Part shown: piece after piece, positions 1 through 64,000 of the stretch
Layout of the letters: the number at the start of each line of letters is the position of its first letter
How positions within the stretch are numbered: position 1 is the first letter of the stretch
From: Deferribacteraceae bacterium
GTDB taxonomy: Bacteria > Chrysiogenota > Deferribacteres > Deferribacterales > Deferrivibrionaceae
Assembly (NCBI GenBank): GCA_020054865.1
Contig: JAIHAR010000002.1
Location: forward strand, 62,001-126,000
Direction of reading: 5' to 3'
Length of the DNA stretch: 64,000 nucleotides
Translations under genes and position numbers: made by a program
The notes under the pieces: generated by a model
Told to the model about the DNA's origin: nothing
The model's input: only the letters and a program-made list of their open reading frames with translations
Databases searched by the model: none

Positions 1-55
1 AGTCAATCCCGTTTTGCACCCATTTATCAAGAGGTATCACTTTTTTATCAAACAT
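1..55 (-). CDS. Glycine betaine/proline ABC transporter permease, N-terminal fragment (ProW/OpuAB-like)
   Basis: Only the first 18 codons lie in the window; the gene runs off the left edge. The start codon at 55-53 overlaps the end of the ATPase gene by 8 bases (ATGTTTGA) and is preceded by a purine-rich GGGCGG ribosome site. The peptide begins MFDKKVIPLDKWVQNGID, which resembles the short cytoplasmic lead (IPLDxWV) of ProW-type permeases. Position directly downstream of a ProV-type ATPase in the same operon supports the call. The fragment is too short to identify on its own. Confidence 0.65.
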   Translation of the reverse strand, partial: MFDKKVIPLDKWVQNGID

Positions 56-1274
56 TTTCCGCCCCCATTTCAACTTTGCTTGAATACAATGATTTCAGAA
101 AAGAATTCCTTGAAATAACCCCTTTAAACCTGTTTTCATCATCAACTACTGGTATAGGGATATTAGTTTTAGTTATAAGCTCCAGTATATTCTGCATAGG
201 CTCATTTATATTAACAGGCTCAATCTTTTCAAGGATAGCATCCAACAAGTTAGTATCACCTTCTCTGTCCATCTCCTCTTTCAACCTATCAGCACTTATT
301 ACTCCTACAAACCTTCTTTCTTTGTCCAGCACATATCCATAATCTTTATCATAGCTGATAAGCCTTTGTAGCGCCACTCTGGGGCCATCCCCCGGGTGTC
401 TTATTATGGTAACATGAGTGTCCTTTCTTATTAAATCTCCCGCCGTCAATATACTTGTAGGATCTACCCCTTTAAAAAATGCTCTAACATAATCATTGGC
501 TGGATTTTTCAAAATCTCCTCAGCGGTCCCAATCTGTACAATTTTCCCCCCTTCCATTATAGCTATTCTGTCACCTAATTTAATAGCTTCGTCCAGGTCG
601 TGGGAAATAAAAACTATTGTCCGTTTATGCTTTGCCTGCAATTCCAATAATTCATCCTGCATTTCACTTCTGATTAGTGGGTCAAGAGCTGAAAAAGCTT
701 CATCCATCAAAAGTATCTGAGGATCAACAGCCAGAGCTCTTGCAAGTCCAACCCTTTGCCTCATACCTCCTGACAATTCATCAGGCATGCTGTTGGCATA
801 TTGAGCAAGGCCAACCTGTTCAAGAGCTTTGAGCCCTCTTTCATATCTTTTGTTTTTTTCAATTTTAGATAACTCCAGACCAAAACACACATTGTCTATA
901 ACATTTAGATGAGGCAAGAGCGCAAAAGACTGAAATACCATGCTCATTTCACTTCTTCTCATATTTATAAGCTCTCTATCACTCAGCTTTGTAATATCTT
1001 TGCCGTTTATTATTACTTCCCCACTCGTGGGCTTGATAAGTCTATTAAGCATTCTCACAAGCGTTGATTTTCCTGAACCGGATAAGCCCATAACAACAAA
1101 AATCTCCCCTTCATTAATTGAAAATGAAGCATCCTGAACTCCCACATTATTCCCTGTCCTTTTAAAAATTTCATCCTTTGAAAGGCCTTGATTTAAAAGC
1201 TTCATAGCCTTTTCCGGAGTAGGACCAAAAATTTTGAATAAATTATTCACAACTATTTTTTGACTTTGACTCAT
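48..1274 (-). CDS. proV: Glycine betaine/L-proline ABC transporter ATP-binding protein (ProV/OpuAA-like)
   Basis: This is the ATPase of an osmoprotectant importer, driving uptake of glycine betaine or proline across the inner membrane. The 408-residue length is typical of ProV. Walker A GLSGSGKST is at residues 63-71, followed by the ABC signature LSGGMRQRVGLARAL and Walker B ILLMDEAFSALDP; MRQRVGLARAL and the N-terminal VNNLFKIFG segment are hallmarks of the family. The last ~120 residues form two CBS domains, which in OpuA-type ATPases sense ionic strength. The start at 1274 has a strong GGAGGG site. A permease gene follows with an 8-base overlap. Confidence 0.93.
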   Translation of the reverse strand: MSQSQKIVVNNLFKIFGPTPEKAMKLLNQGLSKDEIFKRTGNNVGVQDASFSINEGEIFVVMGLSGSGKSTLVRMLNRLIKPTSGEVIINGKDITKLSDRELINMRRSEMSMVFQSFALLPHLNVIDNVCFGLELSKIEKNKRYERGLKALEQVGLAQYANSMPDELSGGMRQRVGLARALAVDPQILLMDEAFSALDPLIRSEMQDELLELQAKHKRTIVFISHDLDEAIKLGDRIAIMEGGKIVQIGTAEEILKNPANDYVRAFFKGVDPTSILTAGDLIRKDTHVTIIRHPGDGPRVALQRLISYDKDYGYVLDKERRFVGVISADRLKEEMDREGDTNLLDAILEKIEPVNINEPMQNILELITKTNIPIPVVDDENRFKGVISRNSFLKSLYSSKVEMGAENV

Positions 1275-1366
1275 TAACCCTCCAATTATGAGATATTAAT
1301 TTTTTGGCTCTAACTTGAACTTTTTAGAAGAGATACAACGATTACTTACCTCTAACATAACAATCA

Positions 1367-1394
1367 ACCATAACATATATATCACATTTGTCAA
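1367..1394 (-). promoter_or_regulatory. Candidate sigma-70 promoter of the betaine transporter operon
   Basis: On the minus strand TTGACA (1394-1389) is followed after 16 bases by TATGGT (1372-1367), about 95 bases upstream of the ATPase start. The -35 is a perfect match but the -10 is only 4 of 6, so the call is tentative. Confidence 0.35.
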
Positions 1395-1466
1395 GTTTGC
1401 CACCCGAGACAAACCTTTTTGAAAAAGAGTCAGACACATTTTGCCGGCAACATTCGCATTAAAATA

Positions 1467-1495
1467 TTTCAATATCTTGATTTTTCTGCTATAAT
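1467..1495 (+). promoter_or_regulatory. Extended -10 promoter placing the TPR gene start at +1
   Basis: A perfect -10 TATAAT (1490-1495) is preceded by TGC, giving an extended -10 element. The -35 region is poor (TTTCAA at 1467-1472, spacing 17). The ATG of the TPR gene begins at 1502, six bases after the -10, which is where transcription should start. There is no room for a Shine-Dalgarno sequence in such an mRNA, so it should be leaderless. Confidence 0.6.
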
Positions 1496-1501
1496 TTCTA
1501 C

Positions 1502-4108
1502 ATGCGAACAATACTTTTAGTTTTTGTTATTTCAGCATTCAGCCTGATGTGTTTTGCCGGGGAAATACTTATAAAACAACTCGACTATGCCACAGAGCTT
1601 TACATTAAGGAAGACAAAGTAGAAATACTGTCTTCACAACTAAATGATAAAAATGCAACAATCACTTTTAATAAAAATATAGATATTAACGTTGAAAAGC
1701 TTTCAGACATTTTTATAAAAAACATGACTTCTGACAAAAATAAACTTTATATTTCACTAAAAATGCCTGCAAGTCTTGACACGGCAAAAGTTTCTGACGG
1801 AGTCAAAATTATTTTTTCCAAAAAAATCATTAACAACAATGCCAATGTAAAAAATGTAATAGAAAGTCCCAAGGCAATCACAGGAAAGAAAATTTTAAAA
1901 GACCCGCAGGCAGAAAGTGATATTTTGAAAATAAAAAATGCAATTAACAATGAAGATTATCAAAATGCCATATTGCAAATAAATGATTTTTTGTCAAAAC
2001 ACGGAGACGATATTTATGGACAAGAGGCATATTACCTTCTCGGGATAGCTTATATGGGGCTTGGAAAAATATCAGACAAAAATTACGTACAGGCCTCAGC
2101 AATATTTGAAGACTTTGCCAAAAGATTCACAAATAGCTATCTTTACATTGACGCATTATGGAATTCTGCTACTGCCAAAGAAAAAGCAGGCCTTTACTAT
2201 GAAGCGATTTTCGAATACAGGAACATCATAAGCGCAATGCCTGAAACAGATATCGCAAGAAAGGCATACGAAAAAATAGGGTTAATTTATGAAAATATCG
2301 GGCAGTTTGATAAGGCAATAGAAAGCTACAAAGAAATGCTCAGCATATTCAAAATTGATAATGTAAAATTTTATGCAAAAATAGGTATGCTTTACAGCCA
2401 ACTGAAAGATATAAATGCTGCATACGAATACTTTTCAAAGATAATTGATAAAGATATTGAGTACAATGAACTTGGGGAAGATATACTGTTCAGTCTTGCT
2501 GAAATTCTTGAAAAAAAAGAATTTTATAACAGGGCAATAGATGTATACGAGAAAATATACAATCTATTCCCCGATGGTAAATTTGCTGACCTTGCAATGT
2601 ATAATGCTGCAAAAATATTTGAAAAAACCGGCAAAGATAAAATCGCCGACCAATTATACCTTGATACAAAAAACAAATATTACAACAAAAAAGGTGGTCT
2701 GCTGGCTGCTTTAAGATACGCCGACAAGTACCTTGATAAAAATATCACGGATTACTGGGTGGAATTTTTAAATTATGTTATCAATACCGATATAGACGTA
2801 AACATAAGAGCAGAGGGATATTTGCTTATAATCAGTTCTTACTTCAGAGAAAAAATATTTGACAAAACATTGGAATACATAAAAATATTTGAAACAAATT
2901 TCTTTGATTCACCATATCTTCAGCAGGTTTATGAAATAAAACAAAAAATTTACATGGAAAATGCAAAAAATTTCTTTATGCAAAATGACCTGAAAATGGC
3001 AAAAGCTGAAATTGACAAACTGCTCACGGAGTTTCCTGATACAAAATTTAAAGATGAAATAGGCAAGATACTTGAATATATAAAATTTACTGAAATCAAC
3101 TCACTGCTTGAACAAAAAAAGTACCTGGATGCAATAAAATCATCTGAAGAGTATCTTGCCTCAAGAACTTCTTCCACAGATATTAAAAGATGGAAAAAAC
3201 TCCTTGATAAAGCATATTACGAATACATATTGTCACTTGAAAATTCAGGCAACTTTGATGCTTCAGAGCTTTTTACAAAAGAATATTTTATAAACATACG
3301 TGAAGGGGAAAGCAGTAAAAAACTTCAGGATATACTCAACAGAAATCTTGTGCGCAAATTTTCAAAGCTTGCAGAAGACAGAAACTACATTGACATACTC
3401 AAATCGTACAATGACAATAAATCCTGGATAAAATATCTCTATCAGGATGCAAAAGAATCAATCTTCAGTTACGTTGCATACGCATATTACTCACTTGGCG
3501 AAATAAAAAGGGCAAAAGATATCATAATTCAAATCAAAGATGTAATAAATAATGAAGTTTTTATCATAAAACTCTTACTGAATGAAGACACCTTTAATTA
3601 TGATATAAACAAATTAAATCAGGAGCAGTTGCAGTTTCTCGCCAAGGAGTTTTACAAAAATGACCCCAAAAGAGGTTTTAATGAACTCAAAAAATACAAG
3701 CAGGACTATAAATTATCTGTAATGTTAAGAAATATACTCACGGAAAAAATAACCGATGATGCGATTCTTAAGGATTTTTATACCGAAATTTTTAAGTTCA
3801 ACATTTCAGAAGACAATGAACTCTCAAGAATATTATTTAAGGCAGGTGTATACTATTTCAACAACAAGAATTATCTTCAAGCCAGAAGCTTTTTTGAAAA
3901 ATTATTTAACCTGAACAATATAGACAACAAAATAAAAGGGGATGCTGCATTTTACCTTGGTAAGATAGCCTTAAATGAAGGTAACAATGATGAGGCAATT
4001 AAATATTTTCAAAATGTGGCAGATAATTTCAAAGAGTCTGAATATTACGATAAAGCAACTGTTGAGTTGAGGGATTTAAATTGGAAAAAGAAACTAAGAA
4101 GTCAATAG
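1502..4108 (+). CDS. Secreted tetratricopeptide-repeat protein of unknown function
   Basis: The 868-residue protein starts with a signal peptide (hydrophobic ILLVFVISAFSLMCFA, likely cut near residue 20) and so should act in the periplasm. Residues ~25-110 form a beta-rich region resembling AMIN-type domains. From ~135 onward there are many degenerate TPR units, such as EDYQNAILQINDFLSKHGDD and a last one near 810-860 (GDAAFYLGKIALNEGNNDEA). It resembles BamD/YbgF-like envelope scaffolds, but no family member can be named. Its end overlaps the downstream kinase gene by 28 bases, so the two are co-transcribed. Translation appears leaderless. It could be an envelope sensor feeding the kinase, but that is a guess from position only. 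Confidence 0.8.
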   Translation: MRTILLVFVISAFSLMCFAGEILIKQLDYATELYIKEDKVEILSSQLNDKNATITFNKNIDINVEKLSDIFIKNMTSDKNKLYISLKMPASLDTAKVSDGVKIIFSKKIINNNANVKNVIESPKAITGKKILKDPQAESDILKIKNAINNEDYQNAILQINDFLSKHGDDIYGQEAYYLLGIAYMGLGKISDKNYVQASAIFEDFAKRFTNSYLYIDALWNSATAKEKAGLYYEAIFEYRNIISAMPETDIARKAYEKIGLIYENIGQFDKAIESYKEMLSIFKIDNVKFYAKIGMLYSQLKDINAAYEYFSKIIDKDIEYNELGEDILFSLAEILEKKEFYNRAIDVYEKIYNLFPDGKFADLAMYNAAKIFEKTGKDKIADQLYLDTKNKYYNKKGGLLAALRYADKYLDKNITDYWVEFLNYVINTDIDVNIRAEGYLLIISSYFREKIFDKTLEYIKIFETNFFDSPYLQQVYEIKQKIYMENAKNFFMQNDLKMAKAEIDKLLTEFPDTKFKDEIGKILEYIKFTEINSLLEQKKYLDAIKSSEEYLASRTSSTDIKRWKKLLDKAYYEYILSLENSGNFDASELFTKEYFINIREGESSKKLQDILNRNLVRKFSKLAEDRNYIDILKSYNDNKSWIKYLYQDAKESIFSYVAYAYYSLGEIKRAKDIIIQIKDVINNEVFIIKLLLNEDTFNYDINKLNQEQLQFLAKEFYKNDPKRGFNELKKYKQDYKLSVMLRNILTEKITDDAILKDFYTEIFKFNISEDNELSRILFKAGVYYFNNKNYLQARSFFEKLFNLNNIDNKIKGDAAFYLGKIALNEGNNDEAIKYFQNVADNFKESEYYDKATVELRDLNWKKKLRSQ

Positions 4109-5199
4109 ATATAAAAGAGCTTCAGGAAGCATTTAAGATATTCAGCGAAGCATCATCCTCACTTACTGCAAGCTATGAAGCACTTAAAACAGAAGTTGAG
4201 AGGTTAAAGGATGAATTAAAAGAGAAAAACAGGCAGATAAAGGAATATGGAGAGCTTGTAGATACTATTTTAATGAACAGTAGCAGCGGAATACTGACAG
4301 TAAGCAATACATATGAAATTCTTCTGAAAAACAAAATTGCCGACAATACCATTAAAAATTTCGGCAAGGATTTTTTAAACAACCTTTACTCCTTCACTGA
4401 AAGTGGTATCTATGAGTTTAATATAAAAGAAAACTATTTCAAACTCAGTGTAAGTAAATTTAATATGAACAATATTTTTGGCCTTATCTATATATTTGAT
4501 GACATCACAACTCTGAAAATTACGGAAATTGAGAAAAGCCGCAACGAAAAGTTGACCCTTATGGGCGAAATGGCAGCAAATATTGCCCATCAAATAAGAA
4601 ATCCGCTCGGCAGCATCGAACTTTTCACATCAATACTGCAGAGAGATATTTCCGCTGACACCGAAAAAACAAAACTTACCGGCGCTATTTTGAAAGGGGT
4701 AAAGACTATCAATAATACCATCTCAAATATTCTTTTATTTACCAAGGATGTAAAAGTGAACAAACAAAAATGTTACATTTCTGACATAATTGATGATGTT
4801 GTGTTGTATCTTATGCACCTTATGAAAGATAAAAACATTATTTTTCAAAACAAAATCAATGAAGAAGATACTGCTTATTGCGATGTGGAGCTTATAAAGC
4901 AGTGCATTATGAACCTTATACACAATGCAATCGATGCAGTGGATGAAAACGGTAAAATTGTTGTAACATCTTTTTGCAATGAAAAACATTCAGTAATTGA
5001 AATCACTGACAACGGTAAAGGGATACCTGAAGAATTTTTAAACAGGCTGTTTATACCATTTCAGACTACAAAAGCAAAAGGGACAGGTCTTGGATTATCA
5101 ATTGTCTATAAAATCATAAAAGCTCATGGTGGCAACATTATTCCTGAGAGCAAACAAAGAGAATACACCTCTTTCAAAATTATACTGCCAAATAAATAG
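4081..5199 (+). CDS. PAS-containing sensor histidine kinase, NtrB/FlgS-like
   Basis: This cytoplasmic kinase has 372 residues and no membrane segment. An N-terminal coiled coil (~10-60) leads to a PAS-like domain (~62-150), then HisKA with the phosphorylated His170 in AHQIRNPLGS. The HATPase domain has an N box (NLIHNAIDAV), G1 box (DNGKGIPEEF) and G2 box (GTGLGLSIV). The start is a TTG preceded by GAGGG at suitable spacing, inside the end of the TPR gene. It is paired with the sigma-54 activator that begins 11 bases downstream. The segment around His170 resembles FleS/FlgS flagellar kinases, so a flagellar role is possible; nitrogen control is an alternative. Confidence 0.88.
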   Translation: MEKETKKSIDIKELQEAFKIFSEASSSLTASYEALKTEVERLKDELKEKNRQIKEYGELVDTILMNSSSGILTVSNTYEILLKNKIADNTIKNFGKDFLNNLYSFTESGIYEFNIKENYFKLSVSKFNMNNIFGLIYIFDDITTLKITEIEKSRNEKLTLMGEMAANIAHQIRNPLGSIELFTSILQRDISADTEKTKLTGAILKGVKTINNTISNILLFTKDVKVNKQKCYISDIIDDVVLYLMHLMKDKNIIFQNKINEEDTAYCDVELIKQCIMNLIHNAIDAVDENGKIVVTSFCNEKHSVIEITDNGKGIPEEFLNRLFIPFQTTKAKGTGLGLSIVYKIIKAHGGNIIPESKQREYTSFKIILPNK

Positions 5200-5209
5200 T
5201 GAGGGGATT

Positions 5210-6616
5210 ATGGTTGACAAAAAAAGCATTCTTATAGTGGATGACGATGACAATATGCAAAGTGCGCTTTTTGAGACGGTAAAAAGGATGAATTTTGATG
5301 TGGATGTGGCATCGGATGGAAGTGAAGGGTTTGATATGGCAATGAAAAAGCCTTATGATTTGATAATTTCCGATATCCGTATGCCAAAGATTGACGGTCT
5401 TAAAATGTACGAAATGCTCAAATCCGCCGGGATAAATACCCCAATATGCTTTATTACTGCCTACGGAACTGTGGACAATGCCGTAAAAGCCTTAAAAGAA
5501 GGTGCATTCGATTTTATCATAAAACCATTCCCTATCGAAGCTATTGAAGAGATGATAAAAAGGGTATTTGAAATAAAAGATGCCATAAAAACCCCATCCG
5601 ATAACCCAACCAACCTTGTCTATAAAAGTAAATTCATGGAAGAAGTATTTAACATTTCAAAAGATATTGCCCCTACTGAGGCAACAGTTCTTATTACAGG
5701 GGAATCAGGGACTGGCAAAGAGGTTGTTGCCAGATTTATCCATGAAAACAGTAAAAGAAAAGGGGAATTTGTTGCGATAAATTGCGCAGCTATACCTGAA
5801 AGTCTTATTGAAAGTGAGCTTTTTGGTTATGAAAAAGGTGCCTTTACCGGGGCTGTCAGTAAAAAGGCGGGAAAATTTGAGCTTGCTGACGGTGGGACGC
5901 TCCTTCTTGATGAAATTGGAGAAGTCCCTTTAAATCTACAGGCAAAACTGCTTCGTGTGCTGCAAGAAAAAGAGATAGAAAGGCTTGGGTCCACCACCAA
6001 ACAAAAAGTAAACGTAAGAATTATAGCTACAACCAACAGAAACCTGAAAACAGAAGTGGAAAAGGGAAATTTTAGAGAAGATTTATATTACAGACTAAAT
6101 GTTATAAATATAGAATTGCCCCCTTTGAGAAAGAGAAAAGAAGATATAATCGCTATGACAAGTTTTTTTATAAAAAAATACAGCGAAATAAATTCAAAAC
6201 CTTTAAAGAAGCTTTCTCAGGAAACAGTAAACCATTTACTAAGTTACGATTGGCCTGGAAATGTCAGGGAATTAGAACATACGATTGAGAGAGCTGTAAT
6301 ACTTTCCAAAGAAAAATACATCACCCCGAGAGATTTATTTTTACACGGCATAACATTCAATGACACACTCTCAAGTGAGCAAAAAATCCAACCGATAGCA
6401 TATGAAAATAATATTCATGAAGAGCATGATAACATAAAATTAGAAGCCGGTGTCACAATCTCTCAAATGGAGCAAGAGCTTATATTAAAAACCTTAAGAG
6501 AAGTTGACGGCAACCGTACCAAAGCTGCAGAGCTGTTAGGGATCACTGTCAGGACTTTGCGCAACAAGCTCAACGAATATAGAGAAAAAGGTATTGATTT
6601 GACAGGTATCGATTAA
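5210..6616 (+). CDS. NtrC-family sigma-54-dependent response regulator
   Basis: This activator has 468 residues and three domains. The receiver (1-120) has phospho-acceptor Asp55 in LIISDIRMPKID. The AAA+ domain (~140-375) has Walker A GESGTGKE and the sigma-54-contacting GAFTGA loop. A C-terminal Fis-type helix-turn-helix ends in LLGITVRTLRNKLNEY. All key residues are intact, so it should activate RpoN promoters when phosphorylated by the upstream kinase. The chosen ATG has GAGGGG at good spacing; the frame is open further upstream but into the kinase gene. FlgR/FleR-like flagellar control is possible because the window also holds a FlgM-like gene, but no target is visible here. Confidence 0.92.
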   Translation: MVDKKSILIVDDDDNMQSALFETVKRMNFDVDVASDGSEGFDMAMKKPYDLIISDIRMPKIDGLKMYEMLKSAGINTPICFITAYGTVDNAVKALKEGAFDFIIKPFPIEAIEEMIKRVFEIKDAIKTPSDNPTNLVYKSKFMEEVFNISKDIAPTEATVLITGESGTGKEVVARFIHENSKRKGEFVAINCAAIPESLIESELFGYEKGAFTGAVSKKAGKFELADGGTLLLDEIGEVPLNLQAKLLRVLQEKEIERLGSTTKQKVNVRIIATTNRNLKTEVEKGNFREDLYYRLNVINIELPPLRKRKEDIIAMTSFFIKKYSEINSKPLKKLSQETVNHLLSYDWPGNVRELEHTIERAVILSKEKYITPRDLFLHGITFNDTLSSEQKIQPIAYENNIHEEHDNIKLEAGVTISQMEQELILKTLREVDGNRTKAAELLGITVRTLRNKLNEYREKGIDLTGID

Positions 6617-6630
6617 GTGTATTGTAAAAA

Positions 6631-6654
6631 AAAGGGAAGCCCAAGCTTCCCTTT
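6631..6654. terminator. Bidirectional intrinsic terminator
   Basis: A perfect 10-bp stem, AAAGGGAAGC / GCTTCCCTTT, with a CCAA loop lies between two convergent genes. The minus-strand tail is strongly U-rich (eight T in a row) and the plus-strand tail is moderately so. It can end both the sigma-54 activator transcript and the haem-HAMP gene transcript. Confidence 0.85.
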
Positions 6655-6658
6655 CAAT

Positions 6659-7477
6659 TTATTTTAAGTTCATCATCTTTTTGAAACTGATTCTTAATCT
6701 TTCGATTGCTTTTGAAAGCTCTCCAATTTCATCTTCCCGATGGATTTCGGCAGATACATTTATCTCGCCCGTACTAATCTTATCTGCCTGATCAGTCAGT
6801 TTTTTTATAGGCTTAACGACAATTACATTCATCAAATAAACCATAATTACAAGCAAGACTGCCATGGTAATCCCAAAAAATGAAGCATAATAAATACGGT
6901 TTTGCTTAATTTGCTGAATGATATCCTCTATCGGTATTGTAATACTTATTCCACCCTCAATGCTGCCAAGCTCATAATTAGGATGACATTTAAGGCAAAA
7001 TTGTGAAGTAACCATCGGTTTAACATAACGTAGTATTTTTTTATCAAAATCAAACTTATATATCTCAGCATCAGGACTCATTGCTCTAAATTTCATCAAT
7101 GCCTGGTTTTCAAAAGCATCAGATAAATTTTTAGGATTAAGTGGCTTTGGACTCACAACCCTAAATTTGTAATCTTTATTACCCAAACTTGCATCGGAAA
7201 GCTCTGCCAGCACAATAGATGTATTTTTCCTCGCATATCTTCCTTCTTTTACAATATACCTGTCATCTTTTATATCTTTAATCCATATACCGCCATTCTT
7301 ACCAATCCATGTTTTCAAATAATCTAGCTGTTGATAAATAACCTGTGCTTGTTTCAGCTTTTGATCCATAATTTCTGTTTTTTTCTGCTGATCCATAATA
7401 AAATAAAAAGCACCAAAAATAATCAGTAATACAATAAAAATTGCAAAGTTAATCTTGGATTGAATACTTTTAAACAT
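6659..7477 (-). CDS. Membrane protein with haem-type DUF3365 sensor domain and HAMP domain
   Basis: The 272-residue protein has a membrane helix at 10-28, a periplasmic domain with a c-type haem motif (Cys161, Cys164, His165 in CLKCH), a second helix at ~193-218 and a HAMP domain to ~265. It then stops. The periplasmic part is of the DUF3365/Tll0287 type and closely resembles that of the kinase at 59066-60610 (shared LKCH, GGISI and IP segments). There is no kinase, methyl-accepting or cyclase output domain, which is unusual for a HAMP protein. It may pass its signal through a partner. The GGAGG ribosome site fixes the start. Confidence 0.82.
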   Translation of the reverse strand: MFKSIQSKINFAIFIVLLIIFGAFYFIMDQQKKTEIMDQKLKQAQVIYQQLDYLKTWIGKNGGIWIKDIKDDRYIVKEGRYARKNTSIVLAELSDASLGNKDYKFRVVSPKPLNPKNLSDAFENQALMKFRAMSPDAEIYKFDFDKKILRYVKPMVTSQFCLKCHPNYELGSIEGGISITIPIEDIIQQIKQNRIYYASFFGITMAVLLVIMVYLMNVIVVKPIKKLTDQADKISTGEINVSAEIHREDEIGELSKAIERLRISFKKMMNLK

Positions 7478-7501
7478 AACAACCTCCGGTTATAATAAAA
7501 T

Positions 7502-7978
7502 CTAATCCTTCAATTTTTCAGTTATCTTCCCTTTCATCAAATCAATAAACTTTTTTCTGTCCTCAATCTTATCTATCTCTTTGGAAAGGTTTTCTATAAT
7601 AGTGTGCATCTGATAAACATTCATCTTCTCTTTCTTTTGAACATTCTTCTCAACTATCAGTGATGCAACAGGCCCTATAAATAAAGATAAGGACTTAATA
7701 AGGCAATCATTAAAATCTGAACATTCAAGACTATATTCATCCAGTACATCCCCACCACTTGAACCTGATAGTTCATCTTCATCAACATCAACGGCAGAGA
7801 GCTTTTTTAGTTCATTTATCTTTTCAACACATTCCTGCAAATCCATATGACACGAATCTGCCAGCTCATTCAAGTCCTTTTTCCCATCAATCAATATAAA
7901 AAGCCTTCTAAGTTTTATATCATTTACCTTGAGCTCATTAAGACCAATTAACTTTCGGGGCACAACATTTGGATTCAT
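7502..7978 (-). CDS. Small two-part cytoplasmic protein, unknown function
   Basis: I do not recognise a named family. The 158-residue protein has an N-terminal winged-helix-like part (~10-65, with LFILIDGKKDLNELA) and an acidic linker (VDVDEDEL) with a glycine-serine stretch. The C-terminal helical part contains FIGPVASLIVEK and resembles the short domain found at the end of some bacterial kinases and TPR proteins (DUF8082-like). The start is set at 7978 because GGAGG sits 5 bases before it; an ATG at 7990 overlaps that ribosome site. It lies 24 bases upstream of the haem-HAMP gene on the same strand, so the two probably share a transcript and a pathway. Confidence 0.6.
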   Translation of the reverse strand: MNPNVVPRKLIGLNELKVNDIKLRRLFILIDGKKDLNELADSCHMDLQECVEKINELKKLSAVDVDEDELSGSSGGDVLDEYSLECSDFNDCLIKSLSLFIGPVASLIVEKNVQKKEKMNVYQMHTIIENLSKEIDKIEDRKKFIDLMKGKITEKLKD

Positions 7979-8059
7979 TACTTCCTCCATTAAAATAAAC
8001 TATGCACATTTTAATTTTAACACAATTTTATAAACATGCAATAAAATCAAATAGTTTAA

Positions 8060-9883
8060 TTAAATTTTTTCAAAATCCTGAATATTTCCTTTCAAAGAAC
8101 CTTTAATCCAAATAACCTGATAACCTTCAATCAAAAAATTTTGATTCAACAAAATTTCCCTGCCCGATACGATATCAATATTTTTATCAGAACAAAAATA
8201 TTTTCTAAATTTTGATAAATCAATTTTAATTATATCGTCAGACACATTTGTTATACTCAAAATACATTCATCTTCATCATTCAGATATCTGAAAACACAA
8301 AACAGTCTGTTGTCTATCTCAAAAATTTTTTGCTTAAAATTTGGACTAAAAGCTTTCTCACTACTTCTAATAGCAATTAGCCTTGTCAACAAATTCAGAA
8401 TTTTTGATTGAATGGCATCTTTATCATCTAAAATCTCTTTTATCTCTTTATATTTAAAAACTTTTCTATTAATACTCCTTGTTTGTTTCTCTTTTAACAC
8501 TGCTTCCCCGTCATTTTTTGTGCCGAGAAGCCCATGAATATAGATACCAGGCACCCCCACTAAGCTGAGTGCAATAGCACGAGAGGCAATAAATTTTTTT
8601 ATCCCCTTATCTTCGACTGTGGAATCACCATTTAATGCACTGTACCAGGTGATATTTAGCTCATATGGAACCTCTTCACCATTTTGGTCTGTCCTGTAGG
8701 AGATATATCCACCATTTTCAATAGTTTTCAACACCATGTAGTTTATTTCTCTTTCATCCAAGATACCGCTTACAGGCAAAACCCCTATTCCATCATGAGA
8801 ATCAAGGAAGTTAAAAAAAGTTGCGTAATCGTTAAGGCTGTCTATAGTAGAAGCCCATTTTGATAAAACAGTAGTATCTTCCCTTAAAAACGCATGCAAA
8901 ACAAGTGGCGGAAGAGCAAAATTATATACCATCTGAGCTTCATCATACCCATTTCCAAAATATTGTATGTTTTTCTCATGAGGCACATTGGTCTCTGTTA
9001 CAAGTTTTACATATGGCGCCGTTATATCCAATATATCCCTAAAAAGTTTAATTATTGCATGAGTTTCCTTCAGGTGAGCACACTCTGTCCCCAACTCCTC
9101 CCAAAGATAAGTAACAGCATCAAGCCTTATAAGACTTGCCCCCATCCTGACATAAAAAAGTAATATTTGAATCATTTTCGTGAGTACCTTAGGATTCCTA
9201 AAGTTTAAATCGATTTGGTCACTGCTAAAAGTTGTCCAAACAAGTTTTGGCCCGTCAATGGTAAGAAATTCAGTAAATAAAGGAGTTGTCCTTGGCCTCA
9301 CAATAAGCTTCAGATGCTCTTCAGATATCATCTTTGAGGTTGAAATCGTGATAAAAAAGTCTCTAAATTCGGGGTCACCGTTTAAAAATGACTGAAACCA
9401 TGCACTTTTTGATGAAATATGGTTAAAAACACCATCAAACATGAGTGAGAACTCTTTGCTCAAATTATGTATATCTTCCCAAGTGCCGATTCTGTGGTCA
9501 ACTTCGGTAAAATTCTTAACAGAAAATCCTCTATCAGAGCTGTAAGGGTAAAAGGGTAAGATATGAACTGAATTAAACACATTTTTAAGATATTTTTTGC
9601 AAAAATCAGCTATATGTTTTAGGGGCTTTTTATTCCCCCCTACAATCATATCTCCATATGTTATGAGAACAGTATCACGGGAAGTAAACTTTTCTCTGTT
9701 CTCGGGAATAAAATCAAATCCTTTTTTTATGTAAGCATGATGTACCTTTACAAGCCTCTCTATTTCACCATAAATCTTTTTACCTGTATCACTACCATAC
9801 AGCAAAAAAAGTCTGTTTAATATTTTCCCCTTATATTTTGGCGGGATTAAGAAAAGTTCTTTAGAATAATCAGGCTCATTCAA
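8060..9883 (-). CDS. GH13_18-type glycoside phosphorylase (sucrose/glucosylglycerate phosphorylase-like)
   Basis: The 607-residue protein is a family-13 glycoside hydrolase of the phosphorylase branch. It probably cleaves sucrose, glucosylglycerate or glucosylglycerol with phosphate to give glucose 1-phosphate. The likely catalytic residues are Asp255 (LIRLDAVTYL), Glu297 (VTETNVPHE) and Asp364 (FLDSHDGIG), all in place. HILPFYPYSSDRGFSV and DGVFNHIS are typical of this branch. No signal peptide is present, so it is cytoplasmic. The exact sugar cannot be told from sequence. The nearest standard start is TTG at 9883, but the GGAGGG site at 9912-9907 is five bases from an in-frame ATT at 9901-9899, which may be the true start and would add six residues. 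The STAS gene lies just upstream. Confidence 0.85.
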   Translation of the reverse strand: MNEPDYSKELFLIPPKYKGKILNRLFLLYGSDTGKKIYGEIERLVKVHHAYIKKGFDFIPENREKFTSRDTVLITYGDMIVGGNKKPLKHIADFCKKYLKNVFNSVHILPFYPYSSDRGFSVKNFTEVDHRIGTWEDIHNLSKEFSLMFDGVFNHISSKSAWFQSFLNGDPEFRDFFITISTSKMISEEHLKLIVRPRTTPLFTEFLTIDGPKLVWTTFSSDQIDLNFRNPKVLTKMIQILLFYVRMGASLIRLDAVTYLWEELGTECAHLKETHAIIKLFRDILDITAPYVKLVTETNVPHEKNIQYFGNGYDEAQMVYNFALPPLVLHAFLREDTTVLSKWASTIDSLNDYATFFNFLDSHDGIGVLPVSGILDEREINYMVLKTIENGGYISYRTDQNGEEVPYELNITWYSALNGDSTVEDKGIKKFIASRAIALSLVGVPGIYIHGLLGTKNDGEAVLKEKQTRSINRKVFKYKEIKEILDDKDAIQSKILNLLTRLIAIRSSEKAFSPNFKQKIFEIDNRLFCVFRYLNDEDECILSITNVSDDIIKIDLSKFRKYFCSDKNIDIVSGREILLNQNFLIEGYQVIWIKGSLKGNIQDFEKI

Positions 9884-9902
9884 GTAAACAGGTCTAATAA
9901 TA

Positions 9903-10250
9903 TCAACCCTCCGTAAAGCTTGCTATCGCCTCATCTACCGTTTTATATAACTTTAAAATCTTATTTAAATGGGTAATTTCAAGTATTTCCAGTACTCTGT
10001 CACTCAAAACCACAAGCCTGACATCCCCATTGTTATTTTTACAAATAGATATTTTAGACACAAGCGCACCCAAACCGCTTGAATCGATAAAGTTTGTCTT
10101 ACTCATGTCAATTACTATCTTAAAAATCCCCTTGGAAACAGTATCTGAAATCATATCTTTCAACTCAGGAGAGTTTGCAGCATCAATCCTCTCCGGTGTT
10201 TCAACAACAAAAATTTTTTTATCTTCCAATAATTTTGAAGTAAAGCTCAT
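9903..10250 (-). CDS. STAS-domain anti-sigma factor antagonist-like protein
   Basis: The 115-residue protein is a single STAS domain of the SpoIIAA/RsbV type. The conserved FIDSSGLGAL loop carries the serine that is phosphorylated by an anti-sigma kinase in that family. The start at 10250 follows GGGGGC at good spacing; an upstream in-frame ATG at 10292 has no ribosome site and lies only two bases from a TATAAT at 10300-10295, which is probably the promoter -10. No anti-sigma kinase or sigma factor gene is adjacent. It heads the transcript that reads into the GH13 gene. Confidence 0.87.
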   Translation of the reverse strand: MSFTSKLLEDKKIFVVETPERIDAANSPELKDMISDTVSKGIFKIVIDMSKTNFIDSSGLGALVSKISICKNNNGDVRLVVLSDRVLEILEITHLNKILKLYKTVDEAIASFTEG

Positions 10251-10442
10251 CAACTTGCCCCCTTGTGCATTGTATATAATTTTACACTTCATTAATTATA
10301 GACACATATTAATATTAAAGCTTCATAGATAATATTACCTTGATTTATTTTAAAATTCAATTAATGATTTTTGTTGCCCCGCTAATTATTTTGGAATATA
10401 GAAACAGGGCAAAATAATATTCAATTATATTTAGGGAGAATA

Positions 10443-11882
10443 ATGAAATTAATATTTTTACCCCTTCTAAGTGCTATACTGCTCACACTCTCATCACCGG
10501 GGTTAGATTTGTGGTGGCTAAGCTTTATCAGTTTTATTCCTGTATTATTTTCTCTTAAAGACAAAAAATATTTTTTTACTAAGACACTGATTTTTTCAAC
10601 CACATATTATTTTTTCAATCTGTTTTGGATTAATTCCTCCGTTAGCCACTTTGGAGGGGCGCCGCTAATCATAGGGGTTCTTGCGGTATTTGGATTATCC
10701 CTATACATGTCTATATATCTTTTGCTCTTTTTTTATCTGAATTTAAAAACAGATAAAATTGTTATTTCAGCTTTAGTGTTTGTAGTAATCGAAATCTTAA
10801 GGTCAAAAATTTTTACCGGATTCCCCTGGCTTAACCTCGGGCTAATACCATATAATTCTCAAATCTTTACAAATTTCTACTCAATATTTGGCGAATACGG
10901 CGTATCTTTAATAATTATTCTTGTCAATCTATCCCTTTACAAAGTGCTTTCACAAAAAAATACCAAGCAACTTATCCCGACCGGTATCGTTATCTTATTG
11001 CTGATTACATCAAATGTAATTAAGCCAGAAATAAAATACAACAAATCATTAAATATATCTATAATACAGCCTGCCTATAAACAGGAAGAGAAGTGGCTAC
11101 CTGAAAAAAGGGAAGAAATAAAAAATTTGGTAATTTCAATGATAGAGATTGCATCAAAATCAAAATCAGATTTAATCCTTTTACCGGAATCTGTTTTCCC
11201 TTTTTTTATTCAAGCTGACAATTTAACTTTTAGCTATATAACAGAATCTTCACTAAAAAAAGATTTGCTGCTCGGAAATATCCGCTATGACCAAAAATTA
11301 AATTACTACAATAGTGCTTTCTTTTTCTCAAAAGGTAGCTACCAATATTATGACAAAATGCACCTTGTCCCATTCGGCGAGTATTTCCCGCTTAAAATAA
11401 TCACAGCCCCTATCAGCAGATACTTTTTTGGGGATGCAAAAGATTTTTCAAGGGGAAAAGTGCACAAGGTATTTAACTCAAACAATATCAATATACTCCC
11501 TCTGATATGCTATGAAAGTGCTTTTTACGATATAATATTTAATGCTTTTAAAGATAAATCACCTGACATGCTTGTAATACTTTCAAATGACAGTTGGTTT
11601 GGGGAAACATTAGGCAGGACTCAACATTTTGCCATTGATATCGTGAGGGCTAAAGAGTTTATGAGACCGGTGATAAGAGTAACCCAATCGGGCATATCAG
11701 CATATATCAACGAAAAAGGTGAAATAATAAATAAAATTGGCAACAATAAACAAGACATAATAGAAGCTAATGTCAACATTGATAGCAATAAGAGAAGCCT
11801 TTTTTCAAAATACGGATACCTCTGGCTTGGTATTTATGCTTTAATTTCTCTTATTTTCAGTGTGAAAAGGGAAAGATATTAA
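10443..11882 (+). CDS. lnt: Apolipoprotein N-acyltransferase
   Basis: Lnt adds the third acyl chain to the N-terminal cysteine of lipoproteins in the inner membrane, the last maturation step before Lol transport. The first ~180 residues contain about six membrane helices. The nitrilase-fold domain follows and carries the Glu-Lys-Cys triad: Glu249 (LLPESVFPFF), Lys305 (YYDKMHLVPFGEYFP) and Cys356 (LICYESAFYD). A last helix (YLWLGIYALISLIF) sits at the end. Length (479) is normal. GGGAGA precedes the ATG. Its presence confirms a Gram-negative lipoprotein pathway. Confidence 0.93.
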   Translation: MKLIFLPLLSAILLTLSSPGLDLWWLSFISFIPVLFSLKDKKYFFTKTLIFSTTYYFFNLFWINSSVSHFGGAPLIIGVLAVFGLSLYMSIYLLLFFYLNLKTDKIVISALVFVVIEILRSKIFTGFPWLNLGLIPYNSQIFTNFYSIFGEYGVSLIIILVNLSLYKVLSQKNTKQLIPTGIVILLLITSNVIKPEIKYNKSLNISIIQPAYKQEEKWLPEKREEIKNLVISMIEIASKSKSDLILLPESVFPFFIQADNLTFSYITESSLKKDLLLGNIRYDQKLNYYNSAFFFSKGSYQYYDKMHLVPFGEYFPLKIITAPISRYFFGDAKDFSRGKVHKVFNSNNINILPLICYESAFYDIIFNAFKDKSPDMLVILSNDSWFGETLGRTQHFAIDIVRAKEFMRPVIRVTQSGISAYINEKGEIINKIGNNKQDIIEANVNIDSNKRSLFSKYGYLWLGIYALISLIFSVKRERY

Positions 11883-11955
11883 AAACATATAAGAAACCTA
11901 TTGATTTGAAAAAGAAAAAGATATAATAATGTGAAACCCAAATTTGGAGGTTGAT

Positions 11956-12174
11956 ATGTTTGGACTTGGAACACAAGAAATTTTAATAATATTAGTAATA
12001 GCACTTGTTATTTTTGGTGCAGGAAAACTCCCTCAGATTGGAGAAGGGATGGGGAAAGCCATTAAAAACTTTAAAAAGGCGGCTAAAGAAACCGAAGATG
12101 CTATAGACATCACTCCTGAATCTGACAAAAAAACTGCAGAGAAAAAGGAAGCCGACAATAACAAAGAAGCGTAA
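11956..12174 (+). CDS. tatA: Twin-arginine translocase subunit TatA
   Basis: TatA is the pore-forming membrane protein that exports folded, often cofactor-bearing proteins such as NapA. The 72-residue protein has one membrane helix ([19 protein letters not shown]) with the conserved [23 protein letters not shown] amphipathic helix and a charged tail. GGAGG lies five bases before the ATG at 11956, so an upstream in-frame TTG at 11944 is not the start. A TATAAT at 11922-11927 with TTGATT 15 bases upstream may be its promoter. No tatB or tatC is in the window. The following DUF1786 gene overlaps its end. Confidence 0.93.
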
Positions 12175-13180
12175 GTTTTCAGTTGCAATAGACATTGGTG
12201 CTGGCACACAGGATATTCTAATATACTGTGATGGCCAGCGGCCAGAAAATTTTATCAAATTAGTCTATCCATCCCCTACCAAAATATTCGCTGATAAAAT
12301 AGAAAATTATAGCAGAGATATTTTTATTGGTGGCAGTTTGATTGGAGGAGGCCCGATAGTCTCTGCACTCAAAAATCATCTTAAAAAAGGGTTTTCCGTG
12401 TTTGTAGAAAAAAAGGCGGCAAAAACCATTAGGGATGACCTAAGCGAAGTAGCTGACTTGGGCTTTAATTTGGTTGAAGCTGTTGAAAATCCGGATATAT
12501 TTTTATCAGAAATAGATTTTAACCTTATAGATACTCTTTTGAAAATATACGACAATTATGATTTAGAGTATAATGTTGCCGTACAGGACCATGGATATAT
12601 TCAGGGGCAGTCTGACAGAGTCACAAGAATGAACTTCTTGGAAGATTTCTTGAAAGACGGTCTTAAAAACGCATTTTTCCCTTCAAATCACGAAATACCA
12701 AATACTTTTTCAAGGTTTAATAGTATTTACAATGAGCTGGTTAAGAAAGGGATAGAAAATTTTAGCATCACAGATACGGCAATTATCGCAGCACTCGGCG
12801 CCGTTTACAATAATGAAAAATGGCCTGCAGTGACAGTTGATATTGGAAACGGACATACATTTGCCTGTTTGGTAGACAAAGATTATAAGGTTTTAGGTTT
12901 TTTTGAACATCATACAAAAATGTTAACCCCCGAAAAGTTTAAATATTTTATTGATAAGCTCATTGAAGGAAGCATTACTAACAAAGAAGTATATGATGAC
13001 AAAGGGCATGGTGCAAAAATATTCAAACCTTATTCATACAAAAATCTTCCTATTTTAGTTACCGGCCCCCAAAGAAGGAGTTTGGTAAATGAAGGTGGAA
13101 ACATCGTATTTGCATCCCCTCTCGGTGATATGATGATTACCGGGCCTGTTGGAATATTCATGCAACAGAATTTGTTATGA
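12158..13180 (+). CDS. DUF1786 family protein (ASKHA-like ATPase fold), non-standard start
   Basis: The frame from 12107 to 13180 is open and encodes a DUF1786 protein, a family sometimes labelled as related to pyruvate formate-lyase activating enzyme; its function is unknown. Two glycine-rich motifs, [15 protein letters not shown] near the start and [15 protein letters not shown] around residues 225-240, are what phosphate-binding loops of actin/Hsp70/sugar-kinase-type ATPases look like. There is no ATG, GTG or TTG between the upstream stop (12104) and 12338, and starting at the TTG at 12338 would remove the first motif. An ATA at 12158 with AGGA eight bases upstream gives a sensible N-terminus ([14 protein letters not shown]). 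Overlaps tatA by 17 bases and ecfT by 4. Confidence 0.75.
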
Positions 13181-13911
13181 ACAAAGTAGTAATCGGAAAA
13201 TATATTCATAGAAACTCTTTTATCCACAGACTAAACCCTATTACAAAATTTTTATCTACAATTGTATTTCTAATTTTTATAGGGCTTAAATTTGACCTAC
13301 TAAGCTTTATATTTTATACGATAATAGCTGTCGCAATAACCTTACTTTCAAGAATAAAGCCAATGGAAATACTTACACTGCTAAAACCTTTCAGATACCT
13401 TTTGATATTTACTTTCGCTATTCAGCTTTTTTATGACAATAATAACGGTTTAAACTATATAGCTGCATTTTTATACACTTGTAAATTTTCCCTTATGATT
13501 ATAATATCTTCCCTTTTTACAATAACCACAAAACCAATTGATATAGTTAAGATAGTATATATAATTCTTAAGCCGTTTAAAGTTTTTGGGGTAAATCCAA
13601 CAGAAATGGCCACATCATGTATAATTGCAATAAGATTCATCCCACTTATCTTTGAAGAGGCAGATAAAATAATAACTGCTCAAAAACTAAGAGGGATAAT
13701 CCCTAAAAAGGGTTTAAGACTATTATTCTCCCTTCATACATTTTTAATACCTCTTTTCAATAGGGTTTTTTATTATGCTGAGCAGATATCGATTACATTA
13801 AATTACAGAACAAATTGGGAGCATATATTGACCATTGATAAAATGAGAAAATTAGATATTCTCTTAATCACTTCGATAATAGCAGGATGTTATGGAATCA
13901 GTATACTATAA
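13177..13911 (+). CDS. Energy-coupling factor transporter transmembrane protein (EcfT/CbiQ-like)
   Basis: EcfT couples ATP hydrolysis to vitamin or metal uptake by linking two ATPases to a substrate-binding S component. The 244-residue protein starts with the conserved HRLNPITKFL segment, has five or six membrane helices, and carries the coupling-helix motif AQKLRGIIPKKG near residue 167-178. It overlaps the DUF1786 gene by four bases (ATGA) and truA by 20 bases. No ATPase or S component gene is in the window, so it must use partners encoded elsewhere, and the substrate is unknown. Confidence 0.82.
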   Translation: MNKVVIGKYIHRNSFIHRLNPITKFLSTIVFLIFIGLKFDLLSFIFYTIIAVAITLLSRIKPMEILTLLKPFRYLLIFTFAIQLFYDNNNGLNYIAAFLYTCKFSLMIIISSLFTITTKPIDIVKIVYIILKPFKVFGVNPTEMATSCIIAIRFIPLIFEEADKIITAQKLRGIIPKKGLRLLFSLHTFLIPLFNRVFYYAEQISITLNYRTNWEHILTIDKMRKLDILLITSIIAGCYGISIL

Positions 13912-14638
13912 CAAAAAGTGTATAGTAGAATATGACGGCACTAATTTTCACGGATGGCAAATCCAAAAAGATTTAAGGACCGTCCAAGGTGAAATAGAGG
14001 AAAAGCTCACAAAAATATTCAAAAAAAGGGTATGTATAATCGGCTCAGGAAGGACTGATACCGGAGTTCATGCATTAGGGCAGGTTTTTAATTTCAGGGC
14101 TGAAAAATACATCAACAATGACTCTCTTAGATTGGGGCTTAACAGTCTTTTAAGTAATGACATTACAATACTTAGCTGTGAAGATGTGGAACATAACTTT
14201 CATGCTCAAAAAAGTGCCAAATCAAAAACATACGTTTATAAAATACTCACAAGGGAAAATAGGTCATCTTTATTGAGAAACAGAGTGTGGTGGTTTAGGA
14301 GAAAAATTGATATTAAAAAATTAAAAGGTTATTTGGATTATTTTGTAGGGGAGCACGACTTCTCAAGTATGTGCACTAAAAAAAGTATCAAAGACAACAA
14401 TATTCGCACAATAAACTTCATCAACATAAACATGGAAAACGAAATTATAAACCTTGAAATCAACGCAAACGGTTTTTTGCATAACATGGTAAGAAATATT
14501 GTCGGTACAACAATATTTCTGTACAAAAAAGATGCACCATTTAGCGAAGTAAAATATATTTTGGAAAAAAAAGATAGGGAGTTTGCAGGACCTACTGCTC
14601 CCCCGCAAGGTTTGTACTTAAAAGAAGTTTTTTACTGA
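13892..14638 (+). CDS. truA: tRNA pseudouridine(38-40) synthase
   Basis: TruA converts uridines 38-40 of the tRNA anticodon arm to pseudouridine. The 248-residue protein has the family start (VEYDGTNFHGWQIQ) and the catalytic aspartate at residue 56 in GSGRTDTGVHALGQ. The C-terminal HNMVRNIVGT segment is also typical. An AGGA site four bases from the ATG lies inside ecfT, so the two genes are translationally coupled. The gene ends two bases before a convergent small gene. Confidence 0.95.
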   Translation: MESVYYNKKCIVEYDGTNFHGWQIQKDLRTVQGEIEEKLTKIFKKRVCIIGSGRTDTGVHALGQVFNFRAEKYINNDSLRLGLNSLLSNDITILSCEDVEHNFHAQKSAKSKTYVYKILTRENRSSLLRNRVWWFRRKIDIKKLKGYLDYFVGEHDFSSMCTKKSIKDNNIRTINFININMENEIINLEINANGFLHNMVRNIVGTTIFLYKKDAPFSEVKYILEKKDREFAGPTAPPQGLYLKEVFY

Positions 14639-14640
14639 CT

Positions 14641-14874
14641 TTAACCCTCTGATAGCCTTATTGTTGTCATAACCTCATACACCATATATCTTTCATACCA
14701 TCTTGAAAACTCTTCATCCGCCCATCTTAAATCTTCCTCAAGGATACTCTCTTTCAACAAATCATATTCCTCTTCATATTCTTTTAACTTTTCTCTGTAA
14801 GATAATGGCAGATGCTCAAACATATCTCTAAATCTTGTTATCTCTTTTTTCAAAAAAAGATATCTTTCTCTCAT
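14641..14874 (-). CDS. Small acidic helical protein, unknown
   Basis: The 77-residue protein is rich in Glu, Arg, Tyr and Leu and should be helical through most of its length (FLKKEITRFRDMFEHL, then EKLKEYEEEYDLLKESI). I recognise no family. The start at 14874 is chosen because GGAGG lies five bases upstream; an in-frame TTG at 14886 overlaps that site. A good ribosome site and a full-length frame convergent with truA argue that it is real. It is monocistronic. Confidence 0.6.
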   Translation of the reverse strand: MRERYLFLKKEITRFRDMFEHLPLSYREKLKEYEEEYDLLKESILEEDLRWADEEFSRWYERYMVYEVMTTIRLSEG

Positions 14875-14987
14875 ACTATCCTCCAATTTAGAAAAATTCT
14901 AATATAAATACCTTATTTAATCAAGACAAAAAATATCCTATTTTAGCCCTTTTAACAGAAAGCTCAGATACACTACCTTAAATAATG

Positions 14988-15016
14988 TTGAATTTTAAAT
15001 TATTTAGTGTTATTTT
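14988..15016 (+). promoter_or_regulatory. Promoter of the hydrogenase-protease-dap operon, leaderless arrangement
   Basis: TTGAAT (14988-14993) and TATTTT (15011-15016) are 17 bases apart, and TGT precedes the -10 as an extended element. The ATG of the first gene starts at 15022, five bases after the -10, where transcription should begin. Confidence 0.55.
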
Positions 15017-15021
15017 CGGGT

Positions 15022-15498
15022 ATGAAAAATATTTTAATCCTTGGACTTGGCAATCTGCTTATGGATGACGACAGCGCCGGTGTCGTTATCACTCAAGAGC
15101 TTAAAAATGAAATTCTGGAAGATGAGCAATTAAAAATTGTCGAAGGTGGAACTCTAGGGCTTGACCTCCTAAACTATATTGCATGGGCAGATAAGTTGAT
15201 AATTGTAGATGCAATAGATATGGGATTTGAGCCTGGAACAGTTATCCGTGCAGAAGGTCAAGATATCGACCCAATATTTGAAAGTAAGCTTTCCCCCCAC
15301 CAGATGGGGCTGAAAGATATACTTTTAGCAGCTGAGCTCATCGGTGACAGACCCGAAGAAATAGTACTTTTTGGAATTCAGGTAGAAAGTATTCAAATGA
15401 ATATGACACTATCTGAAAAGGTAAAGAAAAACATGCAAAAACTTAAAAGTAAAGTCATTGAAGAACTTAATATAAGTAAAAACTTTTCAAGAGGTTAA
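15022..15498 (+). CDS. Hydrogenase maturation protease-like protein (HyaD/HybD family, M52)
   Basis: M52 proteases trim the C-terminus of the [NiFe]-hydrogenase large subunit after nickel insertion. The 158-residue protein has the family pattern GLGNLLMDDDSAG and EGGTLGLDLL. Its nickel-sensing residues match HybD in position: an Asp at 16 in place of Glu16, Asp63 (IVDAIDMG) and His93 (SPHQMGLKD). No hydrogenase gene is in the window, so the substrate must be encoded elsewhere. It heads the dap operon, with dapF beginning two bases after its stop. An in-frame GTG at 15007 lies over the promoter -10 and is not a likely start. The mRNA looks leaderless. Confidence 0.85.
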   Translation: MKNILILGLGNLLMDDDSAGVVITQELKNEILEDEQLKIVEGGTLGLDLLNYIAWADKLIIVDAIDMGFEPGTVIRAEGQDIDPIFESKLSPHQMGLKDILLAAELIGDRPEEIVLFGIQVESIQMNMTLSEKVKKNMQKLKSKVIEELNISKNFSRG

Positions 15499-15499
15499 T

Positions 15500-16291
15500 A
15501 TGATAAAATTCACAAAAATGAGTGGCTCGGGGAACGATTTTATCCTTATAGATAACAGGGATAAAAAGATTGATTACAATAAGAACTTTATTGAGAAGGT
15601 ATGCAAAAGATCACTTTCAGTGGGGGCAGACGGGATAATCTTTATAGAAAAGTCAACAGTGTCAGATTTTAAATGGGCTTTTTTCAATTCTGACGGATCA
15701 GAAGCGGAAATGTGTGGTAACGGCTCAAGATGTGCTGCCAGATTTGCCTACCTTAATAATATAGCAGGTAAACAGATGAAATTTGAGACTCTCGCAGGCA
15801 TAATAGAAGCTGAAATAAAAGAAGGGGTTAATGTTAAGGTACAACTTACGCAACCTTTTGATGAAAAATTAAATTTTAATGTGGATGATTATAAGTTATC
15901 TTACATAAATACAGGTGTCCCACACGCTGTCATTGAAACTGATAATACCGAAAGTGTTGATATTGTAAAATCAGGTGCTTTTTTGCGTTATCACAATCAT
16001 TTTGCACCTGCAGGGACAAATGTGGATTTTTATGAAGTAGTCAATGACAACACTGTAAAAATGAGAACATATGAAAGGGGTGTTGAAGCTGAAACGCTTG
16101 CCTGTGGCACGGGTGCCGCAGCCGTTTCAATAATTGCTTCTAAAAATAATAAGTTAAAATCTCCTATAACTGTAATCACAAGAAGTGGACTGAAGCTAAA
16201 AATTTATCTTGAAAATGAAAAAGTATACCTTGAGGGTGAAGCAAGAGTTATTTATACAGGTGAATTAGACAGGGAAGCTTTTGAATACTAA
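15500..16291 (+). CDS. dapF: Diaminopimelate epimerase
   Basis: DapF converts LL- to meso-diaminopimelate for lysine and peptidoglycan synthesis. The 263-residue protein carries both catalytic cysteines, Cys72 (EMCGNGSRC) and Cys202 (LACGTGAAAVS), and the start MSGSGNDFILIDNR typical of the family. AGAGG precedes the ATG. It is the first of three consecutive dap genes and is directly linked to the protease-like gene upstream. Confidence 0.96.
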   Translation: MIKFTKMSGSGNDFILIDNRDKKIDYNKNFIEKVCKRSLSVGADGIIFIEKSTVSDFKWAFFNSDGSEAEMCGNGSRCAARFAYLNNIAGKQMKFETLAGIIEAEIKEGVNVKVQLTQPFDEKLNFNVDDYKLSYINTGVPHAVIETDNTESVDIVKSGAFLRYHNHFAPAGTNVDFYEVVNDNTVKMRTYERGVEAETLACGTGAAAVSIIASKNNKLKSPITVITRSGLKLKIYLENEKVYLEGEARVIYTGELDREAFEY

Positions 16292-16306
16292 TAGATGGAG
16301 GATGTT

Positions 16307-17188
16307 ATGTTTAAGGGAAGTATTGTAGCAATTGTAACACCGATGAAAAATAACAAAGTTGACGAGGAAGCTTTAAGGCGTTTGGTGGAATTTCAAATTG
16401 AAAATGGGACTGACGGCATTGTTCCTTGCGGGACCACAGGTGAATCAGCAACACTTACCTATGAAGAGCATTGCCAAGTAATCGATATAGTAATCGATCA
16501 AGTCAAAAAAAGAGTACCCGTAATTGCCGGGACAGGTTCAAACAGCACGCATGAAACAATATTCTTAACTGAACATGCTAAAAAAGCAGGAGCTGACGCA
16601 GCTTTGGTAATAACTCCTTATTATAATAAACCGACCCAAGAAGGTCTTTATCAGCACTTTAAGGCTGTGGCCGAAGCTGTCGATATACCGATAATTTTAT
16701 ACAATGTCCCCGGAAGGACAGCTTGCAATATGTTGCCTGAAACTGTCATTAGACTTTCAAAGATAAAAAATATCGTGGGCATAAAAGAGGCAAGCGGCTC
16801 ACTTGACCAGGCCACAGAAATTATTCTTAATACCGACGATGAATTTGCACTTTTAAGCGGGGAAGACTCTTTATCTTATCCACTATACTGTATCGGAGCA
16901 AAAGGGGTAATCTCAGTTGCCACCAATATAGTCCCTGACCTTATGGCAAAAATGTGCGACTCATTTGAAGCCGGTGACTATAAAACTGCCCTTGAAACAC
17001 ACTTAAAGCTCTTCCCTCTTTTTAAAGCAATCTTTTTTGAAACAAATCCTATACCTGTCAAAAAGGCAGTATACTTAATGGGGCTTATTGAGGATGAAAT
17101 TAGATTACCTCTAGTAAAAATGACCAAAGCAAATGAGGACAAACTTAGAAAAGTATTAATAGACCTTGGAATAAATTTAAAGAATTGA
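16307..17188 (+). CDS. dapA: 4-hydroxy-tetrahydrodipicolinate synthase
   Basis: DapA condenses pyruvate with aspartate semialdehyde, the first committed step to lysine and diaminopimelate. The 293-residue enzyme has the Schiff-base Lys160 in IVGIKEASG, Tyr132 in IILYNVPGRT and the substrate loop CGTTGESATL. The start at 16307 is chosen since GGAGG lies five bases upstream; the ATG at 16295 overlaps that ribosome site. It lies between dapF and dapB in one transcript. Confidence 0.96.
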   Translation: MFKGSIVAIVTPMKNNKVDEEALRRLVEFQIENGTDGIVPCGTTGESATLTYEEHCQVIDIVIDQVKKRVPVIAGTGSNSTHETIFLTEHAKKAGADAALVITPYYNKPTQEGLYQHFKAVAEAVDIPIILYNVPGRTACNMLPETVIRLSKIKNIVGIKEASGSLDQATEIILNTDDEFALLSGEDSLSYPLYCIGAKGVISVATNIVPDLMAKMCDSFEAGDYKTALETHLKLFPLFKAIFFETNPIPVKKAVYLMGLIEDEIRLPLVKMTKANEDKLRKVLIDLGINLKN

Positions 17189-17198
17189 GGGATAATGT

Positions 17199-17999
17199 AT
17201 GGTTAATATAGGCGTAATCGGTGCAGCAGGAAGAATGGGGAGAAGAATAATAGCCCTTAGCAGTGAAGATGCTAATGCCAACGTCACTGCTGCCTACGAA
17301 TATTCAGAGTCCGAGTTTTTGGGACAAGATTCAGGGATTTTGGCAGGGATAGGCGAAACAGGTATAAAAATTGAGTCCGACATAGAAAATGCAAAAAATA
17401 AGTGTGATGTCCTAATAGACTTCACAGGTGCCAAACCGACAATGAATAACCTTGAAAAATACAGGGTAGCAAATATACCGCTTGTAATCGGCAGCACTGG
17501 TTTTGAGCCGGATGAAATTGAAAAAATTAAAGAGCTTTCAAGGGATATTCCTGTTGTATTTGCCCCAAATATGAGCCTTGGGGTCAATCTTACACTAAAA
17601 GTCCTTGAAATGGTGTCAAAAGCCATTGGAAATATTTATGATATTGAAATCATAGAATCTCATCACAGGCTTAAAAAAGATGCTCCCAGTGGAACTGCAA
17701 TGAAAATGGCTGAAGTAATAGCAAATGCCCTTAACAGGGATTTGGAAAAAGACGCCGTATATTGCAGAAGAGGTCTTATTGGGGAGAGAACTGACAAGGA
17801 GATCGGTATACAAACTATAAGAGCAGGCGATATTGTAGGTGAACATACGGTTATGTTTTGTGGCCAGGGGGAAAGGATAGAAATTACCCACAAGGCTCAT
17901 ACAAGGGATACATTTGCAAAAGGTGCAATTTCAGCTGCAAAGTGGTTAAAAAATCAAAAAGCTGGACTTTACAGCATGTTTGACGTACTTGGTTTGTAA
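17199..17999 (+). CDS. dapB: 4-hydroxy-tetrahydrodipicolinate reductase
   Basis: DapB reduces the DapA product with NAD(P)H to tetrahydrodipicolinate. The 266-residue protein begins with the dinucleotide-binding GVIGAAGRMG and contains the catalytic signature ESHHRLKKDAPSGTAMKMAE with the conserved histidines and lysine. GAGGG lies seven bases before the ATG. It is the last gene of the dap operon and is followed immediately by a strong terminator. Confidence 0.96.
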   Translation: MVNIGVIGAAGRMGRRIIALSSEDANANVTAAYEYSESEFLGQDSGILAGIGETGIKIESDIENAKNKCDVLIDFTGAKPTMNNLEKYRVANIPLVIGSTGFEPDEIEKIKELSRDIPVVFAPNMSLGVNLTLKVLEMVSKAIGNIYDIEIIESHHRLKKDAPSGTAMKMAEVIANALNRDLEKDAVYCRRGLIGERTDKEIGIQTIRAGDIVGEHTVMFCGQGERIEITHKAHTRDTFAKGAISAAKWLKNQKAGLYSMFDVLGL

Positions 18000-18000
18000 A

Positions 18001-18026
18001 AGAAGGCGACCAAATGGTCGCCTTCT
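18001..18026. terminator. Bidirectional intrinsic terminator between dapB and ilvD
   Basis: A 12-bp perfect stem, AGAAGGCGACCA / TGGTCGCCTTCT, is flanked by A-rich sequence on the left and T-rich sequence on the right. It lies between the convergent dapB and ilvD genes and can end both transcripts. Confidence 0.88.
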
Positions 18027-18027
18027 T

Positions 18028-19860
18028 TTATTCAAACTTAGAAATATCTCTAACCGCACCCCTTGCGGCGCTGGTTGTAAATATTGAATAAGCTTTTAGT
18101 GCAGCAGAAATTTTTCTATCTCTGTCTACTGGTTTAAAGCCTCTCTTTTCGATTTCTTTTCTTCTTCTTGAAAGTTCATCGTCTGTAATATCTATCTCAA
18201 TCTTTCTGTTTGGGATATCTATTTTAATTATATCCCCTTCATTTACGAGCGCTATATTTCCACCCTCAGCAGCCTCTGGAGAAACATGACCTATCGACAG
18301 TCCTGATGTCCCACCTGAAAACCTACCATCGGTAATTAACGCACAAACCTTGCCAAGCCCTTTTGATTTAAGATAGCTTGTGGGGTAAAGCATCTCCTGC
18401 ATTCCTGGCCCACCTTTTGGCCCCTCATATCTTATTATCACCACATCGCCAGGCACTATTTTATCAGATAAAATGGCATTTACCGCATCTTCCTGACTTT
18501 CAAACACTCTTGCTTTGCCTGTAAATTTCAAAATACTTTCGTCCACACCGGCAGTTTTTACAATACACCCATCATAAGCCAGATTTCCATAAAGCACGGC
18601 AAGCCCCCCATCCTGACTGTACGCATTTTTCTTATCCCTTATACACCCCTTTTCTCGGTCGGTGTCAAGCTCCCAATATTTATCCTGTGAAAATGGCTCA
18701 AGGGTCGGCACATTTCCCGGTGCTGCAGAATAAAACTTAAGGGCATCAGCATCTTTATTTACAATATCCCATTTTTTAATGGCATCTTTTAGTGAATCTG
18801 TATGAACAGTCTTTACATCTGTGTGTATCAGGCCTGCCCTGTCAAGCTCACCCAAAATCCCCATTATTCCACCTGCTCTGTGAACATCTTCAATATGGTA
18901 TTTGTCAGTAGAAGGGGCAACCTTGCAAAGATGAGGGACTTTTCTTGACAATCTGTCAATATCAGCCATTGTAAAATCAACACCTGCTTCATAAGCTATT
19001 GCAAGAAGATGAAGCACAGTATTTGTTGACCCACCCATTGCAATATCAAGGGTCATTGCATTTTCAAAGGCTTTAAAATTTGCGATAGACCTTGGCAACA
19101 CCGACTCATCATTATTCTCATAATAAGCCTTTGTAAGCTCTACAATTCTCTTGCCAGCACTTACAAAAAGCTCTTTTCTTAATTTATGTGTGGCAACCAA
19201 AGTGCCGTTTCCAGGAAAAGCAAGACCCAATGCTTCTGCAAGGCAATTCATGGAATTTGCAGTAAACATTCCGGAACAAGAGCCACATGTTGGGCAGGCT
19301 GAGCGTTCCATAATGACTGTCTCTTCATCCGTCACTTCATCACTTACAGCAGCTACCATAGCATCCACAAGATCCATTTTTTTGGGCTTGCCCCTTAATT
19401 CTGCCTTGCCAGCCTCCATAGGTCCACCTGAAACAAATATGGCAGGGATGTTTAATCTCATGGCGGCCATCATCATCCCAGGGGTAATCTTGTCACAATT
19501 TGATATACACACCATAGCATCCACACAATGGGCATTGAGCATGTATTCTACAGAATCTGCAATCAACTCCCTTGACGGAAGACTGTACAACATCCCATTA
19601 TGTCCCATTGCAATCCCATCATCAATAGCTATGGTATTCATCTCTTTGGGCACTCCACCAGCCTCACGGATTGCTTCGGCAACGATATCACCTATATTCT
19701 TCAAATGTACATGACCTGGAACAAACTGGGTATATGAATTAACTATTGCTATAATCGGTCTGTCAAATTCATTTTCCTTAGTACCGGTAGCACGCCAGAG
19801 GGCTCTTGCTCCGGCCATATTCCTTCCTTGAGTTGAGGTAAAAGATCTGTATCTTGGCAT
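18028..19860 (-). CDS. ilvD: Dihydroxy-acid dehydratase
   Basis: IlvD dehydrates dihydroxy acids to 2-keto acids in valine, isoleucine and leucine synthesis. The 610-residue length is that of the long form (E. coli type). Iron-sulfur ligands are visible in SNCDKITPG and [17 protein letters not shown], and the C-terminal [19 protein letters not shown] is the metal/substrate region. GGAGGAG precedes the ATG. It appears to be transcribed alone. Confidence 0.96.
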
Positions 19861-19886
19861 AACTCCTCCGTTATTTTTTATAGCAG

Positions 19887-19914
19887 TTTATACTATAATT
19901 GAAAAATATCACAA
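19887..19914 (-). promoter_or_regulatory. Candidate ilvD promoter
   Basis: On the minus strand TTGTGA (19914-19909) and TATAAA (19892-19887) are 16 bases apart and lie ~25-50 bases upstream of the ilvD start. No T-box or leader-peptide attenuator is visible in the short leader. Confidence 0.4.
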
Positions 19915-19997
19915 AGGTTTTTCAAAATAAAGTTATTATTTGACATTTCACCGCATCAATAAATTTATATTTTCTGTATTATTTTTATAAAATTTTA

Positions 19998-20025
19998 TTG
20001 TCATTCGTTTTTTTTATGCTAAAAT
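19998..20025 (+). promoter_or_regulatory. Promoter of the Frz-like chemosensory operon, leaderless arrangement
   Basis: TTGTCA (19998-20003, 5 of 6) and TAAAAT (20020-20025) are 16 bases apart, with TGC in front of the -10. The first ATG lies at 20032, six bases after the -10, so the mRNA should begin at or next to the start codon. No Shine-Dalgarno sequence precedes this ATG. The layout almost repeats that at 1487-1504. Confidence 0.6.
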
Positions 20026-20031
20026 TTGTTC

Positions 20032-20484
20032 ATGCACATAATTTTCAGACAACATGATCAATTTTTCAGTGTGGAAGATAATTTTGTTGAAATGTTTATG
20101 TTATCAAAGCATTATTACACTATTTCTATCGTACCGGATTTTATAAACGGCTTTGAAAACATAAAGGGGGATATTTACCCTATAATCAGCATTTTCGGCA
20201 TTGTTAATAAAGAACCGCAGAAAGAGTCCCCACTTTACCTTCTAAAACTTAAAGAGCCATACAATATGTTACTATACAGCACTGTAAAGCCAAATCTTAT
20301 TGAAATTCTGGAAAACACACCAAAAGTTGAAATGCAGGCAAATCTGAAAGGGGTTTGCAACTTCGCATTCAGAATGGGCAATGATACTATTTACAATTTA
20401 AATCTTAATAAAATTGAAAATTCACTTATAGATTACCAAAAGTACAATATGAACGGAGATGCTTATGATAAAAAAAGTATTTAG
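20032..20484 (+). CDS. CheW-like adaptor protein (divergent)
   Basis: CheW proteins link receptors to CheA. The 150-residue product is a weak match, but the segment TISIVPDFINGFENIKGDIYPIISI has the order of hydrophobic and glycine residues found in CheW (P-x-F-x-x-G-x-x-x-x-x-G-x-x-x-P-x-I). It is the first gene of an operon encoding a receptor, CheA, CheB and CheR, and no other CheW is present, so an adaptor role is plausible. Its end overlaps the receptor gene by 20 bases. No ribosome site is seen; see the promoter at 19998-20025. Confidence 0.65.
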   Translation: MHIIFRQHDQFFSVEDNFVEMFMLSKHYYTISIVPDFINGFENIKGDIYPIISIFGIVNKEPQKESPLYLLKLKEPYNMLLYSTVKPNLIEILENTPKVEMQANLKGVCNFAFRMGNDTIYNLNLNKIENSLIDYQKYNMNGDAYDKKSI

Positions 20485-22633
20485 CCTAAAAACTATTGTC
20501 TACTCAAGGCTTATTTTCCTGTCAGTATTATTTTTTATATTTATGCTTTCAATATTGGCACTGACATCCAATCTTATAAACAAGCTTTATGATAAACATA
20601 CCTATTTAATCCAGGAAAACATCGTAGAATTGATTGAGTCAAAAATCGATGCTGAAGTTAGCAATATTGAAAACACCTTTACCAAAATCCATCTCATGGC
20701 TGATAAAAACAATGGAAATATTTATGAGGTTATAAAAAATTCCTCGGCCGGAAATAATACCAAATTTAATCTGTATGAATTTTCTGATCAAACGTATCTT
20801 TTGATATATGCAAGCTCGGAAAAACCGGCAAATACTATTAAATTTAATCCGGAAATAACAACGGCTGTTTATGCAGGTGGAAGCAAAATATACAAATCCC
20901 TTTCAAAAGACAATATCATTTTGAACGGATATTACGGATATGAATATAAAGACAAAAAATACGTTTTGCAAGTATATAAGACTGTGCCATTAAAACTTGC
21001 TCAGGTTGAAAATCTTGAGATTTTAAATGACGCTTCTTACAAATTTGTTGGATTTGATAATGAAGAAATCGGGGCATCCACCAAAAATATCAATGTAAAC
21101 CCAAATACACATTTTGTATCAGCCACAAAACAATTTATAAAAATATCTTTTGACACAAGCAAAGATACTGCAAACGCAAGCACACTAATAATCGTTGGTC
21201 TTTTAATACTTTTTATATTCTGGCTTATAACAGAAATTTTCTACTATAAATTTTCCAACAAGCCTATAATAGAAATCACCAACTCACTTACCAGCATATT
21301 GAATAATGAAAGACAGGTAAATTTTAGTGAGCAGCATATTGAAGAATATGACAGGGTTTCAAAAACAATTCAGGCTGTAATTGATAAATTGTCATCCCAG
21401 CAGCAACAAATGGAAGTACTTCTTAACAGATTGCCTATCCCTGTAACGGTAATAGACAATAAATTTAATTTTATTTACAGAAACAGTTTCTTCAACAATA
21501 TGCTTTCCCTGCCTGATGATATAGGTGACCAGAATTTTCTTGATATAATTCCAGAAACATTAAAAGTAATTGAAACAAATCTCACAACTTTTATGAATTC
21601 TCCAAAGCAAAAAGATAAATTTGAACTGTATGACCCGAAAAAAGATGAATACTATATCGTAAGATTTGGGAAAATTTCAGATGAAAAAGGGAAAACCGTT
21701 AATACCATTATCCTCTTCAATGATATTACTTTCCAGAAAAAAGAGTTTGAAAATCAGAAAAAGAGAAAAGAAGAGATTGAAAATATTCTTCTAAACATTG
21801 AAGAGTCTGTAATGAGGCTGTCTGCATCATCTTCAGAATTAAAAACTTCTGCAGAGTCCCTTAGCACAATGCTTGCACAGCAAAACACAAGCCTTGCTGA
21901 AACAAATGTTGCTATACAGGAACTTACGACCTCAGCAGACAACATTCTTACAAAAACAAAACACATACTTGATGTCTCAGGAAAGGTTGACAACGCCTCA
22001 CAGGTTGGATTCGGAGAGGTGGAAAAGTCTGTAGTGAAGTTAAACTCCGTAATTAAAATTACCGACGAATTGACAGATACAATCTTTCAACTTAATAAAA
22101 AAACACACAATATAAATAAAATATTGAAGACAATATATGAAATTTCCGAGCAAACAAATCTGCTTGCCTTAAATGCATCAATTGAATCAGTTAGAGGGGA
22201 AACCAACAGTATGGCATTTAAAATCATTGCTGAAGAGATAAGGGAGCTTTCAGACAAGACCTACAGTTTCAGCAAAGAAATAGAAAAAGAGGTCGAGGAA
22301 ATAACTGATTTCGGCTCAAAATCTGTTATGACAGTTGAAGAGGCAGAAAAATTAATTAAAAACATGCTGGAACATATGCAGGAAAACAAAGGAAATTTTG
22401 AGTTTATCAAGAATGAAGCAGACCATATAAACAAACATTTAATAGAAATAAATGAAGTAATAAAAGATTTGAACAATGCTTCAAATGACATTCTGACCAC
22501 GTCAAACGACCTGTCTCTTGCTATGAAAGATGCTCTTAAATCAGCAAAAGAATCTCAGGATGCAAGCCAGGATGTAGACAGCGTTATCAAAAATTTAAAC
22601 GAAACACTGGCTCATTTGGGTAAACTTAAGTAA
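20465..22633 (+). CDS. Methyl-accepting chemotaxis-type receptor with PAS domain
   Basis: The 722-residue receptor has a membrane helix at ~15-38, a periplasmic sensor region of ~190 residues with no family I can name, and a second helix at ~238-260. A cytoplasmic PAS domain (~315-425) leads to the signalling coiled coil (~430-722). The tip reads EQTNLLALNASIESVRG followed by AFKIIAEEIRELSDKT. This matches the MCP core but differs from the usual AAIEAARAGE, which suggests a dedicated, non-standard CheA/CheW partner. GGAG six bases before 20465 fixes the start over an ATG at 20459. The stop overlaps the CheA start by one base. Confidence 0.9.
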   Translation: MIKKVFSLKTIVYSRLIFLSVLFFIFMLSILALTSNLINKLYDKHTYLIQENIVELIESKIDAEVSNIENTFTKIHLMADKNNGNIYEVIKNSSAGNNTKFNLYEFSDQTYLLIYASSEKPANTIKFNPEITTAVYAGGSKIYKSLSKDNIILNGYYGYEYKDKKYVLQVYKTVPLKLAQVENLEILNDASYKFVGFDNEEIGASTKNINVNPNTHFVSATKQFIKISFDTSKDTANASTLIIVGLLILFIFWLITEIFYYKFSNKPIIEITNSLTSILNNERQVNFSEQHIEEYDRVSKTIQAVIDKLSSQQQQMEVLLNRLPIPVTVIDNKFNFIYRNSFFNNMLSLPDDIGDQNFLDIIPETLKVIETNLTTFMNSPKQKDKFELYDPKKDEYYIVRFGKISDEKGKTVNTIILFNDITFQKKEFENQKKRKEEIENILLNIEESVMRLSASSSELKTSAESLSTMLAQQNTSLAETNVAIQELTTSADNILTKTKHILDVSGKVDNASQVGFGEVEKSVVKLNSVIKITDELTDTIFQLNKKTHNINKILKTIYEISEQTNLLALNASIESVRGETNSMAFKIIAEEIRELSDKTYSFSKEIEKEVEEITDFGSKSVMTVEEAEKLIKNMLEHMQENKGNFEFIKNEADHINKHLIEINEVIKDLNNASNDILTTSNDLSLAMKDALKSAKESQDASQDVDSVIKNLNETLAHLGKLK

Positions 22634-24561
22634 TGATAGATGATAAGAAACTAAGAGACCTATTTGTTGACGAAGTTTTGTATCATATAAGGTCAGCCCG
22701 TGATTTTTTGAACAAGTCTTTTGAATCATCTCAAGTCAGCAATGAAGTCTTTAAAATTGTCAAAGTTTTTCACACCATCAAGGGCTCTGCAGGCATTATG
22801 GGGCTTGAGAGGTTTGGAGACATTCTTCACAAGTGTGAAAATTTCTTCCAGACTATATCAAATAAAGGGTTTACGCCTGACAGCAAAATAAAATCTATTC
22901 GCATAATAGATGAAATAGAAGCCCTTATTACAAACTTCCCTAAAAACTTTGATGAGTACCTCGACAAACTGGAAACATTAATAAATAGTAATGAGGTACC
23001 GGACATTGAGAAAGAGCCCATAACAAACACCGAAATCAAAGAAGAAACCTCCTCAATTAAAAATGTAAATGAGGATATTATTCGCCAGGTCAGGGATCTT
23101 ACAGAGGAGCTGACCCAAATCGTAGAATTTAGCTTTAAACCTAACAGCTCCAGGGAGAAAGAAAAGTATAAAGAAAAAATATCGGAACTTTTTCACTATA
23201 TTGAAAGCATAACACTATTAAACCTCGAAGAAATTGCTCCCAAAATAAAAAACATTGCCCATTATACCGCTACAAAACAGAATAAAAATATTAAAATTGA
23301 AATAAACTTCAACAAAATAGGCGTAGATAAAAATTTTTTCAGCATTGTCGAGGAAGCACTCATTCACCTTGTCCGAAATGCAGTATCTCACGGCATTGAA
23401 GTCCCCGATATCAGATTAAAAAAAGGTAAAGAGAAAGCAGGTATAATAAAAGTCAATGCGTCAAGCACGGGCAGTAAAATAAAGATTCTGGTAGAAGACG
23501 ACGGCGGTGGTATTGATTCAGGCAAAATTGCAAAAAAAGCAGTAGAAATGGGGATTATAAGTGAAAATGAAGCAAAGACTTTACCTGAAACGAGACTACT
23601 TGAATTTATCTTCACACCAAACTTTTCTACTGCTGAAAAAATTGACAATATCAGCGGAAGGGGAGTTGGGCTTGATATCGTAAAGGAAAGGATTGAAGCT
23701 ATCGGTGGAATTGTCAGAGTTAAATCTTCTGAAAAAGGCACTGTCTTTACTCTTGAAATCCCGGTATCGTTTAACATTCTACACTGCATTGTAATATCAA
23801 CCGAAAAAGAAAAAATAGGGATACCGGTATATTTAGTTGATAAGTTTATTAAAATAAATAAAGATAATTTTGATTCCGTAAGTGGCAGGCTAATATACAA
23901 TGACAAAGAATACAATATAGTTCATACCGGTAGTCTGGTCCAAAAAAATGTGGGCAATGAAAGCCTGGCAGTTATAATCAGAAACAAAAATACTATTATC
24001 ACTTGTGAAAACTATGAAGGCGAAAAACTCTTTACTGTAAAGGAGGTTCAAGGTATTTTAAAAACTATTCCCCATATAATCGGGTTTGCAATAGATGACG
24101 ATTTAAGACCCCTTGCGATAATAAATCCCCTTACAATAGGCTCAAAGAACAATTTTGTGCCAAATAACGTAAATGATAGCCCCTCAGTAAACTCCAAAAA
24201 CAGGCAATATAAGGCACTGGTAGCTGACGATAATGCACTTATAAGAGAAATGATTTCAGACTTTTTAAAAAGTATTGATATAAAAACCGTTATTGCAAAA
24301 AACGGCAAAGAGGCCCTTAAAATATATAAGTCTCAAAAATTTGATTTAATAATCACTGACATAGAAATGCCTGAAATGGATGGGATATCTCTTTTAAAAG
24401 AGATAAGAGAATCTGACAAAATTGTGCCTGTACTTATACTAAGCTCACGTGGTGAAGATAATGATATTACACTTGCTTTCAAAAGCGGTGCAAATGGGTA
24501 TTTTGTAAAAAAATTCTTTTCCAGAGAAAACTTTATTAAAAAGGTAAAAACGCTAATATGA
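22633..24561 (+). CDS. Hybrid chemotaxis kinase CheA-REC (FrzE-like)
   Basis: The 642-residue hybrid has an Hpt domain with phospho-accepting His47 (KVFHTIKGSAG) and a kinase domain with N box VEEALIHLVRNAVSHGIE and G boxes (EDDGGGI, GRGVGLDIV). A CheW-like domain (~380-500) and a C-terminal receiver (~525-640, DLIITDIEMPEMDG) follow. No P2 CheY-binding domain is seen, which fits a protein whose response regulator is built in. FrzE of Myxococcus has the same design. The start overlaps the receptor stop (TAATG) and the end overlaps cheB by four bases. Confidence 0.92.
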   Translation: MIDDKKLRDLFVDEVLYHIRSARDFLNKSFESSQVSNEVFKIVKVFHTIKGSAGIMGLERFGDILHKCENFFQTISNKGFTPDSKIKSIRIIDEIEALITNFPKNFDEYLDKLETLINSNEVPDIEKEPITNTEIKEETSSIKNVNEDIIRQVRDLTEELTQIVEFSFKPNSSREKEKYKEKISELFHYIESITLLNLEEIAPKIKNIAHYTATKQNKNIKIEINFNKIGVDKNFFSIVEEALIHLVRNAVSHGIEVPDIRLKKGKEKAGIIKVNASSTGSKIKILVEDDGGGIDSGKIAKKAVEMGIISENEAKTLPETRLLEFIFTPNFSTAEKIDNISGRGVGLDIVKERIEAIGGIVRVKSSEKGTVFTLEIPVSFNILHCIVISTEKEKIGIPVYLVDKFIKINKDNFDSVSGRLIYNDKEYNIVHTGSLVQKNVGNESLAVIIRNKNTIITCENYEGEKLFTVKEVQGILKTIPHIIGFAIDDDLRPLAIINPLTIGSKNNFVPNNVNDSPSVNSKNRQYKALVADDNALIREMISDFLKSIDIKTVIAKNGKEALKIYKSQKFDLIITDIEMPEMDGISLLKEIRESDKIVPVLILSSRGEDNDITLAFKSGANGYFVKKFFSRENFIKKVKTLI

Positions 24562-25568
24562 CTGACAAACTAAAACTATTCATTGTTGATGATTCTGCAT
24601 ACATTAGAAATTACCTCAAATCTAACCTTAAAGATACATTTGAAATTGTGGGTGAAGCAAAAGATGGTGTGGAAGCACTTAAGATTGTTTACTCTATAAA
24701 CCCTGACATAATCGTTCTTGATCTGATGATGCCAAAAATGACTGGCGATGCTGTTGCAAAAGCTATTATGTCTACAAAACCGATCCCAATTATACTGCTT
24801 ACATCTTTAACTGATGCTGAAATAAAAAAATCGTTTAATCTCTTAGAAAATACCGTTGTTGATATTATTAAAAAACCGATAGAACTTGATGAAAACTTTA
24901 TTGATAATCTCAAAAGAAAAATAAAAATCTGTGCCAATCTCAAAATAAACAAAGTTGGTGAAACACTCGCTCAGGCACTAACAACACCCAATATCGAACA
25001 TAAAAGTAAATATATACTGACTATTGGGGTTTCAACAGGTGGTCCAAAAACATTAAAAAATATTATCCCATTTCTTACATCTATAAAAAACCTCCCCTTG
25101 ATAGTTGTTCAACACATTGAGCCAGACTTTGAAGCCGGTTATTTAAACTGGATAAAGGATTTTTCCAATAAAGAAACTGTTTTGATAAACAAAAAACTAA
25201 GGCTTGATGACAGGCTGTTTATTTGTTCGCCGAAATTCAATGTTGAAATAGAGTCAAAGGGGGAAACTGCCTATCTTTTTCCTGTGGAAACGACGCCAAA
25301 CCAACTGTTTTTCCCAAGCATTGACAACATCGTATCAAATATTGCATATAAACTGAAAAATAGACTTATTCATATTCAACTTACAGGGCTTGGAAATGAT
25401 GGTCAGCATGCCTCAAATTTGGTTAAAAAGCTTGGGGGTATCGTAATTGCACAAAAACCTGAAGCCGCCATTGCAAGCTCAATGCCAAGAGCAGTAATGG
25501 ACATAGCAGACTATGTACTTGATCTTACACAAATAAATGAAAAAATAATGGAGATATTAAGGGTATAA
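24558..25568 (+). CDS. cheB: Protein-glutamate methylesterase CheB
   Basis: CheB removes methyl groups from receptor glutamates and so opposes CheR. The 336-residue protein has an N-terminal receiver (Asp55 in IIVLDLMMPKMTGD) and a C-terminal esterase domain. The esterase domain has the catalytic serine in GVSTGGPKTL, the histidine in VVQHIEPDF and the aspartate in TGLGNDG. All are intact. It overlaps CheA by ATGA and the next gene by one base, so expression is tightly coupled. Confidence 0.94.
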   Translation: MTDKLKLFIVDDSAYIRNYLKSNLKDTFEIVGEAKDGVEALKIVYSINPDIIVLDLMMPKMTGDAVAKAIMSTKPIPIILLTSLTDAEIKKSFNLLENTVVDIIKKPIELDENFIDNLKRKIKICANLKINKVGETLAQALTTPNIEHKSKYILTIGVSTGGPKTLKNIIPFLTSIKNLPLIVVQHIEPDFEAGYLNWIKDFSNKETVLINKKLRLDDRLFICSPKFNVEIESKGETAYLFPVETTPNQLFFPSIDNIVSNIAYKLKNRLIHIQLTGLGNDGQHASNLVKKLGGIVIAQKPEAAIASSMPRAVMDIADYVLDLTQINEKIMEILRV

Positions 25569-26959
25569 TGATTTTGGCGCTTGTAAAAAAGCCTTTACTT
25601 AAGGCTCAGTTAAAAAACTATTTCGATGAAATATCATTTTACGACTCACCTATTGAACTTGCCCAGGATATCCACAAACATCCCGAAATAGCGCTGATTA
25701 TTGAAAATACAGGTTTTGAAATCAGCGGATTTTTATTTTCTGCCATAATCGACAATTTAATACCCGATAGGGTATTTCACATCTATCTTGTTACAAACGA
25801 CACATCCAAATCGTTTCTTGTCAACAAGACTTTCCATAACATACATACCGTTTCATACAATAACATCAACGGACTTCTAAACGAAATAGTTTTTGACAAA
25901 TCAACAACTGTAAAAATAGACCACGAACTTTTTTATGATACTTTTGAGAAAATTTTTATTACCGAGAAAATAAAAACATTTATTATGGACTATTCAAGCC
26001 TTGTTTTAGAAAACATTTATGAACCAAATATATGGTTTATGGAATATTTTGAACTTATAAAGCTTATAACAGGGTTTGATAAAATAATTATCAAAATCAC
26101 CCATGATGACAAGCATATTATATTTTCAAGTATTAACAATTTTAGAGAATATCACATTCTTATGAACGAAATCTCAAGAGATTTAAATGACTCAATTTTA
26201 ATCACCCCTGACAACTTTTACCAGATTGAAAATGAAGATAGCTTTGTAAAATACAATATTGAATCATTCAATGAAAAAATAGGTGAAATTATCTTCTTAT
26301 TTTATAAATCAGCCTTCAGTGAGGATTTTCTGAAGTCTGTTTTGAAATTTCTCCTCAATCCTATTAAAATTTTCAAATGGTATAACTCATACCAATATCT
26401 TAAAAACAGGGTAGAATCCAAAAATAACATAACAAGAATCTTTTCAAATATCCTGAAAAATCTTGGGAAGAATATGCCTATGGCAAAACATATTGCGATT
26501 GTGGCTGAAAAATCTACATGGCTCAGTCTCAAAGCACAAAATGATATTTACTATATTATCACTACTTCTCCGGCTGAAATATGCTCAATCCTTTATATAC
26601 ACCTCAACAATCTACTGTCTGAAGGCGAAAAAGAATTTAAAGATATTATCTATTCCTTAAACAGCTTTATACATAAAAATATACTTCACCTTTACCCAAT
26701 GCCTCTTGGAATACTTAAAGTTGATGAAGATAAAATAACTTTTTCAGCTACTGAAGGAATAATAGGGCTATATAAATCAGCTACCTCAAAAAAAATTATT
26801 GAAACAGGCATGCAATATTTCGGAACATATGATATAATAAATCCGGTGATTAAAGAATTTTCTTACGATGATGAGACAAAAATTCAAATTTTACCTGACT
26901 TATTTTTTTGTACATTTAATGAGAGAAAAAAAATAATAAATGACTTTTTAAAAGGTTAA
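25568..26959 (+). CDS. Unrecognised 463-residue protein within the chemosensory operon
   Basis: No family is recognised with confidence. The frame fully overlaps the operon logic: it starts one base inside cheB and ends three bases before cheR. Residues 1-115 have the alternating strand-helix pattern of a receiver but lack the acidic cluster and phospho-aspartate. Residues ~165-280 look GAF-like. From ~310 to 463 the order of hydrophobic and small residues (YIIT...SLNSFIHKN...MPLGILKVDEDKITFSATEG...YFGTYDIINPVIKEFSYDD) resembles a SpoIIE/RsbU PP2C-type phosphatase. The metal-binding aspartates (DVSGHG, TDG) are absent. I infer a pseudo-receiver and pseudophosphatase, from pattern only. It has no membrane segment. 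Confidence 0.7.
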   Translation: MILALVKKPLLKAQLKNYFDEISFYDSPIELAQDIHKHPEIALIIENTGFEISGFLFSAIIDNLIPDRVFHIYLVTNDTSKSFLVNKTFHNIHTVSYNNINGLLNEIVFDKSTTVKIDHELFYDTFEKIFITEKIKTFIMDYSSLVLENIYEPNIWFMEYFELIKLITGFDKIIIKITHDDKHIIFSSINNFREYHILMNEISRDLNDSILITPDNFYQIENEDSFVKYNIESFNEKIGEIIFLFYKSAFSEDFLKSVLKFLLNPIKIFKWYNSYQYLKNRVESKNNITRIFSNILKNLGKNMPMAKHIAIVAEKSTWLSLKAQNDIYYIITTSPAEICSILYIHLNNLLSEGEKEFKDIIYSLNSFIHKNILHLYPMPLGILKVDEDKITFSATEGIIGLYKSATSKKIIETGMQYFGTYDIINPVIKEFSYDDETKIQILPDLFFCTFNERKKIINDFLKG

Positions 26960-26962
26960 TCT

Positions 26963-28339
26963 ATGAATGCAGAAAAGATAGACGAAATAAAACATCTCGT
27001 TAAGGTCTATTCGGGACTTCTGATTAAAGAAAGTCTCGAAATGAAATTTGATGAAACATACAAAACCTGGGTGGCCAGGACAGGGAATAATCCTTATAAG
27101 CTTGCCGACCTTTTAAAAAACAATACGGAAATGTTGCGGGAGTTTATTTCAGATTTGACTATAAATGAGTCTTATTTTTTCAGAAATGCCGAGCAATTTA
27201 AATGTATTGACCAAATTGTATCAACCCCTATCAATAAAAAACCTGAGATTAAAATTCTCTCAATAGGGTGTTCGAATGGGTGCGAACCTTATTCCATTGC
27301 AATTTATATACATAAATATCTCCCTGAAATATTTAAAAAAATATCAATAATCGGTATCGATATCAGTCAAAAGGTAATTGATATAGCCAAGAGTGGAGTT
27401 TATCAAAGCTGGTATTTGAGACATACCAGAAAAGAATTTCAAGAAGAATATTTTGAAATGACAGAAAACAATCAGTTTGCTGTTGTTGACAAAATAAAAA
27501 ACAAAGTGCAGTTTGAGACAGCAAACTTTCTGGACTATGAAGCGGCCGAAAAGTACCAAATAATCTTCTGCAGGAATTTTCTTATATACTTTGAACCGGA
27601 TACTGTTAATAAGATTTGCGATAAAATTGCCAATTTAATTGACAAAAATGGTATCGTCATATTTGGCAACTCAGATGCCCTTCTTGTCAACCAATCCGAT
27701 TTAATCAAAAAAGGCTGCTATTATACAATAGATGTAGCTACCGAAGAAAATATTAAAAATATTAACGATATATCAGTGCGTGTATCTTATGACATCAACT
27801 CAAAAGTCAACAGGCCCAAAAAAGATGAGTCGGAAGTGTTTAAAAAAGGGGTGCAGTTTATAAAATCGGAAGACTACGTTGAGGCTGCAAAGGAATTTGA
27901 GTTTATACTGACAAATATTAACCCCAAAAATATAAGGGCAGCTACATTCTTAGGTTATTCATATTACAAACTAAACAATCTAAGTCAGGCTAAGGCGGTA
28001 TTAAAAAAGGTATTGGACACCGAATCCTTATCCTATGAGGCATATTTATTGTATGCCATAATCCTTTACGAAGAAAAAAACTGTGCAGAGGCACTCGAAT
28101 ACTTAAGAAAGGCACTTTTCATTAACCCTCAAAGTGAAATAAGCTGGTTTTATCTGGGTAAAATATATGAATGTCAAAAAGAAACTTCTTCTGCAGTAAA
28201 TGCTTACAAAAAAGCCCTGTCCTTTCTTGAATTGCTGCCTGAAAATAAGAAGTACCCTTTGTCACCCGAGATTTCATCAGGTATGTTAAAAGAATGGATT
28301 ACCAACAAAATCAGTGAGATTGAAAAAGGCAGTCATTAA
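26963..28339 (+). CDS. cheR: Chemotaxis methyltransferase CheR with C-terminal TPR (FrzF-like)
   Basis: CheR methylates receptor glutamates using S-adenosylmethionine. The 458-residue protein has a CheR helical N-domain (with INESYFFRNAEQF), the SAM-binding motif LSIGCSNGCEPYSIAIYI and the catalytic-domain segment YQIIFCRNFLIYF. About 170 residues of TPR repeats follow (GVQFIKSEDYVEAAKEFEF and two or three more units, ~290-430). TPR-fused CheR is typical of Frz-type and other non-flagellar chemosensory systems. It is the last gene of the operon. The cysteines in GCSNGCEP differ from the usual ACSTGEEP. Confidence 0.93.
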   Translation: MNAEKIDEIKHLVKVYSGLLIKESLEMKFDETYKTWVARTGNNPYKLADLLKNNTEMLREFISDLTINESYFFRNAEQFKCIDQIVSTPINKKPEIKILSIGCSNGCEPYSIAIYIHKYLPEIFKKISIIGIDISQKVIDIAKSGVYQSWYLRHTRKEFQEEYFEMTENNQFAVVDKIKNKVQFETANFLDYEAAEKYQIIFCRNFLIYFEPDTVNKICDKIANLIDKNGIVIFGNSDALLVNQSDLIKKGCYYTIDVATEENIKNINDISVRVSYDINSKVNRPKKDESEVFKKGVQFIKSEDYVEAAKEFEFILTNINPKNIRAATFLGYSYYKLNNLSQAKAVLKKVLDTESLSYEAYLLYAIILYEEKNCAEALEYLRKALFINPQSEISWFYLGKIYECQKETSSAVNAYKKALSFLELLPENKKYPLSPEISSGMLKEWITNKISEIEKGSH

Positions 28340-28381
28340 AAAATATTAGGAAATATTTGGGCATTTAAATGCAAAAATCAG

Positions 28382-28675
28382 TTAGAAAGACTTTAGTATA
28401 TCCTTTTTAAGCTCATCAAGCTCTTCATCGGTAGTTTTTCCAAAATCCACATTGCCAATTAATTTGCCAACTTTCTGCAAAATTTCTTTGTCAGAGTTTC
28501 CTATTTCTGCAAGAATATCAGAGATAAAAGCAAGTTTTTTTGCATCAGTAGAAATACTTACTTTATCAAGACTTTTTTCGGGGGAAGATTTTTCCTGGGC
28601 AGATGCCTTACTGTATTTCACCTGCTTGTTATAAGTCCTCAAAATGTCATAAATCTTTCCGCCCTGTATAGTCAT
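28382..28675 (-). CDS. flgM: FlgM-like anti-sigma-28 factor
   Basis: The 97-residue protein is small and probably flexible in its N-terminal half. The middle segment SLDKVSISTDAKKLAFI matches the FlgM consensus (D-K-V-x-I-S-x-x-A), and the C-terminal half forms helices as in sigma-28-binding FlgM. A near-consensus sigma-28 promoter lies immediately upstream (28709-28735), as expected for flgM autoregulation. FlgM holds FliA inactive until the flagellar hook is complete and then is exported. The gene lies alone between cheR and gatA, away from other flagellar genes. Confidence 0.75.
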   Translation of the reverse strand: MTIQGGKIYDILRTYNKQVKYSKASAQEKSSPEKSLDKVSISTDAKKLAFISDILAEIGNSDKEILQKVGKLIGNVDFGKTTDEELDELKKDILKSF

Positions 28676-28708
28676 ATGGACCGTCCCTGATATATTTCTA
28701 CACTAACG

Positions 28709-28735
28709 TAATCGGCACTCCCAAAAAAAACTTTA
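28709..28735 (-). promoter_or_regulatory. Sigma-28 (FliA) promoter of the flgM-like gene
   Basis: On the minus strand TAAAGTTT (28735-28728) is followed by exactly 11 bases and then GCCGATTA (28716-28709). The enterobacterial FliA consensus is TAAAGTTT-N11-GCCGATAA, so 15 of 16 positions match. Transcription would start near 28701, about 26 bases before the ATG. Confidence 0.85.
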
Positions 28736-28745
28736 GAAAAAATTT

Positions 28746-30209
28746 TTATTTTAAAAATTTTTCAGGAAACATTTTGTGCCAATTGGTATTTTTTTGATAA
28801 CAGTGCGCAAAATTAATTATCTTTTCCTCTTCAAAATAGTTGCCAAGCAGCTGAAATCCAACCGGTAAATTATTTTTATCAAACCCGCAAGGGACAGACA
28901 CCCCGCACCCGCCAAACAAATTAAGAGAAATAGTAAATATGTCGCTGAGATACATACTTATAGGGTCATCCATTTTTTCACCAAACTTAAATGCAGTATT
29001 CGGAGAAGTAGGCGCAAGTATCACATCAACCTTTTTATAGGCTTCTACAAAGTCCTGCTTAATCAATGACCTTACTTTTTGGGCTTTAAGATAGTAGGCA
29101 TCATAATATCCGGCACTGAGCACATACGTACCCAACATAATCCTTCTTTTTACCTCTTTTCCAAAACCTTTTGACCTCGTGGATTCATACATATCAATCA
29201 ACCCTTCGGCTTCACTTCTGAAAGCATATCTTACACCATCATATCTTGCCAGGTTGCTTGAAGCCTCAGCTGTTGCAACGATATAGTAAACGGCCACCGC
29301 ATATTCTGTATGAGGCATGCTAATTTCAACCATATCAGCCCCTTGCTTTTTGTAAAAATCTATAACTTCATTCACCCTGTTTAATACGTCAGGTTCTATA
29401 CCACCTTCAAAATACTCCTTCGGTATGCCAATTTTCTTACCCTTGATACTGGTATCAACATTTTTTGTATAATCCCTGCTTTCTATATTTATTGATGTGG
29501 AATCTTTAGGGTCATATTTACCGATTACTTTCAACAAGTGAGCACTGTCAACTATATCTCTTGAAAAAGGCCCTATTTGATCAAGACTTGATGCAAATGC
29601 TACCAGTCCATATCTTGAAACCCTTCCATAGGTGGGTTTGAAGCCACAAACTCCACAAAGAGAAGCTGGCTGTCTTATTGAACCACCGGTATCACTCCCA
29701 AGACTTACTGGTGCAAGTCCGGCAGCAACGCTTACTGCCGCTCCGCCACTGGAGCCTCCGGGAACCCTTTCTGTATCCCATGGGTTTTTGGTTTTTTTAT
29801 AATATGATGTTTCTGTAGAAGAACCCATTGCAAATTCGTCCATATTTAATTTTCCAAGAATTATAAATCCATTTTCTTTCAACAAGCTGGTAACAGTAGC
29901 ATCATAAGGAGGATTAAAATGTTCAAGAATTTTTGATGAACAGGTTGTATCAATCCCTTTCGTAATGATATTATCTTTAAGCGCCACAGGAATCCCTGCA
30001 TACTCAGGCAAAACCTCACCTTTTGCTCTTTTTTCATCAATAATTTTTGCCTCATCAAGGGCATTTTCGTTCAGGGCAAGAAACGAGTCAAGCTGTTGAT
30101 CATATTTCTCAATTCTATCAAGATAAAACTTTGTCAGCTCAAAGGCAGAAATTTTCTTGTCCTTAAGATAATTAACCAGCTCATTTATATTTGTCTTCAG
30201 TAAATCCAT
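28746..30209 (-). CDS. gatA: Aspartyl/glutamyl-tRNA amidotransferase subunit A
   Basis: GatA is the amidase of GatCAB, which converts Glu-tRNA(Gln) or Asp-tRNA(Asn) to the correct amide and so replaces a missing glutaminyl- or asparaginyl-tRNA synthetase. The 487-residue protein has the amidase Ser-Ser-Lys set: Lys in GIPVALKDNI, cis-Ser in PGGSSGGAAVSVAAG and the nucleophile Ser in GSDTGGSIRQPAS. The ATG at 30209 is preferred over a GTG at 30218 because AGAGG lies eight bases upstream. gatC precedes it; gatB is not in the window. Confidence 0.95.
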   Translation of the reverse strand: MDLLKTNINELVNYLKDKKISAFELTKFYLDRIEKYDQQLDSFLALNENALDEAKIIDEKRAKGEVLPEYAGIPVALKDNIITKGIDTTCSSKILEHFNPPYDATVTSLLKENGFIILGKLNMDEFAMGSSTETSYYKKTKNPWDTERVPGGSSGGAAVSVAAGLAPVSLGSDTGGSIRQPASLCGVCGFKPTYGRVSRYGLVAFASSLDQIGPFSRDIVDSAHLLKVIGKYDPKDSTSINIESRDYTKNVDTSIKGKKIGIPKEYFEGGIEPDVLNRVNEVIDFYKKQGADMVEISMPHTEYAVAVYYIVATAEASSNLARYDGVRYAFRSEAEGLIDMYESTRSKGFGKEVKRRIMLGTYVLSAGYYDAYYLKAQKVRSLIKQDFVEAYKKVDVILAPTSPNTAFKFGEKMDDPISMYLSDIFTISLNLFGGCGVSVPCGFDKNNLPVGFQLLGNYFEEEKIINFAHCYQKNTNWHKMFPEKFLK

Positions 30210-30220
30210 ATTATTCACCT

Positions 30221-30514
30221 CTAATCAATTACTCGTGGAACCTTAAAATGGCTATGCTCACTCTGGGGTGCATTCTTGAATACATCATCTTCATCAAGTC
30301 CTGGCTTTTGCACATCATCCCTGAAAACATTTACGACATCAAGGGCATGTGATGTCGGCTCTATACCTGCTGTATCAAGCTCATTCAATTTGTCTATATA
30401 GTTTAAAATATTGTTAAGGTCTGTCCTCAAACCCTCAATCTCGTCCTCTTCAAGTCTTAGTCTTGCAAGTTTTGCAATTTTCAAAACCTCTTCTCTACTC
30501 AATTTTTCGGCCAC
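30221..30514 (-). CDS. gatC: Aspartyl/glutamyl-tRNA amidotransferase subunit C
   Basis: GatC wraps around GatA and GatB and stabilises the complex. The 97-residue length and the motifs REEVLKIAKLARLRL, LNYIDKLNELDT, and EPTSHAL near the middle are those of the family. The start is GTG with a GGAGG site. It lies 44 bases after pcrA and is followed by gatA, forming the clcA-pcrA-gatC-gatA group. Confidence 0.94.
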   Translation of the reverse strand: MAEKLSREEVLKIAKLARLRLEEDEIEGLRTDLNNILNYIDKLNELDTAGIEPTSHALDVVNVFRDDVQKPGLDEDDVFKNAPQSEHSHFKVPRVID

Positions 30515-30558
30515 AAAATTCCTCCGATTTTTTTATTGCTTATATTATACCAAATTAT

Positions 30559-32613
30559 CTAATAGGTCAAAAATCTTTTTACTATTTTTTTCAAACCGCA
30601 AAGTTTAAAAAACACATCTACTTTGGCGTCGTCACCACTTCCTGTAACAGATATAACTATCCCTTCACCAAATTTTTCGTGTCTTACCTTTGCACCCTCT
30701 CTTATCTCTTTTGTGATATTTTCATTTAGGCTAACCGCTGGAATTCTAAATTCACTTATAAATGTAGAAGCAGATGAATTTACCCTTTTTCCATAATGAA
30801 GTCTTGATAATGCATGAGTCAGGTAAAGATTTCTTTTCGCCCTGGTAACCCCAACATAGCATAATCTCCTTTCCTCTTCAAAAGCCCTTTCATTATCCAT
30901 GCTCCCGTAAAGAGGAAAAAGACCTTCTTCAAGGCCTGTCAAAAATACCGTGTCAAATTCAAGCCCTTTTGCAGCATGTATAGTCATTACATTCACATTT
31001 TCACCGGCATCTTCATCAGTAGCAGTTACAAGGGTAATATTTGCCAGAAATTCTGTCAAACTAATCCCCCCTTTTTCTTCCATAGCTGCGGCTGAGTTTA
31101 TCAGCTCTTCAAGGTTTAAAAGACGCTTTTCAAAAACAGCAACCTCTTCAAACTGTTTTAAATATTCTTCATATTCCGTTTTTTTAATAACATAATCTAT
31201 CATTTCTGATACCAAAGTAAGTTCCTTCAAACCTTCAAAAATTCTAAGATAGCCTTCCAGATTTTCTCTCTGCTTTGAATTAAAGCTACTTAAGTTTGCA
31301 CTTATTGCCTGAAAGATATTCACATTATTCTCAAAAGCATAACTAATCAATCTATCAATTGTGGCATTGCCAAAACCCCTTGAAGGGTTTTTTATACTCC
31401 TTATAAACGACTGAAAATCATAAGGGTTTTCAAATAATCTCAAATACGACAGGATATCTTTTATTTCTCTTCTCTGGTAAAAACCTATACTCCCTATAAC
31501 CTTGTAAGGGATATTGTGTTTATTAAACTCCACCTCAAAATTTCTTGACTGGGCATTTGTCCTGTAAAGAACAGCAATTTCACTGTATCTACAACCCTCT
31601 TCATTCACGAGTTTTTTAATTTTATTTGCAACCCAGGCGGCCTCCTCCTGTTCGTCGTAACAGCTTTTGGTTAAAATTTCACCTTTTAAGTTCAGGGCTG
31701 GAATAAGTTCTTTACCCCTTCTAAATCTGTTGTTTGAAATAAGCTTATTGGCTCCTATAAGAACATCCTGCTGGCTTCTGTAATTATTTATAAGTTTTAT
31801 AACTTTTGTATTTTCAAAAAATTTGTCAAAATCAAGAATATTGTTTATGTCAGCGCCCCGCCATCCGTAAATAGACTGGTCATCATCACCCACAGCGCAT
31901 ATATTGCCGTTTTTACCGGTAAGTTGCTGTAGAAAAATAAACTGCAGCGCATTTGTATCCTGGTATTCATCCACCAAAATATGCTTGAAACAATTCTGAT
32001 AATAACCTGCAATACCAGGATTTTTCAATAAAATTCTTACCACCAGGGATACCATGTCGTCAAAATCTACCATATTTAGAAATTTAAGGTTTTTATTATA
32101 TTCTTCAAACACCTCTGAAGCCATATAATACTCTTCGTTTAGAGGCAGATTTTTTACATACGAAAGGGTATTTTTGAAACTGCTTATCATATTCAGATAA
32201 ACTTTTGGCGGATACTTTTTGGAGTCAATGTTAAGTTTTTTCAAAATATCTCTGATTAGTGCCAATCTGTCTTCCTGATCAATAACACCGAAGTTTTGTG
32301 GTAATTCTGCATTTTCACACTCTATCCTCAAAAGTCTTAATGCAATGGAGTGAAATGTGCCAAGCCAAAGGTTGTTTACCTCTTGCCCCACGAGTGAGCT
32401 AAGTCTATGCTTCATTTCAGATGCGGCCTTATTGGTAAAAGTAACCGCCATAATTTTTTCTGGTTCAACAGATTCATTTTTAATAAGATTGTATATTCTG
32501 TAGGTGATTACCCTTGTTTTCCCGGTGCCTGCTCCAGCCAGTACCAAAAGCGGGCCATTGGTGTAAGTAACTGCTTCATACTGCTCATCATTTAACATAT
32601 CTTTAAGATTCAT
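30559..32613 (-). CDS. pcrA: UvrD/PcrA-type ATP-dependent DNA helicase
   Basis: This superfamily-1A helicase unwinds DNA 3'-5' in repair and in clearing recombination intermediates. The 684-residue protein has motif I (LAGAGTGKTRVI), motif Ia (VTFTNKAASEMK), motif II (ILVDEYQDTN), motif III (GDDDQSIYGWRGA), motif V (VMTIHAAKGLEFD) and motif VI (VGVTRAKRNLYL). The C-terminus ends with the small Tudor-like domain (GAKVRHEKFGEGIVIS) typical of PcrA. The start overlaps clcA by 11 bases. Confidence 0.94.
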   Translation of the reverse strand: MNLKDMLNDEQYEAVTYTNGPLLVLAGAGTGKTRVITYRIYNLIKNESVEPEKIMAVTFTNKAASEMKHRLSSLVGQEVNNLWLGTFHSIALRLLRIECENAELPQNFGVIDQEDRLALIRDILKKLNIDSKKYPPKVYLNMISSFKNTLSYVKNLPLNEEYYMASEVFEEYNKNLKFLNMVDFDDMVSLVVRILLKNPGIAGYYQNCFKHILVDEYQDTNALQFIFLQQLTGKNGNICAVGDDDQSIYGWRGADINNILDFDKFFENTKVIKLINNYRSQQDVLIGANKLISNNRFRRGKELIPALNLKGEILTKSCYDEQEEAAWVANKIKKLVNEEGCRYSEIAVLYRTNAQSRNFEVEFNKHNIPYKVIGSIGFYQRREIKDILSYLRLFENPYDFQSFIRSIKNPSRGFGNATIDRLISYAFENNVNIFQAISANLSSFNSKQRENLEGYLRIFEGLKELTLVSEMIDYVIKKTEYEEYLKQFEEVAVFEKRLLNLEELINSAAAMEEKGGISLTEFLANITLVTATDEDAGENVNVMTIHAAKGLEFDTVFLTGLEEGLFPLYGSMDNERAFEEERRLCYVGVTRAKRNLYLTHALSRLHYGKRVNSSASTFISEFRIPAVSLNENITKEIREGAKVRHEKFGEGIVISVTGSGDDAKVDVFFKLCGLKKIVKRFLTY

Positions 32614-34345
32614 ATTTAACGTCCGCTACCGCCCTGTTATAAGCATAGGCAATATCGCTTCTTCTAAGCAGTCCCAAAAACTTCAGTTTGCCTTCCGGTG
32701 TTTCTTCAACCACAGGCAATGCCCCCAAATCTTTCCTGTTGAATTTTTTTATCGCCTTTGCAAGATCCTCTTCGGGCAAAAGATAGACAATATTTGATTT
32801 TGTAGCTATTTCTCCTGCTACAACAATATCTTCTATCCCTTCTTCAAATATTACACTTCTTATATCTTCAATGGAAATAATCCCGATAAGAGTGTCATTG
32901 TGGTCAAGTACAGGGAAATAGTTGTTTCTTGCTCTCTTAAAACTTTCTTTTATCTGTCTAAAAGGTGTATCTTCATGAAACGTTACTACATCCTTCTCCA
33001 TTATTTCCTTCACTTTTATCCCTTTTAGTATACTCTCTTCGGCACCTTTCTTTATATTTATCCCCTGCTTTTTGAGAATCCAGGTAAAGATCGACTCCTT
33101 CTCAAGATAATTTGCCACTACATTTGCTATGATCGCAGAAAGCATAAGCGGCAAAATAATTTGGTAGTTTTGCGTAATTTCAAATATAATAAGAATCGAA
33201 GTAAGAGGCGCTCTGATAGTAGCAGCAAGCATTGCACTCATTGCAACAAGCCCGTATGCTCCGCTGTATGCAGTAATATCAGGAAAAAGCAGTCCAAATA
33301 GCCACCCCATAAATCCTCCGGTAGCGGCACCTAAAAACAGTGAAGGAACAAAAAGTCCTCCTGAACCACCAGAACCAAGTGTAAGAGATGTTGCCACAAT
33401 TTTCAAAATGAGAATAACAACAAGGAATACCCCAACCCTTTCTGATATTAAAATTTCGTGAATAGTGTCGTAGCCTACGCCAATAATTTCCCTTGAAAAA
33501 ATAGCGATACCACCCATTAAAAGTCCGCCAATAGCAGGTTTTACATATTTTGGAATTTTGAGCTCTTCAAAAAAATCTTCAAATTTATAAAATATTCTTA
33601 TAAATGCTACACCCACAACTGCACAAACAATCCCAAGAATCGCATAAAGTGGTAATTCGAGAAAACTCTTCAAAACATATGAAGGTGCCTCAAAAGTCAC
33701 GTGGTTACCAAGATATGCCCTTGAAACTGTTGTGGCAATTACTGATGAAATAATTATAGGACTAAAGGTTTTTAATCCAAATTCACCAAGCAACACTTCT
33801 GCAGCAAACATTGCACCACCGATAGGAGCGTTAAATGTTGCGGCAAGACCACCTGCTGCTCCACAGGCTATTGCCCCCTTCATCCTTTCTGAAGAATATT
33901 TAAAGACCCTTCCTATCCCTGAGCCAATTGATGCTCCTATCTGGACAATTGGCCCCTCCCTACCTGCGGAACCACCGGTACCAAGAGTAATTGCCGAAGA
34001 GACCGTTTTAACAAGCGCAACTGATGAGCTAATCTTTTTATTCAGTGCAATAGCTTTTATTACATCCGGCACACCATGCCCTTTGGCCGATTTAAAAATA
34101 AGCCCTATTATCCCGACGGCAAGGCCGCCAATAGCCGGAACAAATAAAACTTTGTAAAAAGGTTCGGTTTTTAAAAGATACAATATGTATTCATCTTTAC
34201 TGCCGTAAAAAAATTGCTGTACGACACCTATCAAATATCTAAAAAGAATATTTCCGTAACCTGCAGCAAGACCTATCAAAACAGCCACAACAGATATCTT
34301 TATCTCTTCATGCTCATCAATAAAATCCTGAAAAAAATTTTTCAT
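32603..34345 (-). CDS. ClC-family chloride channel/antiporter with CBS domains
   Basis: ClC proteins move chloride or fluoride through the inner membrane, often in exchange for protons. The 580-residue protein has about ten helices with the filter motifs GTGGSAGREGPIVQ (gating Glu130) and GSGGSGGLFVPSLFLGA. Two CBS domains (~447-505 and ~515-570) form the cytoplasmic tail. Presence of the external gating Glu fits either a channel or a proton-coupled exchanger. It is the first gene of the clcA-pcrA-gatCA group, with a promoter at 34390-34418. Confidence 0.92.
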   Translation of the reverse strand: MKNFFQDFIDEHEEIKISVVAVLIGLAAGYGNILFRYLIGVVQQFFYGSKDEYILYLLKTEPFYKVLFVPAIGGLAVGIIGLIFKSAKGHGVPDVIKAIALNKKISSSVALVKTVSSAITLGTGGSAGREGPIVQIGASIGSGIGRVFKYSSERMKGAIACGAAGGLAATFNAPIGGAMFAAEVLLGEFGLKTFSPIIISSVIATTVSRAYLGNHVTFEAPSYVLKSFLELPLYAILGIVCAVVGVAFIRIFYKFEDFFEELKIPKYVKPAIGGLLMGGIAIFSREIIGVGYDTIHEILISERVGVFLVVILILKIVATSLTLGSGGSGGLFVPSLFLGAATGGFMGWLFGLLFPDITAYSGAYGLVAMSAMLAATIRAPLTSILIIFEITQNYQIILPLMLSAIIANVVANYLEKESIFTWILKKQGINIKKGAEESILKGIKVKEIMEKDVVTFHEDTPFRQIKESFKRARNNYFPVLDHNDTLIGIISIEDIRSVIFEEGIEDIVVAGEIATKSNIVYLLPEEDLAKAIKKFNRKDLGALPVVEETPEGKLKFLGLLRRSDIAYAYNRAVADVKYES

Positions 34346-34389
34346 GCCAAATCCTCAACATTACACATATGTCTATCTGCAAAGTGTTT

Positions 34390-34418
34390 CTAATAAGACT
34401 TAAACTAAAATCAGTCAA
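34390..34418 (-). promoter_or_regulatory. Candidate promoter of the clcA-pcrA-gatCA group
   Basis: TTGACT (34418-34413) and TATTAG (34395-34390) are 17 bases apart on the minus strand, about 45 bases upstream of the ClC start codon. Confidence 0.45.
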
Positions 34419-34653
34419 GAGTTATCAGCTCAACTTTATAATATTTTAATTTTTTTGAACTTGACTCAAAATAACCATTACGCCAGTATTTGGTAGAAAA
34501 AGCTCCCTACTTAATATGCGCTCTTCATATCGTCTCTCACTTAAATTTATGTAAAGATATTTACCGTAAAATGGCAGCATGGCTATACACCCCCTTTTTT
34601 AAGATAAATTTTAACATAAATATGCAGCCAAATCAAATCACCAAAATAAAAAA

Positions 34654-34672
34654 GCCGCCTAAAAAAGGCGGC
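34654..34672 (-). terminator. Intrinsic terminator of the peroxiredoxin gene
   Basis: The 7-bp GC-rich stem GCCGCCT / AGGCGGC with a five-base loop is followed on the minus strand by a run of T residues (TTTTTTATTTT). It lies about 50 bases after the peroxiredoxin stop codon. Confidence 0.85.
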
Positions 34673-34720
34673 AAAACTTGGGAGGTTTTATGTTACGCTT
34701 TAAGATAGTCTTAAAATTTT

Positions 34721-35314
34721 TTACTGATGCCCCTGTGGATTTTTCTTAAAATATTCTTTCATTTTAACAGGGTCTGGCTTCATAGTATCCTTGCCAGGCT
34801 CCCAGCCGGCAGGACAAACTTCACCATGCTCCCTTACATATTGAAGGGCATCTATATTTCTTAAAATTTCCTTCACATTTCTACCGATTCCCAAATCGTG
34901 AATAAGTTCAAATTGAACTTTTCCGTCAGGGTCGATTATAAACGTAGCCCTTAATGCCATTCCACCTGGCAACAGCACACCGTAGCTTTCAGAAATTTCC
35001 TTTGTAAAGTCAGCTACAAGCGGATAATTAAGCTGCCCAAGGCCACCTTCTTCTCTCGGTGTGTTCACCCAGGCAAGGTGAGAAAATTTACTGTCAGTAG
35101 AAACACCTATTATTTCTGTGTTTCTTTTCTTAAATTCTGGATATGCATCTGACAGAGCAGTAATCTCTGTAGGGCAAACAAAAGTGAAATCAAGTGGATA
35201 AAAGAAAAGAACAACCCACTTACCCTTATAATCTTCCAGCTTAATTCTTTGAAAACCTGTACCTACTACTGCTTCTGCATCAAAAGCAGGCGCTTGCTTT
35301 GTCACCAAACTCAT
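34721..35314 (-). CDS. Typical 2-Cys peroxiredoxin (AhpC/Prx1 family)
   Basis: This enzyme reduces hydrogen and organic peroxides through a cysteine relay. The 197-residue protein has the peroxidatic Cys47 ([13 protein letters not shown]) and the resolving Cys167 in HGEVCPAGW, so it is a two-cysteine type that forms inter-subunit disulfides. The strong AGGAGG site sits before the ATG. It is monocistronic with its own promoter, a PerR-like operator and a terminator. No AhpF-like reductase is nearby, so a thioredoxin probably recycles it. Confidence 0.95.
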
Positions 35315-35340
35315 CTTTTTCCTCCTTCACAACCTTTATT

Positions 35341-35355
35341 ATAGAATTATTCTAA
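35341..35355. promoter_or_regulatory. PerR-box-like operator over the peroxiredoxin -10
   Basis: The 15-base near-palindrome ATAGAATTATTCTAA matches 11 of 14 defined positions of the PerR box (TTATAATnATTATAA) and covers the -10 element of the peroxiredoxin promoter. Binding there would block transcription, as PerR does at peroxide-response genes. Confidence 0.55.
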
Positions 35356-35377
35356 ATTCAGAATCAGAAATTGTCAA
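35349..35377 (-). promoter_or_regulatory. Peroxiredoxin promoter
   Basis: A perfect TTGACA (35377-35372) and TAGAAT (35354-35349) are exactly 17 bases apart on the minus strand, placing the transcription start near 35342, about 28 bases before the start codon. Confidence 0.75.
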
Positions 35378-35407
35378 GAAAAAAATAAGACCTTTTTTAT
35401 CTTTTTT

Positions 35408-37891
35408 TTAAAATCTTCCCCTAAGGGTGATATAAAATGCACTGCTTGTTTTTCCCCACTGACTAAAACTTTTTGCATATGAGATACTTATATCCCCTAT
35501 TCCCATATCTACATTAAACATTAGACCGACATCCTTATAAAAAGGAGTGCTGCCGCTTTCATAATAAACTTTACCAGCTTCAAAAAAAGGACCTATCATA
35601 ACATTTTCAACAATCTCGTATGGCATTCCAAAATTTAAGTGAAAGTATCCTGTGCCACCATATACATTTCCAAGTTCATCCTCAGGCCCTAATTCTCTTA
35701 ATGAGAAAGCTTTCATCATCTTTTGTCCGCCGAGAGTAAACCTATAAAGTAATGGAGTAGACTCAGTATTACCTAAAATTTTTCCTGCATTTAAGTCCAG
35801 ACTCGTATAAAAATTCCCCCAGATTTTCTTTTGCAAAAAAAAGTTCGTTTCCACAGTAAGAAGACTAAAATCTGACTCCAATAACATGTTATTGTCAATA
35901 CTGACACTAAAAGGGAAAAGCAATAGGTTGGAATTTAGTTTATTAAATGAATACTTGAGAGGTATTTTAAGAAATCGGTATTTTTTGTTGTAGTGGTTAT
36001 TTGCAAAATTGGCATCATATATTTTTAAATTTTCAGCAAATAAACCGTAATCAAGCCTGAAGCTTTCACCGTAAATGCTCTCCATATATCCAAACCTCAG
36101 ACCTTTATATTTAAAATCATCCATATCTTTTTTGAAATAATTGGTACTGTAGTTAATTTTCAATATATTGTCGTATAATTTTGAAAGCTTAGAAAGTCCT
36201 AAAAGGTAACTTTCCTCTTTTTTTGAAAACGTTACAGATGAATCCAACACATACTCGGTACCTAAAACACCAAATCTCTTATAACCTAATGATAATATAA
36301 ACTGGTCGACATTGTTGTACTGCAAATCGATAAACATTAAGTTCTTTTTGGCTTTTTTAAAGCCGAATACTATATCGGCATCTTCATTATCCTGAATTAC
36401 ACTTAACCTGTAATCGTTTATGTTGAGACTGTTTTTAATCACATAACGGATATTTTCTATTTTTTTTATAGTGACAACTTCACCCCGTTTTATCCTTTTT
36501 AAAATAATTTTCGTTATTCTTTTGTCCTCTGTCAGGACATCTCTTAGGTAAAGTTTTTTAAAATCACTTTTAAAATAGATATCAACCGTATTGTTATCTT
36601 TATTGTATACAACTTTATCCTCTATAATGTAATTATAATAGTATTCCTCTCTCAATTTATTTTTAATTTCATTTAAAATTGCATTTTTTGCCTTATTACT
36701 GTAAAACTCATTAAAATTAGTCAAAAATGTTTTATCATTTAGATAAACATTACCGATACGTGCCTTGTCTTTTAAATTAATATCTATCAAAAGACTGTTT
36801 TTTTCACGACTGATTGTCAAATCATATAAATAATAACCAATCCCGTTTAATATATTCTGTAGCAGATTTTTTATCTCAGGAACATCAGACAGTTGCTCTT
36901 CATTTAAAACACTGATTATACTATCCGGATTAACTCCACCATTTATTTTGACATCATATTTATATTTCTCTTTCTGCTTGAGTGAATTAACATTTACAAC
37001 TATTTCATTGTCATCTAAATTAAAAAACAGATCACTCCCAAATTCGTCTATTAATGCAAGATATGTTTTGCCCACACTGTAGCTGTCAGGGTTTTTCAGA
37101 TTCTTAACAACAATATCAATAGCCTTATCAATCAAATTTTCAGGAAGTCCTTTAATGTTAAAATTATATCTTTTTGATTCGTTTATTTTGATTACAAGGC
37201 TAACCGTTTTATGAAAAGAAGGTAAAATCGACAATATGGAATTAAGCGGAAAATTTAAATCTAAAAATGGTCTACCGGTAGATTTTTCGTAGTAGATTTG
37301 ATAATCAGGAAAAAGTATGCCATCTTTCTTTATTTTTTTAAGCTCCTGCTCTTTTATACCATCAATTAGCTCTTGAGTAAGAATTTTTGGAATGATAAAT
37401 TTTTCTGAATATATTTCTTTATCTTTATAATATACTGCCATTTCAGTTAAAACATATAACTTTCCTTCATTTATAAAAATATCAAGTATGCCATTGTTAA
37501 ACTTATAATAAACTTCCACATCAAGAAAACCGTTATCTTTATAAAATTTTCTTATTTTATCTGTATAATTTTCAAAAGTATCAAGGTATACCGGTGAATT
37601 ATCATAAAATGCCGCAGCCGAAATTATAGTGCTATCCAGAAAATTAATATTTCCGTGAAGTCTCAGTTTATCAACATTTAAAGATTCGAATATTTCAAGC
37701 TTTTCTTCGTTAAGCTCATATGAATAGACATTTAACGATTCCAGAAGTGTCTTGATATCATCATATCTTTTCTTATTAGCGTATTCCTCTATTTTAAGAC
37801 GTATATTCTCATTTATATCCCCTTCAATCTCAAAAGAGTACGCCAGATTACACACAAGATTAAAAAGAATAAAATATACTAAAGCCCGCAC
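35408..37891 (-). CDS. tamA: Omp85-family outer-membrane assembly protein, TamA-like
   Basis: The 827-residue protein has a signal peptide (ALVYFILFNLVCNLAYS), a long periplasmic part with several POTRA-like units (~75-500) and a C-terminal beta-barrel (~510-827) ending in the outer-membrane signal FYITLRGRF. The barrel contains FTLGGQKMMKAF, close to the Omp85 lid segment. It starts at a GTG with GGGAG five bases upstream and overlaps the tamB-like gene by 32 bases. That pairing makes a TamA role (insertion or lipid transport with TamB) more likely than BamA. It is the last gene of a ~15-kb operon. Confidence 0.82.
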   Translation of the reverse strand: MRALVYFILFNLVCNLAYSFEIEGDINENIRLKIEEYANKKRYDDIKTLLESLNVYSYELNEEKLEIFESLNVDKLRLHGNINFLDSTIISAAAFYDNSPVYLDTFENYTDKIRKFYKDNGFLDVEVYYKFNNGILDIFINEGKLYVLTEMAVYYKDKEIYSEKFIIPKILTQELIDGIKEQELKKIKKDGILFPDYQIYYEKSTGRPFLDLNFPLNSILSILPSFHKTVSLVIKINESKRYNFNIKGLPENLIDKAIDIVVKNLKNPDSYSVGKTYLALIDEFGSDLFFNLDDNEIVVNVNSLKQKEKYKYDVKINGGVNPDSIISVLNEEQLSDVPEIKNLLQNILNGIGYYLYDLTISREKNSLLIDINLKDKARIGNVYLNDKTFLTNFNEFYSNKAKNAILNEIKNKLREEYYYNYIIEDKVVYNKDNNTVDIYFKSDFKKLYLRDVLTEDKRITKIILKRIKRGEVVTIKKIENIRYVIKNSLNINDYRLSVIQDNEDADIVFGFKKAKKNLMFIDLQYNNVDQFILSLGYKRFGVLGTEYVLDSSVTFSKKEESYLLGLSKLSKLYDNILKINYSTNYFKKDMDDFKYKGLRFGYMESIYGESFRLDYGLFAENLKIYDANFANNHYNKKYRFLKIPLKYSFNKLNSNLLLFPFSVSIDNNMLLESDFSLLTVETNFFLQKKIWGNFYTSLDLNAGKILGNTESTPLLYRFTLGGQKMMKAFSLRELGPEDELGNVYGGTGYFHLNFGMPYEIVENVMIGPFFEAGKVYYESGSTPFYKDVGLMFNVDMGIGDISISYAKSFSQWGKTSSAFYITLRGRF

Positions 37892-40800
37892 CGTTGCTCC
37901 CGTTGTTATTTGAAATTACATTAAAATTTAACCAGTCAAACAGTGTGTAGTAACCAACAATTTCATCCCCTTTCTCACCACTTTTAAGCCTGTATACTAC
38001 TTTCAACCTATCCGTGAACGTCCTGCCGATAGAAAAATATCCAAGACTCTGGTAGTCATTATCAATTCCTATGCTGTTTATCCCAAAAAACTTATTTGTA
38101 ACAGAAAGTATGTTTGCAAATGCTTCACCACTAAAAAGGTCACCTATCAGGTTTCCGGTTGCATTATTCTTTGACTTAAGATTTGCAAAACCAGCTCCAC
38201 CGGGGGAAATATCTCTTATTTCAACACTGTATTCGGGCAGAAAACCCTTTATGTTTAGCAAAATATATTTATAATTGCCTGTGCCTTTAGAAAATATGTT
38301 CAGAAAAGGTGGTTTTTTCTCAGACAGAGTGAGCTTACCCTGCAAAATGTTAAACCTCTCACCACCCAAAACCAGATATGAATCTGTTGATTCAAGGTAA
38401 CCCGTAACTGTAAGCTCTTTATTATATTTTAAACGCAAATTAAAGCTCAGTTTTGAATCAAAATATTTATTTTTAGTTGTCACAGGGTTTACACTTTTAA
38501 TTGTCAAATCGATATCAAATGGAATTTTTTTATTTCCACCGGATTTCCTGAATTCTTTAAATTCGTAATCCCCTTTAATTATATTCACGTCACCAGACAA
38601 TTTATTTTTTGAGTACTGAACATACCCTTTTACTGTACCGGTAAAGTTTGCAGCATTTACAAATACATTGTCAAACACAATGCCCAGGAAACTGTCAGAA
38701 ACTCTTCTGAAATCAGGCACACTAAAGCTTCCATCAATATTGCTATCAAGATAGTTCATTGAAAATACACCAGATATCCCCTTACCTTTAAAATTTGTTT
38801 CCAGGCCGATATCATTTAAATTTACCCCATAATCTGGGATATATAACCTGAATTTCCCTTTCAGGTTTCCATATAAATTTAAACCATTCGATTCATTATC
38901 CATGCTAAATTTTACATCCCCTGTCAATGAATGCTCTTTTATACCATGAAAATTCACTGAAACGTTATCAACAGTTATCATACCTTTAATTGTTTTATCT
39001 TTATAATCAATATTGTGAATCAGCAGATTTTGAATCTCATTTGTACTAAGATGAAAAGAAGCATTGTTAACAGAAAAATCATGCAAATTAAAGTTTGAAG
39101 AAAAACTGCCTATATTAAAATTTCTTCCTCCAAACAATCCTTTGAAAACCCCATTTTTAATCTCTATATTTTTAAAATCTTCGGAGCTAAACTTGAAATC
39201 TCCACTTAACCTATTGATATCTTTAAAGTCAAACTCATTTATTGTGCCATGGCCTTCAAGTAGGCTTTTTAAAGGAAATATCACCACTTCAAAAATAGCA
39301 TTTTTGCTTCTGGCAGATAAATTTAATTTTTCTTTTTTGCCATTTAGCCTTATATGAAATGCTTCTTTAAGTTTATCCTCTTCAGCATCAGCTTGAAAAA
39401 ATATTTCCGGATCGTTTATGTTGCCATTTATTTTTAAAGAGATATTTTTCAGGTTAATGATCGAATCTATAAATTGCCCTTTATCTATATCCAGATTTAT
39501 CTTTTTACTGTCAAATTCAAATGTACCTATGTCAAAATATTTATTGTTATCGATTTCAAGCTGGCTAAAAATCAATTTTTTGTTTTTTATTCTGCTTTTA
39601 AAATAAACTTTTCTGTCGCGAAAATTTGATGTGCCGTCAATCGTACCTTCAAGCACTTTGTTATAGCCTATCTCATAATGACCTATGATATTTTCATTTC
39701 TGCCTTCATAAATGCTGTTTAAATTTAAAGTATAACTACCCTCAGTAAAATATGAAAAACCGCTGTCGCTTCTCTCAGCATAGCCTGACCCTTGCGCCAT
39801 ATTATTATCTCTAAGCAAAGAATATTCAAAAGACAGTTTATTGTTATTAAATAAAAAGTTAACATCCAGACTGTCAAAAGAAAACTTTTTGTAAGTCAGA
39901 CCTTTATTTGTGCTTATTTCCCCTCTCACTTTCAAGTTTCCGTCGTAATTGATATCAATTGCGGTATTCAATTCATGTTGTATGCCTGTCAGATTTTCAA
40001 GATATGGGTTATTTGTAACCTTGCCTGTAAAATGAAACTCATAGCGATTTTTATCAATTATCTGGCCGCCACCTGAAACATCAATACTTTTTGATTTAAT
40101 AGACAAATCTTTTAGAAAAATCATATCTTTTATAATAAGACCGGAGCTGATAACTATTTTTTCGTTCCAGAATATTTCGGCATTAAGCCCAAATTTCTTC
40201 GTGCCATAATCCCCTGATAATTTAGCCTTTTCAATAAAAACTTCCTGGTTATAAAATCTGAAAGTTTTCCCCTTTATGTCGTCAATCAGAATACTGATAT
40301 CTTTTTTTTCGGGCTCAATAGCTCCTTTGGCAAAAAATGTAAAATTATCAAATGTTATATTATCACTGTCAAAGTAAAATTTTTTACTATCGCCATTAAA
40401 ATTGAGCTTCCCTGTAAAGGACTTATCATTAAATCTCAACAAACTTAAATTGGCTTCTGCATTCAGCTTGCTATTTTCAAATTTACCCGTTGCAACTATT
40501 TCACCACTTAAACCACCATGAATCAATTTTAAAATATCATCCCTTGCATATAAGCTGAAATTACCGTTCACAGCCCCCTGAGACAGGTTTAAATCATTTA
40601 ACAAAATAAAAATATTCTTGCCTCTAACTGTCGCCTTTTCAATATTTACAATATTTGAACCAACTGCCCCCTGCATATCAACATTAAATTCTTCATTTAT
40701 ATGTCCATTTTTAATGCTTACGTTTTCAATATGTGCATTTATCCTTTTACTGTCATATTCTCCTTTTTTTACATTACCTGTAAAGTGATAATCTTTATAC

Positions 40801-41201
40801 TGGCCGTTTACAATAATGTCTGAAAGTATTATCTGTTGAATAAAATACGGCTCAAAATGTTTTTGGCCACCCCCTACCTTATTGAAACTAAACTCCCCCT
40901 TTGAAATTTTTAATCGCAAAAAACTTGAAAAAATGCCTTTTAAGTCCACGTCAGCCCTAACTTCCTCAAAATAACCATCCATGTCATCAGAATGAATTGA
41001 AAGATTTGAAACATCGATAAAAAAAGGGAAAAAAACAGTATTGATTTTACCAATCTCTACAAACTCTTTTTTAATATTAAAAAAAGAAAGTATCTTTTCA
41101 GGGTATCTGGCAATGACTATATTAATAACTATAAGAGCAAATGATATTACAATCGTTAACCAGAGGAGGACTCTGAAAGTCCTCTGTAAAATTTTTGTCA
41201 T
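37860..41201 (-). CDS. tamB: TamB-like translocation/lipid transport protein (DUF490)
   Basis: TamB spans the periplasm from the inner membrane and works with TamA; family members carry phospholipids to the outer membrane. The 1113-residue protein has an N-terminal membrane helix (~12-33), a very long stretch of beta-strand repeats typical of AsmA-like bridge proteins, and a C-terminal DUF490-type end (SIGRTFTDRLKVVYRL ... FSIFYSF) that resembles a barrel-docking strand. The start codon overlaps the amidase stop (TGATG). Gene order tamB then tamA, overlapping, supports the pair. Confidence 0.86.
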   Translation of the reverse strand: MTKILQRTFRVLLWLTIVISFALIVINIVIARYPEKILSFFNIKKEFVEIGKINTVFFPFFIDVSNLSIHSDDMDGYFEEVRADVDLKGIFSSFLRLKISKGEFSFNKVGGGQKHFEPYFIQQIILSDIIVNGQYKDYHFTGNVKKGEYDSKRINAHIENVSIKNGHINEEFNVDMQGAVGSNIVNIEKATVRGKNIFILLNDLNLSQGAVNGNFSLYARDDILKLIHGGLSGEIVATGKFENSKLNAEANLSLLRFNDKSFTGKLNFNGDSKKFYFDSDNITFDNFTFFAKGAIEPEKKDISILIDDIKGKTFRFYNQEVFIEKAKLSGDYGTKKFGLNAEIFWNEKIVISSGLIIKDMIFLKDLSIKSKSIDVSGGGQIIDKNRYEFHFTGKVTNNPYLENLTGIQHELNTAIDINYDGNLKVRGEISTNKGLTYKKFSFDSLDVNFLFNNNKLSFEYSLLRDNNMAQGSGYAERSDSGFSYFTEGSYTLNLNSIYEGRNENIIGHYEIGYNKVLEGTIDGTSNFRDRKVYFKSRIKNKKLIFSQLEIDNNKYFDIGTFEFDSKKINLDIDKGQFIDSIINLKNISLKINGNINDPEIFFQADAEEDKLKEAFHIRLNGKKEKLNLSARSKNAIFEVVIFPLKSLLEGHGTINEFDFKDINRLSGDFKFSSEDFKNIEIKNGVFKGLFGGRNFNIGSFSSNFNLHDFSVNNASFHLSTNEIQNLLIHNIDYKDKTIKGMITVDNVSVNFHGIKEHSLTGDVKFSMDNESNGLNLYGNLKGKFRLYIPDYGVNLNDIGLETNFKGKGISGVFSMNYLDSNIDGSFSVPDFRRVSDSFLGIVFDNVFVNAANFTGTVKGYVQYSKNKLSGDVNIIKGDYEFKEFRKSGGNKKIPFDIDLTIKSVNPVTTKNKYFDSKLSFNLRLKYNKELTVTGYLESTDSYLVLGGERFNILQGKLTLSEKKPPFLNIFSKGTGNYKYILLNIKGFLPEYSVEIRDISPGGAGFANLKSKNNATGNLIGDLFSGEAFANILSVTNKFFGINSIGIDNDYQSLGYFSIGRTFTDRLKVVYRLKSGEKGDEIVGYYTLFDWLNFNVISNNNGSNGAGFSIFYSF

Positions 41202-42847
41202 CAGTTTTTGCCATTATATTTTTCGATATACTCTTTTATACCCTCAAAAATATTCTCTGCAATGGCCTTCCTATAGTCTCTACTTTTAAATTTATTTAGA
41301 TATTTTTTATTTGATAAAAAGCCGCACTCTACAAGAATAGATGGCATTTTAGCGCCAACAAGGACATAAAAAGGTGCTTGCTTTACCCCAAGGTCCTTAT
41401 CTTTTAGTCCGCTGGAAAGGTTATTCTGGACATATTTTGCAAGCATCAATGATTCTTCAAGTTTTGAATTAAGCATAATATCCTTTAAAATACCCTGCAA
41501 ATCAGACAACGATTTTTCAGTTGCCTGGTTTTCAAATGCGGCAACTTCAAGAGCTGCTTTATCATTGGTCACGTTTAATACGTAAGTTTCCACGCCGTAT
41601 GCACTTGTATTTCTGCTGGCATTGATATGTATTGAGACAAAGAGGTCTGCCCTCTTTCTGTTTGCAAAGGCTGTTCTTTCTTCAAGAGGGATAAAAACAT
41701 CGGTGTCCCTTGTCATGTACACTTTGATATCTTTAAAATTGGATTCAATAAGCTCTTTCAAATAAATTCCAGCATCAAGCACGATATCCTTTTCTTTTAA
41801 ACCATAATAGGTTGCTCCGGGGTCATGTCCACCGTGTCCAGGGTCAATTACTATAGTTTTTACTTTTAAACCAAAAACACTTGCAAGGGTGCCTGTCTTT
41901 TCGTCATACTTTGAATCTGAAACATTTGATTTTGCTGAGTTGCCTTCCTGACCATTACTGACATCTATAACAATTCTGTCCGGGTTACTCATTGTAAATA
42001 CAGTAAAATCTTTAACATTCTGACTATCAAGAACAATTCTTGTAGTCCCCCTGTCAAAAATACCCCACCTCACAGATTTTAACAAACCGTCTTTTATATC
42101 AATCACTTTAGGAATAGATTTATTGATATCTGTATCAAACAAATCAATAAACAATCTTGGTGGTTTATTATAGTCCGGATTTGCCCTCAGCCAGTGCTTT
42201 TCAAATTTTGGGATATCATTCACATCAATTACTACCCTTGTATAGTCATCACTACTGTAATATCTAATATTTTTTACCTGTACCCCACTGTTTTTACTTT
42301 TAGACGATTCAGCTTTGTTATCTTTATTTTTAACTGCCCTAATCTCCTGCTCTTTATAAAATTTTGCATCTATCTCTTTCAACTTTTTCTCTGCCTTTTT
42401 TGCTTCGGGCCTTGATTTGAATTTGTAAATAAGTTTATTTAACATATATTTTGCCGAAGCATAGTCCCCCAACAAAATATAAATATCTGCAGCATAAAGA
42501 TAAGATTCCGCTGCCCATTTTGAATTATAATTTACTGCAGCAAGTCTGAAATATTTGAGCGCATTTTTTAGGTCATCTTTGTTTTTAAATCTTTCATAAC
42601 TTCTCAAGTATGTCTTGCCACACAGGTAAAGGGAATCATCCGCAAGTTTTGATCTTGGGGATTTTTTGTATAAATTATAAAACTTCTCAGCCACAATTGC
42701 ATAAGAAGTCCTGGTTGCACTTTTTGATTTTTCAATATAGTTAAAGTCATTTTTTACGCCATTGTATTCATTTATCGAAATAGCACCAAATGAACTTGCA
42801 TTTATTAACAAAATTATAAATAAAATTTTGATTATTTTTATAAACAT
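41201..42847 (-). CDS. N-acetylmuramoyl-L-alanine amidase (Amidase_3, with AMIN domain)
   Basis: This periplasmic enzyme cleaves the amide between peptide and glycan in peptidoglycan, typically at division. The 548-residue protein has a signal peptide (IIKILFIILLINASSFGA), a TPR-like region (~40-150), an AMIN domain (~195-310) that in AmiC targets the septum, and the zinc amidase domain (~328-545). The zinc-binding His is seen in IVIDPGHGGHDPGA, and the later H and E in SIHIN and VECGFLSN. The TPR addition is unusual for AmiC-type enzymes. uvrA lies three bases upstream and tamB overlaps downstream. Confidence 0.93.
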   Translation of the reverse strand: MFIKIIKILFIILLINASSFGAISINEYNGVKNDFNYIEKSKSATRTSYAIVAEKFYNLYKKSPRSKLADDSLYLCGKTYLRSYERFKNKDDLKNALKYFRLAAVNYNSKWAAESYLYAADIYILLGDYASAKYMLNKLIYKFKSRPEAKKAEKKLKEIDAKFYKEQEIRAVKNKDNKAESSKSKNSGVQVKNIRYYSSDDYTRVVIDVNDIPKFEKHWLRANPDYNKPPRLFIDLFDTDINKSIPKVIDIKDGLLKSVRWGIFDRGTTRIVLDSQNVKDFTVFTMSNPDRIVIDVSNGQEGNSAKSNVSDSKYDEKTGTLASVFGLKVKTIVIDPGHGGHDPGATYYGLKEKDIVLDAGIYLKELIESNFKDIKVYMTRDTDVFIPLEERTAFANRKRADLFVSIHINASRNTSAYGVETYVLNVTNDKAALEVAAFENQATEKSLSDLQGILKDIMLNSKLEESLMLAKYVQNNLSSGLKDKDLGVKQAPFYVLVGAKMPSILVECGFLSNKKYLNKFKSRDYRKAIAENIFEGIKEYIEKYNGKN

Positions 42848-42850
42848 AAT

Positions 42851-45652
42851 TTATAATTTGCCTTTTAAATATTTCCCTGTATGGGATTTTTCACATTTCA
42901 CACAGTCCTCAGGTGTGCCTGTAAAAATAACCTCTCCACCTTTTTCACCACCTTCTGGACCCAGGTCTATTATATAGTCTGCACATTTTATTACGTCAAG
43001 GTTATGTTCAATAATTACTACCGAATTATTACCATCAACAAGCCTTCTGAATATTTTTATCAGTTTGCTTACATCGTCAAAGTGCAAACCTGTGGTGGGT
43101 TCATCAAAGATATACAACGTTTTTCCGGTAGAACGCTTCATCAATTCCTTGGCAAGCTTTATCCTTTGCGCCTCACCACCTGAAAGGGTTGTCGCAGCCT
43201 GACCAAGTTTTATATAACCAAGCCCCACATCCCTCAGCACTTCTAATTTATTTAAAAGTTTTGGTATATTTTCAAAAAATTCATATGCCTGGTTTACTGT
43301 CATATCAAGCACTTCAGCAATATTTTTCCCTTTGTACTTTATATCGAGCGTATCTCTGTTGTACCTTTTACCACCGCATACGTCGCATTTTACATACATA
43401 TCAGGTAGAAAATGCATTTCAATTTTTATGTACCCTTCCCCCTGACAATTTTCACATCTGCCACCTTTTACATTAAAGCTGAATCTTCCCGGCTTATATC
43501 CTCTTAATTTCGAATCGGGCAGTAGAGCAAATATTTCCCTTATATCATTAAAAATGCCTGTATAGGTAGCAGGGTTCGACCTCGGAGTCCTGCCGATAGG
43601 GGACTGATCTATGTCTATTACTTTGTCTATGTAATCTACCCCTTTTATATCTTTGTGCTCTCCAGGTTTCTGTGTCCCAAAACCTATTTTCCTTTTTAAC
43701 CCCTGATAAAGCACATCCATTATTAATGTAGATTTGCCAGAACCGCTTACACCTGTAATACAGGTCATCACTTCAAGTGGAATTTTTACATCTATATTTT
43801 TCAGATTGTGCGCACTTGCTCCAATTATCTCAAGGAATTTTTCAGGCTTTTTTCTGACACCTGATATTTCAATTTTTTTTCTTCCAAAAAGATAATCTGA
43901 TGTTAAAGAATTGGAAACTTCCTTAAGGCCATCGATACTGCCCGCATATACCACTTCACCACCTTTCCTGCCAGCAAATGGCCCCATATCTATAATATAG
44001 TCCGACTGCAAAATAGTATCCTCGTCGTGCTCTACAACTATCAATGTATTTCCTATATCCCTCAAACCTTTCAATGTTGCAATAAGTCTGTCATTATCCC
44101 TTTGATGAAGCCCAATGCTTGGCTCATCCAAAACATAAAGCACCCCTGTAAGCCCCGAGCCTACCTGGGTAGCAAGCCTTATTCTCTGTGACTCACCACC
44201 GCTTAAGGTAGATGCTTTCCTGTCAAGAGTGATATAATCAAGACCAACGTCAATCAAAAACTTTAATCTTCTTTTTATTTCTCTTAAAATCTTTTCTGCA
44301 ACTTCCGCCTTAAAGCCCTGAAACTTCAGATTTTCCACAAATTCCAATGCAGAGAAAATATTCATAGAGGAAAATTCTGCGATGTTAATCCCACCAATTT
44401 TAATAGCAAGACTGCTCCTCTTAAGCCTTGTTCCATCACACAAATCACAAGGCATCTCAGACATAAAACTTTTGGCATATTCGACATCACTATACTTATT
44501 GGAGTTAAGCTTATCCCTCAGATAACCAGCCACTCCATTAAATTTTGTTTTATATTTAACCTTTTTCTCCCCTTTAAAGGTAAACATTTCGATCTCTTCG
44601 TCACTTCCATTAATCAATATATCTATCTTTGACTGTTCGATATTTTTTACAGGGACATTCAGGTCTATAGAATATTTCTCCGACAAAGCAAGAAGCATTG
44701 AATAGAAATGAAAGTTGTCAAAGTGAGCCCATGGCTTTATTGCTCCTTCTCTTATACTCAAGTTTTTATCTGGAATTATTGCATCCGGGTCAAAAACAAG
44801 TTTCTCCCCCAGGCCATCACATTTGGGACATGCACCATAAGGGTTGTTAAATGAAAATATTCTTGGTTCCACTTCAGAAAAACTTATATTGCAGTCAATA
44901 CATGCGAATTTTTCACTAAAAAGATACTCTTTTTCTTCAGTTTTTATCTTGACAAGACCATCAGACAGCTTAAGAGCAACCTCTATTGAATCTGTTAGCC
45001 TTCTTGCAATCTCACTTCTGATTTTCAACCTGTCAATCACCACATTGATATCGTGTTTGACATTTTTATCCAGCACAATATCTTCATCAAGCCTCACAAG
45101 CTCCCCATCAACATAGCACCTTACGTAGCCTTCCTTGAGAAGATTTTTAAACAACTGCCTGTACTCCCCCTTTTTACCTCTGACTATAGGGGATAAAATT
45201 TCAATCTTTTCATCTTCAGGAAGTTGCATTACATTATCGACAATCTGTTGCACAGAGTAGCTTTCAATCTGCCTGTCGCAGGAAGGGCAATAAACATCCC
45301 CCACTCTTGCATACAACAGCCTAAGGTAATCGTAGATTTCAGTAATAGTGCCAACAGTTGATCTTGGATTTTTGCTAATAGATTTTTGCTCAATACTAAT
45401 CGCTGGAGAAAGATATTCAATTGAATCAACGTCAGGCTTTTCCATTAACTCAAGAAATTGCCTTGCATATGCAGACAAAGATTCCACATACCTTCTTTGC
45501 CCCTCCGCATACAAAGTATCAAAGGCAAGAGTAGATTTCCCTGAGCCACTTACACCGGTTATCACAACAAGTTTATTTTTTGGGATATCCACATTGATAT
45601 TTTTTAAGTTGTGCTGCCTGGCCCCTCTTACAAGAATAAAGTTACTGCTCAA
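42851..45652 (-). CDS. uvrA: Excinuclease ABC subunit A
   Basis: UvrA recognises DNA damage and loads UvrB in nucleotide excision repair. The ~933-residue protein has two ABC modules with Walker [10 protein letters not shown] in each half, two LSGGE signature motifs, and zinc-binding cysteine sets ([11 protein letters not shown], CxxC around 250-280, and CENCQGEG / [10 protein letters not shown]). [12 protein letters not shown]-type start ([12 protein letters not shown]) is typical. Start is ambiguous: TTG at 45652 has AGAGG eight bases away, while TTG at 45661 is the other option. It overlaps the DUF342 gene's end by 11 bases. Confidence 0.95.
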
Positions 45653-47177
45653 AATTATCAACCTCTTTTAAACTAATCCAACCTATATCTTCATATTTCG
45701 GCTCAAGAAAGAACAATACCGACTCCATCCTTTCTCTTATTTTTAATTTTTTTTCATACATCTGTATAATAACACCCTCGAAAACAGTATCTTTAACCCT
45801 GATTTTCGGTTTTTTGAATCTAAGTTGCCTTTTCAGATTTTCAATCTCTCTTAAAACTTCCTCTTTTTTGTTTAAAAGTTCTTTTTTATACTCAAGAAGT
45901 TTGATAATTTTGGGATTCGAAATAACTGCCCTTGATTTGAGATCGACTTTTGAAAGTGCCTCTGAAGCTTTTTCAATTGCCTGGCTAATTTTCTCGTAAT
46001 ATTCCTCTTTTTCTGCGACCTTATCTTCAAGTGTATAGTCATCTCCTACTTTCACAACAAAGTTTGAAACCCCCTTTGCCCCGAGATTGATACATTCTAC
46101 CTCAGTAAATGCCTGAATATAACCGCCGGCAAGCACACCTTTATTCTCCGTTGCCAATATTCTGGATTTACTATACAATTTGCTGTTATAGCAATATTTT
46201 CTAACAATAATATCACCTTCACAGTACACATTTGCATTTTCAATATAGCCGCATGTAAATTCTTTTTTGGCCTTGAAAAGGTTTTTCCCTTTCCCCTTTA
46301 TCCCACCTTTTATTACAATACTTTCACCTGAAATAATTGTACAGTCGTCACAGACGCCATCTACAATCACGTCTTTTTTTGCTTCTATCCTAAAACCGAA
46401 CAATACATCTCCGGTAACATATACAGTTCCGTTAAAGTTAATATTTCCGCAACTGTAATCAACATTTTTAACTTTAAAAAGCGGATAAACTGCCAATCTA
46501 TTGTTTTTAAAATCAACATAACCGTCTATTTCAGCATAGTATTTCCCATTTTCCTCTCTTACACCTTCAACAAGTTGTATCTCTATGTCTTTACCTTCCT
46601 TCGGAGCTATCTCCGTATTTTTTACGGTTACGCCAGGCACTCCTTTGGTAGCTGCTTTTTTAGTTATAAGAAGCTCGCCAGCCTGCACATTTATAATATT
46701 AAAGACATTTTTATAATCGACTTTCTCATCAGCCTTTAGTTCTCTTTTTTCAATTTTATCCTCATAATGCTTTATAAGTAAAGCATCTTTGCCATTTATA
46801 GGCTCAACTCCTGAGGCAATTAAAACATCTTCAATTATATTCCCAAAATCAGAAATCGTAATTGACTCTTTAATTGTCTCTTTTTTCAGCCCCACCTTAA
46901 TCCCATGTGTCTCAGCCTCGTCAAAAATATCTGTAACAGTAACCTTTTTACCATTATTAACAGGGGGATAAAGGGACAAGTAAGCTTTCATTTCGTCATT
47001 TGAAATATAAATCCTGAAAATACCCGGAATATCTCTGTCGGCCTTTATTTCTGCCTTAAACTGTTCATCTGCTTCATTGATCACATATTCATTGTCTTTG
47101 AGATGATATATATCCTTTAAAATCTTTTCAAATTTTGCTCTGTCTGTCCTGGAGACAATACCTATAATATCAGCCAA
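45642..47177 (-). CDS. DUF342/FapA family protein
   Basis: The 511-residue protein has the FapA architecture. The N-terminal half contains [31 protein letters not shown], and the middle is a right-handed beta-helix-like repeat with many V-x-G-D/E steps ([22 protein letters not shown]). A C-terminal coiled coil (~395-450) and short tail follow. In some bacteria FapA affects flagellar or polar placement, but its biochemical role is unclear. It overlaps the kinase gene by eight bases. Its occurrence with a GAF kinase upstream may indicate a shared signalling role. Confidence 0.85.
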
Positions 47178-48312
47178 CGGGTAACCTCACAATAAACCTT
47201 GTATATCTATTTTCCTCTGACTCAACAGCTATATCACCATTATGTGCTTCAACAATTTCCTTAACCACCGCAAGCCCCAGTCCAGTCCCCTTAAGTTTTC
47301 CCGTAGTAAAAAACGGATCAAAAATTCTGTTTAAATTTTCTTTTTTTATCCCTTTACCGTTGTCCTCAATTATAAAAATCAAATTTCCATCCTGCAAATA
47401 GGCTTCAAATAAAATTCGACCATTCTCACCCACAGCTTCTAATGAGTTATTTATAAGATTAAAGAATACCCTGAAAAGCTTATCCCTATCGCACATAAAC
47501 TCAATATTTTCCGAAAACTTAAGCTCAAAAGTAACAGGTGTAAGTTTTAAAAGAATATCGACATGTTTCTTAATCTCCTCAAGAAACTCTTTAAGATTTA
47601 CTTTTGATTTTTGCAAAGCTATCTGCCTGTTTGCAAAGTCAAGAATATCAAGGGTAAGTCCATGTATCAGTTTCACCTCGGTACAAATTGAATCTATATA
47701 AAATTTTATCTCTGAGTCCCCTTTCATTTCAATTTCCATAAGCTCAATATAGCTTTGAACAATCTGTAAAAGATTTTTGATATCGTGAGCAATTGAGCTG
47801 GTAAATTTGCCTATTACCTGGAGATGCTCCGCCTTTTTCTTCTCTTCATAAAGAGTAAACCTGTTTATTGCAAGAGCACACTGGGATGCTATATAGCCTG
47901 CTATCTTAACATCTTTATCACCAAAAAAGTCATCCTCTTTATCGGTCAGATTCAGTACACCTATAATTTTTTCTCTAACCTTCAATGGGAAAGAAAGATA
48001 TGACTTTGCTTGATACCCAAGCTCATCCTCGCATACATTTTCATTGTTTACAATCACAGGCTTTCCTGTTTTTGCAACCTGGCCACTAATCCCTTCCCCA
48101 AGAGGGACTTTGATATCATTGTAATTAACCGGCAAATTGGTAGCTGAAATTATTTTAAGATAATCCCCTTCTGTAAGCATCAGTGAAACTCTTTTGACTT
48201 TAAGAAATTTTTCAGTTATATCAAGTATTTGAGGGATAAGTTCATCGGTATTAAATACTGAGTTCATAATTTCAGAAATTTCAAGCAATATATCAAAAAT
48301 ATCCTTTTTCAA
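47170..48312 (-). CDS. GAF-domain sensor histidine kinase
   Basis: The 380-residue soluble kinase has an N-terminal GAF domain (~10-155), a HisKA-like segment with the phospho-histidine in SIAHDIKNLLQIVQSY and a HATPase domain. The HATPase domain has N box NLINNSLEAV, G1 DNGKGIKKEN and G2 GTGLGLAVVKEI. It has no membrane helix, so it senses an internal signal, perhaps a small ligand. No response regulator is beside it, which makes it an orphan kinase. It lies between mqnC (abutting) and fapA (overlapping by 8 bases). Confidence 0.9.
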   Translation of the reverse strand: MKKDIFDILLEISEIMNSVFNTDELIPQILDITEKFLKVKRVSLMLTEGDYLKIISATNLPVNYNDIKVPLGEGISGQVAKTGKPVIVNNENVCEDELGYQAKSYLSFPLKVREKIIGVLNLTDKEDDFFGDKDVKIAGYIASQCALAINRFTLYEEKKKAEHLQVIGKFTSSIAHDIKNLLQIVQSYIELMEIEMKGDSEIKFYIDSICTEVKLIHGLTLDILDFANRQIALQKSKVNLKEFLEEIKKHVDILLKLTPVTFELKFSENIEFMCDRDKLFRVFFNLINNSLEAVGENGRILFEAYLQDGNLIFIIEDNGKGIKKENLNRIFDPFFTTGKLKGTGLGLAVVKEIVEAHNGDIAVESEENRYTRFIVRLPVG

Positions 48313-49362
48313 CTAAAATTCCCTCAATATATTATATTGCATATCCCTTTGAGCCGCCTTAAATCCAGCCTTTTCTATATTATTTACAATTTCTTCAACA
48401 GTTATACTGTAAGTGGCACCACAAGCGGCCACTACATTTTCTTCAATCATAAGGCTACCAAAATCATTTCCTCCAAAAAAAAGGCCAATCTGACCAATTT
48501 TAGGACCCTGCGTAACCCATGACACCTGTATATTTTTTATATTATACAGGAAAATTCTTGAGAGCGCCAATATTTTTAAATACTCAGTTGCAGTGACAAA
48601 ATCGCCTCCAAGCTCGGTGTTAAGAGGCTGAAAAGGCCATGGAATAAATGCAGTAAATCCTCCGGTCTCATCCTGCAAGTCTCTTATTTTCTGAAGATGC
48701 TCAAGAATAAATTCAATCGGATCATTTTTTTTGAACATCATTGTAGCTGTAGTCTTAAGCCCTAACTTGTGTGCTTTTTTCATCACATCAAGCCACTTAT
48801 GGGAGTTTATTTTATTGGGGCTTACACGTGTTCTTTCACTATCCACCAACAGCTCAGCTCCTCCGCCGGGGATTGAATCCAATCCGCTATCTATTAGTCT
48901 CTTCAAGACATCTTCAACACTCATATTGCTCACATCGGCTATATGACAAATTTCAGGAGGTGAAAATCCATGAATCCATATGTCGTATCTATCCTTTATT
49001 TTTTTCAGCAAATTTTCATAATAATCAATTTTCAAGTTTTTATTCAAACCACCCTGCAAAAGGATTTGCGTACCGTTTAGCTGTATTGTTTCATCAATCT
49101 TTTTAAATAAATCTTCGTCAGTGATTACATAGGCACCATCTTCATTCTCTCTCTTATAAAAGCCACAAAATCTGCACTGGCAATAACATATGTTTGTGTA
49201 GTTAATATTTCTATCAATAACAAACGTAACTTTGTTATCTGAATGATTTTTTCTTCTGACATCGTCTGCTATTTTTCCGATTGTAAGCAGGTCGCTTGAC
49301 TCAAAAAGCTCAATAGCTTCCTTTCTGGATATTTTATATTTCGACTGATTCATCAATGCCAA
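48313..49362 (-). CDS. mqnC: Dehypoxanthine futalosine cyclase (radical SAM)
   Basis: MqnC cyclises dehypoxanthine futalosine in the futalosine route to menaquinone, the quinone used for anaerobic respiration. The 349-residue protein has the radical-SAM cluster motif CX3CX2C in NICYCQCRFCGFY, the GGGAELLVDSERTRVSP segment typical of MqnC and family length. A start at TTG (49362) is supported by GGAG six bases upstream; an ATG three codons in is the alternative. It starts within the end of the UPF0173 gene. No other mqn genes are in the window. Confidence 0.92.
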   Translation of the reverse strand: MALMNQSKYKISRKEAIELFESSDLLTIGKIADDVRRKNHSDNKVTFVIDRNINYTNICYCQCRFCGFYKRENEDGAYVITDEDLFKKIDETIQLNGTQILLQGGLNKNLKIDYYENLLKKIKDRYDIWIHGFSPPEICHIADVSNMSVEDVLKRLIDSGLDSIPGGGAELLVDSERTRVSPNKINSHKWLDVMKKAHKLGLKTTATMMFKKNDPIEFILEHLQKIRDLQDETGGFTAFIPWPFQPLNTELGGDFVTATEYLKILALSRIFLYNIKNIQVSWVTQGPKIGQIGLFFGGNDFGSLMIEENVVAACGATYSITVEEIVNNIEKAGFKAAQRDMQYNILREF

Positions 49363-50020
49363 GACATACTCCTTTTATTTTTTTAGTTTCAGCACCTTTC
49401 AAAAATTTTTCAATATCTGCATTAATAACAGGCCATGTATTGTAATGCATGGGGATAACTATTTTAGGTTTTATCAAATCCAATGCATAAAGTGCCTCAT
49501 CCACATCCATAGTGAAGTTTCCGCCCACAGGCAAAAGGGCAACATCTATTTTATTTAAATCCCCTATAAGCTTCATATCGTAAAAAAGCGCTGTATCTCC
49601 AGCAAAATATATTATTTTTTCAAAAAAATTAATAATAAACCCTGCCGCAATGCCACCATATATCCTTCCATCATCTTCCATTATACTTGATGAATGAACA
49701 GCCTGGCACATTTTTACGTAGCCAAATTCAGTATTAAGTTTCCCGCCAATATTCATAGGTGCAATATTTTCAACCCCTTTTTTTGAGAGATAAGTTGCCA
49801 CCTCAAAAATTGAGACAACCCTGGAATTATATTTACTTGCAAGATTCACAGTATCACCAAGGTGATCAGGATGTCCGTGACTTACAAGAATATAGTCGGC
49901 TTTCACATCACAATTTAAATTATTTCTTACAGGGCTTTCAGACAAAAAAGGATCCGTTAACACATTTAAACCGTTTTCAGATAACATAAATGCAGCATGA
50001 CCCAGATAAGTTATTTTCAT
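49334..50020 (-). CDS. UPF0173 family metal-dependent hydrolase
   Basis: The 228-residue protein belongs to the metallo-beta-lactamase fold. The metal-binding motif HGHPDHLGD is present, with further ligands in VHSSSI and IPMHYNTWP and the GDT segment (FAGDTALF). Substrate is unknown; family members are found widely and may act on small molecules. GAGG lies five bases before the ATG at 50020. It is the first gene of the operon that continues through mqnC, the GAF kinase, fapA, uvrA, the amidase, tamB and tamA. Confidence 0.92.
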   Translation of the reverse strand: MKITYLGHAAFMLSENGLNVLTDPFLSESPVRNNLNCDVKADYILVSHGHPDHLGDTVNLASKYNSRVVSIFEVATYLSKKGVENIAPMNIGGKLNTEFGYVKMCQAVHSSSIMEDDGRIYGGIAAGFIINFFEKIIYFAGDTALFYDMKLIGDLNKIDVALLPVGGNFTMDVDEALYALDLIKPKIVIPMHYNTWPVINADIEKFLKGAETKKIKGVCLGIDESVEI

Positions 50021-50033
50021 AAAAACCTCACTG

Positions 50034-50054
50034 ATCAATTGATTAATTATTATA
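50034..50054 (-). promoter_or_regulatory. Candidate promoter with downstream palindrome for the UPF0173-to-tamA operon
   Basis: A perfect TATAAT lies at 50054-50049 on the minus strand; the -35 (TTTAAT) is weak. The 10-base palindrome ATCAATTGAT at 50034-50043 covers the expected transcription start and could be an operator. Confidence 0.4.
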
Positions 50055-50165
50055 AGGCAAAAAAACTGAAAATTAAAGGATTTTTATATTTAACAATACA
50101 ATATTGCAGAATCAAGGGGCCAGCACGAATCTAACCTTACAGCCCCTATTTATTTTTATTCTCCA

Positions 50166-51470
50166 TTACTTTGCCGATTCAACATACTCCACAATTGCCT
50201 TAGCAAGACGTTTCATGTTTGCCTCAAATTTTTCAACATCTTTTTCAAGAAGGGTCATCCTGAATCCAGGAAGGTGTGTAAAAAATGATGTCAGTGGAAC
50301 CACACAAATACCCGTAGCACCCAATAAGTAATAAACAAACCTTTTGTCATATTCAATATTTTCAGTCGTTATCTTCTCGACAAATTTCCTAACTGATTCA
50401 TCATCTATTTTCAAAAATTGCTTATTGTTGAGAACTGCCTCATTGAAAGCTACCGTCATATAGAAAGCACCATTTGTCCTGTTTACTATCGTATAAGGAA
50501 CATCCTTCAATACATTATAAGCAATATTGGAAAGCTTTTCGTAGTGAACAACCCTTTCATGCAGATATTTTTCATACTCAGGATGACTCATGAGTTTAGG
50601 GATTGCCATCTGAGGCAATGTAGTAGAACAAACTTCAGCCATTTTCTGATTCAGTATGGCATCTATCAGTCTTTTAAAAGCGGAGTCTTTGTCAGCATTA
50701 TAAACTTCAATCCATCCGCATCTTGCTCCGGGCCATGGGCACTCTTTTGATATCCCTTTCATACTGATACCTGGCACATCCCCGATAATTTCACACAAAG
50801 AGAGTGTTTTCTGGCCATTGTAAGTCATATTGTTATAAATCTCGTCAAAAATAAGAAACAGGTCATACTTTTTAGCAATTTCCACTATTCTTCTAAGTGT
50901 CTCTTCAGGGTAAACAAAACCGGTAGGATTATCCGGATTGATGACCAGAATCCCCACTATTGAGTTGTGGCTCTTGACTTTTCTTTCCAACTCATTCATA
51001 TCAGGATGCCAATTGTTATAAGGGTTCATCTTATATGTATTTGGAGGGAAAGACGCATGAAGCACTTCGGCGAGCAAATGCGTAGAGTAGGTTGGCTCAG
51101 GCATTATAACCCTCGCATCAACCCTCATGGAGCTATAGCTTCTGGCAATAGCATCGCCAAGACCATTGAAAAATATTATATCATCGGCAGTAATCTGCAC
51201 CCCACCCTTTTTATTAACCTGCTCTGCCAAAAACTGTCTTGTACTCAAAACACCTTTTGTAGGGGAGTACGCAAACGATAAATCATCATCTACAACCTCT
51301 TTTATAATACCTTTCATCCACTCAGGAATTTTCTCCCCCTTTATTACAGGGTCCCCTATATTTTCAAAATAAACCTCTCGTCCATTTTTGATTAACTCAT
51401 CTGCCACTTTGACAATGTTTCTTATCTCATAAGTCAAACCGCTGCCACTTTTTGCAATATCAAACTTCAT
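50166..51470 (-). CDS. Class I/II pyridoxal-phosphate aminotransferase
   Basis: The 434-residue enzyme has the fold-I aminotransferase layout: VINPDNPTGFVYPE, the PLP-binding FDEIYNNM, and the Schiff-base lysine in SMKGISKECPWPGARCGW, with a conserved GWIEVY arm. It most resembles large alanine/aspartate-type aminotransferases; the amino donor and acceptor cannot be read from sequence. It stands alone, divergent from proS. About 15% longer than short AspC-like forms owing to insertions near 320-400. Confidence 0.85.
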   Translation of the reverse strand: MKFDIAKSGSGLTYEIRNIVKVADELIKNGREVYFENIGDPVIKGEKIPEWMKGIIKEVVDDDLSFAYSPTKGVLSTRQFLAEQVNKKGGVQITADDIIFFNGLGDAIARSYSSMRVDARVIMPEPTYSTHLLAEVLHASFPPNTYKMNPYNNWHPDMNELERKVKSHNSIVGILVINPDNPTGFVYPEETLRRIVEIAKKYDLFLIFDEIYNNMTYNGQKTLSLCEIIGDVPGISMKGISKECPWPGARCGWIEVYNADKDSAFKRLIDAILNQKMAEVCSTTLPQMAIPKLMSHPEYEKYLHERVVHYEKLSNIAYNVLKDVPYTIVNRTNGAFYMTVAFNEAVLNNKQFLKIDDESVRKFVEKITTENIEYDKRFVYYLLGATGICVVPLTSFFTHLPGFRMTLLEKDVEKFEANMKRLAKAIVEYVESAK

Positions 51471-51656
51471 AGACTACCTTCCCCTTTACACATTTTAATT
51501 TGCGATTTATAATACATTTCGGGGAAAAAATCAGTAAAAATTTACATATTTAACAAAATAAGTAAAAATCATTTGATAAAATTGAAAAAAACTGTTAAAC
51601 ATACAAGGGGATTTTTCAAATAAGTTTTTGACTATAAAAAGTTAAGAGGGATTTTA

Positions 51657-53369
51657 ATGAAGTTGTCACAATATTATATTCAAACGCTAAGAGAAACACC
51701 TTCTGATGCAGAAGTTGTTAGCCATAAACTGATGCTGAGAGCCGGCATGATAAAAAAGGCTGCAGCAGGAATTTATTCGTACCTGCCGCTTGGCCTAAGA
51801 GTCATAAGAAAGGTGGAAAATATCGTCAGAAAATACATGAATGAGGCTGGCGCAATTGAAACGCTTATGCCTTCTGTTGTTCCTGCTGAATTATGGAAGG
51901 AGTCTGGCAGGTGGTTTGTTTACGGCAAGGAGCTTTTAAGATTCAAAGACAGACACGACAGGGATTTTTGTTTTGGACCTACCCATGAGGAAGTGATTAC
52001 TGATATTGTTCGCAACGACATTAAATCCTACAAACAGCTTCCGGTCAATCTGTATCAGATTCAGACCAAATTCAGAGATGAAGTAAGACCAAGATTTGGA
52101 CTTATGAGGGGCAGAGAGTTTATTATGAAGGATGCCTACTCTTTTGACATTGACAATGAAGGTGCTGAAGTCAGCTACAATAAAATGAAGGAAGCATACT
52201 GCAAAATATTCGAAGCTTGCGGGCTAAAATACAGAATGGTTGATGCAGACAGCGGTGCAATCGGCGGTTCTTTTTCACATGAGTTTATGGTTTTGGCCGA
52301 TACGGGAGAAGATTTTGTAATCTCATGTGACAACTGCAACTATTCTGCCAACATTGAAAAGGCTGTCGTTGTTGATAAGCCTGAGGAAAACACTGAGGCA
52401 CTTGCAAGCGTAGAAGAAAGGCTTACGCCTGGCCAAAAAACTGTGGAGGAAGTTGCAAAGTTTTTAAATTTGCCTACAAAAAAAATCGTCAAAACAATGA
52501 TTTTAAAAGTGGACGAAAATGTCGTAGCCGTTATGATAAGAGGCGACCATGAGTTAAACCTGCCGAAAGTTAAAAATTATCTCGGTGGCTCAGTCATAGA
52601 ATTTGCTGACAAAAATGATATAGAAATGGTTTCAGATGGCCCAATGGGGTATTCGGGACCTATCGGTCTTAAATGCAAGGTTTATGCTGACAATGCAATC
52701 AAACATCTTAAAAACTATGTAGTAGGCGGCAATAAAAAAGATTTACATCTTTTAAACGTAAATCATGAAAGAGATTTTAAAATAGAAGCTTTTGGAGATT
52801 TCAGAAATGCAACCCCTGGTGACACATGTCCTGAATGTAATAAGGGGAAATTTCAATTAACAAAAGGTATTGAAGTAGGCCATATTTTCAAGCTGGGGAC
52901 AAAATACTCTGAAGCAATGAACTGTGTTTTTCTGGACAAAGATGGGAAGGCAAAACCTATGATAATGGGGTGCTATGGTATAGGTATAGGAAGAACAGCC
53001 GCTGCTGCAATAGAGCAAAATCACGATGAAAAGGGGATTATCTGGCCTGTACAGCTTGCACCTTTTGAAGTAGTTGTCGTTCCTCTAAACACCAACGATG
53101 AAGATGTTATCAAAACTGCCGATAATATATATACAAGGCTTTTAAACAAAGGGGTTGACGTCTGTATAGATGACAGAAACGAAAGAGCTGGAGTAAAATT
53201 TAATGATGCAGACCTCATTGGCTATCCCGTAAGAGTCAATGTAGGGAAGAAGGCGCTTGCAGACGGCTGTGTAGAAATACATATTAGAAAAAGTGGTGAG
53301 CAAATTAATGTTTTGATTGATGATGCTTGTGATAAAATAATAAATGTAATTGAGGGGTTGAAACAGTAG
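51657..53369 (+). CDS. proS: Prolyl-tRNA synthetase (bacterial type)
   Basis: ProS charges tRNA(Pro). The 570-residue length and the editing insertion (~225-405) mark the bacterial ProS type. Class-II motifs are visible: motif 2 FRDEVRPRFGLMRGREFIMKDAYSF (split across the core) and motif 3 GIGIGRTAAAAIEQ. The C-terminal anticodon domain (VVVPLN...RNERAGVKFNDAD) is typical. GAGGG precedes the ATG. It is followed with a one-base gap by an M23 peptidase gene. Confidence 0.96.
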   Translation: MKLSQYYIQTLRETPSDAEVVSHKLMLRAGMIKKAAAGIYSYLPLGLRVIRKVENIVRKYMNEAGAIETLMPSVVPAELWKESGRWFVYGKELLRFKDRHDRDFCFGPTHEEVITDIVRNDIKSYKQLPVNLYQIQTKFRDEVRPRFGLMRGREFIMKDAYSFDIDNEGAEVSYNKMKEAYCKIFEACGLKYRMVDADSGAIGGSFSHEFMVLADTGEDFVISCDNCNYSANIEKAVVVDKPEENTEALASVEERLTPGQKTVEEVAKFLNLPTKKIVKTMILKVDENVVAVMIRGDHELNLPKVKNYLGGSVIEFADKNDIEMVSDGPMGYSGPIGLKCKVYADNAIKHLKNYVVGGNKKDLHLLNVNHERDFKIEAFGDFRNATPGDTCPECNKGKFQLTKGIEVGHIFKLGTKYSEAMNCVFLDKDGKAKPMIMGCYGIGIGRTAAAAIEQNHDEKGIIWPVQLAPFEVVVVPLNTNDEDVIKTADNIYTRLLNKGVDVCIDDRNERAGVKFNDADLIGYPVRVNVGKKALADGCVEIHIRKSGEQINVLIDDACDKIINVIEGLKQ

Positions 53370-53370
53370 C

Positions 53371-54309
53371 ATGAGAAAAAAGAAAAAAAAGCCTGAAAAA
53401 CTTTCAATACTTGTATTTAAAGAAAATGATTTATCTGCTGTCTACAAAAAAAAGGTAAACACTTCTGTAATAAAATACTCCATCATTTCATTGCTAATAT
53501 TTTTTGTTGTTTCCTCTTTGTCTTTCTACTTTTTATTTGACCTTTACACAGAAAGACACAAAATGTTAGCTTACGGAAAGGAAAATGAGCTATTAAAACT
53601 CAAAATAGCAGACTACAAAGAGCAAATTAACCGCATAAATGAAAAAGTTGCGTATCTTGACCAGCTTGAAAGCAAAATAAGAGACCTTTCAAAAGTAGTA
53701 AATGAAACCGAGACACAAATAGCCATTGGCGGAAAAGAAGTAGATTTGTCCAAAGATTTTTCTGCAGTATCAAAAAGAAAAGAGAAACAGTATTTTGAAG
53801 ATTTAAGCGAAACTATCGCATCACTTTCAGATAAACTGCAGGAAAGGGAAAACAGTCTTTCAGAGCTTGTAGATATGCTTGAAGAACAAAGACTTCTCTA
53901 CCTCTCAACCCCTTCTGTAATGCCTGTAAACGGATGGATATCAAGCAAGTTTGGATACAGAATTTCACCTTTTACCAACAGAAAAGTTTTCCATGAAGGG
54001 ATTGACATAGCTGCAATGTATGGAGCTGAAGTTAAGGCTACTGCAAATGGCCTTGTCATATTTGCAGGCTACAAACCTGGTTATGGAAATCTTGTGACTA
54101 TTGACCATGGTTTTGGTTTTGTGACAAGATATGCCCACAACAGCAAGATTCTCGTAAAAGTAGGGGATAAAGTAAGCAAAGGTGATGTTATTGCAAAAGT
54201 TGGCAATTCAGGAAAAAGCACAGGTCCACACTGTCACTACGAAGTACTCGTAAATGGTGTGCCGGTTAACCCTGTAAAATTTATTGCTGAACTTGAAGAG
54301 CAAAAATAA
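53371..54309 (+). CDS. Membrane-anchored M23 (LytM-type) peptidase
   Basis: M23 peptidases cut peptidoglycan peptide cross-bridges. The 312-residue protein has a basic cytoplasmic tail, one membrane helix (~35-58), a periplasmic coiled coil (~65-175) and an M23 domain (~190-300). The zinc ligands are present: H and D in VFHEGIDIA and the HCH in GPHCHYEV, so it should be active, unlike the EnvC-type activators. It begins one base after the proS stop. Probably a cell-wall remodelling enzyme. Confidence 0.92.
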   Translation: MRKKKKKPEKLSILVFKENDLSAVYKKKVNTSVIKYSIISLLIFFVVSSLSFYFLFDLYTERHKMLAYGKENELLKLKIADYKEQINRINEKVAYLDQLESKIRDLSKVVNETETQIAIGGKEVDLSKDFSAVSKRKEKQYFEDLSETIASLSDKLQERENSLSELVDMLEEQRLLYLSTPSVMPVNGWISSKFGYRISPFTNRKVFHEGIDIAAMYGAEVKATANGLVIFAGYKPGYGNLVTIDHGFGFVTRYAHNSKILVKVGDKVSKGDVIAKVGNSGKSTGPHCHYEVLVNGVPVNPVKFIAELEEQK

Positions 54310-54327
54310 AAAAACTTATACATTTTG

Positions 54328-54356
54328 TTGACAAAACAAGACCATGTATATATAAT
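54328..54356 (+). promoter_or_regulatory. Consensus sigma-70 promoter of rpmH
   Basis: TTGACA (54328-54333) and TATAAT (54351-54356) are perfect matches with the ideal 17-base spacing. This is the strongest promoter in the window, as expected for a ribosomal protein gene, and places transcription start near 54363. Confidence 0.92.
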
Positions 54357-54392
54357 CCCCTTCCTTATTTATACTAAAAATGGAGGTTTACT

Positions 54393-54536
54393 ATGGCTCA
54401 AATGCGCAACATGAAAAAACCTAGCAACATTAAAAGAAAGCGCACTCACGGTTTTAGAGCTAGGATGAAAACACGCGGCGGCAGGCTTGTTTTGAAAAGA
54501 AGAAGAGCTAAAGGAAGAAAAAGATTAGCTATCTGA
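54393..54536 (+). CDS. rpmH: 50S ribosomal protein L34
   Basis: L34 is a small basic protein of the large ribosomal subunit. The 47-residue product contains the standard core [20 protein letters not shown] and ends in KGRKRLAI. It is a few residues longer at the N-terminus than the usual MKRTYQPS form, reading [17 protein letters not shown] lies six bases before the ATG at 54393, so this extended start is likely. rnpA follows after 10 bases, the usual order in bacteria. Confidence 0.97.
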
Positions 54537-54546
54537 TAATCAGAAA

Positions 54547-54900
54547 ATGAACCTGTCTTTTAAAAAGGCAGAAAAACTTAGAAAAAATAGTGATTTTTTA
54601 GCTGTTTATAGGCAGGGCAAAAAAGAATACGGAAAATATCTTGTAATATATTTTGTTTACCATAAAGACAGCGGTCGTAAAGCAGGATTTGTAGTTAGTA
54701 AAAGAGTTAGTAAAAAGGCTGTTGTCCGAAATAAAATAAAAAGAAGACTACGGGAAATTTACCGTTTGAACAGGTTTTCCCTGCCTGAAAACATTTTTCT
54801 TATTACAGTAGCTAAACCGGAAATAGTTAAGGCTGATTACAATGAAATTCGTGATGATTTGCTTGAAGCATTTAAGAAAATTTCTAATCGCACTGATTGA
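54547..54900 (+). CDS. rnpA: Ribonuclease P protein component
   Basis: RnpA assists the RNA subunit of RNase P in cutting the 5' leader from pre-tRNA. The 117-residue protein has the family signature [22 protein letters not shown] with its basic helix, and starts [22 protein letters not shown]. It lies 10 bases after rpmH and overlaps yidD by 59 bases, a conserved arrangement. Confidence 0.96.
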
Positions 54901-55081
54901 CATCTACAGTCTTGCTATCTCACCATTTTTAGGTCGAAACTGCAGGTACTATCCCACATGCTCTCACTATGCAAAAGAAGCAATCGCTAAAAAGGGGATT
55001 TTAAAAGGGGGTCTCATGGCGGCATATCGAATTTTGAGATGTAACCCTTTCAGCAAGGGAGGATACGACCCGGTAAAATGA
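54842..55081 (+). CDS. yidD: Membrane protein insertion efficiency factor YidD
   Basis: YidD is a small inner-membrane-associated protein that aids insertion of membrane proteins with YidC. The 79-residue protein has the conserved [21 protein letters not shown] and GYDPV end with its cysteine pair. It overlaps rnpA. The start may be ATG 54842 (AAGG nine bases upstream) or ATG 54854; both are plausible. Confidence 0.92.
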
Positions 55082-55141
55082 ACAAGGCTACTCAATTTAT
55101 CGACACTCAATTTTTTAAATTTAATCGGAGGATTTTTACTT

Positions 55142-56671
55142 ATGGATAAGAGAACTCTTTTGGCAGTCGTTTTAAGTATGGCTGTATTATTGATTTTTCA
55201 ATTTATTTACAGTCCTGCACCAGTTGTTACAGATAATGCTTCAGCTGGTAACACAACGGTCTCAAACACTACTTCACAGGATGAAGGGAAAAATTTAGAA
55301 CAAAACATCAACACCGAAACAATCCAAGCAAACACTCTTACTGACCTGGAAATAAAAAAGTTTGACGTTGAAACAGAGAATCTTGTAATAACATTCAATG
55401 AAAATACCGGCAATATTAATAGCGTAAAAATAAAAAATTTTGAGCATGCAGGTATTTCACCTAAGTTTCAAACAAAGTCTGATGATTACTTCAAAATAAA
55501 AAGTTTGAGCGGAAATGTTGTTAAATCAAAGGTATATAATGAAAATAACAAAAAGGTAGTAGAGTTTGACTTTGAAAACAACGGACTTTTCTCAACAAGA
55601 AAGTATATAATAGATGATACTTATTTGATAACTGTATCTGAAACACTGTCAAATATTTCAGATTCCACCTACAAAATCCCTTTTGAAACTATTATAGGTC
55701 CTGACCTTGGTGAAGGTTTTGCTGAGAGCAAATATTTGTTTTCAGGTCCGCTTGCATACAACGGAAAAAAGGTAAAACAGGAGCGACCTCAAAAGATTAA
55801 AGAAGATATTGAAATAAACGATGCTGTATGGTTTGGCTATACGTCGAAATATTTTGCTTTTTTGAAAATCAACAATGATGATAAAAACGCCGTATTCAAG
55901 AAATATAAAGATTCTGCTATCATTTTTAGCAGCTCTGAAACAATCTTAAATCCTCAGTCAAAAATTGAGAAAAATTTTCAATTATTTGTAGGACCCAAAA
56001 AATATGACCTTTTAAAATCATACGGCCACAGCCTTGAAAAAAGTATAGATTTTGGTGTATTTTCATTTCTTGCAATCCCGATGCTAAAAATAATGAATAT
56101 ATTCTTTGATGTAACAAAAAACTATGGATGGGCAATTATACTATTAACCATAATTATCAAAATAATTACATACCCTCTTACGTTTAAAAGTATGGCATCT
56201 ATGAAAAAAATGAAAGATTTACAACCAAAAATGGCCGAAATAAAGGAAAAATTCAAAGGGGATGCCCAGAAGATGAATGCGGCTATGATGGAGCTTTATC
56301 GCAAACATGGTGTAAATCCAATGGGTGGATGCCTTCCTATACTAATTCAGATTCCAATCTTCTTTGCACTTTATAAAGCTCTGCTTGTTTCTATTGAGCT
56401 TAAAGGTGCACCGTTTATCTTTTGGCTTGCTGACCTTTCAGAAAAAGATCCATACTACATAACTCCTATACTAATGGGTGCTTCAATGTTTTTCCAGCAA
56501 AAATTAACCCCATCTGCTGGTGACCCGATGCAGCAAAAATTATTTATGTTTATGCCAATAATTTTTACATTTATGTTTTTGAACTTTCCATCCGGGCTTG
56601 TTATCTACTGGCTAACAAACAATATTTTGTCAATTATTCAGCAAATTATTATTAACAAAAAAACTGCGTGA
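55142..56671 (+). CDS. yidC: Membrane protein insertase YidC
   Basis: YidC inserts and folds inner-membrane proteins, alone or with SecYEG. The 509-residue protein is the Gram-negative form with an N-terminal helix (~5-22), a large periplasmic domain (~25-310) and five C-terminal helices with the conserved GVNPMGGCLPILIQIPIFFALY and the SGLVIYWLTNN end. GGAGG precedes the ATG. It sits in the standard rpmH-rnpA-yidD-yidC-jag order. Confidence 0.96.
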   Translation: MDKRTLLAVVLSMAVLLIFQFIYSPAPVVTDNASAGNTTVSNTTSQDEGKNLEQNINTETIQANTLTDLEIKKFDVETENLVITFNENTGNINSVKIKNFEHAGISPKFQTKSDDYFKIKSLSGNVVKSKVYNENNKKVVEFDFENNGLFSTRKYIIDDTYLITVSETLSNISDSTYKIPFETIIGPDLGEGFAESKYLFSGPLAYNGKKVKQERPQKIKEDIEINDAVWFGYTSKYFAFLKINNDDKNAVFKKYKDSAIIFSSSETILNPQSKIEKNFQLFVGPKKYDLLKSYGHSLEKSIDFGVFSFLAIPMLKIMNIFFDVTKNYGWAIILLTIIIKIITYPLTFKSMASMKKMKDLQPKMAEIKEKFKGDAQKMNAAMMELYRKHGVNPMGGCLPILIQIPIFFALYKALLVSIELKGAPFIFWLADLSEKDPYYITPILMGASMFFQQKLTPSAGDPMQQKLFMFMPIIFTFMFLNFPSGLVIYWLTNNILSIIQQIIINKKTA

Positions 56672-56678
56672 GGAGAGT

Positions 56679-57329
56679 ATGAAATATTTTGAGATAGAAG
56701 CTTTAAGTATTGACGAAGCTATTGACAAGGTGGTTTCTGAACACAAATTTCCAAAAGAGTTTATTGAAGCAGAAGCAATAGAAGAAGGCTCAAAGGGTTT
56801 TCTTGGCATTGGCAAAAAAAATGGACTTTACAAAGTTAAAGTAAACGACTATGAATTTTTGAAAAGGAAAATAAGGCTTACTCTAACCGAAATCCTTGAA
56901 AAAATGGGCATAACTGATTTCAGGATAGAGCTGATGGAAGATTATCCGGTATGTAAGTTTAACATAATTTCTGAAGACTCAAACATATTAATAGGTAAAA
57001 CGGCTCAAACATTAAATGCAATCCAGCACATAATTGACAAAATTTTTAATCTTGAAGATGATGCGGATAACAATTTTGTCGTAGATGTGGAAAATTACAG
57101 AGAGAGAATTTTGACATACCTTAAAGAAAAAGCTACCAGTCTGGCTGCAAATGTTTTAAGAACAGGTAAACCTGCTAAAATGCCTCCGATGGTTACAATG
57201 ATAAGAAAAGAAATACATATGGCTGTCAAATCGATAAAAGGGGTTAAAACTGAAAGTTACGGTAACGGTGACATAAAAACCCTTTATATTGTGCCTGAAA
57301 GGGCAAAAAAAAGAAGAGAGAAAAGATAA
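56679..57329 (+). CDS. jag: Jag/KhpB family RNA-binding protein
   Basis: Jag (KhpB) binds RNA and influences cell elongation and division in other bacteria. The 216-residue protein has a Jag-N domain (1-50, with GSKGFLGIGKKNG), a KH-type domain (~70-145) and an R3H domain (~150-216, PPMVTMIRKEIHMAV). It follows yidC by seven bases, its usual neighbour. Confidence 0.93.
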   Translation: MKYFEIEALSIDEAIDKVVSEHKFPKEFIEAEAIEEGSKGFLGIGKKNGLYKVKVNDYEFLKRKIRLTLTEILEKMGITDFRIELMEDYPVCKFNIISEDSNILIGKTAQTLNAIQHIIDKIFNLEDDADNNFVVDVENYRERILTYLKEKATSLAANVLRTGKPAKMPPMVTMIRKEIHMAVKSIKGVKTESYGNGDIKTLYIVPERAKKRREKR

Positions 57330-57330
57330 G

Positions 57331-57582
57331 ATGGTTATTAAATTTATACTCACCGCCTTTCTGATTTACATAACATTTGTACTTTTCAGAAACAGCAAAA
57401 AGCTGTCAGGTAAAAACGAACAGGACCAGAATACTCCTATTGAGCTTGTAAAAGACCCTATTTGTGAAACATTTGTGGAAAAAGACACCCCATACAAAGT
57501 AAAACTTTATGATAACCTGTATTTTTTCTGTTCTGAAGAATGCAGGGACAAATTTATAAACAGCAATAAAAAGGAAGGATAA
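57331..57582 (+). CDS. Small membrane protein with YHS-like domain
   Basis: The 83-residue protein has one membrane helix ([19 protein letters not shown]), a charged linker, and a YHS-type metal-associated domain ([37 protein letters not shown]) with three conserved cysteines. YHS domains are linked to metal binding. It lies between jag and the transaldolase, an unusual place. The start at 57331 is one base after the jag stop. Confidence 0.8.
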
Positions 57583-57584
57583 TT

Positions 57585-58229
57585 ATGCAAATATTTTTAG
57601 ACACCGCCAATATTGAAGAGATAAAGGAAATTGCATCTATCGGCATTTTAGATGGTGTTACCACTAACCCAAGCCTGATAGCAAAGGAGAACAGGGATTT
57701 CAAAGCAACAATCAAAGAGATATGTGATATCGTAAAAGGGCCTGTAAGTGCAGAAGTTATCGCAACTGATTTTGAAGGTATGATAAAGGAAGCACAGGAA
57801 CTTGCCTCAATCAGTGAATATGTAGTAGTTAAAATCCCTTTTACATATGAAGGTTTAAAGGCAACAAGCTACCTTTTTAAAAAAAACATACCTGTGAATA
57901 TGACACTTATTTTTTCTCCAAATCAAGCAGTATTGGCATGCAAAGCAGGGGCAAGATACATCAGCCCTTTTGTAGGTAGGCTTGATGATATAGGCCATGA
58001 AGGAATTGAGCTTGCAAGACAGTGCCAGGATATTATTGACACTTACGGCTACGACACCGAAGTTATTGCAGCAAGCATCAGGCACACTGAGCATGTCTTA
58101 AAGGTATTGGAATATGGAATAGATATCGCAACACTCCCGCACAAAGTTGTTTTGCAAATGATGAAACACCCCCTTACCGACATAGGAATAGAGAAGTTTC
58201 TAAGCGACTGGAAAAAGTTTAATAAATAA
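57585..58229 (+). CDS. Fructose-6-phosphate aldolase/transaldolase-like (TalC/MipB)
   Basis: The 214-residue enzyme is the short transaldolase type, which acts on fructose 6-phosphate or sedoheptulose 7-phosphate with a Schiff-base lysine. The start [31 protein letters not shown] and the lysine motif VVVKIPFT fit this family. It may serve the pentose phosphate pathway. Two bases separate it from the YHS gene. A terminator follows at 58239-58260, ending the rpmH operon. Confidence 0.93.
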
Positions 58230-58238
58230 TGTAAATAT

Positions 58239-58260
58239 GAGCCCTAAAAATTTTGGGCTC
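58239..58260. terminator. Intrinsic terminator between the transaldolase and the phosphatase-like gene
   Basis: The six-base stem GAGCCC / GGGCTC with a TAAAAATTTT loop is followed by TTTTCTTACTT on the plus strand. Between convergent genes it can serve both, since the minus-strand side also runs into A/T-rich sequence. Confidence 0.75.
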
Positions 58261-58269
58261 TTTTCTTAC

Positions 58270-59055
58270 TTATCTCAAATACAGCTTTTCAACAGCATAT
58301 TTCAGCTTTTCAATAGGTGCAACCTCTTTTGGGTTTATCTGAAGTTTTTCAGCGTTTGAGTAAAAAATAACCGGTCTCTTAAAATCTTCTGGATGATTGC
58401 TGCCATGAATCCTTTCATGGCCTGCATGGTCAGAAGTAATTACCAATAAATAAGATTTACTCCTTTTTATCTTATCAAAAAAATACCCTAACATCTCATC
58501 AATAAACCTAAATTCTTCAATATATTCACCAGACAACCATCCACTTTCCGGTCCAACAATATCAAGTCCACTTATATGCAAAAAAATAAACTGTTTTTTT
58601 TCGGGGTTAAAAATTTTTACCGCTTCCTCTATCTGACCATCTCTTGAAAAAATTTCCCTGTCTACATAGTCATCAGCAAGATATCCCAGCTTTTCTTTAC
58701 TGTAAATATAAACAGTCTCATACCCAGCTTTTTTGGCAGTTGTAAAAATTGTTGGCACACCAACCTTTTTCTCACCACTTTTCCATAGGTTGTCAGTTTT
58801 CCCATTCTTTTCAGGGAGCATTCCGGTAAGCATTGATGTGTGGGCAATAAGTGTCTTTGGAGGATTTGTACTTTTTCCCTCTTTCAAATAAAAGCCACCT
58901 TCAATAAAACTATAAATATTGGGGCAATTTGTTTTACTTATTGCATCCGGATGCAGTGCATCAACAGAAATCATTACTATTGATTGATAGCTGTAACTCA
59001 CTGTCAATGAGATAGTAAAAATAAAAATAATAATATAAAAAATAATCCTTTTCAT
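58270..59055 (-). CDS. Secreted alkaline phosphatase-superfamily phosphodiesterase-like protein
   Basis: The 261-residue protein has a signal peptide (IIFYIIIFIFTISLTVSYS) and the core of the phosphodiesterase/nucleotide pyrophosphatase branch. Metal ligands are visible in SVDALHPDAIS, the likely nucleophile Thr in PPKTLIAHTSMLTG, and the later metal sites in HISGLDIVGPESG and TSDHAGHERIHG. It is short for this superfamily, and its substrate is unknown. It follows the haem-domain kinase by 10 bases with a GAGG site, so it belongs to that operon. Confidence 0.85.
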   Translation of the reverse strand: MKRIIFYIIIFIFTISLTVSYSYQSIVMISVDALHPDAISKTNCPNIYSFIEGGFYLKEGKSTNPPKTLIAHTSMLTGMLPEKNGKTDNLWKSGEKKVGVPTIFTTAKKAGYETVYIYSKEKLGYLADDYVDREIFSRDGQIEEAVKIFNPEKKQFIFLHISGLDIVGPESGWLSGEYIEEFRFIDEMLGYFFDKIKRSKSYLLVITSDHAGHERIHGSNHPEDFKRPVIFYSNAEKLQINPKEVAPIEKLKYAVEKLYLR

Positions 59056-59065
59056 AAGAACACCT

Positions 59066-60610
59066 CTAATTTTCGGTATTTTCCTTAATTTCAGGAATCT
59101 CTACAGTAAAAACAGAATATTTTCCGTAAACCGATTCAAGAGTCAAATTTCCATTCAACTTCTCAATTACTCTTTTGACAATGGACAAACCAAGCCCCGT
59201 GCCGGATATTCTCTTTTTTACATTTTCCGAACGATAAAATCTCTGGAATATTTTATCTTTTTCTTCATCCTTAATCCCTATGCCTGAGTCATACACCCTA
59301 AAGATTATTACGCTATCTTTTTTATAAGCAGATATTTCAATTTTTCCGGATTCAACATTATATTTAATTGCATTTGCTATCAAATTATTTAAAACATGAT
59401 CAAATAAATCTTCGTCTAAAACTACATACAAATCATTAGGAATATCAATATCTACCGAAATGTTTTTAGCTGCTATCTCATCACTATAAAAATTAAGCCA
59501 TTTGTCCACAAGTTCTTTCAAATTAAGCGTCTCTGTCTTAAGATTATCTGATGTATATTCAAGTTTTGTAAGAATCAAAAACTGATTAAAAAGCCTGTTA
59601 AGATATTTGGAATTTTTAAGAATTACACTTTTTGCTATCTCTTCAACCTCTTTATCATTCTTGCTCCTTACAAGTATATCGCTGTAAGATATGATTTTGG
59701 TCAGAGGAGTCCTTATTTCATGTGATAGACTGTCCAATATGTCTGATTTAAACCTGTTGGACTTTATCAATTCCTGGTTTTTAATTTGAAGCTCATCATT
59801 TGCCTTTAAATAACCGGAAATTGCCTCCTTTAACTTTACCTTTAAAATTTCCTCATTTTTTATAATCTCAGTATACATTTTACTAAATGCTTCTGATAAT
59901 TCCTGTATTTCGTCTGCCGTATCAAATATCGGTATATCTACCACTTTGTTATTTATAATGCCTCTGGCGCTTACGCTAAGTTTTTTCAAATATTTGAGAA
60001 TCATTGTGTGCATCAGGATAATTATTGAAATCAGCAAAGCGCTAAACATAATAAAGCCTGTAGCATAAAAAAGTGTATTATTGGATGCAATAGACTTCTC
60101 AATATCCTTCAAAGGTATAAATACCGAAATGCCCCCTCTGAAGTCCCCAACTTTATAACCCTGATATTCATGACATTTCAAACAAGATTCATTTATGTAT
60201 AGAGGTGCCATGTACCTGTAAACTTTTCCTTTCTGTTTATCATAATATATCTCCTCATACTCCACTTCCCCTTTACGAAAAAGCTCTATAGCCCTTTTCT
60301 CAAAATCATCAGGTGCATTTTCCGGATTTACCAGCATATCGCTTGTAATATGAAATTTGAAGTCGGACATTTTATTCGCATATTTCGAAAGCTCTTTTGT
60401 AGCAATTGCAGGTACAGGCTCAATCCTATCCTGGTTTTCCGCGACCCATTGACGTGTAACTACTATCATATTAAATAATGTTTTTGCCTGAATCTTTGCC
60501 TGTTCAGAAATAATATTTCTCTGATGATTCCATATCAACATCAAAATAGGCGAAATAACCAAAATCATTACAGTTGTAAGATAAACTACAAGTTTGGCCG
60601 TAATCTTCAT
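59066..60610 (-). CDS. Haem-domain (DUF3365) sensor histidine kinase
   Basis: The 514-residue kinase has a helix at ~8-27, a periplasmic domain with the c-type haem motif (Cys143, Cys146, His147 in CLKCH) and a second helix at ~180-203. A HAMP domain (~204-255), a coiled coil, HisKA with phospho-His297 (LSHEIRTPL) and a HATPase domain (NNLIANAIKYN, DSGIGIKDEE, GTGLGLSIV) follow. The periplasmic haem probably senses redox state or a gas such as NO. It overlaps its response regulator by four bases and lies just downstream of the nap genes, so nitrate or nitrite respiration control is a reasonable guess. Confidence 0.9.
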   Translation of the reverse strand: MKITAKLVVYLTTVMILVISPILMLIWNHQRNIISEQAKIQAKTLFNMIVVTRQWVAENQDRIEPVPAIATKELSKYANKMSDFKFHITSDMLVNPENAPDDFEKRAIELFRKGEVEYEEIYYDKQKGKVYRYMAPLYINESCLKCHEYQGYKVGDFRGGISVFIPLKDIEKSIASNNTLFYATGFIMFSALLISIIILMHTMILKYLKKLSVSARGIINNKVVDIPIFDTADEIQELSEAFSKMYTEIIKNEEILKVKLKEAISGYLKANDELQIKNQELIKSNRFKSDILDSLSHEIRTPLTKIISYSDILVRSKNDKEVEEIAKSVILKNSKYLNRLFNQFLILTKLEYTSDNLKTETLNLKELVDKWLNFYSDEIAAKNISVDIDIPNDLYVVLDEDLFDHVLNNLIANAIKYNVESGKIEISAYKKDSVIIFRVYDSGIGIKDEEKDKIFQRFYRSENVKKRISGTGLGLSIVKRVIEKLNGNLTLESVYGKYSVFTVEIPEIKENTEN

Positions 60611-61290
60611 TTATCTATTTTGTACCCGACACCGGATACTGTTTTTATAAAATCCGGAAGGTATCTGGAAAGTTTGCTTCTGATATGCTGCACGTGTACA
60701 TCAAGACTTCTTGACCATTTGTAGAGGGTATTTTTACCCCAAAGTTCATTAACTATTTGCTCTCTACTGACAATCTGCCCTTTTGACTTTAAAAGAAAAA
60801 GTAAGACGTCATACTCTTTTGGAGTTAAATCTATTTTTTCCCCATTAAATGTTGCTTCCCTGCTTTTTGTATCCAGTTTAAGTCCTTTATATTCAATAAT
60901 CCCTTCTGATTCATCCCTACTACTACAGCATCTTCTCATAATTGCTTTGACTCTTGCAAGTAATTCGATGTTTTCAAATGGTTTTGTAATATAATCATCT
61001 GCACCATACTCAAAACAAAGCACCTTTGCAGTTACATTTTCTTTTGCTGATAAGATAATTATTGGCACATCTGATTCTTTCCTGATCAATTTGCATAAAT
61101 GTTCCCCTTCAAGGTCAGGAAGCCCGAGGTCAAGTATCACCAGGGAATATGAACCTTTTTTAAAAAGCTCAAGACCCCCAAATGCCGTAGTACTAACAGT
61201 AACGGCAAAACCCTCGCTGGATAAAAGAATTTTAAGAAGCTGTGTTATCTCGATGTCATCATCTATGACAAGTATTTTACAGTCTTTCAT
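60607..61290 (-). CDS. OmpR/KdpE-family response regulator
   Basis: The 227-residue regulator has a receiver (phospho-acceptor Asp54 in VILDLGLPDL) and a C-terminal winged helix with the segment SRSLDVHVQHIRSKLSRYL and YKI. It is the cognate of the haem kinase by the four-base gene overlap. AGGA precedes the ATG. It likely controls nearby genes, perhaps nap, in response to the kinase signal. Confidence 0.93.
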   Translation of the reverse strand: MKDCKILVIDDDIEITQLLKILLSSEGFAVTVSTTAFGGLELFKKGSYSLVILDLGLPDLEGEHLCKLIRKESDVPIIILSAKENVTAKVLCFEYGADDYITKPFENIELLARVKAIMRRCCSSRDESEGIIEYKGLKLDTKSREATFNGEKIDLTPKEYDVLLFLLKSKGQIVSREQIVNELWGKNTLYKWSRSLDVHVQHIRSKLSRYLPDFIKTVSGVGYKIDK

Positions 61291-61315
61291 AACGAGTCCT
61301 GTGAAATTTTCTTGG

Positions 61316-61363
61316 ATTATTACACCAAAAACAAATCAAATCAATACTGTTTTAAGCAGTATT
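61316..61363 (-). promoter_or_regulatory. Candidate promoter and inverted-repeat operator of the regulator-kinase operon
   Basis: On the minus strand TTGATT (61344-61339) and AATAAT (61321-61316) are 17 bases apart, ~26 bases before the regulator start. An inverted repeat AATACTG/CAGTATT (61343-61349 and 61357-61363) touches the -35. It could be an autoregulatory site or a weak terminator for napH; the sequence does not decide. Confidence 0.3.
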
Positions 61364-61393
61364 AACGTTTGTTTTTTAATAAATTATCTTAGA

Positions 61394-62191
61394 TTATATT
61401 TTAAACTTTAAGGTTGGTGTTTTTTTGTTGTCAGGACAAATATCCACACAGTCCCCACAATTGTTGCATGCTACACTGCTGCCATCTTTCATCGGGTTAA
61501 TCGCCATTGGACAAGTTTTTATACAACTTAAGCACATTGAGCAATTTTCATTAACTTTTTCAACCTTTAATAATCTCTTCAGACCAATAAGAGAAAGAAA
61601 ACTACCCGTTGGGCAAAAGTATCTGCACCAGAACTTGTAATAAAAAAATTCTAACACTATCAGTGTAATAATAAAAGCCATTTCAAATGTAACGTATCCA
61701 AACTTTACAAGTACAAGTGCCTGTGAAGATATTACTCCAGGTGCTGATATAAGATTTAATAGGGGTATTCCAGAAATACCCATAACAAATAATCCAAATA
61801 GCAGAAAACCCAATCTAAACATATTTGTTTTTACTGTCAAATGGTCTGAATACTCAGTTTTTTTTGTTTTAATTTTCAGTTTTTTCTTTATACTATCAAT
61901 CATTTCTGTTACCAGATAATATGGGCACATAAAGCTGCACCATATCCTTCCAAAAATAAGCACAAGGAGAACTGGTATTACCAATGAAGCAAACATACTG
62001 TAAGTAAACATCTTTGAAGCTACTACAGCCTGTAATATGGCAAGCGGATCAGCCATTGCAATACTCCCAATATCGATGGAATAAAACGTCCCCTTGATAA
62101 AATAGATTTCCAGAATATTTAGTACAGGAACAATAAACATTCCCAGAAATACAGCTATCTGCACGCTGCGTCTTATTGTTTTAATCTTCAT
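61394..62191 (-). CDS. napH: Quinol dehydrogenase membrane component NapH-like ferredoxin
   Basis: NapH passes electrons from menaquinol toward NapA. The 265-residue protein has about four membrane helices, two CX3CP motifs (CSFMCPY and CRYFCPTG) and two [4Fe-4S] ferredoxin motifs near the C-terminus (CSMCLSCIKTCP, CNNCGDCVDICP). It overlaps napG by 11 bases and is the last nap gene. Confidence 0.9.
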   Translation of the reverse strand: MKIKTIRRSVQIAVFLGMFIVPVLNILEIYFIKGTFYSIDIGSIAMADPLAILQAVVASKMFTYSMFASLVIPVLLVLIFGRIWCSFMCPYYLVTEMIDSIKKKLKIKTKKTEYSDHLTVKTNMFRLGFLLFGLFVMGISGIPLLNLISAPGVISSQALVLVKFGYVTFEMAFIITLIVLEFFYYKFWCRYFCPTGSFLSLIGLKRLLKVEKVNENCSMCLSCIKTCPMAINPMKDGSSVACNNCGDCVDICPDNKKTPTLKFKI

Positions 62192-62954
62192 TCATTTCCC
62201 AGCCTTCTATGGAAGTGTTAATTTCAAAGTCGTACTTAAATTGTTTTTTTTCGCCAAAGGTTGAAATATTCTGTTTCTTTTCTATAAGCTTGTCCCCTTT
62301 CAAGATGTCTTTGTATTTCTGAGGGTCAGACTTCAGTATTTTTGATCTTCTGTAATAATATCCAGCATCTTTTTCATTGCCCATACCTGTAGGTACAACA
62401 TTTACTGCTTTTCCATCAGTCGTTTTTACAGGGCACTTTTCCACACATATGCCGCACCCAACACATTTTTCCGTTATAACCGGAAGGATATATTTCTCCA
62501 TTACAATAGCTTCGTCAGTAAAGGGGCACACATTGTAGCATGTACTGCAAATCATCGCCTTTCCTGTTATTTTACCTGTCTCTTCCTCTTTGAAATAAAT
62601 AAAATTAAGGCAATCCTCCTGACTTATTACTGCCTTGCCGATATTAACTTTCTCAGGCTCAAAAAGCTTGTTGTCAAGGGCACCGGTAGGGCAAACTTCA
62701 GGGCATTTCATACATAAATAACATGCTCTATCTTCCGGAAATATATACGGGGTGCCTATTTGAAGTTTTTCAAAAAGATCAGCTCGTTTTATGCTGTCGT
62801 AGGGGCAAACCTCTATACACCTTGCACATCTTATGCAAAGCTCCATAAACTGCTTTTCACCCCTTGCGCCTGGTGGCCTTAACCTGTTCTTTTTGAAAAA
62901 TCCCTTAAATGGGTTTTCAGAAAGAGTTTTTTGAAGTCTTTCTTTTAAATTCAT
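62181..62954 (-). CDS. napG: NapG-like four-cluster ferredoxin lacking a Tat signal
   Basis: The 257-residue protein has four [4Fe-4S] motifs: CIRCARCIEVCP, CYLCMKCPEVCP, CSTCYNVCPF with an upstream Cys, and CVGCGICVEKCP. The LRPPGA segment before the first cluster is the NapG hallmark. It normally follows a twin-arginine signal peptide, but here the N-terminus (MNLKERLQKTLSENPFKGF) has none, and the upstream frame closes at 63000-63002 without one. It may act in the cytoplasm or be carried by a partner. It overlaps napD by four bases. Confidence 0.87.
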   Translation of the reverse strand: MNLKERLQKTLSENPFKGFFKKNRLRPPGARGEKQFMELCIRCARCIEVCPYDSIKRADLFEKLQIGTPYIFPEDRACYLCMKCPEVCPTGALDNKLFEPEKVNIGKAVISQEDCLNFIYFKEEETGKITGKAMICSTCYNVCPFTDEAIVMEKYILPVITEKCVGCGICVEKCPVKTTDGKAVNVVPTGMGNEKDAGYYYRRSKILKSDPQKYKDILKGDKLIEKKQNISTFGEKKQFKYDFEINTSIEGWEMNED

Positions 62955-63256
62955 ATTATTTTGATTTTTTTCTTGAAACTCAACATTTCCGGCGTAATTT
63001 CACCTTTTTCAATCTTTTCGATAGCATCTTCAAAATTACAGTAATGATGACCAATATCTATTATCTCATCATGTTGCTTGAGTTCATTACATATTCTATC
63101 CAGAGTCTCTTCTGAATCAACTTCAAATACAATAATTACTCTCAGGCCATCTTCAGATGTCGAATAAACTTTAATTTCATTATAATTTTTAAGAATCTCA
63201 ATAGCTTTTTTAGTGCTCCCCTTTTCTATATTAACAACGCTGCCAACTATCAACAT
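62951..63256 (-). CDS. napD: NapD-like Tat chaperone
   Basis: NapD binds the NapA Tat signal peptide and holds back export until the molybdenum cofactor is in place. The 101-residue protein has the NapD fold pattern (LIVGSVVNIEKGSTKKAIEIL, VEVDSEETLDRICNEL). The start is at 63256 with GAGGAG upstream; the longer frame to 63298 covers the hairpin at 63276. It lies between napA and napG. Confidence 0.87.
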   Translation of the reverse strand: MLIVGSVVNIEKGSTKKAIEILKNYNEIKVYSTSEDGLRVIIVFEVDSEETLDRICNELKQHDEIIDIGHHYCNFEDAIEKIEKGEITPEMLSFKKKIKII

Positions 63257-63275
63257 AACTTTCTCCTCATCTAAA

Positions 63276-63295
63276 AGCCCCCGCAAAGGGGGGCT
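63276..63295 (-). terminator. Intra-operon hairpin between napA and napD
   Basis: A GC-rich stem AGCCCCC / GGGGGCT with a six-base loop is followed on the minus strand by TTTTAG. This resembles a partial terminator just after napA and ~20 bases before the napD start. It could lower downstream expression or protect the napA mRNA end. Confidence 0.6.
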
Positions 63296-63300
63296 CACAT

Positions 63301-64000
63301 TTAACTATACTTGGAGTTAATATCACTTATCACAACTTTATCTTCTATTTTAACAGGCCCTGATACCCTTTGAATCCTTACTGCTGCAATTTTAAATTCA
63401 GGCTCTTTTGAACCCGGGTCAACCGCATCATTACACACAAAGTTAATCATTCTGTCAAATGCCTGGTCATGCCATGGTACAAACAAAATTCCCGGCATTG
63501 ATGTTTTTGTCACAACAGCAGGCAATACGGACTTACCTCGTTTGCTTTCAACAAGCACCATATCTCCGGTCACAATATTGTATTTTGATGCATCCGCCGG
63601 ATGGATTTCCAGATAACCGTTTGGATGTGCCCTTGCAATCTCAGGAATCCTCATTGTCATTGTACCTGTATGCCACTGTTCAATAACTCTACCTGTGGTA
63701 AGATAAAATGGATATTGTGCATCAGGCACCTCAGCAGCTTCCTTATAAGGCCTAAGCCAAATATTCGCCCTTCCTTCATTTTTATTATCCATGTAAAAAT
63801 ATACCTTTGCATTTGTTGGTATCTCTTTACCAAACTTCTTTAAAAATCCCTCATGCTCAAACATTGGGTCCAGCCCCCTTACATACCTTTTATAGGTACC
63901 AGGATGCTCAACGGATGGACATGGCCACTGAAGTCCGGCTGCCTCTCTTTTCAACCTTTCGTAAGTGGCACCATAAAGTGTATGATCAGTATCCTTTGTA
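63301..64000 (-). CDS. napA: Periplasmic nitrate reductase NapA, C-terminal part
   Basis: NapA reduces nitrate to nitrite with a molybdenum cofactor and a [4Fe-4S] cluster. About 232 C-terminal residues are in the window; the gene runs off the right edge, with no start in view. The molybdopterin dinucleotide-binding domain is clear: YPFYLTTGRVIEQWHTGTMT, IHPADASKYNIVTGDMVLVESKRG and the end ILFVPWHDQ. The first cluster and molybdenum ligand lie outside. Neighbouring napD, napG and napH confirm the assignment over formate dehydrogenase. Confidence 0.9.
   Translation of the reverse strand, partial: TKDTDHTLYGATYERLKREAAGLQWPCPSVEHPGTYKRYVRGLDPMFEHEGFLKKFGKEIPTNAKVYFYMDNKNEGRANIWLRPYKEAAEVPDAQYPFYLTTGRVIEQWHTGTMTMRIPEIARAHPNGYLEIHPADASKYNIVTGDMVLVESKRGKSVLPAVVTKTSMPGILFVPWHDQAFDRMINFVCNDAVDPGSKEPEFKIAAVRIQRVSGPVKIEDKVVISDINSKYS

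Follow-up and report, generated by a model that had tools for sequence, protein, structure and literature searches.

The accepted view of chemosensory arrays is that they relay phosphate. A fusion of the methyltransferase CheR to TPR repeats is reported to mark 'alternative cellular function' (ACF) pathways, and clusters with this fusion usually contain multidomain regulators (PMC3447774). In the Frz system, the CheR–TPR protein is FrzF, and the kinase FrzE is described in PMC3945109 as having Hpt, HATPase, and receiver domains and neither Pfam P2 nor P3. The FrzE receiver is a likely phosphate sink (PMC4546325), and FrzS, a pseudo-receiver without the Asp, is linked to Frz (PMC3158785). As described in PMC2535941 and PMC4546325, the receptor FrzCD is cytoplasmic, and the system has two CheW proteins and the tandem-receiver protein FrzZ. 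The Wsp design, as in an annotated operon of Azoarcus sp. KH32C plasmid pAZKH (L178), comprises a membrane receptor, two CheW genes, CheA with a receiver, CheB, a C-terminally extended CheR, and a diguanylate cyclase as the in-operon output regulator.

A six-gene chemosensory operon

The window, a stretch of 64,000 nucleotides of Deferribacteraceae DNA, carries six forward-strand ORFs at 20032–28339, in which neighbors overlap or almost abut (Table 1). The gene order is cheW, membrane PAS receptor, cheA-REC, cheB, a gene for a protein that we call X, and cheR-TPR. Pfam recognizes MCPsignal and PAS in the receptor; Hpt, HATPase_c, and Response_reg in CheA; Response_reg and CheB_methylest in CheB; and CheR and TPR in the last ORF. 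The ORF coordinates and Pfam domains confirm the six-gene chemosensory operon, and its placement, proposed in an earlier note made from the sequence alone. Promoter and terminator scans gave counts near the shuffled mean (43 vs 39.9; 3 vs 4.6).

Table 1 Features of the operon and its surroundings (window positions).
Feature	Position	Strand	Basis or remark
CheW-type adaptor	20032–20484	+	150 aa, ATG start; hhalign to the genome's CheW/P5 panel
Membrane chemoreceptor	20465–22633	+	MCPsignal E 1e-22, PAS_10 E 6e-5
CheA	22633–24561	+	Hpt, HATPase, divergent P5, C-terminal receiver
CheB	24558–25568	+	Receiver and methylesterase; Pfam and residue columns
Protein X, 463 aa	25568–26959	+	Conserved; encoded between cheB and cheR
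X residues 1–112, receiver-like (beta-alpha)5 domain	25568–25903	+	AF2, structural match, hhalign
X residues 113–282, helical linker and GAF-like domain (tentative)	25904–26413	+	AF2 strand/helix order, Foldseek
X residues 283–463, SpoIIE/PP2C-like domain (tentative)	26414–26956	+	hhalign to SpoIIE panel
CheR methyltransferase with C-terminal TPR repeats	26963–28339	+	CheR E 1e-45, TPR
FlgM-like ORF	28382–28675	-	Just downstream of cheR; under both model cut-offs
FapA-type flagellar assembly protein	45642–47177		17 kb from the operon

The identical six-gene order was read at five loci, in five genomes of the order. The module is found in 6 of the 45 genomes of the order, and the same six hold X and the close CheA. 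These counts leave out weak X matches in G032 (a fragment with four stops) and G128 (79 positions), as well as X fragments from a single-sequence search in G017 and G031. Among 384 genomes sampled, just six have X at full length, and all of them belong to this order. Viral contigs scanned with CheR yielded no relative.

The window CheW falls below the Pfam cut-off (E 0.16) and is identified as a true CheW by profile comparison with the genome's CheW/P5 panel (hhalign probability 97, E 2.5e-11). The receptor is composed of a transmembrane segment, a periplasmic part of ~200 residues, a second transmembrane segment, a PAS domain, and a long MCP signaling hairpin. Its ATG at 20465 agrees with the start of the same-genus orthologue, and a start at 20459 is possible too. 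Two hydrophobic peaks are present in 5/5 orthologues, starting at residues 17 and 242 in the window receptor. The 142–143 residues past the hairpin tip correspond to 20.3–20.4 heptads, compatible with class 40H; a search of the receptor for the strict methylation consensus found none. In CheA, Pfam misses P2, P3, and P5; P2 has no match, and P5 matches CheW-like profiles weakly (P 0.0015). The C-terminal receiver of CheA keeps its Asp and Lys. Likewise, CheB has intact receiver residues, and its methylesterase domain keeps the catalytic Ser, His, and Asp motifs.

The tip R-A-G-E-x-G-[RH]-G-F is kept in all seven other MCPs of the genome and is replaced in the window receptor, which reads NASIESVRG there, and in the four orthologues fetched, which share the unusual tip. 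The CheR motif GC[SA]NGCEP occurs in 5/5 module orthologues and in none of the 28 other CheR ORFs examined. The earlier note had singled out both variants, the CheR one as GCSNGCEP, as signs of a co-diverged set, and their restriction to the module bears this out. Together, these observations support the view that the operon encodes an atypical chemosensory set whose parts belong together and have co-diverged, distinct from the flagellar Che cluster of the same genome.

Domains of protein X

Protein X has no Pfam match, PADLOC reports nothing for it, and a PDB sequence search with an X profile returns chance-level matches only. Comparison with the same-genus orthologue gives pN 0.28 and pS 0.81, indicating purifying selection and leading us to reject a decaying pseudogene. 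A GGDEF or EAL protein was rejected as well (no match up to E 10), and a WspR-type GGDEF is found neither in X nor in its orthologues up to the same value.

The N-terminus of X is modeled by AF2 with a pLDDT of ~70–90. Its first 111 residues match a receiver structure at best with Z 9.0 and 2.6 Å across 108 residues, and hhalign to receivers scores 23.5, where 100 shuffles reach 19.2 at most. A receiver fold is moderately supported. It is very improbable that X is instead a sensor of other ancestry or a protein with a new fold, whose likeness to a receiver at the (beta-alpha)5 N-terminus is superficial; middling Z values are common among such folds and AF2 confidence is low past residue 150, but receiver profiles beat both the 100 shuffles and other profiles, and X sits in the slot held by a regulator in a related cluster (see below). 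The acid pair, the phospho-Asp, and the Lys of receivers are absent in 5/5 orthologues, and an invariant E46-N47 stands at the phospho-Asp position. Judged from these lost residues, X is not able to accept phosphate in the usual way.

Residues 113–282 are modeled with moderate to low pLDDT and have no profile match. The top Foldseek rows for X include GAF domains, none at E ≤1e-3, and the model weakly supports a GAF-like fold. The C-terminal part aligns with 26 diverse SpoIIE domains at hhalign probability 71, with a score of 41.6 (maximum of 100 shuffles, 20.7), and narrower panels give probabilities of 15, 1.0 (REC-PP2C members only), 5.5, 18, 0.3, and 28. Modeled alone, this domain has a pLDDT of 36, and AF2 is unreliable here; the VIA-align list is filled by the receiver part, with PP2C chains not prominent, which speaks neither for nor against a PP2C fold. 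A PP2C-like fold is weakly supported. In the weak SpoIIE alignment, the first metal-binding motifs are missing, equivalents of GGD and DxSG are absent in 5/5, and only an invariant Pro-Asp aligns with the TDG motif. By these residues, the enzyme activity has probably been lost too. Comparison with the order's family of 521-aa SpoIIE proteins (23 rows) gives probability 0.8 and does not support a shared GAF-PP2C layout.

There are two parallels to X. An Acidobacteria MAG cluster (L105, and L106) encodes CheW, a receptor, CheA-REC, CheB, a regulator, and a C-terminally extended CheR in one run. In L105, a REC-GAF-GGDEF regulator stands in the slot of X, ahead of CheR-TPR, so that X looks like the occupant of an output regulator's place. 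In contrast to X, this regulator has Pfam-recognized REC and GGDEF domains, with a GAF-like part between; the cluster differs also in its receptor, with a C-terminal Cache sensor, and in its CheR motif, CCTGEEP. The L105 CheA is nearest to that of the module in the CheA tree (93/94), a join flagged as possible long-branch attraction. Direct sequence kinship between X and the REC-GAF part of the Acidobacteria regulator is not supported (score 21.2 over 29 columns; highest of 100 shuffles, 20.3).

The second parallel is RssB, an adaptor composed of a receiver and a PP2C-like domain, the E. coli form of which is without phosphatase activity according to PMC12143880. RssB chains are among the structural matches of X, with weak full-length matches (Foldseek E 0.045 at best). 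RssB differs in being controlled through receiver phosphorylation and in lacking a counterpart to the tentative GAF-like domain of X. Our literature search found no chemosensory system with a degenerate receiver and none with a pseudo-receiver plus PP2C, a result that applies to that search and makes no claim of wider absence.

Class and output of the pathway

The operon has the CheR-TPR fusion of ACF pathways, and X would correspond to their multidomain regulator, with a receiver-like fold and further domains, but without a recognized REC or phospho-Asp. The earlier note had called the system Frz-like. Judged from architecture and the published descriptions of FrzE and FrzF, the fit holds for CheA-REC and CheR-TPR; it holds equally for the Wsp design. 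We rejected CheA-REC as a sign of Frz, since it is non-specific: all three CheAs of the genome carry REC. In contrast to Frz, the window receptor has two transmembrane peaks, and the operon has one CheW and no FrzZ. It differs from Wsp in its single CheW and in X, which is not a GGDEF protein. In the CheA tree, which has no firm deep order, the Wsp pair and the module fall in separate clades (100/100 each). The module lies outside the order's flagellar CheA clade and outside the clade typified by a second chemosensory cluster, on contig C6, which lacks cheB and cheR. A Deferribacter plasmid CheA is flagellar-type in the tree and has no X annotated nearby.

The window operon also lacks the CheY, CheZ, and motor genes of the flagellar (F) class. 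No ordinary flagellar class with a CheY gene nearby was found in the loci examined, in line with the earlier note. The operon is best read as an ACF-type pathway, apparently not for flagellar steering. The earlier statement that no flagellar genes are nearby is correct for the operon itself and too broad for its surroundings, which include the FlgM-like ORF and the FapA-type protein. It is unlikely that the module tunes flagellar motility, through the flagellar CheY or flagellar gene expression. FliM is over cut-off in 6/6 module genomes, and in the genus of G018 both genomes without FliM (G004 and G011) are also without the module; but FliM is over cut-off in 41/45 genomes anyway, so that this co-loss amounts to one event. 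The flagellar cluster has a full set of its own (CheA, CheZ, CheY, CheB, CheR, with FliM). Both loci read from the window's own genus place a FlgM-like ORF beside cheR, but its score is sub-threshold and cheR has no such neighbor in the three other loci.

Control of type IV pili or surface behavior, as Frz controls S-motility, is likewise improbable. PilT is over cut-off in 6/6 module genomes, against 28/45 overall, and the module occurs in 6/25 genomes with both PilT and FliM, against 0/20 others (hypergeometric 0.022, uncorrected for descent). Deferribacter desulfuricans, probably genome G016, is described as twitching-motile (PMC3236037). However, the C6 cluster could serve pili instead, and none of the module's genes was recognized as a pilus gene.

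The claim of no free CheY is true for the operon, but the genome has small receiver ORFs elsewhere: at least 9 of its 52 receiver matches sit in frames of 121–135 aa. One of these could be the output, as FrzZ and RomR act beyond FrzE, leaving X as an accessory, most likely a partner of the CheR TPR that tunes receptor methylation. At each of the five loci read, X directly precedes cheR, and a TPR-binding partner that relieves FrzF inhibition has been hypothesized (PMC2535941). We consider this account rather unlikely, as no particular free receiver is tied to the module, and the likeness of X to receiver and PP2C domains suggests an output origin.

A proposed phosphorylation-independent adaptor

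Our preferred reading, to which we give about an even chance, is an ACF-type pathway in which the output regulator has turned into a phosphorylation-independent adaptor, X. The membrane receptor, with its periplasmic sensor and PAS domain, and CheW would control CheA. CheA would autophosphorylate on the Hpt histidine and hand phosphate to two acceptors. One would be its own receiver, perhaps serving as a sink or brake like that reported for FrzE; the other would be CheB, which would set receptor modification together with CheR-TPR. X may dock, through its pseudo-receiver with the invariant Glu for Asp, either to the kinase array or to the TPR domain of CheR. Its GAF-like part could serve as a ligand sensor, and its PP2C-like part could bind a partner without hydrolysis, in the manner of RssB. 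We infer the adaptor role of X, its partners, and the controlled process. More tentatively, X could be specifically a pseudo-receiver, GAF-like, and pseudo-PP2C protein that signals by binding only, with switch and enzyme both lost, and that has co-diverged with the receptor tip, CheW, CheA P5, and CheR; in this full form the proposal is possible, though on balance doubtful.

If the sole dedicated output-like protein of this conserved array cannot take phosphate, while the motifs of kinase, methylase, and esterase are intact, this would suggest that such arrays can be read through binding alone. The unexplained TPR domains of CheR-TPR proteins would also gain a candidate partner in X. One of the genomes with the module is very probably that of the cultured Deferribacter desulfuricans, which would make the proposal testable.

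A conserved operon within one bacterial order

The six-gene chemosensory operon described in the earlier note is borne out: six co-directional ORFs overlap or nearly abut at their ends. The receptor, CheA-REC, CheB, and CheR-TPR are all recognised by Pfam. CheW is too diverged and falls below the Pfam cut-off (E 0.16); it matches the genome's other CheW-like domains with a probability of 97 in profile comparison. The CheA Hpt histidine, ATP-site boxes, and receiver aspartate and lysine, the CheB receiver and Ser, His, and Asp motifs, and the CheR active-site motifs are intact in 5/5 orthologues. The fifth gene product (X) has no Pfam match.

Features and coordinates (in the window unless a contig is named)
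Feature	Coordinates	Strand	Remark
Operon	20032-28339
Receptor	20465-22633
X	25568-26959	+	463 aa
Small ORF	28382-28675	-	convergent with cheR
Omp85-family protein	35408-37891	-	downstream of 1113-aa protein
1113-aa protein	37860-41201	-	no Pfam match; upstream of Omp85-family protein
FapA-type flagellar assembly protein	45642-47177	-	beside uvrA
SpoIIE phosphatase, 106-aa ORF, STAS-HEAT protein (contig C42)	1899-5216	-	in flagellar Che cluster L047
CheR-type protein (contig C69)	7336-8604		locus L188; third in genome

A five-row profile of X matches 7 of the 45 genomes of the order (six full length, one a fragment with stops) and 8 of 384 genomes, six of them full length and all six within this order; the X query alone gives eight matches over 99 genomes, two being short fragments. 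A close CheA is present in the same six genomes as full-length X. The six-gene order was read at five loci, the sixth genome (G002) being represented by CheA and X positions only. The module is a real, conserved ACF-type variant, limited within our sample to one order.

In a 31-row tree, the module CheAs group together with 100/100 support at the end of a long stem, separate from the order's flagellar CheAs, the C6-type CheAs, and two Wsp-type CheAs. The nearest row is an Acidobacteria CheA (93/94), a join that carries a long-branch warning. The receptor tip and CheR motif depart from the usual, as had been noticed from the sequence. The window receptor and its orthologues share a tip unlike the common one, which is carried by each of the genome's seven other receptors; GC[SA]NGCEP occurs in 5/5 module CheRs versus 0/28 others, in 10 of which the search pattern gave no motif line. 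The receptor extends 142-143 residues (~20 heptads) past the tip, compatible with the 40H class, to which WspA and most M. xanthus receptors are reported to belong (PMC3945109). A strict methylation-site consensus is found in none of the five receptors, although the CheR and CheB motifs are intact.

The small ORF beside cheR scores below the cut-offs for the DVU0524 family (25.3 versus 40) and FlgM (17.4 versus 40.75); a similar ORF adjoins the module in a genome of the same genus. Elsewhere in the window, the layout of the 1113-aa and Omp85-family genes suggests a candidate TamB/TamA-like pair.

Other Che genes and the Frz comparison

The window's genome is a 2.1-Mb draft (72 contigs, 88% complete). 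A flagellar cluster on contig C42 encodes CheA-REC, CheZ, CheY, CheB, CheR, and FliM, and a third cluster on C6 encodes CheA-REC, a receptor, CheW, and a CheY-like receiver, with no CheR match there. The absence of free CheY holds for the operon itself but not for the rest of the genome: at least 9 of 52 receiver matches sit in 121-135 aa frames, and free receivers therefore exist beyond the operon. The comparison with Frz is fair as to layout, on which, rather than on descent, the likeness rests; CheA-REC is no sign of it, being general in this genome since the C42 and C6 clusters have it too. The FrzE receiver is described as a likely phosphate sink (PMC4546325), and by analogy the module CheA receiver could plausibly be one.

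The SpoIIE, 106-aa, and STAS-HEAT genes on C42 suggest partner switching beside flagellar chemotaxis genes. The CheR-type gene on C69 lies near two receiver-containing ORFs, with no MCP match on that contig.

X as a proposed output regulator

The AlphaFold2 model of X, from two sequences, has an overall pLDDT of 57, with residues 1-140 at 70-90. The first 106 residues show strict beta-alpha alternation, and receivers rank first (RpfC REC; Z 9.0, 2.6 Å, 108 residues; VIA-align). X scores 23.5 against receiver profiles (shuffle maximum, 19.2). The acid pair, phospho-Asp, and Lys of receivers are missing in 5/5 orthologues; Glu46-Asn47 is invariant. In its middle part the model resembles a GAF domain; GAF domains are among the Foldseek top rows, none at E 1e-3 or below. 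The C-terminal part matches 26 diverse SpoIIE domains of the order (probability 71; score 41.6 versus a maximum of 20.7 in 100 shuffles), versus below 15 for diverse unrelated profiles and at most 23.0 for the module's own five-row profiles. Narrower SpoIIE panels match weakly, and the C-terminal domain modelled alone did not fold. The receiver fold is thus moderately supported, and the PP2C-like and GAF-like parts weakly. X is under purifying selection, and the PP2C-like core is its most conserved stretch (15/111 columns invariant).

Clusters with CheR-TPR are described as members of the ACF family, in which they usually encode a multidomain regulator (PMC3447774). X occupies the same slot as the REC-GAF-like-GGDEF regulator encoded between cheB and the CheR gene at an Acidobacteria locus (L105), a regulator-CheR pair that recurs at L106. 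RssB is an example of an inactive PP2C domain that, joined to a receiver, can work as an adaptor (PMC12143880), and FrzS of a pseudo-receiver that lacks Asp and can be linked to a Frz-type system (PMC3158785). RsbK-RsbM-RsbY, in which a methylated hybrid kinase is joined to a receiver-PP2C phosphatase (PMC4574943), is a functional parallel. X is apparently a dead output regulator and the point of interest in the module.

What the module may control

FliM and PilT exceed the cut-off in all six module genomes, and in 41/45 and 28/45 genomes of the order, respectively. The module occurs in 6/25 genomes with both versus 0/20 others (0.022, shared descent ignored). In one genus (that of G018), the only two genomes without FliM also lack the module, which counts as one event. 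Flexistipes sinusarabici is described as a non-motile organism that lacks cheB, cheR, cheV, and cheW, and Deferribacter desulfuricans as moving by twitching (PMC3236037). This co-occurrence and these reports fit a role of the module in motility or surface life, without choosing between them.

Follow-up and report, generated by a model that had tools for sequence, protein, structure and literature searches.

Introduction

Chemosensory gene clusters that encode CheR fused to TPR repeats (cheR-TPR clusters) belong to ACF (alternative cellular function) pathways, and they mostly carry multidomain response regulators with GGDEF, EAL, HPT, GAF or protein phosphatase outputs (PMC3447774). Receivers can also exist without the residues of phosphotransfer. 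FrzS and other aspartate-less receivers (PMC1974792, PMC4395418, PMC12632262) keep the receiver fold, FrzS within a chemosensory pathway, and the switching of such pseudo-receivers is an open question (PMC12632262). Loss of catalysis is also known on the output side: E. coli RssB is an adaptor composed of a receiver and a truncated, inactive PPM domain (PMC12143880), and it acts on sigma-S for ClpXP.

Here we describe protein X, which is encoded in a chemosensory operon of a Deferribacterales genome and in which a receiver-like and a phosphatase-like part both appear degenerate. The window, i.e. the whole stretch of 64,000 nucleotides that was analysed (G000:C41), is part of a 2.1 Mb draft genome.

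Results

The gene for X is located in an operon of the order cheW-mcp-cheA(REC)-cheB-X-cheR(TPR), whose genes all lie on the + strand and overlap or nearly abut (Table 1). The ATG start codon of X has one base in common with the TAA stop codon of cheB (junction GGGTATAATGATT), and 3 bases separate the end of X from the start of cheR-TPR. The original prediction had placed X between cheB and cheR, overlapping or abutting both, and the coordinates bear this out, with Pfam identifying the neighbours as CheB and CheR-TPR. A Pfam scan named each member of the operon except X, the CheW gene weakly. CheA-REC contains an Hpt domain with the motif HTIKGSAG, a HATPase domain and a C-terminal receiver with DD and D. 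No candidate partner gene for X is present within the operon.

Table 1. Predicted domains of protein X and genes of the surrounding operon (window coordinates).
Feature	Position	Strand	Basis
Protein X, putative pseudo-receiver - GAF-like - pseudo-PP2C, 463 aa	25568..26959	+	
X residues 1-110, predicted receiver fold	25568..25897	+	AlphaFold, Foldseek, column composition
X residues 119-284, predicted helical linker, GAF-like domain and 33-residue connecting helix 252-284	25922..26419	+	AlphaFold, Foldseek
X residues 288-463, putative SpoIIE/PP2C-type pseudophosphatase, C-terminally truncated, Asp444 retained	26429..26956	+	hhalign, Foldseek, metal sites
CheW-like coupling protein	20032..20484	+	Pfam CheW E=0.16 (weak); G016 orthologue; synteny
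Chemoreceptor (MCP), two hydrophobic segments and PAS domain	20459..22633	+	Pfam MCPsignal E=1e-22, PAS_10 E=6e-5
CheA-REC hybrid kinase	22633..24561	+	Pfam Hpt, HATPase_c, Response_reg
CheB (receiver and methylesterase)	24558..25568	+	Pfam PF01339 E=1e-30, PF00072 E=2e-17
CheR methyltransferase fused to TPR repeats	26963..28339	+	Pfam CheR (PF01739) E=1e-45, TPRs

Two observations concern other genes of the operon. The CheW-like protein is strongly divergent, its Pfam CheW match (E=0.16) comparing with 2e-8 for the same-slot orthologue in G016; alignment of the relatives sets its start at the ATG at 20032, and the listed ORF begins with TTG at 20026. The operon CheA is short (642 aa), and Pfam finds Hpt, ATPase and REC, not dimerisation or CheW-like regions.

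X is a genuine gene and not a chance frame, because five further genomes carry an intact homologue at exactly this place in the operon. The six-gene order is the same in 6 Deferribacterales genomes of three family-level groups (f1, f3, f8), namely G000, G001 and G002, which belong to one genus, and G018, G009 and G016. By search, the homologues in the five genomes besides that of the window are 54, 54, 33, 28 and 26% identical to X; distinct X proteins number five with the window copy included, with which the remaining four share 24-54% identity in the alignment. Orthologues of the operon CheB (at least 40% identity, 100-40%) occur only in the 6 X genomes, all other CheBs of the 51 phylum genomes reaching at most 35%. 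The operon CheA scores 1368-345 bits in the same 6 genomes, the next best score among 385 genomes being 220. The operon-specific CheA and CheB thus coincide in exactly the 6 X genomes among the 51 searched in the phylum, so that in these genomes the operon always comes with X and X never comes without the operon. A contig scan for X across 84,980 species had its sole match in the Deferribacterales MAG UBA1873. Homologues had been proposed to be sought by synteny beside CheB and CheR-TPR, and this search found relatives that keep X in the same operon slot. X-like matches in G017, to what we take to be a DUF445-like protein, and in G032 and G033, where they contain internal stops, were dismissed as chance.

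By its gene content the operon looks like an ACF-class chemosensory pathway: Pfam recognises CheA with a C-terminal REC, CheR-TPR, CheB, MCP and CheW in one cluster. It had been called Frz-like; it does not look like the Frz system itself, since the operon contains no gene for a FrzZ-like double receiver and its MCP has hydrophobic, membrane-spanning-like segments, unlike the cytoplasmic FrzCD receptor.

The order CheW-MCP-CheA(REC)-CheB-slot-CheR-TPR recurs in G136, G276 and G137, which belong to two other families, with a second CheW in the clusters of G136 and G137. In these three genomes the slot is occupied by a REC-GAF-GGDEF protein, 487-497 aa long, whose receiver is intact (Pfam was applied to the G136 member). 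The presence of such proteins in the same slot, together with the outputs described for cheR-TPR clusters (PMC3447774), indicates that X, by position, occupies the place of an output regulator. Over REC and GAF, sequence kinship between X and the REC-GAF-GGDEF proteins is not detectable, so that the comparison gives no evidence of a shared origin of the slot. The main rival to a role of X as output or adaptor is that X regulates the array from within, as a structural adaptor or phosphorylation-independent brake on CheB, CheR or CheA-REC that tunes adaptation, the output being the CheA receiver or an unlinked regulator. The 1-base overlap with cheB and the 3-base gap to cheR make stoichiometric assembly with the adaptation enzymes plausible, and CheA's own receiver keeps its phosphorylation residues. 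However, with a regulator of enzymatic output in the same slot of three other genomes, and with multidomain output regulators being the rule in cheR-TPR clusters (PMC3447774), we consider such an array-internal role unlikely.

The X-bearing operon is not the only chemosensory locus of these genomes. A second conserved CheA-REC cluster (G000:C6, L119:4372-15604; L120; L121) encodes two REC proteins (one CheY-like, the other of ~415 aa), a CheW-sized gene product, an MCP and, after CheA, a REC-containing protein of 423-466 aa; it is probably a separate chemosensory class. In the main chemotaxis/flagellar cluster (G000:C42, L085:4069-17027) a PAS-PAS-SpoIIE phosphatase of 523 aa is encoded near CheA, CheB and CheR.

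Searches of Pfam, NCBIfam and PDB sequences with X, as single sequences and as profiles, returned no credible match, in agreement with the original prediction that X matches no known chemotaxis component. None of the five X homologues has a Pfam hit, RssB is absent from the results of the PDB sequence search, and matches to CRABP2, TRF1, DegV and DUF1140 in the library searches were at chance level. When the X profile was run against whole genomes, two of the weak matches were in register, one covering X 376-444 in an active SpoIIE phosphatase and the other X 5-86 in a tandem CheY-like receiver; they fit the fold assignment and are non-significant on their own.

The AlphaFold model of full-length X, calculated from an alignment of 5 rows (mean pLDDT 70.9), has a clear three-part layout in which five beta-alpha units (2-109) are followed by helices and a mixed domain (119-250), a helix (252-284) and a mixed C-terminal domain (288-462). 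The top Foldseek match of this model in the PDB is RssB (6od1, E=2.8e-4), with a low TM-score (0.19/0.25), the domain order being alike and the arrangement not superposable. The SpoIIE-type phosphatase 3pu9 and RsbX 3w40 (probability 1.00 each) as well as GAF proteins are also among the best matches. The predicted folds are hence not unrelated to receiver, GAF and PP2C. The receiver-GAF-PP2C arrangement that had been guessed from the sequence stands as a three-domain layout, in which the receiver and GAF parts come from predicted structure and have non-significant profile scores.

Modelled separately, residues 1-116 adopt the same (beta-alpha)5 fold (pLDDT 75, pTM 0.67), and most of the top 50 Foldseek matches are receivers or pseudo-receivers (CpaE/TadZ, CikA, KaiA), with TM-scores mostly of 0.6-0.74 and a best E of 0.03. 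In hhalign the N-terminus aligns in register with 64 receivers (8-98 to 14-104) at a non-significant score of 14.2 that is equalled by 5 of 150 shuffles, and the PF00072 profile matches no X homologue in Pfam. The acidic pair of the predicted receiver is replaced by VK, AK or VN in the 5 homologues, the Lys at the end of beta5 is missing, and of the phosphotransfer residues the Thr (Thr76) alone is kept, in 4 of the 5 proteins. Glu46-Asn47 is invariant (5/5), and Glu46, with which beta3 ends, stands where a receiver has its phospho-Asp. A receiver-like N-terminus devoid of the phospho-Asp had been proposed; the Asp is indeed replaced, by an invariant Glu, in a (beta-alpha)5 fold known from structure prediction. 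As a Glu at this site imitates aspartyl phosphate in NtrC (cited in PMC4395418), Glu46 may by analogy be a fixed 'on' phospho-mimic.

The middle domain matches the GAF structures 4g3k, 4g3v and 3k2n in Foldseek (probability 0.99-1.00), and when hhalign compares it with the GAF-like part of a phosphatase from Deferribacterales, 25 of 150 shuffles equal the score. We infer the receiver and GAF folds of X from the models.

SpoIIE ancestry of the X C-terminus has support at the level of sequence profiles. Aligned by hhalign to 35 SpoIIE domains, nearly all of them from the phylum, residues 288-463 gave 66% probability (P=5.5e-5) and a score of 37.3, which none of 150 column shuffles reached (best 20.6); reversed X scored 18.4. 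This result bears on the possibility that the fold assignments are wrong, i.e. that X is specific to its lineage and resembles receivers and PP2C through a modelling artefact. The lack of a family library match, the alignment of n=5 and the modest pLDDT would be in line with an artefact, but the SpoIIE profile-profile score lies well beyond the shuffle range and residues 1-116 yield the same (beta-alpha)5 fold, with mostly receiver matches, when modelled apart, making an artefact highly improbable.

The GGD and ADVSG metal positions carry no Asp and are non-acidic in all 5 X homologues. Moreover, X stops ~19 residues past the TDG position, so that the C-terminal DD segment is absent and the last ~30 residues of the PP2C fold are gone. 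The PD motif of X aligns with the TD of TDG, both in hhalign and by predicted strands, indicating that Asp444 is a retained metal position; it is invariant in the homologues and the only one kept, three of the four PP2C metal sites being lost. The metal-site losses and the missing C-terminal DD argue that the domain is a truncated pseudophosphatase. The notion of a PP2C pattern lacking the metal-binding aspartates thus agrees with the SpoIIE profile match and the loss of the GGD and ADVSG Asp, and has to be amended for the invariant Asp444. Asn365, Phe367, Asn371, Pro377, Pro379, Ala394-Thr395 and Tyr417-Phe418-Gly419 are likewise invariant in the C-terminal part.

PP2C chemistry depends on a binuclear metal site. 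X might nevertheless be enzymatic or metal-dependent, either as a divergent phosphatase that uses Asp444 and other residues or through another GAF-controlled activity, and the invariance of Asp444 at the TDG metal position and of the further C-terminal residues would suit such an enzyme. With non-acidic GGD and ADVSG positions in 5 homologues and no C-terminal DD region, however, retained activity seems very unlikely.

A direct relationship of X to the HDOD-linked GAF-like/SpoIIE phosphatases found across Deferribacterales was also considered and rejected, as full-length hhalign was non-significant and the broad SpoIIE profile alone works. In the corresponding loci (L086:614-3252, L087:2732-5370, L088-L092) the gene after that of an HDOD protein encodes a GAF-like/SpoIIE phosphatase whose catalytic residues are intact, and in most of them a ubiE-like methyltransferase gene comes next. 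The N-terminal ~120 aa of the HDOD protein, which have no assignment, are possibly another pseudo-receiver.

Discussion

We lean towards a model in which X is an RssB-like, non-enzymatic output or adaptor of the ACF pathway, derived from a REC-GAF-PP2C regulator and operating without phosphotransfer or phosphatase chemistry. Both activities would have been lost from an ancestral response regulator of REC-GAF-PP2C layout. The way in which we infer that X docks, binds a partner and passes on the signal would be as follows. Without being phosphorylated, the receiver module with Glu46 would dock on a dimer partner or on a component of the array, either CheB or CheA-REC (through its REC or another domain). 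A change in the array, the binding of a GAF ligand, or both would move helix 252-284, the linker that corresponds to the one governing the PPM domain in RsbU and RssB (PMC12143880), and its shift would open or close the pseudo-PP2C surface. This surface would bind a downstream partner and sequester or deliver it, as RssB does with sigma-S. In a bolder version, which we put forward tentatively, the array would have a fully non-catalytic dedicated output, in which a receiver with a phospho-mimic Glu, a GAF sensor and a dead PP2C signal by protein contacts at the array instead of through phosphorylation of a response regulator.

X is likened to RssB by predicted architecture: both have an N-terminal receiver fold, a helical linker and an inactive PP2C/PPM domain that is cut off C-terminally. 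RssB, however, has retained its phospho-Asp and stands alone as a regulator, whereas in X the phospho-Asp site is Glu, the acidic pair is missing, a GAF-like domain is added and the gene lies in a chemosensory operon. With the WspR-type ACF outputs (REC-GGDEF/REC-GAF-GGDEF) X shares the slot between CheB and CheR-TPR seen in G136, G276 and G137, the REC-GAF-effector layout, for X as predicted, and a similar length (463 vs 487-497 aa); in those proteins the receiver is intact and the GGDEF domain looks active, in contrast to the degenerate receiver and PP2C of X. The REC-PP2C regulators of cheR-TPR clusters (PMC3447774) resemble X in having a PP2C-type effector after the receiver in an ACF cluster and are set apart, by their description, by the catalytic residues that X lacks in both domains. 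FrzS, finally, has a coiled-coil output rather than PP2C, and X carries an invariant Glu at the site.

To call X a new kind of output, as was done initially, is an overstatement, because RssB (PMC12143880) and REC-phosphatase outputs in cheR-TPR clusters (PMC3447774) are already known. FrzS and aspartate-less receivers, RssB and REC-phosphatase outputs are each a precedent; what is new in X is the doubly degenerate receiver/PP2C version fixed in a chemosensory output slot, and the combination of pseudo-receiver and pseudo-PP2C in such a slot was not found in a search of open-licence papers.

The sole candidate output of this operon lacks the residues of phosphotransfer and catalysis, yet it has been kept across three family-level groups. 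Being degenerate and still conserved, X allows a direct test of whether a chemosensory output can be independent of phosphorylation, and it carries the idea of a phosphatase turned adaptor, known from RsbU and RssB (PMC12143880), over to chemosensory arrays.
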